DNA of 55,762 nucleotides from Psychromonas sp. (GTDB taxonomy: Bacteria > Pseudomonadota > Gammaproteobacteria > Enterobacterales > Psychromonadaceae): NCBI GenBank assembly GCA_013619145.1, contig JABXKR010000287.1:1-55762 (forward strand). The letters run 5' to 3'. The notes beneath the pieces are model-generated. The model saw only the letters and a program-made list of their open reading frames with translations, was not told the origin of the DNA and ran no database searches. This document shows positions 1 through 55,762 of this stretch, piece after piece (position 1 is the first letter of the stretch; the number at the start of each line of letters is the position of its first letter). The position numbers were made by a program, and so were the translations under genes.

Positions 1-78
1 ATCTTGTGATGGGCTCTCTGCTACCGCGACAAAAGAAAATAAAGTAAGCAGCCATGCCAGATAGTTTATATTTCTCAT
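1..78 (-). CDS. Secreted protein of unknown function, N-terminal fragment
   Basis: The gene runs off the left edge, so only its first 26 codons are visible on the minus strand. They translate to MRNINYLAWLLTLFSFVAVA followed by ESPSQD. This is a textbook Sec signal peptide: a positive N-terminus, a hydrophobic core and an AVA cleavage site. A GGGA ribosome-binding site lies about 10 nt before the ATG. The mature protein is outside the window, so no function can be given. It is separated from the GAG operon by about 1 kb and a terminator. Confidence 0.6.
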   Translation of the reverse strand, partial: MRNINYLAWLLTLFSFVAVAESPSQD

Positions 79-785
79 ATGTATCAAGTCCCTTTTGCGA
101 CGTCTTATGCGATGACGTTAATATCAGATGGAACATTAACCAGAGCGCAACTTCAACAAAACCAGCTCTCACGCCAGTCAAAACTGAAACCTTAGTGCAG
201 GCGATACCCTTTGTTGAAATATCCAATGGCTTATTACTACTAATTATTGATCTGAATTCAGCCGGAATTTGTTAAAAATCGTCAAATAATTAAAGCACAC
301 GCAGTAGAAAATATGCGAAAAGCCCTAGAATTTACTAACAGTTAATTAATAAAGTAGCACCGATATCTAAGGATGATCAGATAAAGTTCACAGAGTACTT
401 TTAAATATGATGAATATTGACCAAGGCAGCCAGCTAGATAGTATTCTTAACCGTTTTCACTCTTTTGGAGTTGGTGAGAATTCATAAATAAGTGTCTGCG
501 TTTACCCTAAAACTTACGAAATAATAACGGCACTCAAACTACTTGCGGCAATCTTGATTAGTTTTCACGATTAATTACAAGCAGTGCAAACTTAGTAAGA
601 CGGTACAAATATTCGCATTAAAGAAACCACTATAAGTTTGCAATTTTATATCAGCAAAAACATTATCGGCTGGATACTCGCAAGAATATCTATCACAGCT
701 ATAATTTTTGCTATTATTTTAACAAGACGGAAGTTCAAAGCGTTTTAGACAAGGCTATAATTGAAAGAATATACGGGCAAGAAAC
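79..785. other. AT-rich stretch without a convincing gene
   Basis: About 700 bases with no open frame I trust. The first part must hold the promoter of the leftward secreted-protein gene. A 26-codon frame starting near 408 has no homology I recognise. Positions 733-763 (starting gttcaaagcgttttag) match 54914-54945 at the other end of the window at about 27 of 31 positions, so a dispersed repeat may be present just before the MITE-like element. Confidence 0.5.
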
Positions 786-1046
786 TAATACCAATTCCGT
801 TAATTAGGTGATCTATTTAGGCGTAGGGGAAATGGATGAAAGCAAGGCATTGATTGCAGTAACTAGTTGTTATAATTACACAAAATAGTATGGAACGATT
901 TTAAACAGCTTTAGCTGGCCACGAAGTTGGGAATAACAGGACGTTATGAATCAAATAAATAACAAAGACTAAAACATAGTTTTATGTCTAGCTAGCATTC
1001 ATTTTAACAAGCATAAATGAATAGAAAATTATCGGATTTGGTATTA
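786..1046 (+). repeat. MITE-like element, copy A
   Basis: A 261-bp element bounded by imperfect terminal inverted repeats, taataccaattcc at the left and ggatttggtatta at the right. The same sequence occurs in reverse orientation at 52575-52762. The two copies match almost base for base over their outer parts, including the block ggatgaaagcaaggcattg. Copy A carries about 73 extra bases in the middle (roughly 875-955), so copy B is either a deletion derivative or the shorter basic form. No coding capacity, so any movement would need a transposase in trans. Confidence 0.8.
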
Positions 1047-1065
1047 GTACTATTTTTATAAAAAA

Positions 1066-1097
1066 AAAGCTGATTTTATTTGCATAGAATCAGCTTT
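1066..1097 (-). terminator. Rho-independent terminator of the GAG/aga operon
   Basis: Arms aaagctgatt and aatcagcttt are perfectly complementary (10 bp), with a 12-nt loop. Read on the minus strand the hairpin is followed by a run of eight or more T. It sits 25 bp after the stop of the GH105 gene and closes the leftward operon. Confidence 0.85.
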
Positions 1098-1121
1098 AAT
1101 ACATTCAAAAATACAGCTTAA

Positions 1122-2204
1122 TTATTCAGCTAGATGAACAACTTCTGTTGCAGCCAGCATCAATGCACCAGCTCCATAATCCATGTTATGTTCAAACTTA
1201 ACATCTCGAGGATTAAAAGCAGGAAGTTGTACCCACCCCATCATGCCATTTTCATGGATTGCAGTTTGCAGTGCAGCCCAAGATGATTCAACAACGGGAA
1301 GATATGTCTCTTTATCTAAAATACCGTTATTAATTCCCCATGCAAGACCGTAACAGAACAGTGCTGTCGCACTACTTTCCGGTGCAGGGAAGTTATCAGG
1401 ATCTAACAAGCTGGTACGCCAGAAACCATCTGCTTGTTGATACTTGATAACTTCTGCTGCCAATGCTGTAAACAGGTCGATATAAGGCTGGCGCTGCTCG
1501 AAATCCTCTGGCAGACGCGCCAGAATGCGCGGGCATGCTGCCAACATCCAGCCGATACCGCGCGACCAGAACACCTTCTCACCGTTAGCTTCACGTAGCT
1601 CTGCCCCACCGTCACCGAACTCATCACGGTACTTCTGGCCTAGCTCAGTTGGCATGTAACGGTAGTCACGGTAAAACAGGTTCGTTTCAGGATCATAAAG
1701 GTGATCAATCGAATCCCAGAACGCCGTATGCATGTAATCAACATACTTGCGCTCGCCGGTCACTTTCGACAAAGCCGCAAAGGCAGGTGGTGCCATAAAC
1801 AGTGAGTCCACCCACCACCAGTCGCGATGGCCTGGTTTCGGCTCATCAAGCATAATATCGAACGCTTTAATGGTCGGTTCCAACGCTTCAGGGATGTTTA
1901 TTGTTGGGTAGACGTCCAGATAAGCTTGGGCACAAACATGGTCATCCGCAAAACGCGGAAATGCACCGGTACGAAAACCTGTGTGTAATGTGTAGTTCAT
2001 GACACCATTCAGATATTCCTGATCGTCAGTTGCCATCCACGCTGCAGAAGCACAAGACCAGAATACGCCACGCTCCCAGTCCGTATCCTTGATAAAGCGA
2101 GTCGCGCCACTGCTGCGAATCACAGAACGAGTCTGATTTTCAGACTGATAGCGGTAAACGCGTTTCATTGCCGTTAAAACATCTTGTTTCGTTGCGAATG
2201 CCAT
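1122..2204 (-). CDS. GH105-type unsaturated uronyl hydrolase
   Basis: 360 aa. It resembles the YteR/GH105 family, (alpha/alpha)6-barrel enzymes that hydrolyse the unsaturated uronic acid left at the non-reducing end by polysaccharide lyases. Visible family signatures are FADDHVCAQAYLDVY (residues 85-99), WWVDSLFMAPP with the likely catalytic Asp133, an LYDPETNLFYRDYRY segment and FWSRGIGWMLA. There is no signal peptide, so it acts in the cytoplasm on an imported disaccharide. The product would be 4-deoxy-5-ketouronate, the substrate of the KduI and KduD genes just upstream. It is the last gene of the operon, 12 bp after kduD. GAG disaccharides are usually handled by GH88, so GH105 here is notable. 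By eye the first two thirds of the gene look more GC-rich than its 3' end and its neighbours. Confidence 0.82.
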   Translation of the reverse strand: MAFATKQDVLTAMKRVYRYQSENQTRSVIRSSGATRFIKDTDWERGVFWSCASAAWMATDDQEYLNGVMNYTLHTGFRTGAFPRFADDHVCAQAYLDVYPTINIPEALEPTIKAFDIMLDEPKPGHRDWWWVDSLFMAPPAFAALSKVTGERKYVDYMHTAFWDSIDHLYDPETNLFYRDYRYMPTELGQKYRDEFGDGGAELREANGEKVFWSRGIGWMLAACPRILARLPEDFEQRQPYIDLFTALAAEVIKYQQADGFWRTSLLDPDNFPAPESSATALFCYGLAWGINNGILDKETYLPVVESSWAALQTAIHENGMMGWVQLPAFNPRDVKFEHNMDYGAGALMLAATEVVHLAE

Positions 2205-2216
2205 TTAGCTTGCTCC

Positions 2217-2972
2217 TTAACGTGCTAACCAACCGCCATCAACAGCGATTGTGTAACCGTTTACATAGTCACTTGCAGGTGAAGAAAGGAATACGATAGG
2301 ACCGGCTAAATCTTCTGGTGTTCCCCAACGGTTAGCAGGAATACGCTCAAGGATTGCAGCATTACGCGCTTCATCAGCACGCAGTGCTTCTGTATTATCT
2401 GTTGCCATGTAACCCGGTGCAATTGCATTAACGTTAACGTTGTACTTCGCTAATTCATTTGCCAGTGCGCGTGTTAGGCCCATAACCGCAGATTTACTAG
2501 CTGTGTAAGAAGGTACACGAATACCACCTTGGAAAGATAACATAGATGCGATATTGATAATTTTGCCGCCGTTACCTTGCTTAACAAATTGTTTAGCAAC
2601 CGCTTGAGATAGGAAAAATACCGTTTTTTGGTTAATGTTGATTACGTCATCCCAGTTTTTCTCAGAAAAGTCTAAGAAATCTTCACGACGAATGATACCT
2701 GCATTATTAACTAACACATCTACACGCCCCATCACTTCAACCGTTTCAGTAACGATATCTTGTAACTGATCTTGAACCATCAGGTTAGCTGTAATGTAGT
2801 GAAATTTACGGCCTAGCGCTTCGATTTTAGCTTGAGTTTCCGGAGCTGGCATATGACCGACACCCACGATATCGGCACCTGCTTCAGCTAGACCAACTGC
2901 AGAGCCTTGACCAAGACCCGTGTTACAACCTGTTACGATGGCTACTTTGCCAGTAAGATCAAAATTGTTCAT
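2217..2972 (-). CDS. kduD: 2-deoxy-D-gluconate 3-dehydrogenase / 2-dehydro-3-deoxy-D-gluconate 5-dehydrogenase
   Basis: 251 aa, a classical short-chain dehydrogenase of the usual KduD length. The NAD-binding glycine motif TGCNTGLGQGSA lies near residue 15. The NNAG motif is present, the catalytic Ser lies in INIASMLS, and Tyr/Lys are in YTASK. KduD reduces 3-deoxy-D-glycero-2,5-hexodiulosonate to 2-keto-3-deoxygluconate in the cytoplasm. Its position between kduI and an unsaturated-uronyl hydrolase supports this role over other SDR functions. The next steps, KDG kinase and KDPG aldolase, are not in the window. The C-terminus VNGYTIAVDGGWLAR is typical of the subfamily. Confidence 0.9.
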   Translation of the reverse strand: MNNFDLTGKVAIVTGCNTGLGQGSAVGLAEAGADIVGVGHMPAPETQAKIEALGRKFHYITANLMVQDQLQDIVTETVEVMGRVDVLVNNAGIIRREDFLDFSEKNWDDVININQKTVFFLSQAVAKQFVKQGNGGKIINIASMLSFQGGIRVPSYTASKSAVMGLTRALANELAKYNVNVNAIAPGYMATDNTEALRADEARNAAILERIPANRWGTPEDLAGPIVFLSSPASDYVNGYTIAVDGGWLAR

Positions 2973-3000
2973 TTTAATACCCTATAATTAGTTGATTGCA

Positions 3001-3020
3001 GTGTCACAAATTTGCGACAC
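3001..3020. promoter_or_regulatory. 20-bp quasi-palindrome between kduI and kduD
   Basis: The sequence gtgtcacaaatttgcgacac is symmetrical apart from one pair. It lies in the 72-bp gap between two genes of the same operon. It could be an operator for an internal promoter or an mRNA hairpin. It does not fit a standard KdgR or CRP site well, so the regulator is unknown. Confidence 0.4.
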
Positions 3021-3044
3021 CGTAAGTTAAGGAGGTTAATAAGA

Positions 3045-3875
3045 TTATTTCAGGTCGCTCATCGCAACATGATCCATATCGTGGAAAGTCTGGTTTTCAC
3101 CAACCATTCCCCAAATAAAGGTATAAGATGATGTACCTACACCTGAGTGAATAGACCAGCTAGGGCTAATCACAGCTTGCTCATTACGTACAACAATATG
3201 ACGAGTTTCTTGAGGCTCACCCATGTAATGGAAAGCAATGTTGTTATCTTTCATATCAAAGTATAAGTACACTTCCATACGACGTTCATGAGTGTGACAC
3301 GGCATAGTGTTCCATAAGCTACCAGGAGCAAGCTCTGTCATCCCCATCAATAACTGACAAGTTGGCAATACAGCAGGGTGAAGATATTTGTAAATTGTAC
3401 GAACGTTACAGTTTTCCTGGTTACCCAAAGTTTCCGGTGAAGCTTCATCACGTGTAATTTTACGTGTTGGGTAAGCATGATGTGCTGGTGCACAGTTTAA
3501 GTAGAAACGAGCAGGGTTACTTGCATCAACACTTTCAAAACGAATCTCTTTTGCGCCCATACCTACATATAGTGCTTCTCGAGCAGCAATTTCAAATGTT
3601 TCACCATCAATAATAACGAGACCGGCTTCACCAATATTAATTGCACCTAATTCACGGCGTTGCAGAAAGAAGTCAACACCGATCTCTTTACCGCCTTCAA
3701 AAGCAACGGCTTCAGTTGTCGGCACGACACCACCGACAATAATGCGGTCAATGTGGCTATAAGTCAGATTGATCTGACCTTCTTGAAACATATCTTCAAT
3801 TAGAAACTGTTCACGTAGACCTGCAGTACCTAACTGTTTTGCATGTTCACTATGAATTGGTTGACGAATTTCCAT
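3045..3875 (-). CDS. kduI: 5-dehydro-4-deoxy-D-glucuronate isomerase
   Basis: 276 aa, the normal length for KduI (E. coli about 278). This cupin isomerase converts 4-deoxy-L-threo-5-hexosulose uronate into 3-deoxy-D-glycero-2,5-hexodiulosonate, which KduD then reduces. The zinc-binding cluster is visible as [16 protein letters not shown] (two His and the Glu) and a further His in [13 protein letters not shown]. The N-terminus [15 protein letters not shown] and the [11 protein letters not shown] segment are family signatures. It lies between agaA and kduD in one transcription direction. In this setting the substrate is expected to come from GAG rather than pectin, because the operon also carries the GalNAc branch. 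Confidence 0.95.
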
Positions 3876-3946
3876 TTTAAACCTCTTAATTTTTTAATTT
3901 ATTTACACTATTTATTACAAAATACGTTTAAAGTATTGCTCAAAAG

Positions 3947-5098
3947 TTATACTTTTTTATATGCAAATTTACCTTTAATAACAGTACCTTGCACTTGCAT
4001 TTCATTATTCATAATCGTAAAGCTTGCATCCATACCTTCAGCAATACTGCCAAGGCGATGCTCAACTCCAAGATATTTTGCAGGGACAGAAGATGCCATT
4101 TGCACCGCTTCCCACTCAGGTACCTGAGTCTTAAAGATCATGTTACGTAATGCCTGATCTAAGCTGCATGTACTCCCCGCTAAAGAACCGCAAGCAGTAC
4201 GAGCTTCTCCATTAGTCACCGAGATAACTTGCGCACCAAGCGTGTAATCGCCATCGGCTAATCCACCTGCGCGCATGCAGTCTGTAATCAATGCGATGCC
4301 TTGATAGCCTTTCATTCGATAAGCAAGCTGCATCATTACCGGGTTGACATGAATTCCGTCTGCAATAAGTTCCGCTAACATGTCGTGATACAACACCGCA
4401 CCGCAACAACCCGGCTCACGATGATGCAATCCACTCATGCCGTTAAACAGATGGACTCCGCAATCAGCCCCGAGATGAAACGCTTCTGTTACCTGCTCAA
4501 AAGTCGCATCAGTATGGGCAACAGAGGCTTTTATGCCATGCTCGGTTAGCCAACTGATAGCTTGCATCGCACCATCACCTTCCGGCGCTATCGCAGCACG
4601 AATTAAAGAGCCAGCAGCAGCTTCTTTTAGCTGCTCTAATTCAGCAATCGTAGGCGATTTCAAATAAGCAGTAGGATGCGAACCTCTCTGAGGTTCTGTG
4701 AAATATGGGCCTTCTAAAAAGCTACCAAATAATTCTGCACCTTGAGCTTGTGACTGTTCTGTATAAGTACGCACTTCAGCCAATGCATTTAGAATATCGT
4801 TCCACGGAGCGGTTACTGTGGTACCAACCCATCCGACAACGCCGGTTTCTGGTAAAGCATCAGCAATATTTTGCAATGCTTGCTGTGTTGCATCCATAAC
4901 ATCAGCGCCATGGCGCCCATGAATATGAATATCAATAAAACCAGGTAACAATGACTGACCTTCAAGACGAATGATTTCGCAGTCTGTCGGAATGGTTTTA
5001 GTCACAGAAGCTATCTGTCCATTTTCAACGACAACGGCAATATCCGTTTCAATTCCAGTTGCCGTAAATACTCTATCTGCAATTAAGGCATAGCGCAT
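3947..5098 (-). CDS. agaA: N-acetylgalactosamine-6-phosphate deacetylase (NagA family)
   Basis: 383 aa from the chosen start. An amidohydrolase of the NagA/AgaA family that removes acetate from GalNAc-6-P (or GlcNAc-6-P) in the cytoplasm. Metal and active-site motifs are visible: PGFIDIHIHGRHGADVMD near residue 55, FLEGPYFTEPQRG, the His in VAHTDATF, GVHLFNGMSGLHHREPG, and the catalytic Asp in LITDCMRAGG. I start at the ATG at 5098, two bases after the agaF stop; an upstream in-frame ATG at 5119 would overlap agaF by about 20 bp. The sequence alone does not separate NagA from AgaA. AgaS, KbaZ and an Aga-type PTS in the same operon favour the galactosamine substrate. Confidence 0.85.
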   Translation of the reverse strand: MRYALIADRVFTATGIETDIAVVVENGQIASVTKTIPTDCEIIRLEGQSLLPGFIDIHIHGRHGADVMDATQQALQNIADALPETGVVGWVGTTVTAPWNDILNALAEVRTYTEQSQAQGAELFGSFLEGPYFTEPQRGSHPTAYLKSPTIAELEQLKEAAAGSLIRAAIAPEGDGAMQAISWLTEHGIKASVAHTDATFEQVTEAFHLGADCGVHLFNGMSGLHHREPGCCGAVLYHDMLAELIADGIHVNPVMMQLAYRMKGYQGIALITDCMRAGGLADGDYTLGAQVISVTNGEARTACGSLAGSTCSLDQALRNMIFKTQVPEWEAVQMASSVPAKYLGVEHRLGSIAEGMDASFTIMNNEMQVQGTVIKGKFAYKKV

Positions 5099-5100
5099 AA

Positions 5101-5544
5101 TTAGAGTCCGTCCACACATTCAACTTCAGGCTCGCAAGCCATAGCAGCTTCAAGCTCTTTACGCATATCTTGTATGCAGGAAGTGCCAATATCTAAAAGA
5201 ATATCAACAAGTTCCTTAAGGCTGACACCGTCTCGCTCAAAGGCGCCATTAGCGATCATTGGTAAGTTTGTACCAGCAATCACCTCAACATTCTCAGTAT
5301 CCATAAGAATGGCTGACGCGCGGTTAGAAGGCGATCCCCCCGGAACATCCGTTAAGAACAGAACGCCTTCTCCTGAATCTACATCTTTAGCTGCTTGACG
5401 CAATTGCGCCTCTAATTCATCCGTTGACATTGATTCAACAAAATCAACATACTTCATCTGCTCTTGCTCACCAGTAATCGCTTGTACTGCCGATTGCATG
5501 CCGGTCGCAAAGTTAAGATGTCCTGAAACAACAATACCTATCAT
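5101..5544 (-). CDS. agaF: PTS mannose/GalNAc-family EIIA component
   Basis: 147 aa, the size of a free-standing EIIA of the mannose family. This cytoplasmic protein takes phosphate from HPr on a His and passes it to EIIB. The phosphorylated His is most likely His9 in IVVSGHLNFATGM. The segment FLTDVPGGSPSNRA is a strong family signature. It follows agaE by 59 bp, a gap that holds a GC-rich hairpin, and is followed by agaA after two bases. The tail EAAMACEPEVECVDGL is slightly longer than in many EIIA proteins. It is one of four separate PTS subunits here (IIB, IIC, IID, IIA). Confidence 0.92.
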   Translation of the reverse strand: MIGIVVSGHLNFATGMQSAVQAITGEQEQMKYVDFVESMSTDELEAQLRQAAKDVDSGEGVLFLTDVPGGSPSNRASAILMDTENVEVIAGTNLPMIANGAFERDGVSLKELVDILLDIGTSCIQDMRKELEAAMACEPEVECVDGL

Positions 5545-5563
5545 TGGTTTAATCCTCGAATAT

Positions 5564-5581
5564 GAGGGGGAGGGCCCCCTC
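5564..5581 (-). other. GC-rich hairpin between agaE and agaF
   Basis: Seven perfect G-C-rich pairs (gaggggg and ccccctc) close a 4-nt loop. No T-tract follows on the minus strand, so it is unlikely to be a full terminator. It could adjust message stability or the ratio of membrane subunits to EIIA. Confidence 0.5.
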
Positions 5582-5603
5582 GAAAAATATTAAAGCTGCT
5601 AAC

Positions 5604-6497
5604 TTAGAGAATACCTAAGAAGTGTCCTACGACACCTGCCGCGAGTGTTGCAAAAATCAATACCGGAGGCTTAGCCCAGAATCCTGTTCCTTTCACCATT
5701 TTCAGCATAAAGAACACCAATGCCAGAGGCAGTAAATTTGGCATTATTTTGTCAAATAACGTACTTTGCAGTTCAACTGCCTTGCCGCCCAGCTCGATTG
5801 TCGCCGTTGTCTGTATCTGAATAAAGGTGGCTGACAGCGCGCCGATAACAAAGATACCCATAATATTGGCGGCTTTTGCCACCTTCTCAGTCGCTTCCCC
5901 CAAGTTGACAATAGCAGCGGTGCCCGCTTTATAACCCATAAACATCAAGCCAAAATACACTGTCATATGTGCCAGTTGGTATAATATGAAGAATACAAAT
6001 GGTCCAGCAATTGATCCGTCCAGTGCAATAGAAGCACCTAATGCAAGTGTTAATGGCATTAACGTCATATGGTCAATGGCATCACCAATCCCACCAGTTG
6101 GTCCCATCCCGGCAACTTTCATTACATTAACGGTCGACGGCTGTTCTTTATTTTCTTCCATTGCTACGGCAGTACCTAGCAAGAAAGTGAACAGTTTCGG
6201 ACTCGCATTAAAAAATTGCAGATGGTTCTTTAATGCTTTAGCTAAATCAGCCTTATTATTGCCATGAATCTTCTTCAGTGCAGGAATAATAGAATAAGCA
6301 AATCCCCCTGCCTGCATACGTTCGAAGTTAAAATTACCTTCCATAAACAGACCACGAATTGCACAAATCCAAAGATCTTTTTTGGAGATCACCTGACGTA
6401 CTGTGGTGTCTTCATATGAATCAATATCATCAACCAAACTTTCGTAAGTCTTAGTGTTTGTATCGGCTAAAGCGCCTACTTCAATATCAGATGCCAT
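5604..6497 (-). CDS. agaE: PTS mannose/GalNAc-family EIID component
   Basis: 297 aa from the chosen start. Membrane subunit of a mannose-family PTS that forms the sugar channel together with EIIC. The family signature is seen in SKKDLWICAIRGLFMEGNFN and in the following MQAGGFAYSIIPAL. PTGGIGDAIDHMTLMPLTLAL precedes several hydrophobic segments, and the C-terminus is a membrane anchor. I start at the ATG at 6497, preceded by AGAGGA at good spacing; this overlaps the agaW stop by 11 bp, which suggests translational coupling. A longer frame from 6545 lies inside agaW and has no better ribosome-binding site. Confidence 0.92.
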   Translation of the reverse strand: MASDIEVGALADTNTKTYESLVDDIDSYEDTTVRQVISKKDLWICAIRGLFMEGNFNFERMQAGGFAYSIIPALKKIHGNNKADLAKALKNHLQFFNASPKLFTFLLGTAVAMEENKEQPSTVNVMKVAGMGPTGGIGDAIDHMTLMPLTLALGASIALDGSIAGPFVFFILYQLAHMTVYFGLMFMGYKAGTAAIVNLGEATEKVAKAANIMGIFVIGALSATFIQIQTTATIELGGKAVELQSTLFDKIMPNLLPLALVFFMLKMVKGTGFWAKPPVLIFATLAAGVVGHFLGIL

Positions 6498-7257
6498 CTT
6501 CAAAGTCCTCTGCTTGTGTGTTATTCGAATTTCCATTGCTTCCACTAAAGAAGTAGTACAATGCAGCGATTGACGCGCCTATAACGGCAACAGCCATAAT
6601 TGGAAGGTGAAGATACGTTGTCATAACAAAACCGATAAAGAAAACGCCCGCCACTTCTTTCGACCACATAATTTTAAGCAGCATTGCAAAACCGATGGCT
6701 GGAACCATTTTCGCACCAATACCAAGACCTTCGAGTAAGACTGTTGGTGCATTTTCATCAATCCAAGTTGCGCCCTTCTCACCAAAATAAACCGTCGCAA
6801 AAGCAACTACCGCATATAACAAGGAACGCAAAGTAATGGTGATATAAAGGAGTCGATCCAGACCGCCAGGATTTGCAGTTTCAGCATATTCGTCAGCTTT
6901 GCCCATTGTGAAAGAGGTCATTGCAAAGAAGCCGATTACTAACATCTGCATAATAACGGCAATCGGCATACCAACACCCATTGCCACTTCAGCTGACTGG
7001 CCGGTCATAACAGCAAAAGCAACAGCTGCAATCGTACCCATAGTAACATCCGGTGGCTGAGCACCAGCGTTAGGCACAAGGCCTAACCAAGCTAGTTCCA
7101 ATGTAGCACCAGCCATTAAACCGATTTGCATATCACCCATAATAAACCCTACAACAGGGCCAGTAATAAGTGGACGGTGAATATTCAACGCGACATCGTA
7201 TTTATCGATACCACAGAAGAATGCCCAGACAGCGACGAGTAGCGCTTCATAAACCAT
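6487..7257 (-). CDS. agaW: PTS mannose/GalNAc-family EIIC component
   Basis: 256 aa, the standard size of a mannose-family EIIC. The integral membrane protein MVYEALLVAVWAFFCGIDKY continues with LITGPVVGFIMGDMQIGLMA and GATLELAWLGLVPNAGAQPP, all typical of the family. At least six hydrophobic segments are visible. The hydrophilic tail is rich in Asn, Gly and Ser. The gene lies between the damaged agaV and agaE. Its bases 6882-6960 recur exactly inside agaV at 7611-7689. In agaW this stretch is continuous family sequence (PIAVIMQMLVIGFFAMTSFT), so agaW is the source and agaV received the copy. Confidence 0.92.
   Translation of the reverse strand: MVYEALLVAVWAFFCGIDKYDVALNIHRPLITGPVVGFIMGDMQIGLMAGATLELAWLGLVPNAGAQPPDVTMGTIAAVAFAVMTGQSAEVAMGVGMPIAVIMQMLVIGFFAMTSFTMGKADEYAETANPGGLDRLLYITITLRSLLYAVVAFATVYFGEKGATWIDENAPTVLLEGLGIGAKMVPAIGFAMLLKIMWSKEVAGVFFIGFVMTTYLHLPIMAVAVIGASIAALYYFFSGSNGNSNNTQAEDFEDGI
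6882..6960. repeat. 79-bp direct repeat, source copy inside agaW
   Basis: Exact match over 79 bases to 7611-7689, with different bases immediately outside at both ends. Here it encodes native EIIC transmembrane sequence. Confidence 0.95.
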
Positions 7258-7302
7258 GATTTATTCCTTATATTAAATCTGTGTTTAGTTAATTGGCGGT
7301 AT

Positions 7303-7720
7303 TTACACCGCCGCCTGTTCAAGTACGTGTAGTTCTTTTTGATCCGGTGTGTTTTGAATTGTGCATGTCACACCACGTTCAACCAGTCGCTCAAAAGCAC
7401 TAATATCACTTGCATTTACAGACACTGTTTTAGTTATCTGTTTCTTACCTTCATGAAAATGCATATTGCCGACATTACAGTGAGTAATCGGCACGTTGCC
7501 CTCAACTAAACGCGCAACGTCATTCGGGTTATTACATAAAATAAAGATTTTTTGCTTCGGCGAAGCTTTGCTAATAACCTCAATCGTCTTATCGATAGAG
7601 AAAAAACGAACAGCATATTCGTCAGCTTTGCCCATTGTGAAAGAGGTCATTGCAAAGAAGCCGATTACTAACATCTGCATAATAACGGCTGCGGGTCCAA
7701 ACAATATTAGGTGCAGTCAT
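7303..7720 (-). pseudogene. agaV: PTS EIIB component, N-terminal region replaced by a copy of agaW
   Basis: From the ATG at 7720, which follows agggat, the protein begins MTAPNIVWTR, the expected start of a mannose-family EIIB. The family then continues with a DDRLIHGQ-type segment carrying the phosphorylated His. Here it is missing. In its place is a 79-bp exact copy of agaW sequence, and the original frame stops soon after. EIIB sequence resumes at VRFFSIDKTIEVISKASPKQ and continues to a normal C-terminus ending LEQAAV. Roughly 45 residues of EIIB appear to be lost. An open frame from a TTG at 7704 joins agaW sequence to the EIIB remainder, but it would start with a transmembrane fragment and lack the active His. 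As written, the PTS could not transfer phosphate. Either an assembly error or a real lesion. Confidence 0.85.
7611..7689. repeat. 79-bp direct repeat, inserted copy inside agaV
   Basis: Exact copy of 6882-6960 from the neighbouring agaW gene. It takes the place of EIIB sequence rather than adding to it, because EIIB residues expected between MTAPNIVWTR and VRFFSIDKT are absent. Confidence 0.95.
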
Positions 7721-7744
7721 AATAGTTATCCCTAGTGTTAATAA

Positions 7745-8908
7745 TTAAAGTTCATGTTGATGAATAGTTACGCCTTGTACAACTCGGTTTACCTCTCCAG
7801 TTGGACAAGGATTATCAGGCGTATTACCCAGCGCTAGTGCACGATGAAATGAATACATTTGCGCAAATAGCATATATGGAAATAAAAGCCCTACATCTGA
7901 TGCTGTATCCATTTCAGGTACATAGATAAAATCACCAGAAATCACTTGCTCATCCTTTTGTGCCGTTATTGCAATTACCTTACTGGCGATCTTATCGCGA
8001 CGTAATTCACTTAAAAGATCAAGATCATATTTTCGGGTGTATGGATTATTAGAAATAAACACCACGATTAATGTTTTCGAATTTACAATCGATTTTGGAC
8101 CATGGCGGAAACCTAACGGTGAATCAAAACATGCCACAACTTTACCCGCAGTTAATTCAAGTAATTTCAATGCCGATTCTTGGGCTAAGCCCTGCAAACC
8201 ACCACTACCTAAATAAATAACTCGTTCAAAATCAATATCAGCTATTTTACTTACATTTGTATTAATTTCTTTGATCAACCCCTCAGAACACTTACAAAGT
8301 CTTTCGATTTCTTTCGAATGCTCATTGGTAGTTGACAAAATCGAAAAGCAAGCCAGCATCATCGAAGAAAAACTTGAAGTCATCGCAAAAGATTTATCAT
8401 TGGTTTCGGCTGGCATCAGTAATGACAACGATTTATTATCCGCCGCACTATTTTTATAAAGCTGACCTTCATTATTACAAGTTAATACCAGGTGATAGCA
8501 AGTTGTTAAACACTGGTTGGCCAGATCAACAGCAGCAACACTTTCAGGGCTATTACCTGAACGTGCAAATGACACAACTAGCGTTGGTAAGTCTTCCGCA
8601 AAATATTGGTAAGGATTTGACACGATATCAGTACTAGCAAGTGCTTCAACACGACGTCCGGTATCTTTTGACAGTTCAGCAGCTAATGCTTGACCAGCAA
8701 AAGCTGAAGTGCCCGCTCCAGTCAATACAATGCGCAGATCTTTATGAGAAAGTACTTTTGCCATAAATAAGTCAATGGCTTTTTTGTTTGCCTGGACAAT
8801 GTCCTGTGTTTTGCGCCAGCACATTGGTTGCTGCTCAATTTCTTTTGCAGTCCAAAAACCACTGAAACCTTCTAACTCTTTTTCTGCGTAACCCAAATAT
8901 TGATTCAT
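7745..8908 (-). CDS. agaS: D-galactosamine-6-phosphate deaminase/isomerase (SIS domain)
   Basis: 387 aa, close to E. coli AgaS (384). Cytoplasmic enzyme that converts galactosamine-6-phosphate to tagatose-6-phosphate and ammonia. Two SIS (sugar isomerase) domains are visible. The first has RIVLTGAGTSAFAGQALA near residue 60 and VVSFARSGNSPESVAAV near residue 112. The second has VIYLGSGGLQGLAQESALKL and CFDSPLGFRHGPKSIVN. It sits between kbaZ and agaV with a 10-bp gap to kbaZ, and a good AAGGA ribosome-binding site precedes the ATG. It follows AgaA in the pathway. GlmS-like and FrlB-like SIS proteins are less likely given these neighbours. Confidence 0.92.
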   Translation of the reverse strand: MNQYLGYAEKELEGFSGFWTAKEIEQQPMCWRKTQDIVQANKKAIDLFMAKVLSHKDLRIVLTGAGTSAFAGQALAAELSKDTGRRVEALASTDIVSNPYQYFAEDLPTLVVSFARSGNSPESVAAVDLANQCLTTCYHLVLTCNNEGQLYKNSAADNKSLSLLMPAETNDKSFAMTSSFSSMMLACFSILSTTNEHSKEIERLCKCSEGLIKEINTNVSKIADIDFERVIYLGSGGLQGLAQESALKLLELTAGKVVACFDSPLGFRHGPKSIVNSKTLIVVFISNNPYTRKYDLDLLSELRRDKIASKVIAITAQKDEQVISGDFIYVPEMDTASDVGLLFPYMLFAQMYSFHRALALGNTPDNPCPTGEVNRVVQGVTIHQHEL

Positions 8909-8918
8909 AATATATTCC

Positions 8919-10205
8919 TTAACCTTTACTTTGTTTGCAAGCTACCGCGTAGCTGCGTAATACTTGCTGAATTTTATCTAACACTAAACTCTTCGGATCT
9001 GAAACTAACAGCCCTTCACGTACAGCTTTAAATTGCTCTGGTAAATATTGGCTTAATAATGGAAGTGGTATTCCAGTACGCGATAAGTTGCCGAATAACT
9101 TTTCTTGTGCAGTCTGGATACCCTGGTCTGGCCAGTAATAACGGATGCGGTCACTGAAACTGTAAGTACGAGCAAAACGTTGCTGTGCTTCAGTACCGTG
9201 ATAATATTTTTCCCAATACCCAGGTGCATCACACATCTGCTGTTCAACTACATCTCTCAAGTTAGAACAATGTGCTTTAACAACAAACTGCTCTTCGATA
9301 TCACATAGGCTAAAAAGTGCTTCGCGCATTGCGAAAGTAAGTTGAGGGCCTACTTTTAAGATTGCGAAATGTCCTTCAACCAATGCTTTATAAGCTTTAT
9401 CTGTTTGATAATCGGTAGAATGAGCTTCAAAAGCAAGGTGGTCATAATCATTAACCACAGCACTCAATTGCTGAGCTTTTTCCGGGCAAAAATCAATAAC
9501 GCCTGTGTGATCAAATTCAACACCAGGTTGAACAACTAAACCGATAACACGAGACCAGCAATCAGAAACGCCAGCTTTAGCAAATGCTTCTTTATGACAA
9601 GAGATTGTTTTGTGAGCAGCTTCAGGAGAAGTAACTTCAAGCTCTTCAAGCTCTTCAGCAGCACCGCCTGGAACGGGAACTTCTGTACCGACAACATAAA
9701 CAAGATCGCTACTGCCAAAGGTTTTAAGTGCAGTGCTTTCGGCAATTTTTGCTAATCGAGCTGCACGTTCTGCAACCACTTCATCAGATAAAGGGGTTGG
9801 ATCGTCAAGACAAGACATGCTGCAATCGAGGTGAATTTTTTTAAAACCAGCGGCTACGTAAGCTGCAATAAGATCATCAGCTTTGTCCATCGCTTCTTGA
9901 GAAGATAGGTCCTGCCAGCGGTTAGGTCCGAGATGGTCCCCGCCTAGAATAAGGTTTTCGGTTGGGAATTTAACTGACTCAGCCAGCTCTAATACGAAAT
10001 TTCTAAAATCAACAGGTGTCATACCTGTATAGCCACCAAATTGATCAACTTGGTTGGAGGTCGCTTCAATCAATAATAAAGAATCATCATTTAACGCCTG
10101 TCTAAGAGCGGCTTCAATAACAAGCGGATGAGCTGAACAAACAGAATAAATACCGTTATTTCCGCCTGTTTTATTACGTTTAATGAGGTTTTGAAGGGTG
10201 TTCAT
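8919..10205 (-). CDS. kbaZ: Tagatose-1,6-bisphosphate aldolase non-catalytic subunit (KbaZ/GatZ family)
   Basis: 428 aa, the normal length of KbaZ/GatZ. It stabilises and activates the catalytic class II aldolase KbaY, which splits tagatose-1,6-bisphosphate into DHAP and glyceraldehyde-3-phosphate. Visible family segments are [62 protein letters not shown] and [14 protein letters not shown]. No kbaY or tagatose-6-phosphate kinase gene is found in the window, so the partner must be encoded elsewhere if the pathway is complete. The gene follows agaR by 57 bp. A hairpin in that gap includes the GGAG ribosome-binding site. Confidence 0.93.
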
Positions 10206-10209
10206 ATAC

Positions 10210-10249
10210 TAACTCCACAGTTAACATTTAGAATGCAGCTATGGAGTTA
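10210..10249 (-). promoter_or_regulatory. Hairpin that would mask the kbaZ ribosome-binding site
   Basis: Arms taactcca (10210-10217) and tggagtta (10242-10249) are perfectly complementary across a 24-nt loop. On the minus strand the second arm holds the GGAG that precedes the kbaZ ATG. Folding could lower kbaZ translation, or the palindrome could be an operator. Function is inferred only from position. Confidence 0.4.
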
Positions 10250-10262
10250 ATTAATCAGCGGT

Positions 10263-11039
10263 CTAGCGGTCTTTTTCTACTACAATAACTTCAACTTTCA
10301 TATCGCGGAGACTTTGTAAGTATTCTTCCGGAATATCTGCATCGGTTACTAAGATATCAATATCTCCGAACTCACGAATCATATGACAGCTTCGTTTACC
10401 AAACTTGGTAGAATCGGCAACTGCAATAACTTGTTCAGAAATCTTACACATTAAGCGGTTAAGACTTGCTTCCTGCTCATTATGTGTAGTGATACCAGCT
10501 CTTAAATCAAAACCATCAACACCTAAAAAAACTTTGTCGAAACGATAATTTTTTAGACTGTTTTCGGCTTGCGAGCCAGAAAAAGAGAGTGCATTCTTAC
10601 GAAGCACACCACCAGACATCAAAACCTCTATTCCCGAGGCCGATGCCAACTCCATTGCTACATCCAGACCATTAGTCATTACCACTACATTATTTAACGA
10701 TTTTAAGTTAGATGCGATTTCTCGCGTAGTAGTACCTGAATCCAGAATAACTGTGTCACCATTCTTAACCAGTTTAGCTGCAGCCCTACCGATAAAAGAT
10801 TTAACGCCAGCATTTTGACGACGTTTTTCATTTACGGTTAGCTCAGCTATTACACCTGAATTTGGAATTACGGCACCATGAGAACGAATCACATAGCCAT
10901 TTCTTTCCAAAAAACTCAGATCACTGCGAATAGTGACACTTGAGACATTAAATTGAGCAGCAAGGTCCTCTACCCGGGCTTTACCATCTTGGTTAACCAC
11001 ATTGACGATTTCCGTGCGCCTTTCTATAGCACTTTTCAC
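10263..11039 (-). CDS. agaR: DeoR-family transcriptional regulator, probable AgaR repressor
   Basis: 258 aa, typical DeoR family. N-terminal helix-turn-helix at about residues 6-55: RRTEIVNVVNQDGKARVEDL, then AAQFNVSSVTIRSDLSFLER. The C-terminal DeoRC sugar-phosphate-binding domain contains GDTVILDSGTTTREIASNL, VMTNGLDVAMELA, GVLRKNALSF, KVFLGVDGFDL and DSTKFGKRS. E. coli AgaR represses the aga genes and is released by an aminosugar phosphate. Here the gene is the first of the operon. Phased TTTC repeats stand upstream at 11074-11165, matching the style of DeoR-family operators. The gene symbol rests on context as well as sequence; DeoR paralogues are hard to separate by eye. Confidence 0.85.
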   Translation of the reverse strand: MKSAIERRTEIVNVVNQDGKARVEDLAAQFNVSSVTIRSDLSFLERNGYVIRSHGAVIPNSGVIAELTVNEKRRQNAGVKSFIGRAAAKLVKNGDTVILDSGTTTREIASNLKSLNNVVVMTNGLDVAMELASASGIEVLMSGGVLRKNALSFSGSQAENSLKNYRFDKVFLGVDGFDLRAGITTHNEQEASLNRLMCKISEQVIAVADSTKFGKRSCHMIREFGDIDILVTDADIPEEYLQSLRDMKVEVIVVEKDR

Positions 11040-11073
11040 TTTGCCTTGTCTCCTTACAAAACCAGTGAAATCT

Positions 11074-11165
11074 CTTTCAGTTGGTTTCGGTATAGTTTAC
11101 ACTTAATTATAAAAGCAGCAAGGTGAAAATCAAAAAAACTTTCAATTTCTTTCAAACACCTTCAA
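11074..11165. promoter_or_regulatory. Candidate AgaR operators upstream of agaR
   Basis: Two clusters of TTTC half-sites spaced exactly 10 bp apart. The first is ctttcagttggtttcgg at 11074-11090. The second has three units starting at 11140, 11150 and 11160 (TTTCAA, TTTCAA, CTTCAA). Ten-bp spacing puts the units on one face of the helix. The same arrangement occurs at 22053-22070 and 30029-30044. Assignment to AgaR is inference. Confidence 0.6.
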
Positions 11166-11501
11166 TTACCACTCTTGCTCTTGCGTAACATTACGCATTA
11201 ACCACTATAATATACTTAGAACGCAATATTACCAAATTTAAAACTTACATTTTTGATACAGATTTCACTTTATAGTTATTTCCGAATATATTATAACCTA
11301 CATTGTTCTTCACTTGCCTTCAAAAGTTTACTTTTACTTTCTTTTTTGTGATCAAAAAGCTAGTCAACAACGTTTCGATCGCTTACGATATGAAACATAT
11401 TAGCAAGAACAACTACCGTTACAATTAAAAATGAAGAAGATATAAATTTTTTTCTTCATTTATTGTTAAATTTTCACATGTTTCATTTCCTGGAGTTGAT
11501 T
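11091..11501. other. Divergent promoter region between agaR and the first sulfatase
   Basis: About 410 bases, strongly AT-rich, with no open frame. It must hold promoters in both directions. Besides the phased repeats at the agaR side, a half-matching unit tttcgatcgcttac lies at 11373-11386, followed by gatatgaaac, which makes a short inverted repeat gtttc/gaaac (11372-11396). A tttttgtgatcaaaaa sequence near 11343 looks like half of a CRP site. Confidence 0.5.
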
Positions 11502-13064
11502 ATGTCAATTACCCGTCGCGATATGCTTAAAGGAATGGCTGCTACAAGTGCCGTAGTAGCAACGACTTTAACCGCTGGATGCAGCACATCTACAGTCACA
11601 AGTAACACAGCTAAAAATACTGAAAAACCGGCTAAAAAACCTAATTTGTTAATTATATTTCCTGATGAATTGCGCACTCAGGCATTAGGGTTTATGAAGC
11701 AGGATCCATCACAAACACCTAATCTAAATAAATTTGCAAAACAAAGTGTTGTACTTAAACAAGCTGTTTCTAATTATCCGCTGTGTACCCCTTTCCGTGG
11801 CATGTTAATGACAGGGCAATATCCAACCCGTAATGGTATACAAGGTAATAGTCATACCCCAATGCCAGGTAAATTTGGTGGCAGTGATTTTGGTATTGAA
11901 CTAAATAAAAATGCACTGACTTGGTCTGATATTATGAAAGATCAAGGATATAGCATGGGTTACATCGGCAAGTGGCATCTCGATGCACCGGAAGCGCCAT
12001 TTGTACCAAGCTACAACAACCCGATGGAAGGACGTTACTGGAATGACTGGACCGCTCCGGATCGCCGTCATGGTTTTGATTTCTGGTATTCCTATGGTAC
12101 CTATGACAAACATCTCAACCCGATCTACTGGACCAATGATACGCCACGCGACAAACCGCTAAAAATCAATCAATGGAGTCCTGAGCACGAAGCGGATATT
12201 GCAATTAAATATCTGCAAAACCAAGATGGTAAATATCGTGATAACGACAAGCCGTTTAGTTTAGTCGTATCAATGAATCCCCCTCATTCACCTTACGACC
12301 AGGTTCCGCAAAAATACCTGGATAAGTTTGCAGGTGAAACTTCTGAAAGTCTCAATACGCGACCTAACATACAGTGGGATAAAGAATATACAGAAGGTTA
12401 CGGGCCTAAATACTTTAAAGAATATATGGCCATGGTACACGGTGTTGATGAGCAGTTTGGTCGTATTATTGATGAACTGGATCGTCTGCAACTGGCTGAA
12501 GATACGCTGGTTGTGTTCTTCTCGGATCACGGTAGCTGTCTCGGCGCAAATGGTAAACCGACAAAAAACACCCATTATGAAGAAGCGATGCGCATACCTA
12601 TGATCTTCCGTTGGCCTGGAACACTAACAGCACAAGAAAATGACATCTTATTTTCTGCCCCGGACATCTACCCGACAATGTTAGGTCTGATGGGGATGAG
12701 TGAGCTGATTCCGGATACTGTTGAAGGTACCAACTTCGCAAATACAGTAAAAGGGATCAAAGGTGATAAACAGCCAACTTCGCAATTCTATACATTTACA
12801 CCATACGGTGCACAATCTTATGGCCGTCGCGGTGTAAGAACAGATCGTTATACGCTGGTTGTGGATCGTAAAATTGCGAAACCATTGAGTTACGTATTAC
12901 ATGACAATCAAACCGACCCTTATCAGATGAGTAACATTGCCGAAGCTAATGAACCACTAATCCACCAGCTGATTGAAGAAGAGTTAATGCCTTGGCTTGA
13001 ACATACTGGCGATCCTTGGCGTCCGACTGAAGTACCTCAAAGCGTAATGAATGCTTATACCTAG
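11502..13064 (+). CDS. Tat-exported S1-family sulfatase, probable GAG sulfatase
   Basis: 520 aa from the ATG at 11502, which follows TGGAG; an upstream in-frame ATG at 11463 lacks a site and is not used. The N-terminus MSITRRDMLKGMAAT carries a twin-arginine motif and is followed by the lipobox-like LTAGC, so it may be a Tat-exported lipoprotein. Type I sulfatase features: PNLLIIFPDEL (metal ligands near residue 55), YPLCTPFRGMLMTGQ with Cys95 to become formylglycine, GYIGKWHLD, and FFSDHGSCLG. The substrate cannot be read from sequence. Its place beside a heparinase and GalNAc genes suggests a GAG sulfate. The formylglycine-generating enzyme is not in the window. Confidence 0.88.
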   Translation: MSITRRDMLKGMAATSAVVATTLTAGCSTSTVTSNTAKNTEKPAKKPNLLIIFPDELRTQALGFMKQDPSQTPNLNKFAKQSVVLKQAVSNYPLCTPFRGMLMTGQYPTRNGIQGNSHTPMPGKFGGSDFGIELNKNALTWSDIMKDQGYSMGYIGKWHLDAPEAPFVPSYNNPMEGRYWNDWTAPDRRHGFDFWYSYGTYDKHLNPIYWTNDTPRDKPLKINQWSPEHEADIAIKYLQNQDGKYRDNDKPFSLVVSMNPPHSPYDQVPQKYLDKFAGETSESLNTRPNIQWDKEYTEGYGPKYFKEYMAMVHGVDEQFGRIIDELDRLQLAEDTLVVFFSDHGSCLGANGKPTKNTHYEEAMRIPMIFRWPGTLTAQENDILFSAPDIYPTMLGLMGMSELIPDTVEGTNFANTVKGIKGDKQPTSQFYTFTPYGAQSYGRRGVRTDRYTLVVDRKIAKPLSYVLHDNQTDPYQMSNIAEANEPLIHQLIEEELMPWLEHTGDPWRPTEVPQSVMNAYT

Positions 13065-13183
13065 TGCAGTCAGTCACTGCGCGCAGTACTTATTATTCAT
13101 ATAAGTACTGCGCCATGCGGGCGCCAAACAGAACACTGAAGTTAGTACCCACTTTCTACAATTACTAATCATACGAAGGTATT

Positions 13184-13924
13184 ATGAAAAAATTAACTCC
13201 CCTTGCTCTGGTCTGTGCATTGGCATTATCCGGTTGTAATTTATTTGCCAGCAGCACAAGCAATTATCAGGATCTGGATCCGAATAAGCTGATCGCCGAA
13301 CAAGGTACACTGCTTTACAGTGATGACTTTAGCCAAGATATGCAACAGTGGGTAATTGAAAAAACGGATAAAACGCAAGTAACTATTATCGATCAAGCCC
13401 TGGATATGGATGATGGCGCGGGTGTTACTGTGTGGTTTAAACATGCTATTAGCACCCCTTCGGTCATTGAATTTAACGGTACCGTTGTAGTAAATGGCGG
13501 AGCTAATGATCGTGGTACCGACTTTAACTTCTTCTGGATGGCGGAGGAGCCTGGTAGCAGCGATTTCTTTGCCAAGTCCAAATGGCGTGGCGGTGATATG
13601 CGCAAATATGATCCGATGCAGCTGTATTACATAGGTTACGGTGCCAACGAAAACTCCACCACACGTTACCGTCGCTATCCTGGCGATGGCACTCGCCCGC
13701 TACTGCCTGAATATGACGTTACAGACCCGCAATTTATGAATGTACCTAATCAGGCCACTAACATAAAAATTATCAGTTTAGATGATGTCACCCTGATCTA
13801 TAGTAATGACAATCTGCTCTATCAGATCCGTGATGACGCACCGTTCAGATCGGGTATGTTTGGCTTCCGCACCTGGAAGAGCCACTTACGTGCCGATGAT
13901 TTTAAAGTTTACCAGTTAAATTAA
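13184..13924 (+). CDS. Predicted lipoprotein with a lectin-like or lyase-like beta-sandwich, function unknown
   Basis: 246 aa. The N-terminus MKKLTPLALVCALALSGC is a lipoprotein signal with lipobox LSGC. The mature part contains LLYSDDFSQDMQQW, GAGVTVWFKHA and NFFWMAEEPGSSDF, then YIGYGANENSTTRYRRYPGD. It ends FRTWKSHLRADDFKVYQLN. The pattern of short beta-strands and an end of the type seen in concanavalin-like folds suggests a glycan-binding or glycan-cleaving beta-sandwich, similar in style to DUF1961/DUF6250-type proteins. I cannot confirm a family. It lies between two sulfatases in the same direction, so it probably acts on the same polysaccharide at the cell surface or in the periplasm. 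Conserved aromatic and Arg/Tyr residues could form a substrate site. Confidence 0.7.
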   Translation: MKKLTPLALVCALALSGCNLFASSTSNYQDLDPNKLIAEQGTLLYSDDFSQDMQQWVIEKTDKTQVTIIDQALDMDDGAGVTVWFKHAISTPSVIEFNGTVVVNGGANDRGTDFNFFWMAEEPGSSDFFAKSKWRGGDMRKYDPMQLYYIGYGANENSTTRYRRYPGDGTRPLLPEYDVTDPQFMNVPNQATNIKIISLDDVTLIYSNDNLLYQIRDDAPFRSGMFGFRTWKSHLRADDFKVYQLN

Positions 13925-13929
13925 TCCGT

Positions 13930-14065
13930 TATACCAAATGCATTAAAGATGTGAGCTTGTATTGCGCAGGAAAAATTAACACTAGCAAGGCATGAGTTGC
14001 AGGAAGTAGTTATTCTCCTTTCAAAACTCATAACGCAGATAGAGTAAATTTTAACCAGCAAGACT
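13930..14065. repeat. Diverged relative of the MITE-like element (partial)
   Basis: Begins tataccaaatgcatt, like the end of copy B (tataccaaatcc). It then runs parallel to the copy B sequence with gcgcaggaaaaatt, agcaaggcatgagttgcag and agtagttattct. The layout of conserved blocks is the same but identity is much lower, and no right-hand inverted repeat is clear. It fills the gap between the lipoprotein and the second sulfatase. Confidence 0.45.
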
Positions 14066-14120
14066 GTTCTCCTTTTTGATGCGTTTGCTATTGTTATTCC
14101 CCAATTAACATGAGGTTTGT

Positions 14121-15668
14121 ATGTCCATTTCCAGACGTAATTTCATGAAAGGTTTTGCAGGCGCAGCTGCGACCACTGCTGCTTCTACATTACTTACCAG
14201 TAATGCAGCAAATGCGACACCTTCCATCCCGCCTAAGGGTAAAGTAAAAAATATTCTTATTATCACAGCCGATCAACTGTCTCGTCATGCGGTTGGTGGT
14301 TACGGTAATAAAGAAGTACAAACACCTTCTATTGACAGCATCATTAATAAAGGTACTAAATTCAATGCGGCTTATACAGCCTATCCATTATGCGGGCCGT
14401 CACGAGCGTCATTCTGGACAGGTCGTCTGCCTCACCAAAATGGTGTGCATGGCAATAACAGTCCAAATATCCCATCAACTATGCCGACGCTAGGCACGCT
14501 TTTTAGCGAAGCCGGTTATGAGGCTGTACACTTTGGTAAAAAGCATGATTTTGGTTCACTTAAAGGCTTTAATTGTGCAGAGCAGATTGAAATAGAGATC
14601 GATGCGCCTGATGCCTTCCCGGTTAACTATGACTCACGGGAAGATATTTATGCTGAGCAAAAAAGCGTTGAGTTTTTAAATAAAAAACATGATAAGCCAT
14701 TTATTATGGCCGTTGATTTTAATAATCCACATAATATCTGTGGCTGGGTAGGTGCGTTTGAAAACCAACGCGGTGATATCCCGGGCATTGGCCCACTGCC
14801 GCCGTTGCGGGCAAATTTTGAAAACTTGGATCCGATCACCAATCGTCCAAAAGCAATTCAATACTTATGCTGCACGCACCACCGCATGCACCAAGCAGCC
14901 CATTGGAAGGATCTAAACTATCAGCAGTACCTTGCCGCTTATTACCACTATACTAAGGTAGCAGATGACAGCATTACCAAGGTACTGAATGCCTTAACTA
15001 AATCAGATGCTGCTGATAATACCCTAGTGGTCTTTTTCAGTGATCATGGCGATGCCATGGGCAGTCACAGACAGGTCACCAAGTATAACTTCTTCTACGA
15101 AGAAGCCACCAATGTGCCGTTTGTACTGGCAGGTCCGGGGATCCCAAGTGGCGGGAGCAACAGTGATCTGGTTTCCCTGTGCGATCTGGTGCCAACCCTG
15201 TGTGATTATGCCGACATTGCGCCGCCTGCTGATTTGTATGGCCGCAGTGTACTACCGTTATTGCGCGGAGAAACGCCGGCAGACTGGCGTGATGCCATTG
15301 TCAGTCAATGGTATACCAGCCGTGAAAAGACCGTACAACCTTCACGTATGTACCGCACCAAAACCCATAAATACACGGTATATCAGGAAGGCGGCGAAGA
15401 GTTATTTGACTTAATAGCCGATCCCGGTGAAAGGTTAAATCTGGCCAACGATCCTGCGCATAGCGCGTTATTGGCAGAATACCGAGAGAAATTCACAACT
15501 TATACTCATGAATATATCGACCCGTTCACCACTCAGGCGGTGCGCGTAGATCCAGAATGGCGCGATCATAAACCTGGTTACCAAAATCATGAAGGTGCCT
15601 GTTCCATCGATCAGTACCTTGCAGAGAAAAAAGCCAAATTGGCTGCTGAAGGTGCAACCGGCCATTAA
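14121..15668 (+). CDS. Tat-exported S1-family sulfatase, second gene
   Basis: 515 aa. The N-terminus MSISRRNFMKGFAGAAATTA is a twin-arginine signal ending near ANA (residues 29-31), so a folded enzyme is exported to the periplasm. Type I sulfatase hallmarks: ILIITADQLSRHAVGGYG with metal ligands Asp51/Gln52, YPLCGPSRASFWTG with Cys91 as the formylglycine precursor, and FFSDHGDAMGSHRQ. It differs clearly from the first sulfatase, so the pair probably removes sulfate from different positions or sugars. Exact subfamily is not decided here. A terminator follows at 15695, and PL13 begins 108 bp after the stop. Removing a 6-O-sulfate before uptake would be needed if the PTS phosphorylates C6. Confidence 0.9.
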   Translation: MSISRRNFMKGFAGAAATTAASTLLTSNAANATPSIPPKGKVKNILIITADQLSRHAVGGYGNKEVQTPSIDSIINKGTKFNAAYTAYPLCGPSRASFWTGRLPHQNGVHGNNSPNIPSTMPTLGTLFSEAGYEAVHFGKKHDFGSLKGFNCAEQIEIEIDAPDAFPVNYDSREDIYAEQKSVEFLNKKHDKPFIMAVDFNNPHNICGWVGAFENQRGDIPGIGPLPPLRANFENLDPITNRPKAIQYLCCTHHRMHQAAHWKDLNYQQYLAAYYHYTKVADDSITKVLNALTKSDAADNTLVVFFSDHGDAMGSHRQVTKYNFFYEEATNVPFVLAGPGIPSGGSNSDLVSLCDLVPTLCDYADIAPPADLYGRSVLPLLRGETPADWRDAIVSQWYTSREKTVQPSRMYRTKTHKYTVYQEGGEELFDLIADPGERLNLANDPAHSALLAEYREKFTTYTHEYIDPFTTQAVRVDPEWRDHKPGYQNHEGACSIDQYLAEKKAKLAAEGATGH

Positions 15669-15694
15669 TTAATGGTAGCGCTTAAGATATAAAT

Positions 15695-15726
15695 AAAACC
15701 CTGTCGGCTAACGCTGAGAGGGTTTT
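15695..15726 (+). terminator. Rho-independent terminator after the second sulfatase
   Basis: Arms aaaaccct and agggtttt are complementary around a 16-nt loop and are followed by a run of T. It separates the sulfatase unit from the PL13 gene. Confidence 0.75.
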
Positions 15727-15776
15727 TTTATGCCTATAGCAGCAAGATATCAATTGCTCACAATAACGAGTCTCAA

Positions 15777-16862
15777 ATGATAAAAAAAACGCTATTGCTC
15801 CCTTTTTTACTTTATCCGCCGGCGCCGTATGCGGCTACTTCTACAGTAAATAAAGATAACCTCGTGGAGATAAAGCAACGCTACAATATACAAACAGGTA
15901 TCCGCGCCGGCGATCAGTTAATTGATAATATGCTTCCGGTCGGCAGTCAGGGAGAGGGGTATCAGATCTATAAAGATCTGCATAATCTTTATAAAGGCAA
16001 GCCCAGTTACCGCTTTACAATGCAGGATAATCAAAAAACCAGGGTGGAACTATCGGCCCTGTTTGTGACCGATAAAGATATTGCGGCGCTTTCTCCTAAG
16101 CAGGTAGAAGAGCTGATAAATGCCAAATCGCTTTATCATTACGGCCAGGGGAAATCGACCCGTAACGGGGATACCTGGGTTTATAAATACGGATTATTGC
16201 TCCCCAAAGAGACAAACAGTCAATCTCAAGGCATTATTTCACAATGGCACGGCATTCCCGATCGCACAAGCGTGTTATCTCCTGATGGAAAAATAACAAA
16301 CTATTCGCTCAGCGAATTTAATTCCAGCATATTGACTAAGATGTATTTTAAAAAGGATAAAGGTATAGATATCGGTACAGGCAAAGCCAATGGTTATTTT
16401 GTGGACCAGGGGGGTTATCCACCTGTTGCATTAAAGATTGCTGATGGCTACCTGTATGTATCTATCCGTTCTGATAGTAAGCGTATTAGCGATAAAACAG
16501 ATAGAGTCAATCTTAAGCCGGCAGATTCAGGGCCAAAACAAAGTCGCAAACAGAGCAAAACTGTCTCTATCCCCTACACTTTCCCTTTAGCTGAGATACC
16601 GAAAGAGCAGTGGCTCGATTTAAAATGGGAGATCACCTGGTCTGAGTTTTATCCTGGCAATGAAAATAATCACAAGGGAGAAAAGGCAACTGAAGGGACT
16701 GTTAAATTATGGATTGATAACAAGCAAGTACTTAATTGGCAAGGTATTGTAGGTAATAACGACTATTACCCTCCCTATTTTAAATATGGTATTTATAAAG
16801 CAGGGGAGCACGGATTAACTATACAGCTGGCAGGTTTTGAGCAGTATAAATTAACTCGCTAA
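15777..16862 (+). CDS. Heparin lyase I-type polysaccharide lyase (PL13)
   Basis: 361 aa, about the size of Pedobacter heparinase I (384). An N-terminal signal peptide is seen (MIKKTLLLPFLLYPPAPYAA). Matches to PL13 that I recognise: GKPSYRF near residue 74, SLYHYGQGKSTR, the block IISQWHGIPDRT with the likely catalytic His158, a SPDGKITNYSLSEF region, VDQGGYPPVALKI, SDKTDRVN, and YFKYGIYKAG with the Tyr expected in the active site. PL13 cleaves heparin and highly sulfated heparan sulfate by beta-elimination, leaving a 4,5-unsaturated uronate. It is flanked by sulfatases upstream and by insertion sequence remnants downstream. Its last 15 or so codons are duplicated at 19309-19357. Substrate is by family, not proven. 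Confidence 0.85.
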   Translation: MIKKTLLLPFLLYPPAPYAATSTVNKDNLVEIKQRYNIQTGIRAGDQLIDNMLPVGSQGEGYQIYKDLHNLYKGKPSYRFTMQDNQKTRVELSALFVTDKDIAALSPKQVEELINAKSLYHYGQGKSTRNGDTWVYKYGLLLPKETNSQSQGIISQWHGIPDRTSVLSPDGKITNYSLSEFNSSILTKMYFKKDKGIDIGTGKANGYFVDQGGYPPVALKIADGYLYVSIRSDSKRISDKTDRVNLKPADSGPKQSRKQSKTVSIPYTFPLAEIPKEQWLDLKWEITWSEFYPGNENNHKGEKATEGTVKLWIDNKQVLNWQGIVGNNDYYPPYFKYGIYKAGEHGLTIQLAGFEQYKLTR

Positions 16863-16872
16863 CTGCTCATAT
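16824..16872 (+). repeat. Direct repeat: 3' end of PL13, functional copy
   Basis: Forty-nine bases covering the last codons and stop of PL13. They match 19309-19357 with two differences. The paired copy is an orphan gene tail. Confidence 0.9.
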
Positions 16873-16902
16873 AAGATATATTGCAGCAGCCGTAAAACAA
16901 AA

Positions 16903-16925
16903 ATGCCAGCCTGATAGGCTGGCAT
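16903..16925 (+). terminator. Hairpin terminator after PL13
   Basis: Perfect 10-bp stem atgccagcct/aggctggcat with a 3-nt loop. Only a weak T-tract follows on the plus strand; on the minus strand it is followed by tttttg, so it may serve either direction. Confidence 0.7.
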
Positions 16926-16930
16926 AAAAC

Positions 16931-17344
16931 TTAATCTATTGCAGTATTAGCTAAGGTGAGAAATCGATGGCGCCACAGAAAGGCTGTATTCTTGTCGATA
17001 CCACATAATGTAGCCGCTTTCCTAATGGTCAAACCGTCAATTAAAACTTGGGCGTACAGCAGCCATTTATCACGTTTACGCAACCTAGCGAGAGGAGATT
17101 TAGTGAATGAATTACATGTCTTTAGGCAGTAAGCACATCGATATCTTGGTAGGCCATGATTTCAGCCCCAAGGCCTTAAATGAGTAGATTCGCAATGTGG
17201 GCACTTGCGTAAAGTCGCCTTAATAGTTAACACCTCTTCAGTGGAAGTTTCACAAACCTCAAGCGTATGATGAAGACGTTGTCGCTGACTTGGGGATAAC
17301 TGTTTAAGCTGTTGTAAGAACGGAATAAATTGTTGTTCATTCAT
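16931..17344 (-). pseudogene. IS1595-type transposase remnant
   Basis: The frame begins MNEQQFIPFLQQLKQLSPSQ and continues to a zinc-ribbon motif CPHCESTHLRPWG. It then meets a TGA at 17162-17164 and goes on in the same frame: [56 protein letters not shown]. It ends at a TAA at 16931. These are the N-terminal zinc-binding and helix-turn-helix parts of an IS1595-family transposase. The catalytic DDE domain, about half the protein, is absent. One in-frame stop plus truncation shows a dead element. The upstream flank carries a possible terminal repeat near 17352-17372. Confidence 0.8.
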
Positions 17345-17397
17345 GAGTGTAACCCTGCATCGCTATTTACACATGAATTAAGTATGGTCGATTTACA

Positions 17398-17748
17398 ACA
17401 GTTTACTCAGACATAGCCAATAAAAACGTCATGAATCTTCATCTCAAACAAATATCGCAAGTAACTGAAAAAGGACGCCATGCTTTTGTCGTGATGGATG
17501 GTGCTGGGTGGCATACCGATGATGTAGCCGATGACTTTGGCAATGTCAGTGTCCTCAAACTTCCACCCTATTCTCCAGAGTTGAACCCAATCGAACAGGT
17601 ATGGATCTGGATGAGACAACACTGTTTAGCGAATCAAGCTTTCAATGATTATAACTATATTGTTGATAAAGTTTGCGCTGCTTGGAATCAATTTTTAGAA
17701 AGTAGCCAAAGGGTAGCAAAATGTGTTCAAGAGATTGGATCCAACTAA
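17398..17748 (+). pseudogene. IS630-type transposase C-terminal remnant
   Basis: Open frame with a start-like ATG at 17431, but related sequence extends upstream to about 17398 (VYSDIANKNV). The visible part has VVMDGAGWHTDD, which carries the second catalytic Asp of the DDE domain. It also has LKLPPYSPELNPIEQVWIWM with the Glu, and a normal IS630 C-terminus. The N-terminal helix-turn-helix half and the first Asp are missing. The remnant abuts the IS1595 remnant head to head. It cannot encode an active transposase. Confidence 0.85.
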
Positions 17749-17808
17749 TCAGTTAATTTTACAGATTGGTATAATGCAAGCAGGGCCCCCGTGATAACGG
17801 TAAGTAAC

Positions 17809-18079
17809 TCAGGTATCAGCTGAGATAGCTTTAGGCTCGTTAGGGATAGCAATGAATTCATCAGTCTCATTGACGGAAGTCGCTTGTTTACACCAATTAT
17901 GGGAGGTTGAATCAGCAGTGTTTAATGCCGTTTTGATTTGCCTCGATGAATAATATTGAGATAGTTCAACTGTTTTATCTTTTTAGTGGTGAGGTGTTTT
18001 TTCTCTGGGATATTTACGGGTTAAGCGCCCATTGTTGAAATTCAGATGCAAGACTGCTGAGTTTATTTTGATTTGTCAT
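17809..18079 (-). pseudogene. IS66-type accessory ORF (TnpA-like) remnant
   Basis: On the minus strand an ATG at 18079, after AAGGGC, starts MTNQNKLSSLASEFQQWALN, which then hits a stop. In another frame the similarity resumes as RKYPREKTPHH, crosses a second stop at 17983-17985, and runs KDKTVELSQYYSSRQIKTAL to a final stop at 17809. This is the layout of the small first ORF of IS66-family elements. At least one frameshift and one stop make it a pseudogene. The tnpB and tnpC genes are absent. Assignment rests on recall of the family pattern. Confidence 0.5.
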
Positions 18080-18181
18080 ATTGCCCTTAGGCACGCACTC
18101 GTTGAACAATCAATCCTCGTTAAATTCAGCACTATGTAACGAGATATTAACCTTTTAAACTAAATTATCATCTAATTAAGA

Positions 18182-19033
18182 TTACAATTCGAGATAAGAT
18201 ACAATCTTATTTTCTATGGCTTCTGCCCAAATTTGATAACCTTTTGCATTTGGATGCAAAAGATCTGGCATGATATCTTCGTGGAGCATACCGTCCCCAT
18301 CAAGAAAAAGCGCGTAGATATTAATATATTCAACAAAAGGATACTTTGTTGCTAGTTTTTCGATAAGAATATTTGCTTGGTTATTATTAATACGCTTTTT
18401 ATCATATCTATCTTTTCCGCGAGGAAAAATGCCATGCAGTAAAATATCAGTTTTAGGGGATTGTCTATGTATTGATTGGATAATTGCTTGAATTCCATTA
18501 GTAATTTCAACAGGGGAGTCTCCATGTCCAGTATTGTTGGTACCAGCCATAAGAATGACGAGTTTTGGTGATATTTCATTAAAAATACCATTTTCAATTC
18601 GCCATAATATATTTTCAGTAGCATCCCCGCCACTACCAATATTGATAGTTTTTCGGTGAGAATAGTACTTACGCCAAATTTCGGGAGCATACCCTTTCAA
18701 TGGCCAATGCTCTGTAATTGAGTCCCCGATAAAAAGTAATTTACAATCAGGCATATTTCTGGTTGCTTGAATTTGCCGACCATATTTCTCTAACCACATA
18801 ACAATATGGTCTTCGTAATTTGGATTGTCAGAACGAATAACCGGTATCGTTGATTTACTACGTACCATTCTTTCTTTTTTACTTTTAAAGGGTAGTTTCT
18901 GTGAGTTTTCACTCACAGACTTCACATCAAAATTTTCTACATTTAACTCTGCAGCTTGACTAAAAACAGAGACAAATAATAGGAAGGTGGCCAATAAAGC
19001 CAAAAGCCCAGTTAACCTCTTGATTATTAACAT
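18182..19033 (-). CDS. Secreted SGNH/GDSL-family hydrolase
   Basis: 283 aa. The N-terminus MLIIKRLTGLLALLATFLLF ends with a probable signal peptidase site after SQAA, so the enzyme is exported. All four SGNH blocks are visible: block I LLFIGDSITEHW with the nucleophile Ser, block II GSGGDATENILWRIENG, block III LMAGTNNTGHGD with Asn, and block V DLLHPNAKGY with Asp and His. It resembles the platelet-activating-factor acetylhydrolase beta/gamma branch, which includes carbohydrate esterases. It may remove acetyl groups from a glycan, but no substrate can be given. It stands alone on the minus strand between the IS remnants and a long non-coding stretch. Confidence 0.82.
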   Translation of the reverse strand: MLIIKRLTGLLALLATFLLFVSVFSQAAELNVENFDVKSVSENSQKLPFKSKKERMVRSKSTIPVIRSDNPNYEDHIVMWLEKYGRQIQATRNMPDCKLLFIGDSITEHWPLKGYAPEIWRKYYSHRKTINIGSGGDATENILWRIENGIFNEISPKLVILMAGTNNTGHGDSPVEITNGIQAIIQSIHRQSPKTDILLHGIFPRGKDRYDKKRINNNQANILIEKLATKYPFVEYINIYALFLDGDGMLHEDIMPDLLHPNAKGYQIWAEAIENKIVSYLEL

Positions 19034-19589
19034 TTATTCTACCTTGATAAATTAAAACTTACTGATTAATAATAAATAGATGGTGGCAAAAAGATCTACT
19101 TAAACTGAATTCTAATAAATAGTATGCGTAATTTAATCGAAGAAATATTAACGTGACATTTCACGCCATATACTTTTCTTATATCACGGATTAAACAACC
19201 ATACATTTATACATATAGTCACAGTTTCACATTAGCTAATGCTTCTCCCACTTGTCCGTTGTCGCAACGCAAGCTCAATTTGCCACTCAACAGTTGCTTG
19301 TATCTATTCAGCTGGCGGGTTTTGAGCAGTATAAGTTAACTCGCTAACTGCTCATATGGCGTTTCTGATTACAAACAAAAAAGCCCTAGCAGTTAACTGA
19401 CAGGACTTATCTTAACTGCAACTTATACTATCGATTTACTCAACGGATTCATGGTTAACTTTATATCTAATTTATTAATATATTGTTTAAAAAAAGAATC
19501 CTAGAATAAGGTTAGCCAATGATGAACTTAAATTAATTTAAGCCCATCATTGATATAAATTGAACCTAACTCTGATTAATTAAGTCAAC
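19034..19589. other. Intergenic stretch with an orphan PL13 tail
   Basis: About 550 AT-rich bases without an intact gene. Positions 19309-19357 repeat the 3' end of PL13 and encode IQLAGFEQYKLTR plus a stop on the plus strand. Around 19378-19412 an imperfect hairpin (aagccct/aggactt) may act as a terminator. An imperfect hairpin near 19518-19552 (aatgatg/catcatt) may terminate the large leftward lipoprotein gene. Confidence 0.6.
19309..19357 (+). repeat. Direct repeat: orphan copy of the PL13 3' end
   Basis: Forty-nine bases, 47 identical to 16824-16872, including the stop codon. No PL13 sequence precedes it. The two copies flank the insertion sequence remnants and the SGNH gene. Confidence 0.9.
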
Positions 19590-21896
19590 TTATTTTACAC
19601 AGCTTACAAAAAGTGGACTATCTATAGCCGCATTACCAGTTGATGAGCCCACATTATACATACGGATTATATAAGTCTTATCAATATTGTTACCTGCTAT
19701 GTACTTTGTCGCAGAAGCATAAGTAACACGAGGTGTAGTATCTGTTGCTCCTGTATCATCAGTACTGACCGGCCAACCGAATACCCGACTCATATAAATA
19801 TCTTTAGCAAAGGCTGTGTTATCACTATCTTTACTATCATAAGTAGATGAAATAACGTTCTTCGTTAAATTATTTAAGCTGTCAGCACCGACTATTGGAG
19901 GGTTATTATCGTAGCCTTCATCAACTGAATACATATTATTCAGATAAGTCTCTAGGGCTGATGCACTTCTTGAAAGATATCCCTCTGGTAAGTGCCATTC
20001 TCCACTATCTGTATATAAGTTACGACAAACATTCAATGCATCTTTACTGCCAGAGTTATCATGTACAAACAAAGCCCATTCGATGCCATTGATTGGTGTT
20101 GAGTGTTGAGCGGTAGGAATACTCGCACCAAAACCTGCTTGTGCTTTTAACGTTGACTCAGCAACAGTTAATGAGCGGTGGTAAGTTGCATCACCAAATT
20201 GATATGTTCTAATAGGCTCAACTGCACGTTTACTTGCATCATTAGCATCGACATATAGACCGCCATCTACATCGCTGTAGTCTGCAGCATTAGCACACTT
20301 TTCACCATGCTCAGTAGTTAAACAATATTGAACATCTTTACCAATAAAGTTACGCGCATCAAGTCCATCACCGCGGTCTACCCAGTCAAAATCGTTAGCC
20401 GTACCTTCACGAACACCAATTTTGTAAGTAACGCCAGTAAATTGAACTGTCGGGTTATCATTAGCTCCAACTTCAGCACCGTTTTGATTGCTTACGTCAA
20501 CCTTCCATTCACCTGTATCCGCAGCTTCAGTGTAACCGACAACAACCGCAGTCAGTGTTTGATCATATTCCAATACACCGCTTAGTTTAATGCCCATCGG
20601 CGTTACATCAGCAGAGCACTCTTTAAGGCCAGGTGTGCCTAATGCTGTTTTTGGTGTCACACAGAAGCTAATCGTTTGACCAACATCTGCTTGAGTAAGC
20701 GGGTACTCACAAGCCTGAGCCGGTGTACACTCTGGCTGTTCAACACCTGCTACAATCCAGTTGCCAGTTGAGTCACCTTCGGAAGCCGATTCAGACTGAG
20801 TGTAGGTATAGCTGCTTACAAGCACTTCGCCAGCTTCAGCGATACCGCCAACAGACTGAACAGTCGCAACTACATCAGAAGCAACAGGAGGAACTTCCAC
20901 TTTCATGGTTATATTCATAGCAGCAGAACATGCTTCAATGCCATCGCTTGGATCACCGGTTGCGGCAACAGGCGTTACACAAAAAGTAAGATCGGTATCT
21001 TCATCTGCACCTACAGCCAGATAACTGCTATCTGTTGCAGCAGAAATAGCTTCAGAATCACGTTTCCAAACGACTGTTGTTGAGCCCTCAAGATCGCCAT
21101 CAGCATCAACAAAGTCATAACTACCGGTTAATGTAGCACCGACAAACGGGTCACCCGTAATCGCGGTATTCTGCGCTTCAGGAGCAGATCCCTCTTTCGC
21201 TAAAACATTAGCGGTGGCAACAGAACAGCTCTCATCACCTCGTACAGGTTGTTCCTCACTGGTTACAGGACTAACACAAAATTTAACCGCTTTACCTTCG
21301 CTTTGGTTTGCTAATAATACTAATGTCTGGGCAGATGCATCAGCAATTAAGCTGTTATCAGCATACCAGGTAAATACTGTATTACCCTCACTGATACCAT
21401 CGGCATGCGTATAATCATAACTACCCGTTAAGGTATCACCAACTGTTGGCGTGACATTATCTAACTGAACATTATCTGCCACAGGTTTTTCACCTAGCAC
21501 ATCATTAACTACACGTGCCGCACTACAGTCTTCTTCACCAACATTACTAATAGAACCTTGTGCCACTGGGATAACACAAAACTTAACATTTTCTCCCATT
21601 AGCTCATAAGTTAATTCAAGAGTTTGTTCTGTGCTAAGTTCAGTTTCATTTTCATCGCGCCAGCTGTAAAGGCTGACACCTTCTGGACGTGCAATTGGAT
21701 TCGGATCAAAATACTGGTATGCACCTTTTGCCTCAAGCCCCACATGCAATGCAGGAATGGTCATCTCACCTTTAATAATCGGCGGGTAAATATTGTTATT
21801 ATCATCATTAATATCTTTATTGTCTTCTGCACCGCAGCCAGCCAAAAGAGCTACAACGGCTAACGCCAGCGTACTTTTTTTATAGTTCATATTCAT
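19590..21896 (-). CDS. Large Ig-like-repeat lipoprotein, candidate surface glycan-binding protein
   Basis: About 768 aa from the ATG at 21896; two neighbouring in-frame ATGs (21902, 21890) and a longer frame from 21935 exist, and GTAGAG spacing best fits 21896. The signal NYKKSTLALAVVALLAGCG has a clear lipobox. After an Asp/Asn-rich linker come at least four related beta-sandwich repeats of about 95 residues. Each has a core like VGDTLTGSYDYTHADG, a Trp, and VKFCVSPV or TFCVTPV with a paired Cys further on. The C-terminal 250 residues hold GIEWALFVHDNSGSKDALNV, then GEWHLPEGYLS, similar in style to DUF1566/Lcl-type C-terminal domains, and end FVSCVK. Probably outer-membrane anchored. Placement next to two PL8 lyases suggests substrate binding. 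Function unproven. Confidence 0.75.
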   Translation of the reverse strand: MNMNYKKSTLALAVVALLAGCGAEDNKDINDDNNNIYPPIIKGEMTIPALHVGLEAKGAYQYFDPNPIARPEGVSLYSWRDENETELSTEQTLELTYELMGENVKFCVIPVAQGSISNVGEEDCSAARVVNDVLGEKPVADNVQLDNVTPTVGDTLTGSYDYTHADGISEGNTVFTWYADNSLIADASAQTLVLLANQSEGKAVKFCVSPVTSEEQPVRGDESCSVATANVLAKEGSAPEAQNTAITGDPFVGATLTGSYDFVDADGDLEGSTTVVWKRDSEAISAATDSSYLAVGADEDTDLTFCVTPVAATGDPSDGIEACSAAMNITMKVEVPPVASDVVATVQSVGGIAEAGEVLVSSYTYTQSESASEGDSTGNWIVAGVEQPECTPAQACEYPLTQADVGQTISFCVTPKTALGTPGLKECSADVTPMGIKLSGVLEYDQTLTAVVVGYTEAADTGEWKVDVSNQNGAEVGANDNPTVQFTGVTYKIGVREGTANDFDWVDRGDGLDARNFIGKDVQYCLTTEHGEKCANAADYSDVDGGLYVDANDASKRAVEPIRTYQFGDATYHRSLTVAESTLKAQAGFGASIPTAQHSTPINGIEWALFVHDNSGSKDALNVCRNLYTDSGEWHLPEGYLSRSASALETYLNNMYSVDEGYDNNPPIVGADSLNNLTKNVISSTYDSKDSDNTAFAKDIYMSRVFGWPVSTDDTGATDTTPRVTYASATKYIAGNNIDKTYIIRMYNVGSSTGNAAIDSPLFVSCVK

Positions 21897-22052
21897 ATTC
21901 ATCTCTACTTTTGCATTGTTGTCTTTAAGCATCAAAACTAGGCATATACCCAGGCCACTTTCTTCTCGCCTGACTTACAGACGCTAAACGAAAATTCGTA
22001 TCTGCAAGTGGTTTGGGTATCGATTAGCCACATTCAAAAATGTAAACACAAG

Positions 22053-22139
22053 GTTTCGAACCCTTTCGATACTAATATAAACCGCCCTAACAACCTTTGT
22101 AAGCTTTCGCTATTGATTTTGTGATCTAGCAAGCGAAAG
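22053..22139. promoter_or_regulatory. Candidate AgaR-type operators upstream of the Ig-repeat lipoprotein
   Basis: gtttcgaaccctttcgat at 22053-22070 holds two TTTCGA units exactly 10 bp apart, as upstream of agaR. Further upstream, ctttcgc (22104-22110) and gcgaaag (22133-22139) form an inverted pair across a 22-bp spacer. That spacer includes tgtgatct, half a CRP-like site. Confidence 0.55.
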
Positions 22140-22176
22140 AATACAAAAACAAGTCAGCGACCAAACGAAACCAAAC

Positions 22177-22200
22177 AAAACGCCTCGAGTGAGGCGTTTT
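22177..22200 (-). terminator. Terminator after the first PL8 gene
   Basis: Perfect stem aaaacgcctc/gaggcgtttt with a 4-nt loop, T-rich on both sides. It lies 13 bp past the PL8 stop on the minus strand and upstream of the lipoprotein promoter. Confidence 0.8.
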
Positions 22201-22212
22201 TATTCTGACGAA

Positions 22213-25200
22213 TTATGCCGGGTCCATATCGATCTGCACCGGAATACCATCTATACAATTAACCGTCACAACAGTTCTGGCTCCCTTGCGCTTAACCGCT
22301 ACATTATCCATTGGCGAAGCAAGCTTCCAGGCACCTTTCAAGGTAACAGAGACCGGCACAACCTGGCTTAAGGTGTGTTTTTCCATATTCAGATCTGGAT
22401 TTGCCACACTCATCTCCAGCTTATCCGCACTGCCTTTAACCATCACCACAGAGGAGGTACTGATCGAACGTACCCATTGATCTGATGTTCTGACAAAGGT
22501 AAATGCGGTATAGCCGGTAACACCCGTTGTTTTATCACGCACGATATGTGCAGCACCATCTTGACGAATAATCTCATAGGGACGACTTTCCTCTTCCTGC
22601 ATCTGCTCAGCAAGCTGCTGCATTTTTTCCGGTGTCGCATCTAACGTAATGATATATTCATACTCGCCGCCGCTTGGCGCATTACCGTGATCAATCCAGG
22701 CAGAAGCAAAGTTGCCAAAGGTTGGTTGTTTTTTCTGATTGTCGCGAGATTCCTGCTCCTGACGACGTACATTAACTTCGCCCCCTTTCACCACATAATA
22801 ACCATTACCCATACCGTCAATAAGCCAGTCGCCCTTTTCCAACTGAGCTTCAAACGGGAACTCATTGATCAACTGACCATTTAGCCATAATGGCTGGGTT
22901 TTATCTGTTAGACCATACTGGAACAGGGTAGTTTCAGTCGGGAACTTACTATTACTGTTAGTAATATTAGAGCCAACCAAAACTAAACGATCCTCAAAAC
23001 TAAATACTGACTTCTTCGCAGTAAAGCTTGGATCAATAAAATCAGGCCATTTATCAGGATTCTCTAAAGTGAAACCGAATGCACCATATTTCCCTTTCAG
23101 ATCCGTAGCACCACTGAAACGGGAGTCATTGAGTAACATCGTTGTATGTTTGCGCGGTGCCTCTAACTTTTCCCAAGGTAAATGAATGGTCGTAGCACCC
23201 GGCATACGGTTCCAATCCCAGCCGTTTTCATCATAACCAAACTCTTTTTCCGCACCCCATTTCTGGATCTGTACTGAACCATGGCTCTGATAACGACCAT
23301 AACGGTTGGCATTATGATATATCTCAGATGACCAGACATAACGGTTAAACCCTTTCATGGTGACCATTTTATCGTTATGACGATAGATGCCCATTGCCGC
23401 ATAGTTAAAGGTGTAAGCGCCCTGAGGGTGACTTTCTGCTGTAAATTGCTGACTTAAATCGCTTTTCGCCTTTTTAGGCTGCTCTTCAAGCAGACGTAAA
23501 TAAGCCTCTGCCAACTCCTTATCCACGCCAGAACCATCAACACCCGCAAGGGCTAACCAGCGATAACCTTCAGTAACTTTTTTCAAGCTCACATTAAAGA
23601 AAGGACGACGACCATTGGTACCGACACCAGGGTTGGGATTACTGTAAACCCGCGCCGCAAGCATAACCTTTTTCAGGTACTGACGGGCAGGCTCACTCAA
23701 CTCAAAAGAGCTGTCACTTAACAGATAAGCGATATTCGCAGCGGACTTAAATGCGGCAAACGAATAACCGGGGTAGTTACCTTTATGTCGGAACGCGGTA
23801 CCATCCGGGCGGAAGCCGTCACCGTAACCTACAGGCGTCTGTTCCATATTACCTGAGATAAATTTAGCAAACTTATGCATCAAAGCAACCTGTCGGTCTT
23901 CCCCCTCCTCCGTTAATAACATAGCAATATGGGCAAGAGCCAGGGTATTATAGTAATCCATATCCGAACTCTTCGGGCCGACTCTCATATCAAAACCACG
24001 CTCTTTAAACTCACGTGCATACCAGAGTAATGATGCATGGATAGGTTTTAATAAACCTGCTTCATGTAGAGGCTTTTCCATCAGCAACATAGATGAGTAC
24101 CAACTACGACCTGAATATCCCCAGTGATGGGTTGCCACTAATGAACTACCGTGAGTAAAGCCCTGGTCTAACAGATGCTCTGACATCAGCAGATACTTAT
24201 CCAGCATCTCCTGGCGTATTTCTGCATCGTCACTGTTATTCCAAACCTGCGCTATTTTTTCCATCAGCTCAACGTATTTACGCAGATTCACATATTCATG
24301 GACTAAATGCTTATCTTGTTCGCTAAGTCTCTCTTTCTGATAGATGGTTAACTGTTTCTTGGTAACCAGATGCGCCCCGCTGATAACCCCATCTTCTTTT
24401 TTAAGGTTATAAGCCTGGTATTTTTTGCGAATACTTTTTACCATTTTTTTTGATGCTTTAAAATCTGCAAGATAATAATCCAACAGACCCTGTTTAACCT
24501 TAGCAAGAGAAGCTACCTCTTCAGCTGTCGCGGCTGGTAACTGCTCAGGCAGTTCATAATCAATTTCCGGCACAGTCTCCGCCGTTTTCACATGGTTATC
24601 AGACCATTGATAACGGTAATCATCAATACTGACCATCAGACGGTCAATATATATTTTGCCGGCTTCAGATGCATTCTCGACAGTAAGCGTCAGCCCGTCC
24701 ATCTCAGCTGAAGTCATACCCTGCATATCACGATGGAAGGCCACTCCTGGTGAACGCCAGCCAGTGAAGTTCAACTTCATGGTAAATTCACTGCCTGAGC
24801 CGAACTCGAATTTCAACTCTCCATCACTGGCTTTTTCATTGTAGATCCAGCCAGAAAATACGGTCCATGATTTACGGCCATAAGCCTGAAAAGCTTCTTT
24901 AGGCGTGTAGTAATATAATTTTTTATCTAAGGTTAAGCTATCACCCGGCTGCCAGTCCCACTCCAGAGACTGTTTACCATTAATAAAACGTTTGTCTGTT
25001 AATTTAATTTGTGAGGTTTCTGACGCACTGATAAATTCAGGCAGCAGCTCTTCTTCAAAAGAGATGATCTGCGCCTGCATCGGATCACGCTGCTTAACTT
25101 CAACAACAGCTTCTTGAGCTGCGACTTCTACAACAGGCTCTTGAGCTGTGACTTCAATCGCATTTGCAACTGGAGCAGCTGCAGTTACAGCTTTTGTCTC

Positions 25201-25281
25201 TGCTAGCACATTATTAGTAAGTAACAGGGAAACTGCTACTGCGAGTGCTTTCTTTTTATTCATGCTTACATTATGAATCAT
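22213..25281 (-). CDS. Chondroitin sulfate ABC-lyase-type polysaccharide lyase (PL8)
   Basis: 1022 aa, the same length class as Proteus vulgaris chondroitinase ABC. The ATG at 25281 follows AAGGA at 7-nt spacing; a signal peptide ends near VLAE. Domains in order: N-terminal beta-sandwich (about 70-225) with WTVFSGWIYNEKASDGELKF, an alpha/alpha toroid (about 240-610), then C-terminal beta-sheets. Residues corresponding to the known active site are present: His499 in FRHKGNYPGYSF, Tyr506 in the same motif, an Arg at 558/559 in TNGRRPF, and Glu653 in SSEIYHNANRYGRYQSHG. Also LVATHHWGYSGRSWY and DGWDWNRMPGATTIHLPWE-type signatures (here NGWDWNRMPG). Such enzymes degrade chondroitin and dermatan sulfates, and often hyaluronan, to unsaturated disaccharides. 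Periplasmic or secreted. Confidence 0.93.
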   Translation of the reverse strand: MIHNVSMNKKKALAVAVSLLLTNNVLAETKAVTAAAPVANAIEVTAQEPVVEVAAQEAVVEVKQRDPMQAQIISFEEELLPEFISASETSQIKLTDKRFINGKQSLEWDWQPGDSLTLDKKLYYYTPKEAFQAYGRKSWTVFSGWIYNEKASDGELKFEFGSGSEFTMKLNFTGWRSPGVAFHRDMQGMTSAEMDGLTLTVENASEAGKIYIDRLMVSIDDYRYQWSDNHVKTAETVPEIDYELPEQLPAATAEEVASLAKVKQGLLDYYLADFKASKKMVKSIRKKYQAYNLKKEDGVISGAHLVTKKQLTIYQKERLSEQDKHLVHEYVNLRKYVELMEKIAQVWNNSDDAEIRQEMLDKYLLMSEHLLDQGFTHGSSLVATHHWGYSGRSWYSSMLLMEKPLHEAGLLKPIHASLLWYAREFKERGFDMRVGPKSSDMDYYNTLALAHIAMLLTEEGEDRQVALMHKFAKFISGNMEQTPVGYGDGFRPDGTAFRHKGNYPGYSFAAFKSAANIAYLLSDSSFELSEPARQYLKKVMLAARVYSNPNPGVGTNGRRPFFNVSLKKVTEGYRWLALAGVDGSGVDKELAEAYLRLLEEQPKKAKSDLSQQFTAESHPQGAYTFNYAAMGIYRHNDKMVTMKGFNRYVWSSEIYHNANRYGRYQSHGSVQIQKWGAEKEFGYDENGWDWNRMPGATTIHLPWEKLEAPRKHTTMLLNDSRFSGATDLKGKYGAFGFTLENPDKWPDFIDPSFTAKKSVFSFEDRLVLVGSNITNSNSKFPTETTLFQYGLTDKTQPLWLNGQLINEFPFEAQLEKGDWLIDGMGNGYYVVKGGEVNVRRQEQESRDNQKKQPTFGNFASAWIDHGNAPSGGEYEYIITLDATPEKMQQLAEQMQEEESRPYEIIRQDGAAHIVRDKTTGVTGYTAFTFVRTSDQWVRSISTSSVVMVKGSADKLEMSVANPDLNMEKHTLSQVVPVSVTLKGAWKLASPMDNVAVKRKGARTVVTVNCIDGIPVQIDMDPA

Positions 25282-25341
25282 GCCATTTTCCTTCTGAGTA
25301 GCCGATTAAGGTTTTATTAACCGACTTCTTCTTAATATAAC

Positions 25342-25361
25342 GGGCCGCGGATAAGCGGCCC
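25342..25361 (-). terminator. GC-rich hairpin after the second PL8 gene
   Basis: Arms gggccgc and gcggccc are perfect, with a 6-nt loop. It lies just beyond the stop at 25375 and upstream of the first PL8 gene. The T-tract on the minus strand is weak, so termination may be partial. Confidence 0.5.
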
Positions 25362-25374
25362 AATCGTTCAGTTA

Positions 25375-28300
25375 TCAAGCCCGGATCAGTTCAAGCGCAA
25401 CGCTCTCTGCTCGTACCGTGGTTACTTTAAGCAAGGTGCTGCCATTACTTTGCACCTTAAGCGTGGTTCCCTCTGGTAATTGCGTGCGGGCTTGCCACTT
25501 ACCCTGCAGGATAAGTGTGCTAACCACTGGCTGAGACGGATTATCCTTCCATTTACGTGAGTAAATACTGACCTCTTTCTGCCCCCCATTATCATCATAC
25601 TGGCTCAGATCTTTGCCCTGATAGAGATTAAGATCAGGGTTGACAATTACCATTGACAGCTGAGTATTCTCTTGCTGTGTCATCACCATAAGCGGCACAT
25701 CGATCTCTTGAATCAGCGCATCCTTGCTCAGCTGCGTCGGCTCAAAAAATGCGTAGGCTTTGCTGTTGCTGGCACGATCCCAGACAATGTGGGCTTGATT
25801 ATCAAATTTCTCCACCCGGTAAGGGCGCAGTTGATCCGATGCCAATTGCTGAGCATACTTTTCAGCCTGTTGCGCATTACTATCAACTAAAACAGCATAT
25901 TCATAGCGGCCGGCTTGCGGCGCTTTACCGTGATCAATCACCGCAGTAACAAACTGCCCCGATGTCGCGTTGCTGTTTTTCTGATTGAGTGAGCTTTGTT
26001 GGCCAGCTGACAACTGCAGCACAGCATCTCCGGGAACAAAATAGGCGTTGTTATCCGGATCAAGCAGCATATTAACCTTACGCTTTTCAGTCACCGTCAG
26101 GTTCTCAGCATTAAGCTGAGAACCTGACGGTGACTGAAAAGCGTAAGGTTAATATGCCATCTTGCGTTTTAATGCCGGAGCCTAACGCGATAATTCGATT
26201 ATCAAAGAAGAACACCGATTTATTAGCTGCAAAGCTGGCATCGTATTTAGAATGCCCCTGCAGCTTGATCGCAAACATGCCGTTTCCGCCATCACTTAAC
26301 GCGCCGGAATAGCTCTGCGCAGACATCAGCATCTCTTCTAAGCCACTGAAGGCATCGACATTTCTCAGCTTTGCCTGCAACTGCTCGAAAGGTAACTGCA
26401 GCGCAGTTGTACCCGGCCAGCGATTCCAATTCCAGCCATCATGACTGAAAGCACGCTGACTGCCGTCTTCTTTCATGATTTCTAACTGGCCATAATTGAT
26501 ATAACGGCCATAACGGTTAGCATTGGCATAGCTTTCATTACCCACTAAATAACGGCTGAAACCACGCGCTGCAGCAACCCAACCATCACGACGTTGAATG
26601 GACAGATTGGCAAAGTTCATCGCCCAGTTTCCGCTTGGTGACGCTTCCGCCTTAAAGCCATTTTTCTGTAAAAAACGACCAAACTTATCAAGTTTCGGCA
26701 TCAAGCGAAGGTAACTGGCAGCCATATCTGTATCAATCGCCTGCTTACCATCGGGAGAACCAGCCATTGCCATATGCTGGAATGGCGATAAATCAATTTC
26801 CTGCTTTCCATCCGGATGACGCCCTGCAAGCGACATCAGGGTCAGGCGATCATTGCTGTACACCTCTGTCATTGCCACAGCCTGTTTAATTAGCTGATGG
26901 GCCGACGGAGAAACCGCATAAGGCGAGTGAGCCAGTACTTCAACTACTGGCGTTAAGCCTTTTACGGCCCCCTTCGCATAAGCAGGATAATGCTGTGCAT
27001 GGTGAAAAATTGAACCATCGGGTTTAAAACCACCGCCCAGGCCGTGCGAAGTGGTAACCGATTTGGACAGCCAGAAACTGAACTGCTTGAGCCATGCAGC
27101 CTGTTTCTCTTCATCCGGTTGTAACAGGATACTGTACAGCATGCCGCGTAGCTGGGTATTCATTACATCAGCATTAAAGTTGGTCATTTCCGATTGCGGG
27201 CGATAAATCCGGCCGGTTGCAGAAAACCACGCCATCATGTCACTCACATCAGCCAGCAGCTCGTTTTCTTCGAGCAGATCCCGGCTAATGAAATGAGCCC
27301 GGGACAAGGCACGAACGCTATATCCCATATGGTGCGCAGTCCCTAAGCCACTACCGGAGGTATACCCCTGATCCAGAGCATAACGAGTCAGCTTCAGATA
27401 CATATCTGCCAGCTCTTGTTTATGCGCATCAGCAGGTGTTTGCTGCATCGCAATTGCCAGCTTTAACATAAACTCGCCATAACTACGCAATGTTACCCCA
27501 TCAAAGAGAGTATCGAACGCTTGCTGATCCAGCAGCCCTTTATTCACCCCTTTATCAAGGAAGACTTTGAGTCTATTTTTATTTAACAGCGCTTTACCAG
27601 TGATCACATCACCCTGCTGCTTAAGTTCATAACTTGCATAGGTTTTAGCAATAGCAGTTAAATCAGCTTGCTGCTGATTGACCATAACTAAATCATCAAG
27701 CTGAGTCTTAATCGCTTTTATCGCACTGCTTTCTATCTGCTGATCCTGATAACTGCGATTAGGATCCTGTAAAAACTGATTATATCGATACAGGGCCAGC
27801 CAATGGCGGTTTGGAGCGGTGTCAGACGCCAAATTGACATAGGGAACCACTTCGTCTCGGGTCGGCCAGCGCGGATCAACCGGAATACTCAGCATCAGCT
27901 GATCAAAATAGAAGGTACCCGCCTTAATTGAAGGGGGAGCCTGAACCTGAAAGAAGTTCATTCCTTCAACAGCAATGCCCTGCATATCTTTAAATGGTAT
28001 AAGCAGTTGACGCCAGCCGGTAAAGTCAAGGTTAATATCAAACCAGGCTTGCTCAGTGTTATCGGTACCAAAAACAAACTTCAGTTTTTGTTTCTGAGGC
28101 TGACTGTTATATATCCAGCCGGAAAACGTACTTTGTGACTGATCTTTTTCATTCGCAACAAATGGCTTGTAACCCACAGGCTGAGTGAATGTAAGGGTAG
28201 ATTCCGGCTGATATTCCCAGGCCAGACTATGAGTGCCGTCTTTTCTGTATTGAGTTGCCAGAGAAGATCTGCTATTGAGCGAGGCTGCGATAGTATCAGG

Positions 28301-28465
28301 CATACCCTGCTCAAAAAGATAGATTTTCCCGCCAGGCTGCTGGTATGAATGAGTGTCATATTTTGCTGCGGAACTGCCTTTATCACTACAACCTACGGTC
28401 AATAATGCACAGAGAAGCAGCATATTAATAACAACGACTGTGTCGATAACGTTAGATGTTTTCAT
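25375..28465 (-). pseudogene. Second PL8 chondroitin-lyase-type gene, interrupted in its C-terminal domain
   Basis: The upstream part (28465 to 26111, 784 codons) starts MKTSNVIDTVVVINMLLLCA with lipobox LTVGC, so this paralogue is a lipoprotein. It keeps the PL8 layout: LGTAHHMGYSVRALSRAH, an active-site pair in IFHHAQHYPAYAK, Arg in SLAGRHP, and Glu in NESYANANRYGRYINYG. The normal frame is lost after GSGIKTQDG, where a 43-bp inverted copy of downstream sequence replaces an estimated 20-40 codons and brings a stop. The C-terminal part resumes at LNAENLTVTEKRKVN and LLDPDNNAYFVPGDAV and is intact to 25375, about 240 codons. With its catalytic core intact the truncated protein might still fold, but PL8 enzymes need the C-terminal sheets. 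It may equally be an assembly fault in an intact gene. Confidence 0.85.
26067..26157. repeat. 43-bp perfect inverted repeat with 5-nt loop
   Basis: 26067-26109 and 26115-26157 are exact reverse complements; the loop is attaa. Pairing stops at a66/c158, so the boundary is sharp. The left arm is native PL8 coding sequence (minus strand, frame ENLTVTEKRKVNM). The right arm is its inverted copy and reads as nonsense ending in a stop. Confidence 0.97.
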
Positions 28466-28497
28466 TTCGTTAAATCCATTAATAAAAAAAACACGAC

Positions 28498-29844
28498 TTA
28501 AAATGAGTAAATGGCCTTGCCGTAAAACATATCATTTTCACTGCTATCATCCCATGTGCGCTGCACGCCGAGATTCCATGTGAAGCTGCCATTGGTTTCC
28601 CAAGCTAAATCCAAATAGGTTTCATAACTAACATCCTCGCCGTTATTGACCCCCACGGTAAAACTGTCGCCGCCACTTGCTAGGCGAGCTGTTGTGGTCA
28701 GGTTAGTATCTAAAACTTCAAAATTAGCATTTACACCTAAGCGGGTTTGAAATACACCGACTTTAGTATCAAGGCTGTAAGCCGTTTCGAATCCAGCGCC
28801 TAAATTAAGTTCATCATAATTTTGCTGATCATAAGCCAAAGCTGCCGGTGAACCGGAATCTTTCACTAACACGCCGTTATTATTGTATTCGCGCACATAA
28901 TTTTCAGAGTAATCTTCTGTTCTCACATAGGTATAATTTGCTGATACTAAAGGTGATAGTGAGAAATTTTGCCAATAAAAGGCATGTGTCAACTCCAACT
29001 GCAGCGATAAGTTCTGGCTGTTAAAACGTGCTGTGGCATCAGTGTTTCCATCATAACCGGAACTTTCCCCGATCTGACGTGATGTCGTATTCGCATTCCA
29101 GCCAACCACACCACGACCGGTCAGGTAAAAATTATTCCACCCCTTAATCGCATATAATGAAGCCTGGTAAGACTCGATCTCCGTCCTGTTGTTATAGAGA
29201 CGACCGCTGGCATCAACTTTTTGCTGGCTAAAAGCGATCCCCATCAAGAACTCGTTGGACAGAATTTTGTCATAACCAATCGCGAATCCAGAGCTGGTCG
29301 AATCAAAACCATCGTAGCGATTGGTGCCTTCACTATTAATAAAGGATCTATTATCAGAACCGAGATAAGTCACCCACAGTGATGAACGGGCTGAATCACC
29401 AAGCAAATAGTCAGAAGTACGTTTTTTAATTGCCTGAGTAAATTGATCCTGCGCAAGAATTGCACCGTACACATTAGCGCCACTGCGATCCGGGGTTAAC
29501 TCACCCGCTAATTGCGCGCTAGCTTCATCAGATGGTGCAGATGCAAGTAAAGCCAGTAATTCTGTATTGCCGTCTGCAATTGCCTGTTCTTCCAAACGCT
29601 TTATCACATATGTTTCAGTTGAATCTGCACCGCCACTGGCGGCTCTTTCAGCCGCACTATCAGTTGCGCTTCGTTGGGCCGGTGAAGATTGCAATGGACT
29701 CGAAACAGATGCATTATCTGCCCCTAAAAACAAAAGGGGCATATCTTGTGCCATCGAGCCAGTTGCACTACATAACAAGCCAAGGGTAACTGCGACCGAC
29801 AGTACAGTTCGGTGTGCCTTGTAACGGACATGGTTTATTGCCAT
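28498..29844 (-). CDS. Autotransporter-barrel outer membrane protein
   Basis: 448 aa. A signal peptide ends near SMAQ (about residue 33). Residues 40-130 are low-complexity Ser/Ala/Glu-rich helix with no recognisable passenger. From about residue 150 the pattern of alternating residues and aromatic girdles fits a 12-strand autotransporter beta-domain: SLWVTYLGSDNRSF, SSGFAIGYDKILSNEFLMGI, YLTGRGVVGWNAN, LGAGFETAYSL. The last residue is Phe in FYGKAIYSF, the usual outer-membrane insertion signal. The short passenger suggests a small surface display or an inner plug rather than an enzyme. It lies 33 bp upstream of the damaged PL8 gene, same direction, so the two are probably co-transcribed. Confidence 0.8.
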   Translation of the reverse strand: MAINHVRYKAHRTVLSVAVTLGLLCSATGSMAQDMPLLFLGADNASVSSPLQSSPAQRSATDSAAERAASGGADSTETYVIKRLEEQAIADGNTELLALLASAPSDEASAQLAGELTPDRSGANVYGAILAQDQFTQAIKKRTSDYLLGDSARSSLWVTYLGSDNRSFINSEGTNRYDGFDSTSSGFAIGYDKILSNEFLMGIAFSQQKVDASGRLYNNRTEIESYQASLYAIKGWNNFYLTGRGVVGWNANTTSRQIGESSGYDGNTDATARFNSQNLSLQLELTHAFYWQNFSLSPLVSANYTYVRTEDYSENYVREYNNNGVLVKDSGSPAALAYDQQNYDELNLGAGFETAYSLDTKVGVFQTRLGVNANFEVLDTNLTTTARLASGGDSFTVGVNNGEDVSYETYLDLAWETNGSFTWNLGVQRTWDDSSENDMFYGKAIYSF

Positions 29845-30124
29845 TATTCTTACCTCATCTAATAACTAATCTGCTTGTTCGTTGAGTTCGGGCTTTCTCT
29901 ATGAAATTTTGAATCAGCAAACAACCTTACGATAATTTTTTCATTATACTTACACTTACTTTCTTTTTAAGTGATCTACATTTTGTTTTTCGCTATTGCA
30001 TTTATTTTTATTTTCGTGACGAGCATAACGAAAGCAAACGAAAAATTAAGTATAATAGCCATAGTTTAAGAATTTTGCTGTCGAATGGCACTGGGTTGTA
30101 GCTTGCTTACAAGGATAAATGGGG
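29845..30124. promoter_or_regulatory. Divergent promoter region with AgaR-type motif
   Basis: About 280 AT-rich bases between the leftward autotransporter and the rightward porin. On the minus strand TTTCGTTTGCTTTCG gives two TTTCG units exactly 10 bp apart (plus-strand gaaa at 30030 and 30040). A nearby tttcgt/acgaaa pair flanks gacgagcata. A sequence aagtgatctacatttt near 29967 resembles half a CRP site. The motif in this divergent gap would allow joint control of both surface proteins. Confidence 0.55.
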
Positions 30125-31672
30125 ATGATTAATAAAATGTTAGAAAAACAGATACATAATGCACGCCATGGTGGAAAGATTATTTTTCCCGTAATGGTTG
30201 CAAGTCTGCTTGCTTTTTCAAATGGAGCTGCAGCAAACGGTATGGGAGAAGCCTTCGACACGGCCGCCTCCAGTCTCGGAGAAACCTACGGCGAATTAAG
30301 TAGTGGCTCGAAATTTACAATGGTGCTACTCAACCACGGTAAGACAACAGAAAAGTATTTTAAAGATAATACTAATGATATTGATGGCATGGATCGTCAA
30401 TATGAGTGGGGGCAATCAGTCGGTTTATTTTTTCGCTCAGGCAAAACCCCGTTGTTTAACAGCCCGGTAAATATCAATTTTAATTTGGGTTATAGCTATA
30501 TGTTTAAACTGGGTGCCTCTTACCCGGGCGATGTACACAACTGGAATGGGGGCGAAAAAATATTTATAAGTGAGGACTGTTTTTGGTCTGGTGGAGAGCC
30601 CTACAAAGGACAATATAAATGTAATGAATCTTCACCATACGGAAAAGTACCAGTTGCAAATATAAAACTTGATTGGGGTAAAAATAAGCAAAATCGTGGC
30701 TTTATGAAAATTGGTGACGGTTTTTATAATACCGGTATGATCACAACGGCAACCGATGATGATGCGCTATTATCCAGTTACCGCGGTATTACGGCCCAGC
30801 ACAGTTATAATGGTTACATTATTGACGGTGCTTATGTGATCGGTTTTATGTCCGGTAATGAAGATAAAATGCAGGATCTCAGAGGTAATGCGAATTACTA
30901 TGAGCCGGATCCGCTTAACTATGATTATCTCTACACTATGCGTTTGCGCAAGAAATTCAGTGATCAAGGGGGTTATCAAATCGCTTACGGTGAAGCCAAA
31001 GATTATCTTCGCCGCTCCCATGCTGCGGCTTATTACAACCTCAAGATAAATCCTCAAACTAAGCTGTTTATGCAGGCACAATATTACTATAACCATAAAG
31101 CCGGGGATTTATGGGATATCGATGTCGAAAAAGAGATTGCGGCATTCGATGAATATGCGTCCTTCATCGAGTATGAATTTATACTAAAATATGATGCGAT
31201 GCAGTTCCTTTACGCGTTCAGCAAAACAAATGCCCCTCGTGAAAATGGCAGTGGTAACGGTGCATTCAGCTATGGCTTCGGTAAAGCGAAAGGCTATTTA
31301 AACCAGGCAACCAGTGGTAATTATCACGGTTTCAGACGTGATGGTGAAGAAGCTATGGTGCTGGGTGTCAAATATGATTTCCGTCATTTCGATCTTCGAG
31401 ATATGAATATTCAGTACCGCTATCACTGGGGTAAGGCTCCGGTTAAGAATAAAACTTCAGGTGATATCGAATATGGTAAAGAATATGAACATGCAATCAC
31501 CTTCAGCTATGAACCTAAATCCGGCATGCTTAAAGGATTTGTATTTAACCTGAAACAGGCATTCTATCGTCCGGATGAGACGCTAGGTCAGCTTCAACCA
31601 GGTGATATCAGCACAAAAGCGGATAAAACAGCCACCAAATTTATCGTAGCCTATATGTTTAGCCTTAAATAA
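30125..31672 (+). CDS. OprD/chitoporin-like outer membrane porin
   Basis: About 515 aa. I use the ATG at 30125, 9 nt after AAGGA; the ATG at 30119 is only 3 nt away from that site and 30137 is another candidate. The signal peptide ends near GAAANG. The rest is a beta-barrel pattern: QYEWGQSVGLFFRSGKTPLF, NFNLGYSYMFKLGA, RGFMKIGDGFYNTGMITT, RGITAQHSYNGYIIDGAYVI, MNIQYRYHWGK, ending FIVAYMFSLK. Residue layout fits the OprD-type specific porins, which include chitoporins. It probably admits GAG oligosaccharides to the periplasm. Two Cys in a loop (EDCFWSGG, QYKCNES) could form a disulfide. A hairpin follows the stop. Confidence 0.75.
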   Translation: MINKMLEKQIHNARHGGKIIFPVMVASLLAFSNGAAANGMGEAFDTAASSLGETYGELSSGSKFTMVLLNHGKTTEKYFKDNTNDIDGMDRQYEWGQSVGLFFRSGKTPLFNSPVNINFNLGYSYMFKLGASYPGDVHNWNGGEKIFISEDCFWSGGEPYKGQYKCNESSPYGKVPVANIKLDWGKNKQNRGFMKIGDGFYNTGMITTATDDDALLSSYRGITAQHSYNGYIIDGAYVIGFMSGNEDKMQDLRGNANYYEPDPLNYDYLYTMRLRKKFSDQGGYQIAYGEAKDYLRRSHAAAYYNLKINPQTKLFMQAQYYYNHKAGDLWDIDVEKEIAAFDEYASFIEYEFILKYDAMQFLYAFSKTNAPRENGSGNGAFSYGFGKAKGYLNQATSGNYHGFRRDGEEAMVLGVKYDFRHFDLRDMNIQYRYHWGKAPVKNKTSGDIEYGKEYEHAITFSYEPKSGMLKGFVFNLKQAFYRPDETLGQLQPGDISTKADKTATKFIVAYMFSLK

Positions 31673-31687
31673 GACTTACAGCTAACT

Positions 31688-31722
31688 CTACTGCGGCTCT
31701 TTAACAATAAGAGTCGCAGTAG
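31688..31722 (+). terminator. Hairpin after the porin gene
   Basis: Arms of 14 nt (ctactgcggctctt and aagagtcgcagtag) pair with one mismatch around a 7-nt loop. No long T-run follows, so efficiency is uncertain. Confidence 0.6.
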
Positions 31723-31869
31723 TCAGGCATGTTTATGGACTTAGCTCAAGTTAATTATATTGGCCCATTAATAATGAGTAGATTTAACAAACTATTAGGT
31801 ATACCTTTATTTATGAAGTGACATAGCTAGATAATTTATTGTGCCAATATTTATGGAAAGATAAATAAA

Positions 31870-33015
31870 ATGAAATACCGCCATGTGGAAAAATCGGATG
31901 TTGAGTTGGGTCGCGTGCTTCAATACTCAGTTTACAATATTACTGGCAAGTTGTTACTGAAAAAACATAAGTTGATCACAACTGAACGTCAGAAAAAATT
32001 CATGTTAAATCATGGGGTGATTTGCAATATTGATACTATACCTTGCCGACAGTCAACTGATAAAATTAAACAGTACCCCTACTATAAAAGATGCAGCCCA
32101 GGCAGTGCTTTTAATAAAAAAAATGCCTGGCTTAGTGAACTCTATTTTTTATTCCTGCAGAACCAGCATACGAAGTTACCTGATTTTGTTCACTGTATTC
32201 TTAGCATCGGGCTAGAAATTCAATTACAAGTAAAAACGCAACATGATCCTCTATTAGCCTCATTGCAGCTGGATTTGGAAAACCATTATGGCTTAATTCA
32301 TGCGTTACATGTCGCACTAAGCTGTGAAATTATCGGCAAGAGCATTGGATTGGGACAGGCAGAAAGACTGGTTATTGTCGCGGCGGCTTTAACCCATGAT
32401 CTGGGGATAATTGCCGAGCAAGAAACGCTCAACAATCAAACTGAGCAGTTAACTGAATTTCAATGGGATAAAATTAAACAACACCCGATAAAAACTGAAG
32501 AAATATTACAGCAACTGGATGTTGATGATTCCCAATGGTTAGAAATAGTGAGACATCATCATGAAAGACTTGATGGCTCTGGTTATCCAGACGGTCTAGC
32601 AGGAGCACAGATATCACTCGGAGCAAGAATTATAGCCATAGCTGATATTTATTCGGCAATGGTGCATCCGACTGCATTCCGTAGCGAAAAATCAGGAAAA
32701 CAGGTGTTAACTGAGTTGTATGAGATGCGCGGCAAAGAGTTAGATAGCAGCTTGGTCGAATGTTTTATTGATGAAATGGGTCGTTATCCTCCGGGTTCTT
32801 TGGTGCGACTGGAAAATAATGAAATTGCAGTGGTTTATACTGCGGGAAGTCAAGCACAGAGCAGCGAAGTGTATGCTTTGCTATCTCCGGAAAATGATAT
32901 ATACCTACAACCAATACTCAGGAATACACAAGAGGATAACCATACAATCGTTAAAGAAGAGATGCTGAACGAATATGAAATATTACTGGATACAATTGAA
33001 ACTCTTTGGGACTGA
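31870..33015 (+). CDS. HD-GYP domain protein, probable cyclic-di-GMP phosphodiesterase
   Basis: 381 aa. The N-terminal 120 residues resemble the DUF3391-type region often found before HD-GYP: MKYRHVEKSDVELGRVLQYS and a Lys-rich stretch. The HD-GYP core spans about residues 135-300. ALTHDLGIIAEQ carries the metal-binding HD, a KIKQHPIKTEEIL segment supplies another His, and HHHERLDGSGYPDGLAG is the HHExxDGxGYP motif. ISLGARIIAIADIYSAM follows. These proteins hydrolyse c-di-GMP in the cytoplasm. There is no transmembrane segment. It is a single gene after the porin with its own promoter region. The GYP motif is complete, so activity is expected. Confidence 0.9.
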   Translation: MKYRHVEKSDVELGRVLQYSVYNITGKLLLKKHKLITTERQKKFMLNHGVICNIDTIPCRQSTDKIKQYPYYKRCSPGSAFNKKNAWLSELYFLFLQNQHTKLPDFVHCILSIGLEIQLQVKTQHDPLLASLQLDLENHYGLIHALHVALSCEIIGKSIGLGQAERLVIVAAALTHDLGIIAEQETLNNQTEQLTEFQWDKIKQHPIKTEEILQQLDVDDSQWLEIVRHHHERLDGSGYPDGLAGAQISLGARIIAIADIYSAMVHPTAFRSEKSGKQVLTELYEMRGKELDSSLVECFIDEMGRYPPGSLVRLENNEIAVVYTAGSQAQSSEVYALLSPENDIYLQPILRNTQEDNHTIVKEEMLNEYEILLDTIETLWD

Positions 33016-33070
33016 TTGATTTACATGCTCCTATATTTGACTCTACGATAATCTAAACTATACGGGTTAT

Positions 33071-33111
33071 CCCTCAAAGTTTCGTATACCTAGAGAGGGC
33101 TTTTTTGAGGG
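33071..33111. terminator. Possible terminator between HD-GYP and phosphatase genes
   Basis: ccctcaaa and tttgaggg can pair around a long loop, with a T-run inside the right arm. The genes on the two sides converge here, so a bidirectional terminator would fit. Confidence 0.45.
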
Positions 33112-33164
33112 TAATCAAGTAAATTAGTAAAGCACAAGATTTCATCAAGTGCTTAGATATGACT

Positions 33165-33785
33165 TTAAGCTCTACTGTCGGCGAATTTACTTTCACCATA
33201 AAAATGAGATTGAATTTTGTGAACATCGCCTTTTTTGCTTAATTCAACCTGCCAAATCTCACCATTATGTGCGATATCTTTAGGATAATCAGGCAGAGTA
33301 TTAAGTAAAATTGACTTGATCATACGCAGTGTCACTGCATGGGTAATGATTAGAATATGCTCATGTTTTTCATCAAAAACCATATCAAAGAAAGGCTGCA
33401 GACGATTGGCAATCATTTCGTAAGATTCCCCCTCTCCTTCAGGTACCCACTTCCATCGTAAACTTCTGTCGTGACAATAGTCAGGTTCATCATCTAACTC
33501 GGCATATGTTTTACCTGCATATTTGCCAAGATCTTGTTCAATAACTCGATTATCCGTTATCGCTTGTAAATTAAATAGTTCTTCAAAAGGGGCTGCAGTT
33601 TGTTTTGCACGAAGAAGAGGAGACGTAATGATATGGTCTATTTGCTGGAATTCTTGTAACTCCTTAGCGATTTGCTCCGCATCTTTTTTTCCTTTTTCAG
33701 TTAAAGGGAAATCAAGTTGTGATGCCAATATATCAGCTAGGTTCGCTTCACTTTCAGCGTGGCGCATAAAATAGAGAGTTGTCAT
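33165..33785 (-). CDS. Histidine phosphatase family protein (phosphoglycerate mutase-like)
   Basis: 206 aa. The phosphohistidine motif RHAESEAN lies at residues 8-15. Further active-site residues are visible as ITSPLLRAKQTAAPF, the acidic GEGESYEMIANR region, and LIITHAVTLRMI with the second His. The family covers phosphoglycerate mutases, sugar phosphatases such as CobC, and SixA-like proteins; the sequence does not decide among them. It is a cytoplasmic protein with no signal. It stands alone between HD-GYP and ampD. The region upstream (33786-34148) must hold its promoter. Confidence 0.85.
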   Translation of the reverse strand: MTTLYFMRHAESEANLADILASQLDFPLTEKGKKDAEQIAKELQEFQQIDHIITSPLLRAKQTAAPFEELFNLQAITDNRVIEQDLGKYAGKTYAELDDEPDYCHDRSLRWKWVPEGEGESYEMIANRLQPFFDMVFDEKHEHILIITHAVTLRMIKSILLNTLPDYPKDIAHNGEIWQVELSKKGDVHKIQSHFYGESKFADSRA

Positions 33786-34148
33786 AAAATAACCTTATAG
33801 AATGACGTTAAAATTAAAACAGACTAAAGATTAAAAGCATTACCGACAGGCTATCTTTAATCTAAACAATAAGGCTAAATTATACAGGATATCAGCCGGC
33901 ATGACTCTATTAACAGCCTATAAAAAGAGAAGTTTTTAAAAAATATAGCTACTTTCTAAATGCTACTTTTAATGCGAATCACCTTCATTTTATAAATAAA
34001 CTCCGGTAGCAATTAAGTTCGAAAAACAGCATATTGCAAATCAACAAAGTGTCTACGATACTAGCGCTTATCCGTAAGCTGAACATTAACAATCAGCATG
34101 AAAATATCCGATAAAAAGAGCATAGAAATGATAGAGAAGCGAGCTTTG
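33786..34148. other. Intergenic stretch, nothing recognised
   Basis: About 360 AT-rich bases between the phosphatase start and the ampD stop, both on the minus strand. No open frame, repeat or strong hairpin was seen. The promoter of the phosphatase gene should lie near 33790-33900. Confidence 0.5.
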
Positions 34149-34694
34149 TTACTCTAATAAACCTAAATAATAGGGCCAATCAAACAAATCGCCGGGATCA
34201 TTTTTTCGTCCCGGGGAAATATTACTATGCCCGGTTATGCGATCCGCTGTAATCGCAGGATAGCGTTGCTTAATCTCCAGCGTTAATTTAGCAAGCGCTT
34301 GATACTGCGCCTCTGTATAGGCCGATTTATCCGTACCTTCGAGCTCAATGCCAATCGAATAATCATTGCAGGCGTCGACGCCGTTAAATGATGATAACCC
34401 CGCATGCCAGGCTCGTTTTGCAAAAGGGACATATTGCTCAACTGTACCGTCTCGACGAATCACGCAATGAGCAGAAACTTGCAAACCGGCTAAATCGCTA
34501 AAGCTGGGGTGCGCATTACAATCTAAACAACCGCTAAACAGTTGCTCAATCTCTTTACCACCGTAAATACCTTCAGGCAAACTAATACAATGAATAACTA
34601 ATAAACTCAGCTCGCAACCACTCGGTCGCTCACTAAAAAAAGGAGAGAAAATTTGTCTGGCACCCTGGTAAAAACCTAATTTATTGATCACCAC
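34149..34694 (-). CDS. ampD: 1,6-anhydro-N-acetylmuramyl-L-alanine amidase AmpD
   Basis: 181 aa, like E. coli AmpD (183). A cytoplasmic zinc amidase of the N-acetylmuramoyl-L-alanine amidase type 2 family that recycles peptidoglycan muropeptides. Visible zinc ligands and motifs: LLVIHCISLPEGIYGG with His35, QVSAHCVIRRDGTVEQYVPF, RAWHAGLSSFNGVDACNDYS, IGIELEGTDKSAYTEAQY, and GHSNISPGRKNDPGDLFDWP with His and Asp. No signal peptide, which separates AmpD from the periplasmic AmiD. It lies downstream of guaA on the same strand, separated by a strong terminator. Confidence 0.95.
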   Translation of the reverse strand: MVINKLGFYQGARQIFSPFFSERPSGCELSLLVIHCISLPEGIYGGKEIEQLFSGCLDCNAHPSFSDLAGLQVSAHCVIRRDGTVEQYVPFAKRAWHAGLSSFNGVDACNDYSIGIELEGTDKSAYTEAQYQALAKLTLEIKQRYPAITADRITGHSNISPGRKNDPGDLFDWPYYLGLLE

Positions 34695-34758
34695 TCACAG
34701 CCCTGTCAGGTACAAATTACGTGAAGCTATCATAACGTAAAATCAAGGCGAAAAAAAA

Positions 34759-34773
34759 GGCGCTAATTGCGCC
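34759..34773 (-). terminator. Terminator after guaA
   Basis: ggcgc/gcgcc stem with a 5-nt loop, extended by neighbouring pairs. On the minus strand it is followed by eight T. It ends guaBA transcription. Confidence 0.8.
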
Positions 34774-34803
34774 CTTTCTCAATAATGAATAAATTTCTCG
34801 CGG

Positions 34804-36384
34804 TTATTCCCACTCGATAGTTGCAGGTGGTTTGCCTGAAACATCGTATACAACACGTGAGATACCATCAATTTCATTGATAATACGGTTTGATACATGA
34901 CCGATTAAATCATATGGAAGATGTGACCAGCGCGCGGTCATAAAGTCGATAGTTTCAACACAACGAAGTGAAACAACCCAATCATATTTACGACAATCGC
35001 CCATTACACCAACAGAGCGTACAGGCAGGAAGACCACAAATGCCTGGCTTACTTTGTGGTAAAGCTCCGCTTTATGTAACTCTTCAATAAAGATTGCATC
35101 TGCACGGCGCAGTAGATCACAGTACTCTTTTTTCACTTCACCAAGAACACGCACACCTAGGCCAGGTCCAGGGAACGGATGGCGGTACAGCATATCGTAA
35201 GGTAAGCCTAACTCTAGGCCGATTTTACGCACTTCATCTTTAAACAGTTCACGCAGTGGTTCAACTAGTCCCATCTCCATATCATCGGGTAATCCGCCGA
35301 CATTATGGTGAGATTTGATAACATGTGCTTTGCCCGTTTTAGAAGCAGCTGATTCAATTACATCAGGGTAGATAGTTCCTTGTGCCAACCATTTAGCATT
35401 ATTTAATTTTTTCGATTCCTCATCAAAAATTTCAACAAATACACGGCCGATAATCTTACGTTTCGCTTCCGGATCAGCTTCACCTGCCATCTGCTCTAAG
35501 AAACGATGCTCAGCATTAACATGAATAATGTTTAATCCGAAATGATCGCCAAACATATCCATCACTTGCTGACCTTCGTTTAAACGCAGTAAGCCGTTAT
35601 CAACAAACACGCAAGTCAGTTTATCACCAATGGCACGTTGCAGTAACATAGCAACAACAGAGGAATCAACACCACCAGAAAGACCTAAGATAACTTCATC
35701 GTCACCGACTTGCTCTTTCATACGTGCAACCGCATCATCAATAATTGAAGCGGGTGTCCACAAGGTTTCACAGCCGCAGATATCAACCACGAAGTTACGT
35801 AACATACGTTCGCCCTGGCGAGTATGTGTTACTTCAGGATGGAACTGTACGCCGTAAAAACGCTTCTCTTCATTGGCAATAGCAGCAAACTGGCAAGTTT
35901 CAGTATTGGCAATCGTGATGAAGTCGTCAGGAATTGCAGAAACTTTATCACCGTGGCTCATCCACACATCTAGTAATGCATTGCCATTTTCAGCAAGACC
36001 ATCTTCAATTGCATGAAGGAATTTAGAAGCGGCTTGCACTTCAACTTGTGCGTAACCAAATTCACCTTCCCCCTCACCTTTGATAACAGCGCCACCGAGT
36101 TGCTCAGACATGGTCTGCATGCCGTAACAGATGCCTAAAACAGGTACACCCGCATTAAACACATATTCAGGTGCACGCGGAGAGCCTTCGGCAATTACAC
36201 TTTCAGGGCCGCCCGCTAAAATAATACCGTTAGGGTTAAAATCTTTAATGTCTTGCTCATCAACATCCCAGCTCCAAAGCTCACAGTAAACACCTATTTC
36301 ACGGATACGACGCGCGATTAATTGAGTGTATTGAGAGCCGAAATCTAAAATCAGAATTCGCTGTTCATGAATGTTCTTGATCAT
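34804..36384 (-). CDS. guaA: GMP synthase (glutamine-hydrolysing)
   Basis: 526 aa, the standard bacterial length. It converts XMP to GMP with glutamine and ATP. The N-terminal class I glutamine amidotransferase has [20 protein letters not shown], the catalytic Cys86 in [10 protein letters not shown], and His/Glu in [13 protein letters not shown]. The ATP-pyrophosphatase domain has the P-loop [16 protein letters not shown] near residue 231. The C-terminal dimerisation domain contains [20 protein letters not shown] and ends KPPATIEWE. It follows guaB on the same strand with a 186-bp gap that contains a hairpin and a REP-like element. Confidence 0.98.
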
Positions 36385-36409
36385 GGATTAATCCTTTTTA
36401 TAAAGAATA

Positions 36410-36430
36410 GAAGACGGTAAAACCGTCTTC
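36410..36430 (-). other. Hairpin between guaB and guaA
   Basis: Perfect 9-bp stem gaagacggt/accgtcttc with a 3-nt loop, just upstream of the guaA start. On the minus strand only scattered T follow. It may attenuate or process the guaB-guaA transcript. Confidence 0.5.
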
Positions 36431-36513
36431 GTAATATTATTCAGCCGCCTGATTAACAGCAGCTTTTAACAATTTAGAAGCGCAGAAATTTCATTTAAAT
36501 CTGCTAGCAGGCA

Positions 36514-36541
36514 GCATTCCCATACAGAGCGTGAGGAACGA
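36514..36541. repeat. REP-like palindromic repeat
   Basis: cattcccatacagagcgtg followed by aggaacgaa. A closely similar unit occurs at 46113-46140 (accacgcagagcgtgggaacg). Both lie between genes, as REP elements do. Confidence 0.6.
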
Positions 36542-36570
36542 AACCTGCATCTGGATTGTTATTAAGGCGA

Positions 36571-38037
36571 CTAACTGCCAGAACGGTAGTTAGGTGCTTC
36601 CTTAGTAATTGCAACGTCATGCACATGGCTTTCGCCCATACCTGCACTGGTAATTTTCACAAACATTGCTTTGGTGTTCATCTCGTGGATTGTTGCACAA
36701 CCCGTCAAGCCCATAGATGAACGCACGCCGCCCATCTGCTGATGAACGATCTCTTTAACTTTACCTTTGTAAGCAACGCGGCCTTCAATACCTTCAGGTA
36801 CTAATTTGTCCGCAGCATTATCAGACTGGAAGTAACGATCAGATGAACCCGATGACATAGCGGCAAGCGAGCCCATACCACGGTAAGATTTGTACGAACG
36901 ACCCTGGAATAAGATAATTTCACCAGGAGACTCTTCCGTTCCTGCGAACATGCTGCCCATCATTACACATGATGCGCCTGCGGCTAATGCTTTAGCGATA
37001 TCACCTGAGAAACGAATTCCGCCATCGGCGATAACCGGAATACCAGTACCTTCAAGGGCAGCAACTGCATCAGAGATAGCAGTAATCTGCGGAACACCAA
37101 CACCGGTAACGATACGGGTAGTACAGATTGAACCAGGGCCGATACCAACTTTAACCGCGCTACAACCAGCAGCGACGAGTGCTTTAGCACCTTCACCCGT
37201 TGCTACATTACCACCGACAATCTGCAGATCCGGGTATGAACTGCGTGTTGCTTTAATACGATCTAACACACCTTGAGAATGACCGTGTGAAGAATCAATT
37301 AATAAAACATCCACACCCGCTTCTACTAATGCATCAATACGCTCTTCATTACCCGCTCCAGCACCGACAGCGGCACCGACACGTAAGCGACCTAATTCAT
37401 CTTTACATGCGTTTGGTTTACGCTCTGCTTTACGGAAATCTTTAACTGTGATCATGCCTTTTAGTTTAAAGTTATCATCAGTTAATAATACTTTTTCAAT
37501 GCGGTGTGCGTGCATTAATGCTTCAACTTCATCACGCGGCGTGTTTGATTTAGCAGTAACAAGATCAGCTTTACCTGTCATAACAGCCGAAACGGGCTTT
37601 TCTAAATCTGTTTCAAATAAAACGTCACGGCCAGTGATAATACCCACTAATTCGCCAGTAGATTCAACAACCGGGTAACCAGCAAAACCGTGTTTTACTG
37701 TTAGTTGTTTAATTTGACCTAAAGTAGTGTCAGGAGATACAGTAACAGGGCTAGCAACAACACCACTTTCATGAATTTTAACCAGACGAACTTGTTCAGC
37801 CTGCAGTTCAATAGACATGTTTTTATGGATAAAACCGATACCACCTTCCTGCGCTAAAGCGATAGCAAAACGCGCTTCAGTCACAGTGTCCATAGCTGCA
37901 GAAACAACTGGAATATTTAATGATATGGTTGGAGTTAGTTGGGTTTTTAAGTCCGCAGTATTTGGAAGTACAGTCGAATGACTTGGCACTAATAATACAT
38001 CATCAAATGTTAACGCATCTTTGGCAATTCGTAGCAT
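36571..38037 (-). CDS. guaB: IMP dehydrogenase
   Basis: 488 aa, the same as E. coli. It oxidises IMP to XMP with NAD, the first committed step to GMP. The N-terminal barrel half starts [20 protein letters not shown]. Two CBS domains occupy about residues 95-200 ([40 protein letters not shown]). The barrel resumes with [29 protein letters not shown], the catalytic loop [18 protein letters not shown] with the Cys, [20 protein letters not shown] and [11 protein letters not shown]. First gene of the guaBA unit. The promoter lies divergent to xseA. Confidence 0.98.
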
Positions 38038-38074
38038 TGCAATATCTCACTTATAGTTGGGAGGATTTTTCAGT

Positions 38075-38095
38075 ATACCCAAATTTCTTGGGTAT
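38075..38095. promoter_or_regulatory. Palindrome in the guaB-xseA divergent promoter
   Basis: atacccaa and ttgggtat form a perfect 8-bp inverted repeat with a 5-nt spacer. Placement 38 bp upstream of the guaB start fits an operator. It does not match the PurR consensus I know. Confidence 0.4.
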
Positions 38096-38235
38096 GATAT
38101 TGCGCTGGGATTTTAATCGTTATGTGAGCGAACTACAATTAAAAATTAACTTGTTTAGCAACTCTTTTTAACATTTACCAGAAGATGCTAAGATTCAGCT
38201 CAATTTTCACTGCTAACAAATTGCGATAAACGATA

Positions 38236-39564
38236 ATGAACTCACAAAATAAGAATATCTATAGTGTCAGCAGCCTTAATCGCGCTGCAAAATCTCTTTT
38301 AGAAACAGGTCTTGGAGTCATATGGTTATCCGGTGAGATTTCTAACCTAACCGTTGCCGTTTCCGGGCACTGGTATTTCACCCTGAAAGATCACAGCGCA
38401 CAAGTACGCTGCGCCATGTTTAAGGGCAATAATCGACGTGCGGGTTTTACCCCAAAACATGGGCAACAGGTTTTAGTACGCGGCAAACTCAGCCTTTATG
38501 AAGCTCGTGGTGATTACCAGCTGATTGTTGAAAGCATGGCACCCGAAGGTGATGGTTTATTAAAACAGCAATTTGAAGCATTAAAGTGCCAACTGGCCGC
38601 TGAAGGTCTGTTTTCTGAAAGTAATAAGAAACCCTTGCCGCAAATTATCAAACGTATTGGTATTATCACCTCATCCACAGGTGCTGCACTGCACGATATT
38701 TTAAGTATATTAAAACGTCGCGATCCGCGCTTGCAGGTGATTATCTACCCAAGCCAAGTCCAAGGTGCAGGCAGCGCGCAGTCGGTTGCCGCGCAAATTC
38801 AACTGGCCAATGCACGTAATGAATGTGATTTGTTAATCATTGGCCGCGGTGGCGGTTCATTAGAAGATCTCTGGTGTTTTAATGAAGCAGTTGTTGCTTA
38901 TGCTATTTTTAATAGCCAATTACCTATTATCAGCGCTGTTGGCCATGAAATTGATGTCACCATTAGTGATTTTGTGGCGGATCTACGTGCTGCCACCCCT
39001 TCTGCAGCCGCAGAGCTTGTCAGTCAGAACAAGGTATTTGTGGAAACGCAATTACAGACATTATTGAATCGTCTCAAACAAGCAATGTCCGCGCGCTTGC
39101 AGCTAAAATCACACCAACATGCTTTATTAAAGGAAAAATTACTCAAACAAGATCCTAAACATAAATTACAACAGCAAAGCCTGCAGCTCGATGAACTTTC
39201 ATTACGCCTGTCACATGCAATGAAGCAAACACTGAGCAGACAAACTCAAAAGCAGCAACAGTTACAAAGCAAGTTATCGCATTTCAGCCCCGAGCAGAGC
39301 ATTCACCTTGAACTGCAGAAACAATCACAACTTAAGGCTCGCCTGCAAACAGCTATGTTAAACAAACTTAAGCAAAGCGAGATGGACCTGCAGAGTAATA
39401 TTGCGCAGTTAAATACTGTCAGCCCACTCGCCACCTTGGCGCGCGGTTATGCGATTGTAAAAGATCAGAAAGGCAAAGTGACCACAGATGCATCCACTTT
39501 AGCTGCGGGAGATAAAATAACGGTGCGCTTAGATAAGGGTGAGATAAAAGCGCAGGTACTGTAG
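38236..39564 (+). CDS. xseA: Exodeoxyribonuclease VII large subunit
   Basis: 442 aa, near E. coli XseA (456). With XseB it degrades single-stranded DNA. The N-terminal OB-fold includes YSVSSLNRAAKSLLETGLG and VIWLSGEISNLTVAVSGHWY. The catalytic domain has IKRIGIITSSTGAALHDILS, LLIIGRGGGSLEDLWCFNEA and VVAYAIFNSQLPIISAVGHE, then IDVTISDFVADLRAATPSAA. A long Gln/Leu-rich coiled coil fills about residues 275-385. The C-terminus PLATLARGYAIVKDQKGKV is typical. It is divergent from guaB, as in many gammaproteobacteria. Confidence 0.97.
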   Translation: MNSQNKNIYSVSSLNRAAKSLLETGLGVIWLSGEISNLTVAVSGHWYFTLKDHSAQVRCAMFKGNNRRAGFTPKHGQQVLVRGKLSLYEARGDYQLIVESMAPEGDGLLKQQFEALKCQLAAEGLFSESNKKPLPQIIKRIGIITSSTGAALHDILSILKRRDPRLQVIIYPSQVQGAGSAQSVAAQIQLANARNECDLLIIGRGGGSLEDLWCFNEAVVAYAIFNSQLPIISAVGHEIDVTISDFVADLRAATPSAAAELVSQNKVFVETQLQTLLNRLKQAMSARLQLKSHQHALLKEKLLKQDPKHKLQQQSLQLDELSLRLSHAMKQTLSRQTQKQQQLQSKLSHFSPEQSIHLELQKQSQLKARLQTAMLNKLKQSEMDLQSNIAQLNTVSPLATLARGYAIVKDQKGKVTTDASTLAAGDKITVRLDKGEIKAQVL

Positions 39565-39580
39565 TTGCTCTGCGAACATT

Positions 39581-39628
39581 GCAGGCGAGACTTCAATCCC
39601 GCCTGCCATTTAGCGCGGCTGAAGCCGC
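39581..39628. terminator. Two hairpins between convergent xseA and mshQ
   Basis: gcaggcg/cgcctgc (39581-39606) and gcggct/agccgc (39615-39628). They lie in the 73-bp gap between converging genes and probably act as a bidirectional terminator, though T-tracts are poor. Confidence 0.5.
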
Positions 39629-39637
39629 ACTTCCAAA

Positions 39638-42600
39638 TTATTCAAAGGTCTGCAAACGGTAGATAATGCGGTCATTACCTCGGAATAATCCAAATGAGAC
39701 CTCCCCGGAGATACAATCTTTCTTTGTTCCTGTAGCACTCGGGCAAGCAACCGCATTGCCGCTGTCTAATAGCCAAGGCGCATCTAATACTGCTGATGTA
39801 TTAGATTTTAAATTAATAAAATAATCGAGTTTACCGCGAGTTGATGGCGACGGAGCGGAGAAATCGAAAAAGCTTTGACCATTAATTAAGGGGGTATTTA
39901 ATATTCTCACTTTAGTTTTCCCCTTGCTACCTGTTTGCGGATCTGTTATCTCAATTTTATCCGTAGTTGCATTTTTTACGGGGATAGCGCTAACTTGTGA
40001 CATATCGGTAGTGCTGCATATATCTCGAATCATCGGCACAAAATGACTACCATCATAATAGGTGGCTTGCACTGTGGTGCGAACCGGTTGAAATTCACTG
40101 CCATGACCATTTCCAGCCTGTAAACGCCCGTAAGCTAAATCACCAAAGCTACTTAGATTAATATCAGCGGGTAATCGACATTGATTGGTGGTTGTACAGG
40201 GTGTTGATGCATTGGTCTGTAATTTTTCACCATCTATGCCAGATAACGTTATGAAATACTCAATTTGATTGTCAGTACCATCAGGCATTACCGAAAAATA
40301 GGGGCCATCCGCGGCGGTTAACGATTTTTGCAAACCCATTGCAAGCCCAGTAATAGTGTAAACACCGGCTTCCCATTGTGTTTCATCATAATAATCAACG
40401 GGTAATATCCGTTCACTCACATTTGTTGAATCATTTGTTGCATACGCCACATCAGAAAAATTAGCCGTTGCAGCAACAGGGTAGCCATTGTTAACATCAT
40501 AATGATAATTCTCCGTTGTTTTTTCAGTCGCACTCGCACTGGCTTGCGCTTTTGCTTGCATCACATAATTTACTGATACCGCAGAAGTTAACAACGGGGT
40601 ATCCGTTGCTAGCCCTTCTGTCATATAAGTAAAATCATTGCTGTTACAACCTCCTTGATAATGATAATTATCGTAAGCTAAATAATTGGGGTAAAAGCGC
40701 CCTATCTCTTTAACATCAGAAACAGTAATATCATTGCCTGTTTGAATATAATTAACACTGGTTGCCTGTAAACCAAGTACCCCCACTTCATCATAGGAAA
40801 GGTCGGAATAGATTAACTCACCTCCACTCATCATGGCAGTTAAAGCATTACTCCCATCTTCTGAATGAACAGTACCAATAGATGCTGAAGCGTGCGTTGG
40901 GAAAACTAACGTCGGTAACAGTGTCACACTATTACTAAAGCTTGGCGTAACCGTGCTTGTACCGTTTGTACAATGATTCAAAGGGTCATCACTACAATCA
41001 ATGACCGCTTTTACTGTGATATCAAATGTATCAACATCAACGACTGTGCTATGGCTACGCACTGCAGCACGTTTAAAACCAGTGCCAGTGATAGGATCAT
41101 AATCACTCAGCTCAGCAGGATTATCGCTAACTGGAGTAATTATTAATTGCAAAGGATTAACAATGGTAATGGCGCTGCCTTGTAATTCATCATCTTGGCC
41201 CGGATCCGCAGGCGGAGCGCCAATACCTTGATCATCCCGCGCATGAATTTGTATTTGCCCAGCATCGGGGTAATTAACCGAAACCGTTGCCACGCCATTT
41301 AAAAAGGTAACGCTTTGCTCCGTAGCATCCGTTGCATTTTTTTCAATCACAGTTTGATTAACTTCAACATTGAGACCAACAGGAACCTCTGGCTCTACAT
41401 AACTCGACCAGAACTTTAAGTTTTTATCACCCGTATACTCCTCGATAACCTCACAACCATCCGCATCTGGATCTTTACCTACAGCTGTCAATGTTAAAGC
41501 AAACGGAAGATTAGCCGTTGTAAAACAGGGTGATGCGTCTATACCATTGTTACAACTGAGTTCCGATTTTAACTGGAAAGGTCGAAAGCTAATTAAATTT
41601 GAAACGTTACTTACCGCCCCGCTACTCACACTAACCGTTAAGTCACTGGCGATATTATTAAATAAACCCAGTTCAATAATCCCTTGATCGGAAGCTACAA
41701 ATTGATAACTGGCTTGACCATTATCAGCGCTACCGACATCAGTCAGTGTTCCATCTGCATTTAGCTTATTCCAAACACCTTTATCCGTGCTGGTTGAAAG
41801 ATTAATCAATCCCACATAATCGGTTGCGGGATTGCCATCTAACAACACCTGAATAAAAACAGGATGTGGTTCACAGGTCAGCGCATCAGCGGAAGTGGTT
41901 ATCTCAAAAACATAATCATTAACAGGAGGGACGCCACATTCAAGCTCATTTTCAATTATCGTATTATCTGTCATTTGTAAATTTGCAGATGCTACACGCC
42001 CTTCAATGTAGGTATTACCGTTTAACTCTACATTACCATTGGCATAGAGCGATCCGCTAAAACGAGCATTACCATTGAAAGCTACCGTTTCCCCTGTTAC
42101 AAAAACAAACTGTCCAGGGAGAGCGGTATTACTCCTTTCAATACTGCCCTGAACACTATCGCTCTTACTAACAAACAGATAAACATCCCCCTCCCCCACC
42201 TCTATCCGCGAGCTTTCGTTAGTAACTCCCAAGCCTCTTATCGCATAAACCCCTGCATTTAAATAAACAACACCACCGTCGTAAACATTAAGCCTATTAA
42301 TACGATATACATGCTCAGGTATCTGTGAAGCAAACGTTAATGTACCACCATTATGTACAGTAATATCTCCAAAGGCTGTGCCCTTGAATTTATCCGTTGC
42401 AGAATCGGGATCGCCGAGCGTAATATTCAGACCATCCGCTCCCGACCATGAGGCGACTGTAATGTCAGGAGCGTCAATAGTTGGGATAGTAAAAGAAGAA
42501 AGCTCAGCAGATTGCTCTCCTGTACTCGTACACTGTACACCTACCCCACAGCCATTAGCATTGCCGTAAGGCTCATGAGAGTAAAAATCAAATGCATTGG

Positions 42601-43099
42601 TATCATCAATAATTTGCGAGCTGCCCCACATGGTTAAATGACCACTGCTGCTGTAGCTCTGCGCTGCATCTTGAAAGATAGCACTACACTGCTCGGTTAA
42701 TTCATCCACAGGTAGATCGATTGAGGGGATAGGCTCCCCGCCCGAACAGGTGCCTTCTACTATTATAATATTACCCTGATTATGCAGGGTGATCTGTTGT
42801 TCGCTATATACAAACCCCGTTACAGTTACCTTCTTGCCAATATAAACATTACCTGTGGCATAAATACTGCCATCATAAGTTGTTCTTCTATTACTATTAG
42901 CCCCATTAATACTCACTTCACCTAGCACGTAAATATCCCCGCTACGATTATCTCCAGCTGCAATATCCAAATCGCCACTCACAATTTCAAAACCACTGAG
43001 ATCTAGGTCAGACTCACAAATATCAGCAGTGCCCCTAGCAGCTGCATTAGCAGAAATAAAAAATAAAGCAGTTAAGATAAGTTTCACTATCAATTTCAT
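39638..43099 (-). CDS. mshQ: MSHA biogenesis protein MshQ
   Basis: 1153 aa with a signal peptide (MKLIVKLILTALFFISANAA). The first 400 residues hold two right-handed-helix-like regions: DLDLSGFEIVSGDLDIAAGD and YDGSIYATGNVYIGKKVTVT, later FNGNARFSGSLYANGNVELN. The rest contains DUF6701-type sequence usual in MshQ, with several Cys pairs and a C-terminal SGEVSFGLFRGNDRIIYRLQ. The name follows from order and size: it is the last gene after mshP, overlapping it by ATGA. MshQ is associated with type IV MSHA pili, likely as a large exported tip or surface component. Exact role is not known. Confidence 0.85.
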   Translation of the reverse strand: MKLIVKLILTALFFISANAAARGTADICESDLDLSGFEIVSGDLDIAAGDNRSGDIYVLGEVSINGANSNRRTTYDGSIYATGNVYIGKKVTVTGFVYSEQQITLHNQGNIIIVEGTCSGGEPIPSIDLPVDELTEQCSAIFQDAAQSYSSSGHLTMWGSSQIIDDTNAFDFYSHEPYGNANGCGVGVQCTSTGEQSAELSSFTIPTIDAPDITVASWSGADGLNITLGDPDSATDKFKGTAFGDITVHNGGTLTFASQIPEHVYRINRLNVYDGGVVYLNAGVYAIRGLGVTNESSRIEVGEGDVYLFVSKSDSVQGSIERSNTALPGQFVFVTGETVAFNGNARFSGSLYANGNVELNGNTYIEGRVASANLQMTDNTIIENELECGVPPVNDYVFEITTSADALTCEPHPVFIQVLLDGNPATDYVGLINLSTSTDKGVWNKLNADGTLTDVGSADNGQASYQFVASDQGIIELGLFNNIASDLTVSVSSGAVSNVSNLISFRPFQLKSELSCNNGIDASPCFTTANLPFALTLTAVGKDPDADGCEVIEEYTGDKNLKFWSSYVEPEVPVGLNVEVNQTVIEKNATDATEQSVTFLNGVATVSVNYPDAGQIQIHARDDQGIGAPPADPGQDDELQGSAITIVNPLQLIITPVSDNPAELSDYDPITGTGFKRAAVRSHSTVVDVDTFDITVKAVIDCSDDPLNHCTNGTSTVTPSFSNSVTLLPTLVFPTHASASIGTVHSEDGSNALTAMMSGGELIYSDLSYDEVGVLGLQATSVNYIQTGNDITVSDVKEIGRFYPNYLAYDNYHYQGGCNSNDFTYMTEGLATDTPLLTSAVSVNYVMQAKAQASASATEKTTENYHYDVNNGYPVAATANFSDVAYATNDSTNVSERILPVDYYDETQWEAGVYTITGLAMGLQKSLTAADGPYFSVMPDGTDNQIEYFITLSGIDGEKLQTNASTPCTTTNQCRLPADINLSSFGDLAYGRLQAGNGHGSEFQPVRTTVQATYYDGSHFVPMIRDICSTTDMSQVSAIPVKNATTDKIEITDPQTGSKGKTKVRILNTPLINGQSFFDFSAPSPSTRGKLDYFINLKSNTSAVLDAPWLLDSGNAVACPSATGTKKDCISGEVSFGLFRGNDRIIYRLQTFE

Positions 43100-43557
43100 A
43101 AATTAGTCGCCTCGACTGTTATTTGACGGCGCGTGTTGATTTGACTGCTTTGACATGTGGCCGTACTGACGACTTTATAGCGCGTCGCCAAACCTGCGGA
43201 GGCTAATGTTGAGCTACAAATCACCTTGATGTCGGTGCAGCCATGAAATCCAGCATTATTATCTGGTAAGGTGGGCTCCACAGTGACAGCAGCACAGGTT
43301 GCGAGACCAGCAGAGGCCGCATTCAGCGGGAACAGCTGAGCTAATGCAATTTCACTAGCCGAATAGGCCGACAGATAAGCGCGTGCTGCATACACTTCAT
43401 AACTTGTACCCTCAGCGCTGTCTCGCTGTAATGAGATTAAACTCGCACCTAATAATGAGATAACAATAATCACAAAGATGGCAATAACAATCGCACTGCC
43501 CGACTGTTTTTTTACTGAGTAGCAGTTTTGTTTACGGGACCTTGTTTTATGGTACAT
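43096..43557 (-). CDS. mshP: MSHA biogenesis protein MshP
   Basis: 153 aa from the ATG at 43557, which overlaps the mshO stop by 11 bp; an in-frame ATG at 43602 lies deeper in mshO. The N-terminus MYHKTRSRKQNCYSVKKQSG leads into SAIVIAIFVIIVISLLGASL, a single hydrophobic helix like that of minor pilins of the PilX/PulK type. The soluble part has paired Cys (GLATCAAV, FHGCTDIKVIC). It is a probable minor component of the MSHA pilus. Position between mshO and mshQ supports the name. Confidence 0.82.
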   Translation of the reverse strand: MYHKTRSRKQNCYSVKKQSGSAIVIAIFVIIVISLLGASLISLQRDSAEGTSYEVYAARAYLSAYSASEIALAQLFPLNAASAGLATCAAVTVEPTLPDNNAGFHGCTDIKVICSSTLASAGLATRYKVVSTATCQSSQINTRRQITVEATNL

Positions 43558-44272
43558 TGCTGATATGTAACGTTTGCTCAATCGAAACCTCCTGCCCGTC
43601 AAAGTCGAGAGTAAAAATTGCCTGTACTAGACCATTGCGCTGCAGCGTCGCGTCACTCACTGAAAAACTGCCCGATATATTATTGGCCATTAATACACCA
43701 TCGACGCACTCACTGCCACGCAATAAATTACCAGCACTAAAATAGTAAGTTATATTATCGCGAATAATATAAACACGTTTAGCGGGAGAGGCTAAAGAAA
43801 AACTAACATCTCCGCCAAAATTAAGTGTATCTTTACCTGCATTAATAGCACTAATCGGCTGAACTTTATCACTGCCGCTCAGTTCACTCTGCGCTAACAG
43901 ATAAACAACCGCTTTATCGCCAGTCTGATGGCTATAATCATTAATCGGCGCAATCGTACCGACACTGGCGCTTAATGGCGCGATAGGAAAGTCATTATAA
44001 AGCGAACTGGCAATAATCGGTGTAAAGGTTAAACAGCCATTAGTGACGATGGCGCTATTAGGTAGCGCACTTGAGACTTCTCTACGCAGGCGTTCCATTA
44101 CAAAACGCACACTGTTCAGTGATTTATCACGCTCTGTAATATCGGTATAGATATCCACCCCAGTGGCGATATAACTGCTTGTCGCGATGCCCAACGCAGA
44201 GAGGATGATGATTACAATCACCAGTTCAACTAAAGTAAAGCCCTTTTGTAAAACGACCTTAGCAGCTCGCAT
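43547..44272 (-). CDS. mshO: MSHA minor pilin MshO
   Basis: 241 aa. It carries a type IV prepilin leader, KVVLQKGFTLVELVIVIIIL, with cleavage after Gly and Glu at position 5 of the mature protein. The C-terminal part is a pseudopilin-type beta domain with two Cys (TNGCLTF, GSECVDG). The start overlaps the mshD stop as TAATG, indicating tight coupling. Family assignment rests on order in the msh operon. Confidence 0.87.
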   Translation of the reverse strand: MRAAKVVLQKGFTLVELVIVIIILSALGIATSSYIATGVDIYTDITERDKSLNSVRFVMERLRREVSSALPNSAIVTNGCLTFTPIIASSLYNDFPIAPLSASVGTIAPINDYSHQTGDKAVVYLLAQSELSGSDKVQPISAINAGKDTLNFGGDVSFSLASPAKRVYIIRDNITYYFSAGNLLRGSECVDGVLMANNISGSFSVSDATLQRNGLVQAIFTLDFDGQEVSIEQTLHISNVP

Positions 44273-44892
44273 TAATAGTTCCCCTTTAAAGCAGAGAATA
44301 AAATCTGTTCATCACTTGGCGTTCTGATAGTGACATCAATGCGTTTCATTGTTGCGCCACCGAGCGTAGTGGTATCTGCAACCACCTCTATCTTTACTGC
44401 ATAGTTATTGTATTGCGAGGGCAAAGGGGTCCCTAATACATCACCATAAGTGACTGCACTGACAAAATCATTTTCGATAAAATCATCAACGTCATTAAAG
44501 TTCTGGTGTTCACCTGCGCTTTCACCTGTATCTATGCCAAAAGTAGCAGAACAAGCCACTGCGGTTGGCGTTCCACCTGTTTGCCAATTTGTACCGTCAA
44601 ACCATAAACTGACATCTCCCCAGATTTCACCGCAGCGGTAATAACCACCGTTATGATCGGAGTTCTGATCATACGCGCGTGACAAAATATTCTGCAAAAT
44701 GCTCTGTCCAAGCTGTGAAGCGCGTAAACGGTAAAGCGGTTCAAGCGCATCTTTGCTTTGTGAAATCAGCATAGTATTCATGACCATCATCGCTACCCCT
44801 AATACGACAATGCCGACCACAAGTTCAACAAGGCTAAAACCTCGGCTAACTCCTTTATTGACGGTTTTTTTATTCATGCCTATTTTATTCAT
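44272..44892 (-). CDS. mshD: MSHA minor pilin MshD
   Basis: About 206 aa from the ATG at 44892, chosen because GAGGG lies 8 nt upstream; 44913, 44898 and 44877 are other in-frame ATGs. It overlaps the mshC stop by 8 bp. The prepilin motif is VSRGFSLVELVVGIVVLGVA, cleaved after Gly. The soluble domain contains YYRCGEIWGDVSLWFDGTNW and PSDEQILFSALKGNY at the end. A minor subunit of the MSHA pilus. Confidence 0.87.
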   Translation of the reverse strand: MNKIGMNKKTVNKGVSRGFSLVELVVGIVVLGVAMMVMNTMLISQSKDALEPLYRLRASQLGQSILQNILSRAYDQNSDHNGGYYRCGEIWGDVSLWFDGTNWQTGGTPTAVACSATFGIDTGESAGEHQNFNDVDDFIENDFVSAVTYGDVLGTPLPSQYNNYAVKIEVVADTTTLGGATMKRIDVTIRTPSDEQILFSALKGNY

Positions 44893-45391
44893 GAACATAG
44901 CCCTCAGACTCAATGGTTACACTTAAACTGTTATCACCTGTAATAGTAATGGGGCTAGCGCCTGTTGCTAATCTCCCCTGCAGATCAAAACGGTAATTAT
45001 TCGGAGCTAACATGCCCGTTGGAAAGGTTACGCTATTATATTGATTATAATCATCGCTTGCACAAACATCAGCGGCAGATGGTAAGTTACAGTCGTTACC
45101 ATTTTTAGTCGTATGCTCATGATAAAAGCAGTTACTTTTTACCACCAGCCAATAACAGGCATTCTCAGTCACATCGGTAGTAGGATCTGCATTCATCGCT
45201 TGCAGTTGTACTAAACGTAAACGGGCAATTAATTGGTCCTGCACGGTATAATCTTCAAACCCTGATTTGCTGGAAAATTTTGGAATGGCCACTGCAGCTA
45301 ATACAGAAATCACAATAATCACCACCACCAGCTCAATCAGCGTGAAACCAGCTATTTTAGAGGTTGAGTTTTTACCTACGGCTGACGACAT
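44885..45391 (-). CDS. mshC: MSHA minor pilin MshC
   Basis: 168 aa. The prepilin signal is TSKIAGFTLIELVVVIIVIS, with conserved Glu5 and the hydrophobic helix, then AAVAIPKFSSKSGFEDYTVQ. Four Cys in the soluble part (ENACYWLV, KSNCFYHEH, GNDCNLP, ADVCASD) could form two disulfides. It follows mshB by 35 bp. A minor pilin of the MSHA system by position and motif. Confidence 0.87.
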   Translation of the reverse strand: MSSAVGKNSTSKIAGFTLIELVVVIIVISVLAAVAIPKFSSKSGFEDYTVQDQLIARLRLVQLQAMNADPTTDVTENACYWLVVKSNCFYHEHTTKNGNDCNLPSAADVCASDDYNQYNSVTFPTGMLAPNNYRFDLQGRLATGASPITITGDNSLSVTIESEGYVHE

Positions 45392-45426
45392 TTAATATCC
45401 ATTTAAGTTGTAGTTTAACAGCGAGT

Positions 45427-45948
45427 TTAACAGCCTGTTTCGTTAATAATAATTTGCGGGCGAAATCCACTGTCCAAAGCCCCCTGATAACTAATATTAC
45501 AACGAGAAATCGATCCGGGTCCCTGTTTTGTCCACAAATAAACCGACGCGGGTTGGTTTATTGTGCCTGACTGCTGATTACTATAAAGCCAGTCAATTTC
45601 ATCTAATTCAATGATTTTTATTATCTCAGACCAAACTCCCTGCGGGTAACCATAACGGGTAAAAACCACAAACGGATCATTCGCATCAAGTACACGTCCG
45701 GATTTTATTGCCACTAACGCGCTTGGCTGTGTTTCTTTCCCCGCCAACACAGCTTTATTATAGGTAAAACCGGCGGCATCTTCGAGCGACGACTGCATTC
45801 CCTGCAATACCGACAGGTGCGCATCGGCTGTTAAAGGGATAAATTTCTGCAGCGCAACTGCACTTAATATTCCGATCACCGTCACCACTAAAATCAACTC
45901 CAGTAGAGAAAAAGCAGATTGTGCATGGCGATATTTAATTTGCCGCAT
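45427..45948 (-). CDS. mshB: MSHA pilin-like protein MshB
   Basis: 173 aa from the ATG at 45948, preceded by AGGAATAAA; a longer frame starts at 45975 without a good site. The N-terminal motif is QSAFSLLELILVVTVIGILS. The residue before the cleaved Phe is Ala rather than the usual Gly, which is tolerated in some pilins. The C-terminus has Cys pairs (ISRCNISYQG, NETGC). It lies downstream of mshA, from which it is separated by 302 bp with two terminators. In Vibrio mshB precedes mshA. Confidence 0.82.
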   Translation of the reverse strand: MRQIKYRHAQSAFSLLELILVVTVIGILSAVALQKFIPLTADAHLSVLQGMQSSLEDAAGFTYNKAVLAGKETQPSALVAIKSGRVLDANDPFVVFTRYGYPQGVWSEIIKIIELDEIDWLYSNQQSGTINQPASVYLWTKQGPGSISRCNISYQGALDSGFRPQIIINETGC

Positions 45949-46073
45949 TTTATTCCTGTTTTTTATCGTAAACATGCCAGGTTAAGAATGCTTCAATAAT
46001 AGAAAATAACAGCATAAAGCGCGAGTTAATAATCATCTCTGTCGCAAATAGAAACCGTTTTTGTGAGGCAAAA

Positions 46074-46100
46074 AAAATCCCACGCTAAAGGTGGGATTTT
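46074..46100 (-). terminator. Second terminator in the mshA-mshB gap
   Basis: Stem aaaatcccac/gtgggatttt, 7-nt loop, followed on the minus strand by about eight T. Nearly the same sequence as the terminator at 46225-46249. Confidence 0.75.
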
Positions 46101-46112
46101 CAATTAACTATG

Positions 46113-46140
46113 CATTACCACGCAGAGCGTGGGAACGATT
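46113..46140. repeat. REP-like palindromic repeat between mshA and mshB
   Basis: cattaccacgcagagcgtgg then gaacgatt. Matches the unit at 36514-36541 at most positions. It lies between the two terminators. Confidence 0.6.
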
Positions 46141-46224
46141 AAATAATAGAAAATAATAACAAGATGGGCGAGCCATCAAGGCAATATATACAAGATAGAA
46201 AAGTTTTTTGGCAAGCAGATAAAA

Positions 46225-46249
46225 AAATCCCACGATAAACGTGGGATTT
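46225..46249 (-). terminator. Terminator after mshA
   Basis: Perfect stem aaatcccacg/cgtgggattt with a 5-nt loop; a run of seven T follows on the minus strand. It should end most transcripts after mshA, giving high expression of the major pilin alone. Confidence 0.85.
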
Positions 46250-46277
46250 AGAGGTTCTTATTCGAGTTGCTTAAGAA

Positions 46278-46730
46278 TTAACAGTCAGTAACCGTCGCTG
46301 TAATAACCGGACGTGCGTCAGCAGCTGCTTCATTATATACCACTGTACAAGTTGTTGTTTGCGTCGCACCTGATGCAACTAAAGCTGTAATAGTTGTAGT
46401 AGTAGTACCGTGTGCGACAGTCCAATCATCTACACTTAATTCAACAGCGTCTTCGATACCAGTCGAAGATGAATCAGGGTAACCGTTTACAAGGGTAACA
46501 TTACGATCAGTCGCGGCGGCAGAGGATGCATTTTCAACACCGTCAATGGCAGCGCGAGAATAAGCTAAGCTTGCCGCACCTTCCAATGCTGCTTTAACTC
46601 CTTTTATTGCAGATTCACGTGCATCACCTTGCAGATCCACAAATTTTGGCACGGCTGTAGCTGCCAGAATACCAAGAATAATAATAACGATAACTAATTC
46701 AATTAACGTAAAACCCGACTGTTTTTTCAT
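46278..46730 (-). CDS. mshA: MSHA major pilin MshA
   Basis: 150 aa. A six-residue leader MKKQSG is followed by FTLIELVIVIIILGILAATA, the type IVa prepilin motif with N-methylated Phe and Glu5. The next segment VPKFVDLQGDARESAIKGVK is typical of MshA. The C-terminal disulfide loop is TTCTVVYNEA to TVTDC. It forms the pilus fibre used for attachment. It is placed first of the minus-strand msh genes and is closed off by its own terminator. The Thr/Ala/Ser-rich middle is likely the variable surface. The upstream 282 bp must contain its promoter. Confidence 0.93.
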   Translation of the reverse strand: MKKQSGFTLIELVIVIIILGILAATAVPKFVDLQGDARESAIKGVKAALEGAASLAYSRAAIDGVENASSAAATDRNVTLVNGYPDSSSTGIEDAVELSVDDWTVAHGTTTTTITALVASGATQTTTCTVVYNEAAADARPVITATVTDC

Positions 46731-46755
46731 AATAAAAAGATCCTGTATTTTGAAT

Positions 46756-46835
46756 ATTGTTTAACTATTGTGTTAAACAATAAATAATTTAATAAATTTG
46801 TGCAATTTAAACTTCCGTGTAGATAGTGGAAGTTT
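46756..46835. promoter_or_regulatory. Hairpins upstream of mshA and downstream of proA
   Basis: attgtttaac/gttaaacaat (46756-46781) is a perfect 10-bp inverted repeat with a 6-nt loop, in the mshA leader or promoter. aaacttcc/ggaagttt (46809-46835) may end the proBA transcript. The rest of the gap to 47012 is AT-rich without a gene. Confidence 0.45.
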
Positions 46836-47012
46836 AACCTAAAAAAAAGGCTCGCTGTACGATAAAAGTTTATCTTGTATCACGTTATAAATTTATAATT
46901 CAAATTAAGAGGCTAAAGCCTAAACCTTATATCAACAAGTGCTGACATTGAAATCAACTCAAACCAAATGACGCGATTTATAACAAATATCAGCAAGCAT
47001 ACTGTATGCCAA

Positions 47013-48260
47013 CTACCCTCTAACCAGATAATCGCCAATACCAATCCACTTGTAAGTGGTTAACTCTTGTAACCCCATCGGGCCGCGTGCATGTAACTTT
47101 TGCGTGGAAACGGCAACTTCAGCGCCTAAGCCGAATTGGCTGCCATCAGTAAAACGGGTACTGGCATTAACATATACAGCGGCTGAGTTTACTGCATTAA
47201 TAAATTTATTGGCAACGGTGAAATCATTAGTCAAAATACCGTCAGAGTGCTCTGAGCTATGCTCACGAATATGTGCTAAGGCTTCGTTTAAACCCGTGAC
47301 CACTTTGACACCTAAATGAAGCGATAACCATTCACGGGAAAAATCCCCCTCCTGAGCGACTGTCGCTTTATCACCTAAAATTGCTTTTGCTTTGCTTTCA
47401 CCAACTAAGGTTACAGCAAGTGGTAACAGATGCGCGGCTAATTTTGGTAAAAACTCAGCGGCAATTTTTTCATCGACCAATAAGGTATCAAGGGCATTAC
47501 AAACACTCGGACGCTGCACTTTGGCATTTTCAATAATCGCTAATGCTTTATCAAAATCGGCACTTTGCTCGACAAACAGATGACAGATACCGATACCGCC
47601 AATAATCACAGGGATAGTGCTGTTTTCTTTACAGAAAAGTTGCAGACCTGCATTACCGCGCGGAATAATCATATCCACATATTGATCCATTTTCAGCAAC
47701 TCGCCGACTAAAGCGCGATCTGTACTTTCAATATATTGCACTGCAGTTTTAGGTAAGCCCGCTTTTTGTAAAGCGCTCTGAATCACTTTAACCAACACCA
47801 TATTAGAGCGAATCGTTTCTTTACCGCCGCGTAAAATACTGGCATTACCTGTTTTTAAACAAAGAGCGGCAATATCAATAGTTACATTGGGACGTGCTTC
47901 GTAAATAACACCAATCACTCCCACCGGCACTCGGCGTTTACTCAGCTTCAGACCATTTTCAAGTAACTTACTGTCAAACTCTTCACCAACTGGATCGGCT
48001 AAATTAATCACACTGCGCAGATCAGCGATAATGCCCGCTAAACGTGTTTCATCAAGTAATAACCTATCTAATAACGCATCGGTTAATCCCGCATCGATGC
48101 CCGCTTGTATATCTTGTTTATTAGCTGCAACAATCTCACTTTCGTTTGCTTCCAGCGCTAATGCAATCGTTTCTAACGCAGCATTTTTTTGTTTGCTGTC
48201 CGCTATCGCAAGTTCATAACTTGCTTCTTTTGCGAGCTTTCCTATCGCTTGTAAATCCAT
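47013..48260 (-). CDS. proA: Glutamate-5-semialdehyde dehydrogenase (gamma-glutamyl phosphate reductase)
   Basis: 415 aa, the usual length. It reduces gamma-glutamyl phosphate with NADPH, the second step of proline synthesis. Visible: [20 protein letters not shown] near residue 108, [28 protein letters not shown], and the catalytic Cys in [13 protein letters not shown]. The end is [18 protein letters not shown]. It follows proB after 52 bp in the same direction. The next gene downstream is mshA, an unusual neighbour. Confidence 0.97.
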
Positions 48261-48312
48261 TATTTTTTTCCTTATTGCATTGCCAGCTGGCGCACGGCAA
48301 TTAAAATATTTT

Positions 48313-49422
48313 TTATAACAACACTAAATCATCGCGGTGAATGGCCACTCGACCATGTTCAAACCCTAAACAGGCTTCGATTTGATCTGAATGTAACCCT
48401 TTAATTTTTTCAATATCAATACTTTTATATCTTACAACACCTCGCGCGAGCTCATTGCCTGCCAGGTTGCTAATAACAACCACGTCACCACGTAAAAAAT
48501 GTTCTGTTGTGCCTCTTATGCCTTTAGGTAATAAACTGCTGCCAGAATCAACAATCGCCTGCTCGGCACCATCATCGACAATAATAGTTCCGGCAATAGT
48601 AGAGCCTGCAAAAATCCAATTTTTGCGTGCTTCTAAGCGACTATTATCATTAACAAAACGTGTTCCAACCGCTTTATTGTTAACCGCATCAATAATGACA
48701 TTGTTTTTATGACCAGAAGCAATCACCACCTCAATTCCGCCACGATGTGCAACAGTTGCTGATTCAATCTTAGTTGCCATACCGCCAGTGCCTAAACCGC
48801 CGACACTGCCACCCGCTAATGCATGAATTTCATCGGTAATGATTGCAATTTCAGGAAGCAGCTGTGCATCGGGATTGCTGCGTGGATCTGCGGTGAATAA
48901 CCCTTTCTGGTCAGTTAACAGCAATAACTGATCCGCATCTGCGAGTAATGCAACTAACGCAGAAAGATTATCATTATCGCCCACTTTTATTTCGCTGGTT
49001 GCAACCGCATCATTTTCATTTACTACCGGTATAATTCGATGTTTGAGCAGCGTTTTGATGGTATCCCGCGCATTTAAAAAACGTACGTGATCATCTAAAT
49101 CGGCGCGAGTTAAGAGCATTTGCCCAACATGCAGGCCATAAATTTTAAAGAGATTTTCCCACTCACGTACCAGTTGACCTTGTCCTACAGCAGCGAGCAT
49201 CTGTTTATTGGCAAAGGTCGGAGCAATATCGGGCATATTTAGATGTTCTTTACCGGCAGCGATTGCGCCAGAGGTGACCACGATAATTTGATGGCCCTGC
49301 TTTTGTAACTGCGCGCATTGACGCACAATTTCAACCATATGGGAGCGGTCTAATTTTGCGGTGCCACTCGTCAGAACACTGGTTCCTAGCTTAACTACAA
49401 TTGTTTTTGTATTGGTTTTCAT
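48313..49422 (-). CDS. proB: Glutamate 5-kinase
   Basis: 369 aa, including the C-terminal PUA domain. It phosphorylates glutamate to start proline synthesis. The amino-acid kinase domain shows [20 protein letters not shown] at the N-terminus, [33 protein letters not shown] for substrate and nucleotide binding, [16 protein letters not shown], and [12 protein letters not shown]. The PUA domain covers about residues 275-369. Proline feedback inhibition is usual in the family. First gene of proBA. Confidence 0.97.
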
Positions 49423-49473
49423 GCTTCCTTCATTTTTAATTAGGAGTTTAAAAAAATACGTTGTCTAAAATAA

Positions 49474-49508
49474 AAAAACAGCAACGAAGTTATCGTTACT
49501 GTTTTTTA
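49474..49508 (-). terminator. Terminator after crl
   Basis: aaaaacagcaacg pairs with cgttactgttttt with one mismatch around agttat; T-rich on both flanks. It lies between the crl stop and the proB start on the same strand. Confidence 0.7.
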
Positions 49509-49567
49509 GTATACCATTATTACTTCCTAGTTCACATGCTGAGCATAGTAACTAAGTGCTAACAAAG

Positions 49568-49963
49568 TTAAACCTCAGTTAAAACAACTTGTTGCAATGC
49601 CTCAAGCTTCAGGCCGGTTTCAATATCAATTAATGTTGCAAGACGTTTCAGAAATAGCTCAAATGACTTATCAAGCTGTTGCTGATCATTTTTGCTGATA
49701 CTCTCAACAACCCAATCACCCGCTAAATTATAAATACCATCAAATCGCTGGTAATGACAACCGTCTTCATCTTTTGTTACCAGCAACCACCAGCCATAAA
49801 ATTCTCTTTCTTCCGGTTCTTTTTCCGCATCAATGCAAATTTCTAAACAATCAAAAAAGAACGAACACTCCGTTGAGTGTAGTTTACGAAAATAAGGGCC
49901 TAAATCAGTAAATAATTTAAACAGTCGACCGCGAGAGGGGCCTGTATTAAGCGCTAATGTCAT
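49568..49963 (-). CDS. crl: Sigma-factor-binding protein Crl
   Basis: 131 aa, as E. coli Crl (133). It helps RpoS bind core RNA polymerase and so promotes stationary-phase transcription. Matching features: SRGRLFKLFTDLGPYFRKL, the conserved FFFDCLEICID, EEREFYGWWLLV, GDWVVES and a C-terminal helix LKRLATLIDIETGLKLEAL. Crl is restricted to a part of the gammaproteobacteria, which supports the taxonomic reading. It lies 48 bp downstream of frsA, the same neighbour as in E. coli. Confidence 0.92.
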   Translation of the reverse strand: MTLALNTGPSRGRLFKLFTDLGPYFRKLHSTECSFFFDCLEICIDAEKEPEEREFYGWWLLVTKDEDGCHYQRFDGIYNLAGDWVVESISKNDQQQLDKSFELFLKRLATLIDIETGLKLEALQQVVLTEV

Positions 49964-50011
49964 AAAAATATATTCCTGATAAGAGGTGGTTTATAAAGCT
50001 TAATTTAACAC

Positions 50012-51271
50012 TCACTCTGCCAGATGTCTTGTTAACCACTGGGCAGAATAACTTAAAGAGTTTAAATATGATTCAAAAATGGGAGGTTTATCAATAATAT
50101 GTGATTCTCCTTCGCGGCTTGCACGTGCAATCAACCGTAAATCTTGCTCGTTACAAATGATATCGTCTTTGTGACCAATGCTCAGTAGCGGTGTATCAAT
50201 ACGTTTGCGTGCAAGCAAACCTTGTTTGATTAAGGAGAATGGCACGCAATGCTGATATAATCTTTCAACACTGGAATTGTTCACCTGCATACGTGATGCG
50301 ATACAATCCAGCAGCATAGGTGGCAGCTTTTTAAAATTATCTAGCTTATCAAATATGCTGCCGACCGCCGCGCCAACACAAACCACTGATTTTACAGTTT
50401 TTGGCTCCAAAAAAGCTAAACGCGTAGCTACATTGCCACCAAAACGCATACCCATTAAGGAGATCCTGTCATGATCCACCCATGGCACATTTTTTAAATA
50501 ATGAATAATTGCTTGATGCAGATTCGAGGAGTTTTGCTCTAATTTAACATGCGATGAAAAACCAATACCGGGCAGATCAACGGTCAACATGGCAATCCCC
50601 GCGGGAGCAAGATCTTTTTCAAACAGTGGTAACAGTTCGCATTGCAGTGTATCAATTCCACCACTAACAATAACCACAGGATGGATTGTCTCGGTATGAG
50701 GGAGATGTAAATAACAGGTTACCTCTTTACCTTGAAAAGGCACTTTTATCTCTTTCAACAGGTAATGGTCATTAAACTTAAATGACTCACGGTAACTATT
50801 AAACGCCAAAACCTGCGCTTGGATACTTAGTTCATCGCCTTTTAAATTTGGGTAACTCGCGACACTGTAAAATTGCGACGCACAATAATAAGCTTGTTTT
50901 GCTTTTTCCCGTTGTCCCTGTTTGGCAAACTCATTAGCTTGTTTCTGGTAAAGCATCCCTTGCTGGGTCCATTCATAGGACCAGTTACCAGGGCGGAAAC
51001 CAATGACACTGTCTAATATATCTTCATCACTGCGTTTATTAGTTGAAGCTGAAATATGAGAAAGGACATCGTAACAGTCGATAAGATCTAACCCTTGCCA
51101 CGACCAAAGCATAAACTTTAATAAACGATACCAACCATTCTGCTCTTCGCCATCCATAATAACATCATCTAAATTGAGGTTTTTTTTTGTTAATGAATTA
51201 GGGATAATCGTTGAAGTTTCTTGCACATTAAATTTATGAGCAAAAAGTGTTTTAGATAAGTTTTCTGACAT
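50012..51271 (-). CDS. frsA: Esterase FrsA (YafA), alpha/beta hydrolase
   Basis: 419 aa, like E. coli FrsA (414). The N-terminus MSENLSKTLFAHKFNVQETS, the segment FMLWSWQGLDLIDCYDVLSH and the FRPGNWSYEWTQQGMLYQKQ region are typical. The alpha/beta hydrolase core has VVIVSGGIDTLQCELLPLFE, LTVDLPGIGFSS and a nucleophile-elbow-like ISLMGMRFGGNVATRLAF. FrsA was first described as a partner of EIIA-Glc in respiration/fermentation control, with esterase activity also reported. In this elbow the usual Ser is replaced (GMRFGG), in keeping with FrsA's unusual chemistry. Neighbour of crl. Confidence 0.9.
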   Translation of the reverse strand: MSENLSKTLFAHKFNVQETSTIIPNSLTKKNLNLDDVIMDGEEQNGWYRLLKFMLWSWQGLDLIDCYDVLSHISASTNKRSDEDILDSVIGFRPGNWSYEWTQQGMLYQKQANEFAKQGQREKAKQAYYCASQFYSVASYPNLKGDELSIQAQVLAFNSYRESFKFNDHYLLKEIKVPFQGKEVTCYLHLPHTETIHPVVIVSGGIDTLQCELLPLFEKDLAPAGIAMLTVDLPGIGFSSHVKLEQNSSNLHQAIIHYLKNVPWVDHDRISLMGMRFGGNVATRLAFLEPKTVKSVVCVGAAVGSIFDKLDNFKKLPPMLLDCIASRMQVNNSSVERLYQHCVPFSLIKQGLLARKRIDTPLLSIGHKDDIICNEQDLRLIARASREGESHIIDKPPIFESYLNSLSYSAQWLTRHLAE

Positions 51272-51331
51272 AAGTTACTCGTCTTATAAAATCCGCGCTA
51301 AATCAAGCGTAATACAAAATAGGAATTAATA

Positions 51332-52525
51332 ATGCTACAGATTACCGACAATGCAAAAGAACAGCAATTATTGCCGCTGTTTCGTCTTGGTTTTCGTCCA
51401 TTCTTTTTAGCTGGCTCTACTTTTGCGCTATTGAGCATAATAGTTTGGGGATTATTACTTTCGGCAAAAATCACACTTCCCTCTCTACTACCGGCAACCC
51501 TCTGGCATGCTCATGAAATGTTATTTGGTTTTGCTGGCGCAATTATTTTAGGTTTTTTACTCACAGCGGTACAAAACTGGACCGGTTATCCCGGGCTCAA
51601 AGGAAAAAAACTGGCCGCGTTACTGTTAATTTGGTTAGTTGGGCGAATCGCTATGTTTGCCTTTCCGCCTAACTTATACTGGTTAACCTTTATTTTTGAG
51701 TTAAGCTGGATGCCGTTAGCGGCTTTCGTGCTAGGCAAAGCGGTGATCCATGCTAAACAGTGGCGCAACCTGTTTTTTGTGCCGCTTTTGCTGCTTATGT
51801 CCGTTTTAAACGCACTGAGCCTTTACGGTTTTAAAAGTTATGATTATATCATGGCCCAACACGCTATCTGGAGCATGTTATTTTTAGTCTTCTTTATTAT
51901 CGCGGTGATGGGCGGACGGGTTATCCCTTTTTTCACCAGCAAAGGCACCGGCACTGAAAAAGTCCAGCCTCTCAATTACTTGGAGTATTTAGCTGTTGCG
52001 CCTCTGTTATTATTGGCAATCTTTATCTGGCTGCCAGATTTATCTGTTATTTCAGGCGCGATTGCACTGCTTGCTGGTTTTGCCAATTTAATCCGCGTGA
52101 TCCGCTGGAAACCGTTAATTACACTGCCGGTGCCATTGCTCTGGTCATTACATTTAAGTTATCTGCTGCTTTCACTTGGTTTGATTTTTTATTCAATCGC
52201 TCTGTTTATTCCTGCTATCAATGCCACAACCATGATCCACCTTGCGGCAATTGCAGGTATTGGCGGGATTATTTTAGCTATGATTAGCCGCGTTTCATTA
52301 GGCCATACAGGCCGTCCATTAAATCCTTCCAAGTGGATGAATATCGCTTTTTTAGCCACTGCAATTTCAGGTTTAGTGAGACTTATTTTCCCTTATTTAA
52401 TGCCGGATCTAATCTTAATGAGTTATTGGATTAGCATCCTGTTTTGGTGTTGTGCTTTTATTCTATTTATTTTGTTTTACGCTAAAATGTTACTTTCAGT
52501 GCGTCTCGACAAACGCCCTGGTTAA
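51332..52525 (+). CDS. nnrS: NnrS family haem-copper membrane protein
   Basis: 397 aa, about twelve hydrophobic segments. NnrS protects cells under nitric oxide stress and binds haem and copper. Family signatures: LFRLGFRPFFLAGSTFALLS at the N-terminus, LPATLWHAHEMLFGFAGAII, GFLLTAVQNWTG, VMGGRVIPFFTSKGTG and RVSLGHTGRPL. It lies in the inner membrane. It is divergent from frsA with a 60-bp gap, so the promoters overlap. A GC-rich hairpin ends the gene. No NsrR or NorR gene is in the window; I did not find a clear NsrR site. Confidence 0.93.
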   Translation: MLQITDNAKEQQLLPLFRLGFRPFFLAGSTFALLSIIVWGLLLSAKITLPSLLPATLWHAHEMLFGFAGAIILGFLLTAVQNWTGYPGLKGKKLAALLLIWLVGRIAMFAFPPNLYWLTFIFELSWMPLAAFVLGKAVIHAKQWRNLFFVPLLLLMSVLNALSLYGFKSYDYIMAQHAIWSMLFLVFFIIAVMGGRVIPFFTSKGTGTEKVQPLNYLEYLAVAPLLLLAIFIWLPDLSVISGAIALLAGFANLIRVIRWKPLITLPVPLLWSLHLSYLLLSLGLIFYSIALFIPAINATTMIHLAAIAGIGGIILAMISRVSLGHTGRPLNPSKWMNIAFLATAISGLVRLIFPYLMPDLILMSYWISILFWCCAFILFILFYAKMLLSVRLDKRPG

Positions 52526-52533
52526 AAATTTTA

Positions 52534-52563
52534 CAGGCGGAGCTCTATTTTCAGCTCCGCCTG
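52534..52563 (+). terminator. Hairpin after nnrS
   Basis: Perfect 11-bp stem caggcggagct/agctccgcctg with an 8-nt loop, 9 bp after the stop. No clear T-tract follows. Confidence 0.65.
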
Positions 52564-52574
52564 AACTGAGGATT

Positions 52575-52762
52575 TATACCAAATCCACTAATTATCTATT
52601 CATTTACGCTTGTTAAAATGAATGCTAGCTAGACATAAAACTATGTTTTAGTCTTTGTTATTGATTTTGCAATTAGAACAACTAGTTACTGCAATCAATG
52701 CCTTGCTTTCATCCATTTTTCCTGCGCCTAAATAGATCATCTAATTAATGGAATTGGTATTA
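52575..52762 (-). repeat. MITE-like element, copy B
   Basis: 188 bp with ends tataccaaatcc and ggaattggtatta. It is the reverse complement of copy A at 786-1046, with only scattered differences outside the central 73 bp that copy B lacks. Its right end reaches into the 3' flank of the antiporter gene (stop at 52771). Confidence 0.8.
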
Positions 52763-52770
52763 CCTGTTTT

Positions 52771-54711
52771 TCACAATAAGATTTTTTCAGCTTGCAAAAG
52801 ATCATTTTTTAATCCTTGCAGTAAAACCACATCTCCTACTTTAAAACGCACCTCTGCAGATATTACAACCTCTTCGCCACCTTGTCGGTGTAATGATTTT
52901 ATAATTATTCCTGAAAGGTGCAGCTGATCTACATAACTGCCCAGTACTTCTGAACTTTCAGTTAATACAACCGCATGCAACGGCTCAATAAGCCATTCAT
53001 CTTTTTCTTTTTGACTATTTTGTCCATAGTAAAAACCATGCAGATGTTGGTATTTAGTTCTACGCTCACAATCTAAGCGCTCCATTATCCGCCGCCGTGG
53101 AATACCCGATAAAAATAAAACTTGCGCAACCAGCATCAAACTGCCTTCTAATACTTCAGGGATAACTTCACTTGCCCCTGCATCTAGTAACTCCTGTAAA
53201 CCTTTATCATTTTTAGTGCGCACTAATACTTTTACGTTGGGGTTGATCAAACGAATTTGTCCTAATAGTGTCATTGAACGCTGCAGATCATCAAAGGTAA
53301 TAATTAACAGTTTGGCTTTTTCTATACCTGCTATCAGTAATATTTCGCGCCGACTTGCATCACCAAATTCAATTTGTTCCCCCCCTTCCCGTGCTTCTTT
53401 AACGCGCATTGGATCTCTATCTAATACAATAAAGGGTAATGATTCACTTCTTAAAAAACGCGACACAATCTGCCCGACACGCCCGTAACCACAAATAATG
53501 GTGTGATCGCTAAATTGCCCAGGTAAGGTTTTTTGAAAGCGAAATACGTTTTCATAATGATGCAGCATTTCACGGGTAATATTTTGACTGTATTTCACCA
53601 ACAGAGGCGTTAATGACATACTAATCACCCCCGTTGCAATAAGCAGGGAAGATAACTGCTCATCTAATAATTGATACTTATTAGCCATAGCCACCAATAT
53701 AAAACCAAACTCGCCCATTTGCGCCAAAACGATGCCCACCCCCAGTGAAGTTTTCAACTTTTCTCTCATTATCAAGGCTGCCAGCATAATAGTCACTGTT
53801 TTAGCGACCATCACGCCAACCACAATCAGTAGCAAGGTGCTAAGGTTATCGCGTAATACTTCGAAATGTAACAGGGTGCCGATTGAGATAAAAAACATCG
53901 CCATCAAGATATCTTTAAAGGGACGAATATCAGCAGAGAGCTGATGCCGATAATGGCTTTCTGCCAACATCATGCCCGCCAAAAAGGCCCCCAATGCCAT
54001 CGACAAACCCAGCAGTTGTGTAAACCAGGCAGCCAGCAAGGTGACAAAAAGTGTCGATAAAATAAAAACTTCATCGAAACGCAAACTGCCCATTTCATAA
54101 AAAAAACGTGGTAATAACCAACGACCTGTTGATAATAAAACAGCAACGGCAAATGTACCTTTCAAAAAAGCAATCGATAAAGGTATTACAAATTCGCCTT
54201 CTAATACAGGCATTGCAATAATAGGAATAACAATTAAAAAAGGAACAACGGCAAGATCCTGGAACAGTAAAATCGCAATTGCCAGTTTACCCGTTTGCGA
54301 ATGTAACCTTTGCTGATCCGACAATACTTTAACAATGATTGCCGTTGATGACATGGTTAAGACACTCGCCACAGTAAACGATTGCTGCCATGTCATCTCA
54401 AATAACTGACTTAACGAATAAAACATCAAAAACGAAACTATTACCTGTAATACTCCCACACCAAATACTGAGCGGCGCATCTCAATTAATTTATTTAAGG
54501 AAAATTCCAAACCTAATGAGAACATTAAAAAAACGATACCGAATTCAGCAACCAGCTCTATTTCGCGATAGGAATCAAGAAAATTTAGTAAAGAAGGACC
54601 GAGCATAAAGCCAGTAAACAGGTAGGCGACAATATTCGACAACCTAAATCGTCGAAATACAATCACACTAATGATGGCAAAAAATAACAATAATAAAAGA
54701 TCGCTTAGCAC
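52771..54711 (-). CDS. Monovalent cation:proton antiporter-2 (CPA2), KefB/KefC-like
   Basis: 646 aa. The N-terminal 390 residues contain about twelve membrane segments of the Na+/H+ exchanger fold: SNIVAYLFTGFMLGPSLLNF, EFGIVFLMFSLGLEFSLNKL, TMSSTAIIVKVLSD, LLFQDLAVVPFL with the conserved Gln/Asp, and LGAFLAGMMLAES. Then a TrkA-N domain (about 410-530) with HTIICGYGRVGQIVSRFL, and a TrkA-C domain at the end (VVLTESSEVLGSYVDQL). It exports K+ in exchange for H+, possibly gated by nucleotides or glutathione adducts. A KefF/KefG partner gene is not adjacent, so I leave the symbol blank. Confidence 0.9.
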   Translation of the reverse strand: MLSDLLLLLFFAIISVIVFRRFRLSNIVAYLFTGFMLGPSLLNFLDSYREIELVAEFGIVFLMFSLGLEFSLNKLIEMRRSVFGVGVLQVIVSFLMFYSLSQLFEMTWQQSFTVASVLTMSSTAIIVKVLSDQQRLHSQTGKLAIAILLFQDLAVVPFLIVIPIIAMPVLEGEFVIPLSIAFLKGTFAVAVLLSTGRWLLPRFFYEMGSLRFDEVFILSTLFVTLLAAWFTQLLGLSMALGAFLAGMMLAESHYRHQLSADIRPFKDILMAMFFISIGTLLHFEVLRDNLSTLLLIVVGVMVAKTVTIMLAALIMREKLKTSLGVGIVLAQMGEFGFILVAMANKYQLLDEQLSSLLIATGVISMSLTPLLVKYSQNITREMLHHYENVFRFQKTLPGQFSDHTIICGYGRVGQIVSRFLRSESLPFIVLDRDPMRVKEAREGGEQIEFGDASRREILLIAGIEKAKLLIITFDDLQRSMTLLGQIRLINPNVKVLVRTKNDKGLQELLDAGASEVIPEVLEGSLMLVAQVLFLSGIPRRRIMERLDCERRTKYQHLHGFYYGQNSQKEKDEWLIEPLHAVVLTESSEVLGSYVDQLHLSGIIIKSLHRQGGEEVVISAEVRFKVGDVVLLQGLKNDLLQAEKILL

Positions 54712-55289
54712 TATCTTAAATCTCTCCTAATTGACGCGCCTGTTAAACAGCCCTTTTAGCGTCAATAAACCGTTTCAAAAAAAGAGCATACTTATAAATA
54801 GCCCCGGTTTGCATTATGGAAATTTTTATTTTTTTTAATTTAAAGCCAATATTTTCTAAAAGGGAAAATAATCAATTCTAGTAATTGCAGTAAACTTGCT
54901 CCTCTCAGCTGGAGTTCAAAACGTTTTAGGTAAGGCCGATAATTGCTCTAGCCGGTATTTCAATTGTGAAATAATCTAACGCAGTATAAAACGCCTGCAA
55001 CCCCGCCCTCCGAGAGGCGCCGTGCGATTCCATTTTCATTATTGCGTCAATTTGAAAAGGAGTAGCCATTCCTAAATCGACGCGCATGGAACTGCAACAG
55101 CACAGCGTATTCTGAGTGAGAACTTAATTATGCAATTTACTATTAGTCAAAGCCAGTACCTTAAGCATAGCCAAAACCCAGCAAATCATGAACATTTATC
55201 CCCCTCACTTCTTTGTTCATTTTGTTAGATATGGCATGAAATGTGCATTTAAAATAAAAAAGGCGTCAACTGGTTAAATAAAGGAGTTT
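54712..55289. other. Intergenic stretch with a possible dispersed repeat
   Basis: About 580 bases without a gene. Positions 54914-54945 match 733-763 near the left edge. The block from there to about 55125 has the look of a non-coding repeat (for example cgcagtataaaacgcctgca), but only one full copy is in the window. The promoter of the leftward antiporter lies near 54720-54850. An in-frame TAA at 55275 bounds the next gene. Confidence 0.45.
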
Positions 55290-55292
55290 ATT

Positions 55293-55762
55293 ATCGAAAC
55301 AATAACACAAGCTGAAATAGGGGTTTATCCTCACAGCAACAAGCTGTTTGCGGTATTTTCCAATGATCCTCTATTAACAGTTGAAAACAGACTGGCTATT
55401 CTCGAGCTGCTGCAAGAAACGTTAGATTTAAAAGAGATGATGAACAATTTTTCCTCTTTAGCGGCAAAGTTTGTCCGCCCGTTTAATATCCGCTTTCAAT
55501 CTGCACATGGATTTTTTAGCCTGAAAAATGAGGGGAAATTTCCACATCATAAAAGCTACAACCTGTCTTTGTCTTCAACAAGTGCCAGAATTGGCTCTAT
55601 CACATACCAAAGTGAAACTCCGATTAGTGCAAATGAAGATAAATTACTGACAGAGCTGCATCATTTATTGGTCGTAAATTTAAAGCACGCACTAAAATTT
55701 TCAGAATTAAGCTCAATGGTATTTAAAGATCACCTGACTAATATTGGCAATCGAGCGTATTA
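55293..55762 (+). CDS. GGDEF-type diguanylate cyclase, N-terminal part, with a non-standard start codon
   Basis: The frame is open from 55278 to the right edge and translates from 55293 as IETITQAEIGVYPHSNKLFA onward. It ends FKDHLTNIGNRAY, the DxLTxLxNRRxF entry into a GGDEF domain. The preceding 140 residues look like a GAF-type sensor (SAHGFFSLKNEG, ITYQSETPIS, LHHLLVVNLKHALKFSELSS). A strong AAGGAG at 55281-55286 is followed by ATT at 55290 and ATC at 55293. No ATG, GTG or TTG occurs at usable distance; the next ATG is near 55437, deep in the sensor. So initiation is from ATC or ATT, or one base is wrong. The product would make c-di-GMP. Confidence 0.75.
   Translation, partial: METITQAEIGVYPHSNKLFAVFSNDPLLTVENRLAILELLQETLDLKEMMNNFSSLAAKFVRPFNIRFQSAHGFFSLKNEGKFPHHKSYNLSLSSTSARIGSITYQSETPISANEDKLLTELHHLLVVNLKHALKFSELSSMVFKDHLTNIGNRAY

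Follow-up and report, generated by a model that had tools for sequence, protein, structure and literature searches.

An Aga-type phosphotransferase system linked to a GH105-like hydrolase in gammaproteobacteria probably imports intact glycosaminoglycan disaccharides

Contig JABXKR010000287.1 of Psychromonas sp. (assembly GCA_013619145.1), whose whole stretch of 55,762 nucleotides is called the window, carries an operon in which a hydrolase for unsaturated uronides stands with a phosphotransferase system (PTS) of the type that serves GalNAc in E. coli. This operon raises the question of whether its PTS imports GalNAc as a monosaccharide, or imports an unsaturated glycosaminoglycan (GAG) disaccharide intact. 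The features of the window are listed in Table 1. Model matches bear out the preliminary description of the region 1122-10205, in that the genes for KduI, KduD, AgaA, AgaS and KbaZ are located with those of an Aga-type PTS on one strand. The PTS itself agrees with this description only in part, because the genes for EIIA, EIIC and EIID are open, but that for EIIB (agaV) is broken as assembled. When the subunits are compared with the curated models of the GalNAc PTS, AgaW and AgaF score above the cut-offs, and EIID and the shortened AgaV score below them. No second transporter is seen among the ORFs of at least 90 aa at 1-16 kb.

Table 1. Features of the Psychromonas window, with the model or structure matches that name them
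Feature	Position	Strand	Evidence
PF07470 hydrolase, GH105-like unsaturated uronyl	1122..2204	-	360 aa; 250.8 bits
KduD, 2-dehydro-3-deoxy-D-gluconate 5-dehydrogenase	2217..2972	-	NF006528 436.7 bits (cut-off 430)
KduI, 5-dehydro-4-deoxy-D-glucuronate isomerase	3045..3875	-	NF002091 457 bits (cut-off 250)
AgaA/NagA-type amino-sugar 6-phosphate deacetylase	3947..5119	-	TIGR00221 (nagA) 320.3 bits (cut-off 225.65); AgaA by context
AgaF, PTS EIIA	5101..5544	-	NF040761 167.7 bits (cut-off 130)
PTS EIID	5604..6545	-	best model AgaE NF040760 251.7 bits, below cut-off 500
AgaW, PTS EIIC	6487..7257	-	NF040757 332.6 bits (cut-off 300)
agaV, PTS EIIB, disrupted as assembled	7303..7720	-	79-nt agaW copy, early stop; AgaV model 124.2 bits, below cut-off 180
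AgaS-family sugar isomerase/deaminase	7745..8908	-	TIGR02815 598.7 bits (cut-off 529.2)
KbaZ, tagatose-bisphosphate aldolase subunit	8919..10205	-	NF012002 776.5 bits (cut-off 707)
AgaR-like DeoR-family regulator	10263..11039	-	DeoRC 180.3 bits
Chondroitin/dermatan 4-O-sulfatase type	11463..13064	+	6j66 CS/DS 4-O-endosulfatase 1017.7 bits
GAG 2-O-sulfatase type	14121..15668	+	5g2t 2-O glycosaminoglycan sulfatase 436.6 bits
PL8 chondroitin ABC lyase type	22213..25281	-	1hn0 chondroitin ABC lyase I 864 bits
Second PL8 lyase, two ORFs (25375-26094, 26111-28465)	25375..28465	-	Lyase_N, Lyase_catalyt, partial Lyase_8 in larger ORF
OprD-like outer-membrane porin	30119..31672	+	PF03573 47.1 bits

The operon probably supplies the cytoplasmic part of a pathway for chondroitin/dermatan sulfate in Psychromonas, in which the PTS imports the disaccharide whole. 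In this pathway, exported PL8 lyases would cleave the polymer into unsaturated disaccharides, exported sulfatases would desulfate them, and the AgaVWEF-type PTS would import intact deltaHexA-GalNAc while phosphorylating the free C6-OH on GalNAc. The cytoplasmic GH105-like enzyme would then split the phosphorylated disaccharide into an unsaturated uronate and GalNAc-6-phosphate. The uronate would pass through KduI and KduD and then through two enzymes encoded on another contig (C54) of the same assembly, a KdgK-like PfkB kinase and a KDPG-type aldolase. GalNAc-6-phosphate would be handled by AgaA, AgaS and KbaZ, and no separate kinase would be required, because the PTS would deliver it already phosphorylated. 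No KbaY partner of KbaZ was found, the sole class II aldolase match (a 364-aa open frame) being located elsewhere in the incomplete genome; a class II aldolase recurs beside the operon in nine loci of relatives. HPr has two matches in the genome. The disrupted EIIB, the scores of AgaW and AgaF above the GalNAc-PTS cut-offs and the impaired growth of a Proteus mirabilis ptsH mutant on GalNAc itself count against this reading. In addition, another disaccharide transporter is possible, because the genome is incomplete.

The lyases and sulfatases of the window resemble GAG-active enzymes (Table 1), and they are probably exported, as judged from leaders read by eye. Both sulfatases have a twin-arginine-like leader, with TAT_signal scores of 20.6 bits (4-O type) and 22.4 bits (2-O type), which are below the cut-off of 22.7. 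Export is less secure for the 4-O-sulfatase, because its relative PB_3262 of Photobacterium is predicted to have no signal peptide, according to the available text of PMC8819143. The OprD-like porin is a candidate for the outer-membrane entry. A sulfatase encoded on contig C54 was considered as a counterpart of the GalNAc-6-O-exosulfatase PB_3285 on the basis of a short motif from primers (given in PMC8819143), but this assignment is not made here, since its best solved matches are carrageenan sulfatases.

The association of the PTS with the hydrolase was followed in other genomes. The PTS adjoins the hydrolase on one strand in all 62 gammaproteobacterial loci fetched, which were retrieved by peptide patterns taken from close relatives, and the gap from the end of EIID to the hydrolase is 539-3799 bp. 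When 394 genomes sampled from the order are searched, a hydrolase of at least 56% identity is detected in 12, and this PTS adjoins it in every one (at least five of these 12 genomes are also among the 62 loci). Any hydrolase match is found in 33 genomes of this sample, 21 of them weak (47% identity at most). Seven of the weak-match loci were read for N-termini, and none of these seven genomes is among the AgaW matches. In a plasmid collection, the 15 records that rank highest for the PTS (at least 55% identity) are the same 15 that carry the hydrolase at 52% identity or more, although on two Vibrio plasmids PTS and hydrolase are separated by over 30 kb in the coordinates of the record. The ten matches from Citrobacter, E. 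coli and Yersinia plasmids look like copies of one element.

A second form of the locus keeps the PTS and the hydrolase, lacks AgaS, KbaZ and AgaA, adjoins PL8 lyases, and is also plasmid-borne. It may, tentatively, serve hyaluronan. A PL8 lyase of one such locus (L116) scores 351 bits with xanthan lyase, 309.5 with hyaluronate lyase and 304.7 with chondroitin AC lyase, so that the lyases do not establish hyaluronan as the substrate.

The hydrolase-linked EIIC and EIID form a single clade in a tree, with support of 100/100, and do not group with AgaW and AgaE of E. coli. The comparison with the E. coli Aga PTS that was called for in the preliminary description therefore separates the two. The E. 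coli system shares the subunit plan, KbaZ, an AgaA-type deacetylase and AgaS with the window, but the E. coli region examined is without the hydrolase, KduI and KduD, and its EIID has FW where the hydrolase-linked clade has DH. An EIID signature is found in 66 of 68 rows; its residues in the window are E69, N71, K117, D158, H159, Q190, Y197 and V277. One exception in the tree is a Vibrio navarrensis plasmid (L154), which has no hydrolase within 8 kb of the PTS but carries one at 39380-40444, and therefore the PTS and hydrolase co-occur there without adjacency. The PTSs of two Enterococcus plasmids enter only as distant rows, and no annotated hydrolase adjoins either. The EIIA of the window scores 70.3 bits with E. 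coli ManX EIIA, compared with 50.6 bits with the S. agalactiae gbs1890 chain 4tkz, which is taken by this label to be the streptococcal GAG-PTS EIIA. No transport or enzyme assay for the hydrolase-linked clade was found in the literature.

The departure of this PTS from the usual GalNAc role, as initially suggested, is supported by its own clade, but it may be incomplete. The EIIC and EIID of Proteus mirabilis (locus L060) fall inside the hydrolase-linked clade, and its ptsH mutant is impaired on GalNAc and chondroitin sulfate C (PMC13289894). In the available text of that paper the latter defect is ascribed to GalNAc release, and the transporter table gives the Aga PTS as AgaFDWV. A relaxed PTS that imports free GalNAc or GlcNAc in addition to the intact disaccharide would account for this dependence on PtsH and for the two GalNAc-PTS models that the window PTS still passes. 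It is compatible with import of the whole disaccharide, and we consider it a serious possibility of slightly less than even weight. A second AgaW-type EIIC (39-43% identity) is present in four of the six Psychromonas genomes with the hydrolase, with no hydrolase beside it in the three contexts read. It speaks for intact import by the hydrolase-linked PTS, and it would be partly redundant if GalNAc were well served by a relaxed PTS.

The break in EIIB means that an intact mannose-family set of EIIA, EIIB, EIIC and EIID is not present in the window. The start codon of agaV is at 7720, and the normal sequence is kept for ten codons only. An exact 79-nt duplicate of agaW (source 6882-6960) sits at 7611-7689 and replaces part of the 5' region, so that the true reading frame stops after 32 codons; in the open ORF at 7303-7704 the EIIB model match begins only at about position 50. 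No further mannose-type EIIB is found in the genome assembly (336 contigs, 85.6% complete). Because EIIB is not intact in this assembly, import of the intact disaccharide is proposed for the family. Both a genuine lesion and an assembly fault are possible. Decay of the strain, in which the lesion in agaV and the split of the second PL8 gene into two ORFs are real events, is compatible with the proposal for the family, but we lean somewhat against it: the other operon genes are all open, all 61 relatives that have an EIIB match retain its start region, and an exact 79-bp repeat could also arise from mis-assembly in an assembly of 336 contigs. The counterpart of the second PL8 gene on the V. navarrensis plasmid is annotated as a single gene.

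A PTS restricted to GalNAc, as in E. coli, with the disaccharide reaching the cytoplasmic hydrolase through another transporter, is improbable. The scores of AgaW and AgaF and the requirement of P. mirabilis for PtsH on GalNAc agree with it, and candidates for the other transporter may exist among membrane proteins without an assigned role that recur in some flanks, namely Imp-YgjV (10 loci), DUF1275 (8) and DUF808 (4). However, 27 clusters of neighbour ORFs without an assigned role, each present in at least three of the 62 loci and typed by one representative, contain only one known transporter family, the sodium:solute symporter; the eight loci concerned also hold genes of NanE, DHDPS and ROK type, which suggests a sialic acid cluster. 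Moreover, GalNAc freed inside the cell would need a kinase, and none is seen in the operon of the window. Neither the form without galactosamine genes nor the separate clade is explained by GalNAc-only transport. Intact import, as first suggested, is therefore the best reading for the family, given the linkage in 62 of 62 loci, the separate clade and the form without galactosamine genes, with the qualification that EIIB is broken in this assembly.

Import of the intact disaccharide demands that the hydrolase be located in the cytoplasm. The N-terminus of the window hydrolase, MAFATKQDVLTAMKRVYRYQ, shows no signal peptide by inspection, and therefore the initial statement to this effect stands. 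Of the 69 hydrolases linked to a PTS (68 of them distinct), 67 have no hydrophobic N-terminus, compared with two of eight other homologues. Both exceptions are from Salmonella and rest on an upstream in-frame ATG, so that their start codons may be wrongly placed. These N-termini suggest that the enzyme of the PTS operon is cytoplasmic, and a periplasmic hydrolase with passage of monosaccharides only, as in the Bacteroides scheme described in PMC9067506, is very improbable and is rejected, because six of the eight other homologues have the hydrophobic N-terminus that nearly all PTS-linked enzymes lack.

The hydrolase is most closely related to solved chain 4ce7, an ulvan hydrolase named GH105 (unsaturated 3S-rhamnoglycuronyl hydrolase in the database), which is the top match by sequence (profile E 8.6e-83) and by fold (TM 0.83). 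By fold, the chains named UGL take ranks 15-26, and none is among the 10 related chains matched by a profile of 22 hydrolase sequences, which at up to E 10 also gives two unrelated weak matches. Assignment to the GH88 UGL enzymes is thus rejected on sequence and fold, although family 88 is named by the depositors of the second nearest chain (5noa), in the title of the third (4q88) and in PF07470. The hydrolase is probably GH105-like, as judged from the names of its nearest chains. Asp88 and Asp133, taken to match the catalytic positions, are unchanged across the 22 aligned sequences.

The Gram-negative counterpart of the streptococcal route that was initially envisaged exists as a gene set, but the idea is not new, and the literature covers it in part. 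Intact import of a hyaluronan disaccharide by a PTS was demonstrated in S. agalactiae in 2019 (PMC6837340). That locus likewise combines a mannose-family EIIA-EIID with uronate catabolism and with an unsaturated uronyl hydrolase that acts in the cytoplasm, but it has UGL (GH88, PMC12838403) and DhuI/DhuD and acts on hyaluronan, whereas in Psychromonas the hydrolase is GH105-like, KduI/KduD take the place of DhuI/DhuD, and a pathway for GalNAc-6-phosphate is present. For the hyaluronan locus of Vibrio alginolyticus LWW-9, a model of 2021 proposes that the disaccharide enters through the PTS (PMC8222515). It contains two PL8 lyases, one hydrolase (called GH88), four PTS genes and four monosaccharide enzymes; the available text names no AgaS, KbaZ or AgaA. 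Locus L116 resembles it in gene content, by description alone. The gene set of the Proteus vulgaris chondroitinase locus, with two ABC lyases, a sulfatase, an unsaturated hydrolase, a PTS and catabolic genes, was noted in 2022, apparently without a transport model in the text available (PMC9067506); the PTS of a P. vulgaris genome (locus L054) belongs to the hydrolase-linked clade. Nothing relevant that links AgaVWEF to chondroitin or hyaluronan is among the 30 literature matches listed of 5,883. The present analysis adds to this literature a hydrolase of GH105-like type, a PTS clade of its own that bears an EIID signature, and a companion protein that resembles a dehydratase.

A wider reading is tentative and rather unlikely in its entirety. 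Gammaproteobacteria would have built a PTS for GAG disaccharides independently of streptococci, and FW, F, Q and R of EIID, common to the E. coli mannose and GalNAc transporters, would have become DH, K, E and Y for the uronyl disaccharide. The GH105-like enzyme would be specialised for the 6-phosphorylated disaccharide and would often be accompanied by a cytoplasmic DUF2264 glucuronate dehydratase that would admit saturated disaccharides to the route. The module would also move on plasmids, some of them conjugative. The available text of PMC8021565 names no substrate contacts of ManYZ.

The proposed import would provide a concrete route by which fragments of chondroitin and hyaluronan cross the inner membrane of Gram-negative bacteria, among them Proteus, Edwardsiella, Photobacterium and Vibrio; the machinery of such bacteria is described in a 2022 review as less known than that of Bacteroides (PMC9067506). 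For the hydrolase-linked clade, the names "GalNAc PTS" and "GH88" may be misleading. Surveys whose query markers are an S. agalactiae UGL and a B. subtilis YteR (PMC12838403) may overlook the gammaproteobacterial route or class it as pectin-related, and the ten-residue EIID signature offers a quick genomic test for it.

Species genomes of GTDB were scanned with two peptide patterns from close relatives, toward which the scan is biased. It yields 63 loci, consisting of 62 gammaproteobacterial loci (by title) and one locus of Bacteroides nordii at 35% identity, in which no match to the PTS queries is detected. EIIC and the hydrolase are encoded on the same strand in all 62 gammaproteobacterial loci, and the distance from EIID to the hydrolase is 539-3799 bp. 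EIID is detected in 62 of these loci, EIIC in 61 (E<1e-10; the locus L030 is cut), EIIA in 61, EIIB in 61, AgaS and KbaZ each in 59, AgaA in 56, KduI in 44 and KduD in 43. The 4-O-sulfatase type is detected in 43 loci (at least 50% identity) and a PL8 lyase of the window's type in 21; the outer genes are undercounted, because the flanks are 10 kb at most. Near the operon, nine loci that are Pasteurellaceae by title (L047, L057, L063, L069-L073 and L077) contain genes for a DeoC/LacD-type aldolase and a LacAB/RpiB-like isomerase; one representative of each was typed.

An order sample of 394 genomes was chosen without the two peptide patterns. Any hydrolase match (E 1e-10 or better) is found in 33 of them, and the hydrolase shows at least 56% identity in 12, in all of which a PTS of the operon type adjoins it. 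This sample overlaps with the 62 loci, because at least five of the 12 genomes (G003, G015, G016, G023 and G075) match contigs of the latter by length. When a plasmid collection is searched, the best 15 PTS records (at least 55% identity; best 40 of 276 matches) are the same 15 that carry the hydrolase (at least 52% identity; best 25 of 32 matches). Two of these records are chromosome-sized Proteus sequences, and ten score equally and resemble copies of a single element. Of the three Vibrio plasmids among the 15, two have the PTS and the hydrolase separated by over 30 kb (record coordinates).

In a tree of EIIC and EIID with 43 rows, the 24 hydrolase-linked rows and the locus L154 form a single clade (100/100). 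E. coli AgaW/AgaE and ManYZ are located outside the linked clade, as are the other rows. Several branches among the outer rows are long, according to a program warning, and support for the next branch outward, which includes L095, is weak (83/69). A FastTree of 103 rows, 94 of them distinct, likewise unites the 68 linked rows with L154. Rows close to E. coli AgaW are termed GalNAc-type from similarity and context. Among the second PTS of Psychromonas, which the genome G010 also carries, the rows L121, L124 and L125 group with E. coli AgaW; AgaS and KbaZ were sought near L124 and L125 and not found.

Thirty-one positions are near-fixed and different between the 68 linked rows (66 distinct) and 27 GalNAc-type rows (20 distinct). 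At several positions of EIID, E. coli ManZ and AgaE share a residue and the linked clade has another: Q to E69, F to K117, FW to D158-H159, N to Q190 and R to Y197. The ten-residue pattern ENKDHQYVRN is present in 66 of the 68 linked rows and in L154, and in none of the remaining 34 rows; one of the two exceptions has a gap and the other a single change. This exclusivity is partly built in, because the positions were picked on the same alignment, but the agreement between ManZ and AgaE at these positions is independent of the picking. It is our guess that these residues contact the sugar.

A profile of 22 hydrolase sequences matches ten related chains, of which 4ce7, titled GH105, is the best (E 8.6e-83); the second, 5noa, is named family 88 and the third, 4q88, is titled family 88. 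Up to E 10, no chain named unsaturated glucuronyl hydrolase (UGL) is matched. The predicted structure of the hydrolase (mean pLDDT 84.5) is closest in fold to 4ce7 (TM 0.83), and UGL structures, including that of Streptococcus agalactiae, occupy ranks 15-26. The hydrolase would therefore play a role like that of streptococcal UGL in the proposed scheme, yet it groups with GH105 by sequence. A simple measure of hydropathy, for which the first ATG was taken as the start, shows no hydrophobic N-terminus in 67 of 69 PTS-linked hydrolases (68 distinct). The two exceptions are Salmonella loci, at which an upstream ATG would add one. Among other homologues, six of eight have a hydrophobic leader; L143 and the ORF of B. 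nordii lack it.

The window comprises an entire contig (C33) of 55,762 bases; the genome is 3.95 Mb in 336 contigs and is 85.6% complete. All genes named in the preliminary description are present, but the EIIB gene (agaV) is damaged. The first ten residues of agaV are identical to those of a relative; a perfect 79-nt duplicate of agaW follows, and the frame ends after 32 codons. The EIIB match starts within the first eight residues in all 61 relatives with an EIIB match; the 62nd locus, L030, starts inside the operon and is outside this count. The missing part would presumably contain the active histidine (within IDERLLHGQ of the relative). A search of this genome gave neither another mannose-type EIIB nor a detached fragment of the missing part. 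The break may be either a real lesion or an assembly fault. The argument for disaccharide import applies to the family and is not proof for the window strain.

Features of the operon locus and related loci
Feature	Location	Remarks
Operon	window 1122-10205	minus strand
agaV start	window 7720	
Direct repeat, agaW copy	window 6882-6960	exact, 79 bp
Direct repeat, second copy	window 7611-7689	replaces part of agaV start
DUF6250 protein	window 13184-13924	adjoins sulfatases
PF14099 polysaccharide lyase	window 15777-16862	adjoins sulfatases
Second PL8 lyase	window 25375-28465	split over two ORFs
DUF2264 protein	L161 (G000:C54) 3084-4406	family similar to solved glucuronate dehydratases
Second form	L155 7610-18708	Citrobacter plasmid typed conjugative; DeoR, IIB, IIC, IID, IIA, hydrolase, DUF2264, PL8

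A DeoR regulator adjoins the operon, around which a chondroitin ABC lyase type (864 bits against 1hn0), a CS/DS 4-O-sulfatase type (1017.7 bits against 6j66), a GAG 2-O-sulfatase type (436.6 bits against 5g2t) and an OprD-like porin are also encoded. Both sulfatases have twin-arginine-like leaders, which score 20.6 and 22.4 bits, just below the Pfam cut-off of 22.7. The counterpart of the second PL8 lyase is annotated as a single gene on a Vibrio navarrensis plasmid. The DUF6250 gene is present in one of the 62 loci. Another contig of the same genome, C54 (7.6 kb), encodes a sulfatase-maturase-type radical-SAM protein, a sulfatase, DUF2264, a KdgK-like PfkB kinase and a KDPG/KHG aldolase. In several relatives the maturase, sulfatase and DUF2264 genes come after the hydrolase, so C54 probably continues the window locus.

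With the protein of the window's genome as the tblastn query, DUF2264 is detected in 26 of the 62 loci. A relative's DUF2264 is similar to the solved glucuronate dehydratases 9o4u (E 8.6e-12) and 9nwf (E 6e-11), but matches 8oi4, named beta-galactosidase, better (E 1.5e-14). In Bacteroides caccae, such a dehydratase supplies a GH88 enzyme, according to excerpts of PMC12269599. Most DUF2264 starts listed have no obvious leader; that of L067 has a hydrophobic N-terminal extension, which may be an artefact of start choice. A cytoplasmic dehydratase next to a disaccharide hydrolase, if this is the role of DUF2264, fits intact import.

The PTS fits import of chondroitin fragments by pathway logic as well. 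The substrate of AgaA would have to be a 6-phosphate, and PTS import would provide this with no kinase required. C6-sulfated GAG disaccharides are described as unsuitable PTS substrates in the streptococcal study (PMC6837340, in part), and sulfatase genes adjoin the operon. PTS import of the unsaturated hyaluronan disaccharide is shown for S. agalactiae in the same text and proposed for V. alginolyticus in passages of PMC8222515. A P. vulgaris gene set is noted in section 14 of PMC9067506. In the available text of PMC13289894, a P. mirabilis ptsH mutant shows much reduced growth on GalNAc and a defect on chondroitin sulfate C, which its authors explain by GalNAc release. This result is compatible with GalNAc uptake, disaccharide uptake or both, and is counted against disaccharide import. 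The transporter genes considered in a table of that text include agaV, agaW, agaD and agaF, and a triple mutant including agaV was tried in animals; chondroitin growth data for an aga mutant were not found in it. Among the matches listed from the literature searched, which covers few subscription journals, the hydrolase-linked PTS is never treated as a separate clade, and import of a chondroitin disaccharide by a Gram-negative PTS is not tested.

The galactosamine pathway is present in most loci. In L116-L118, AgaS, KbaZ and AgaA were sought in 20 kb and gave no match, and EIIA, EIIB, EIIC, EIID and the hydrolase are kept; L117 and L118 are known only via query matches for these genes. The ORFs of L116 encode two PL8 lyases, KduD, a PfkB kinase and a KDPG aldolase, a set similar to that given for the V. 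alginolyticus hyaluronan locus in PMC8222515. This type is tentatively a hyaluronan form, tentatively because one L116 PL8 lyase is about equally close to xanthan, hyaluronate and chondroitin AC lyases. A form of this kind is carried by a Citrobacter plasmid (Table), and plasmids of E. coli and Yersinia enterocolitica show equal matches in the match lists. Two Salmonella enterica loci, L059 (arizonae) and L062 (diarizonae), keep the PTS and the hydrolase, with no AgaS, KbaZ or AgaA within the flanks. The amino-sugar genes vary and the transporter and the hydrolase stay paired, which we regard as the strongest argument that the substrate they share is the disaccharide.
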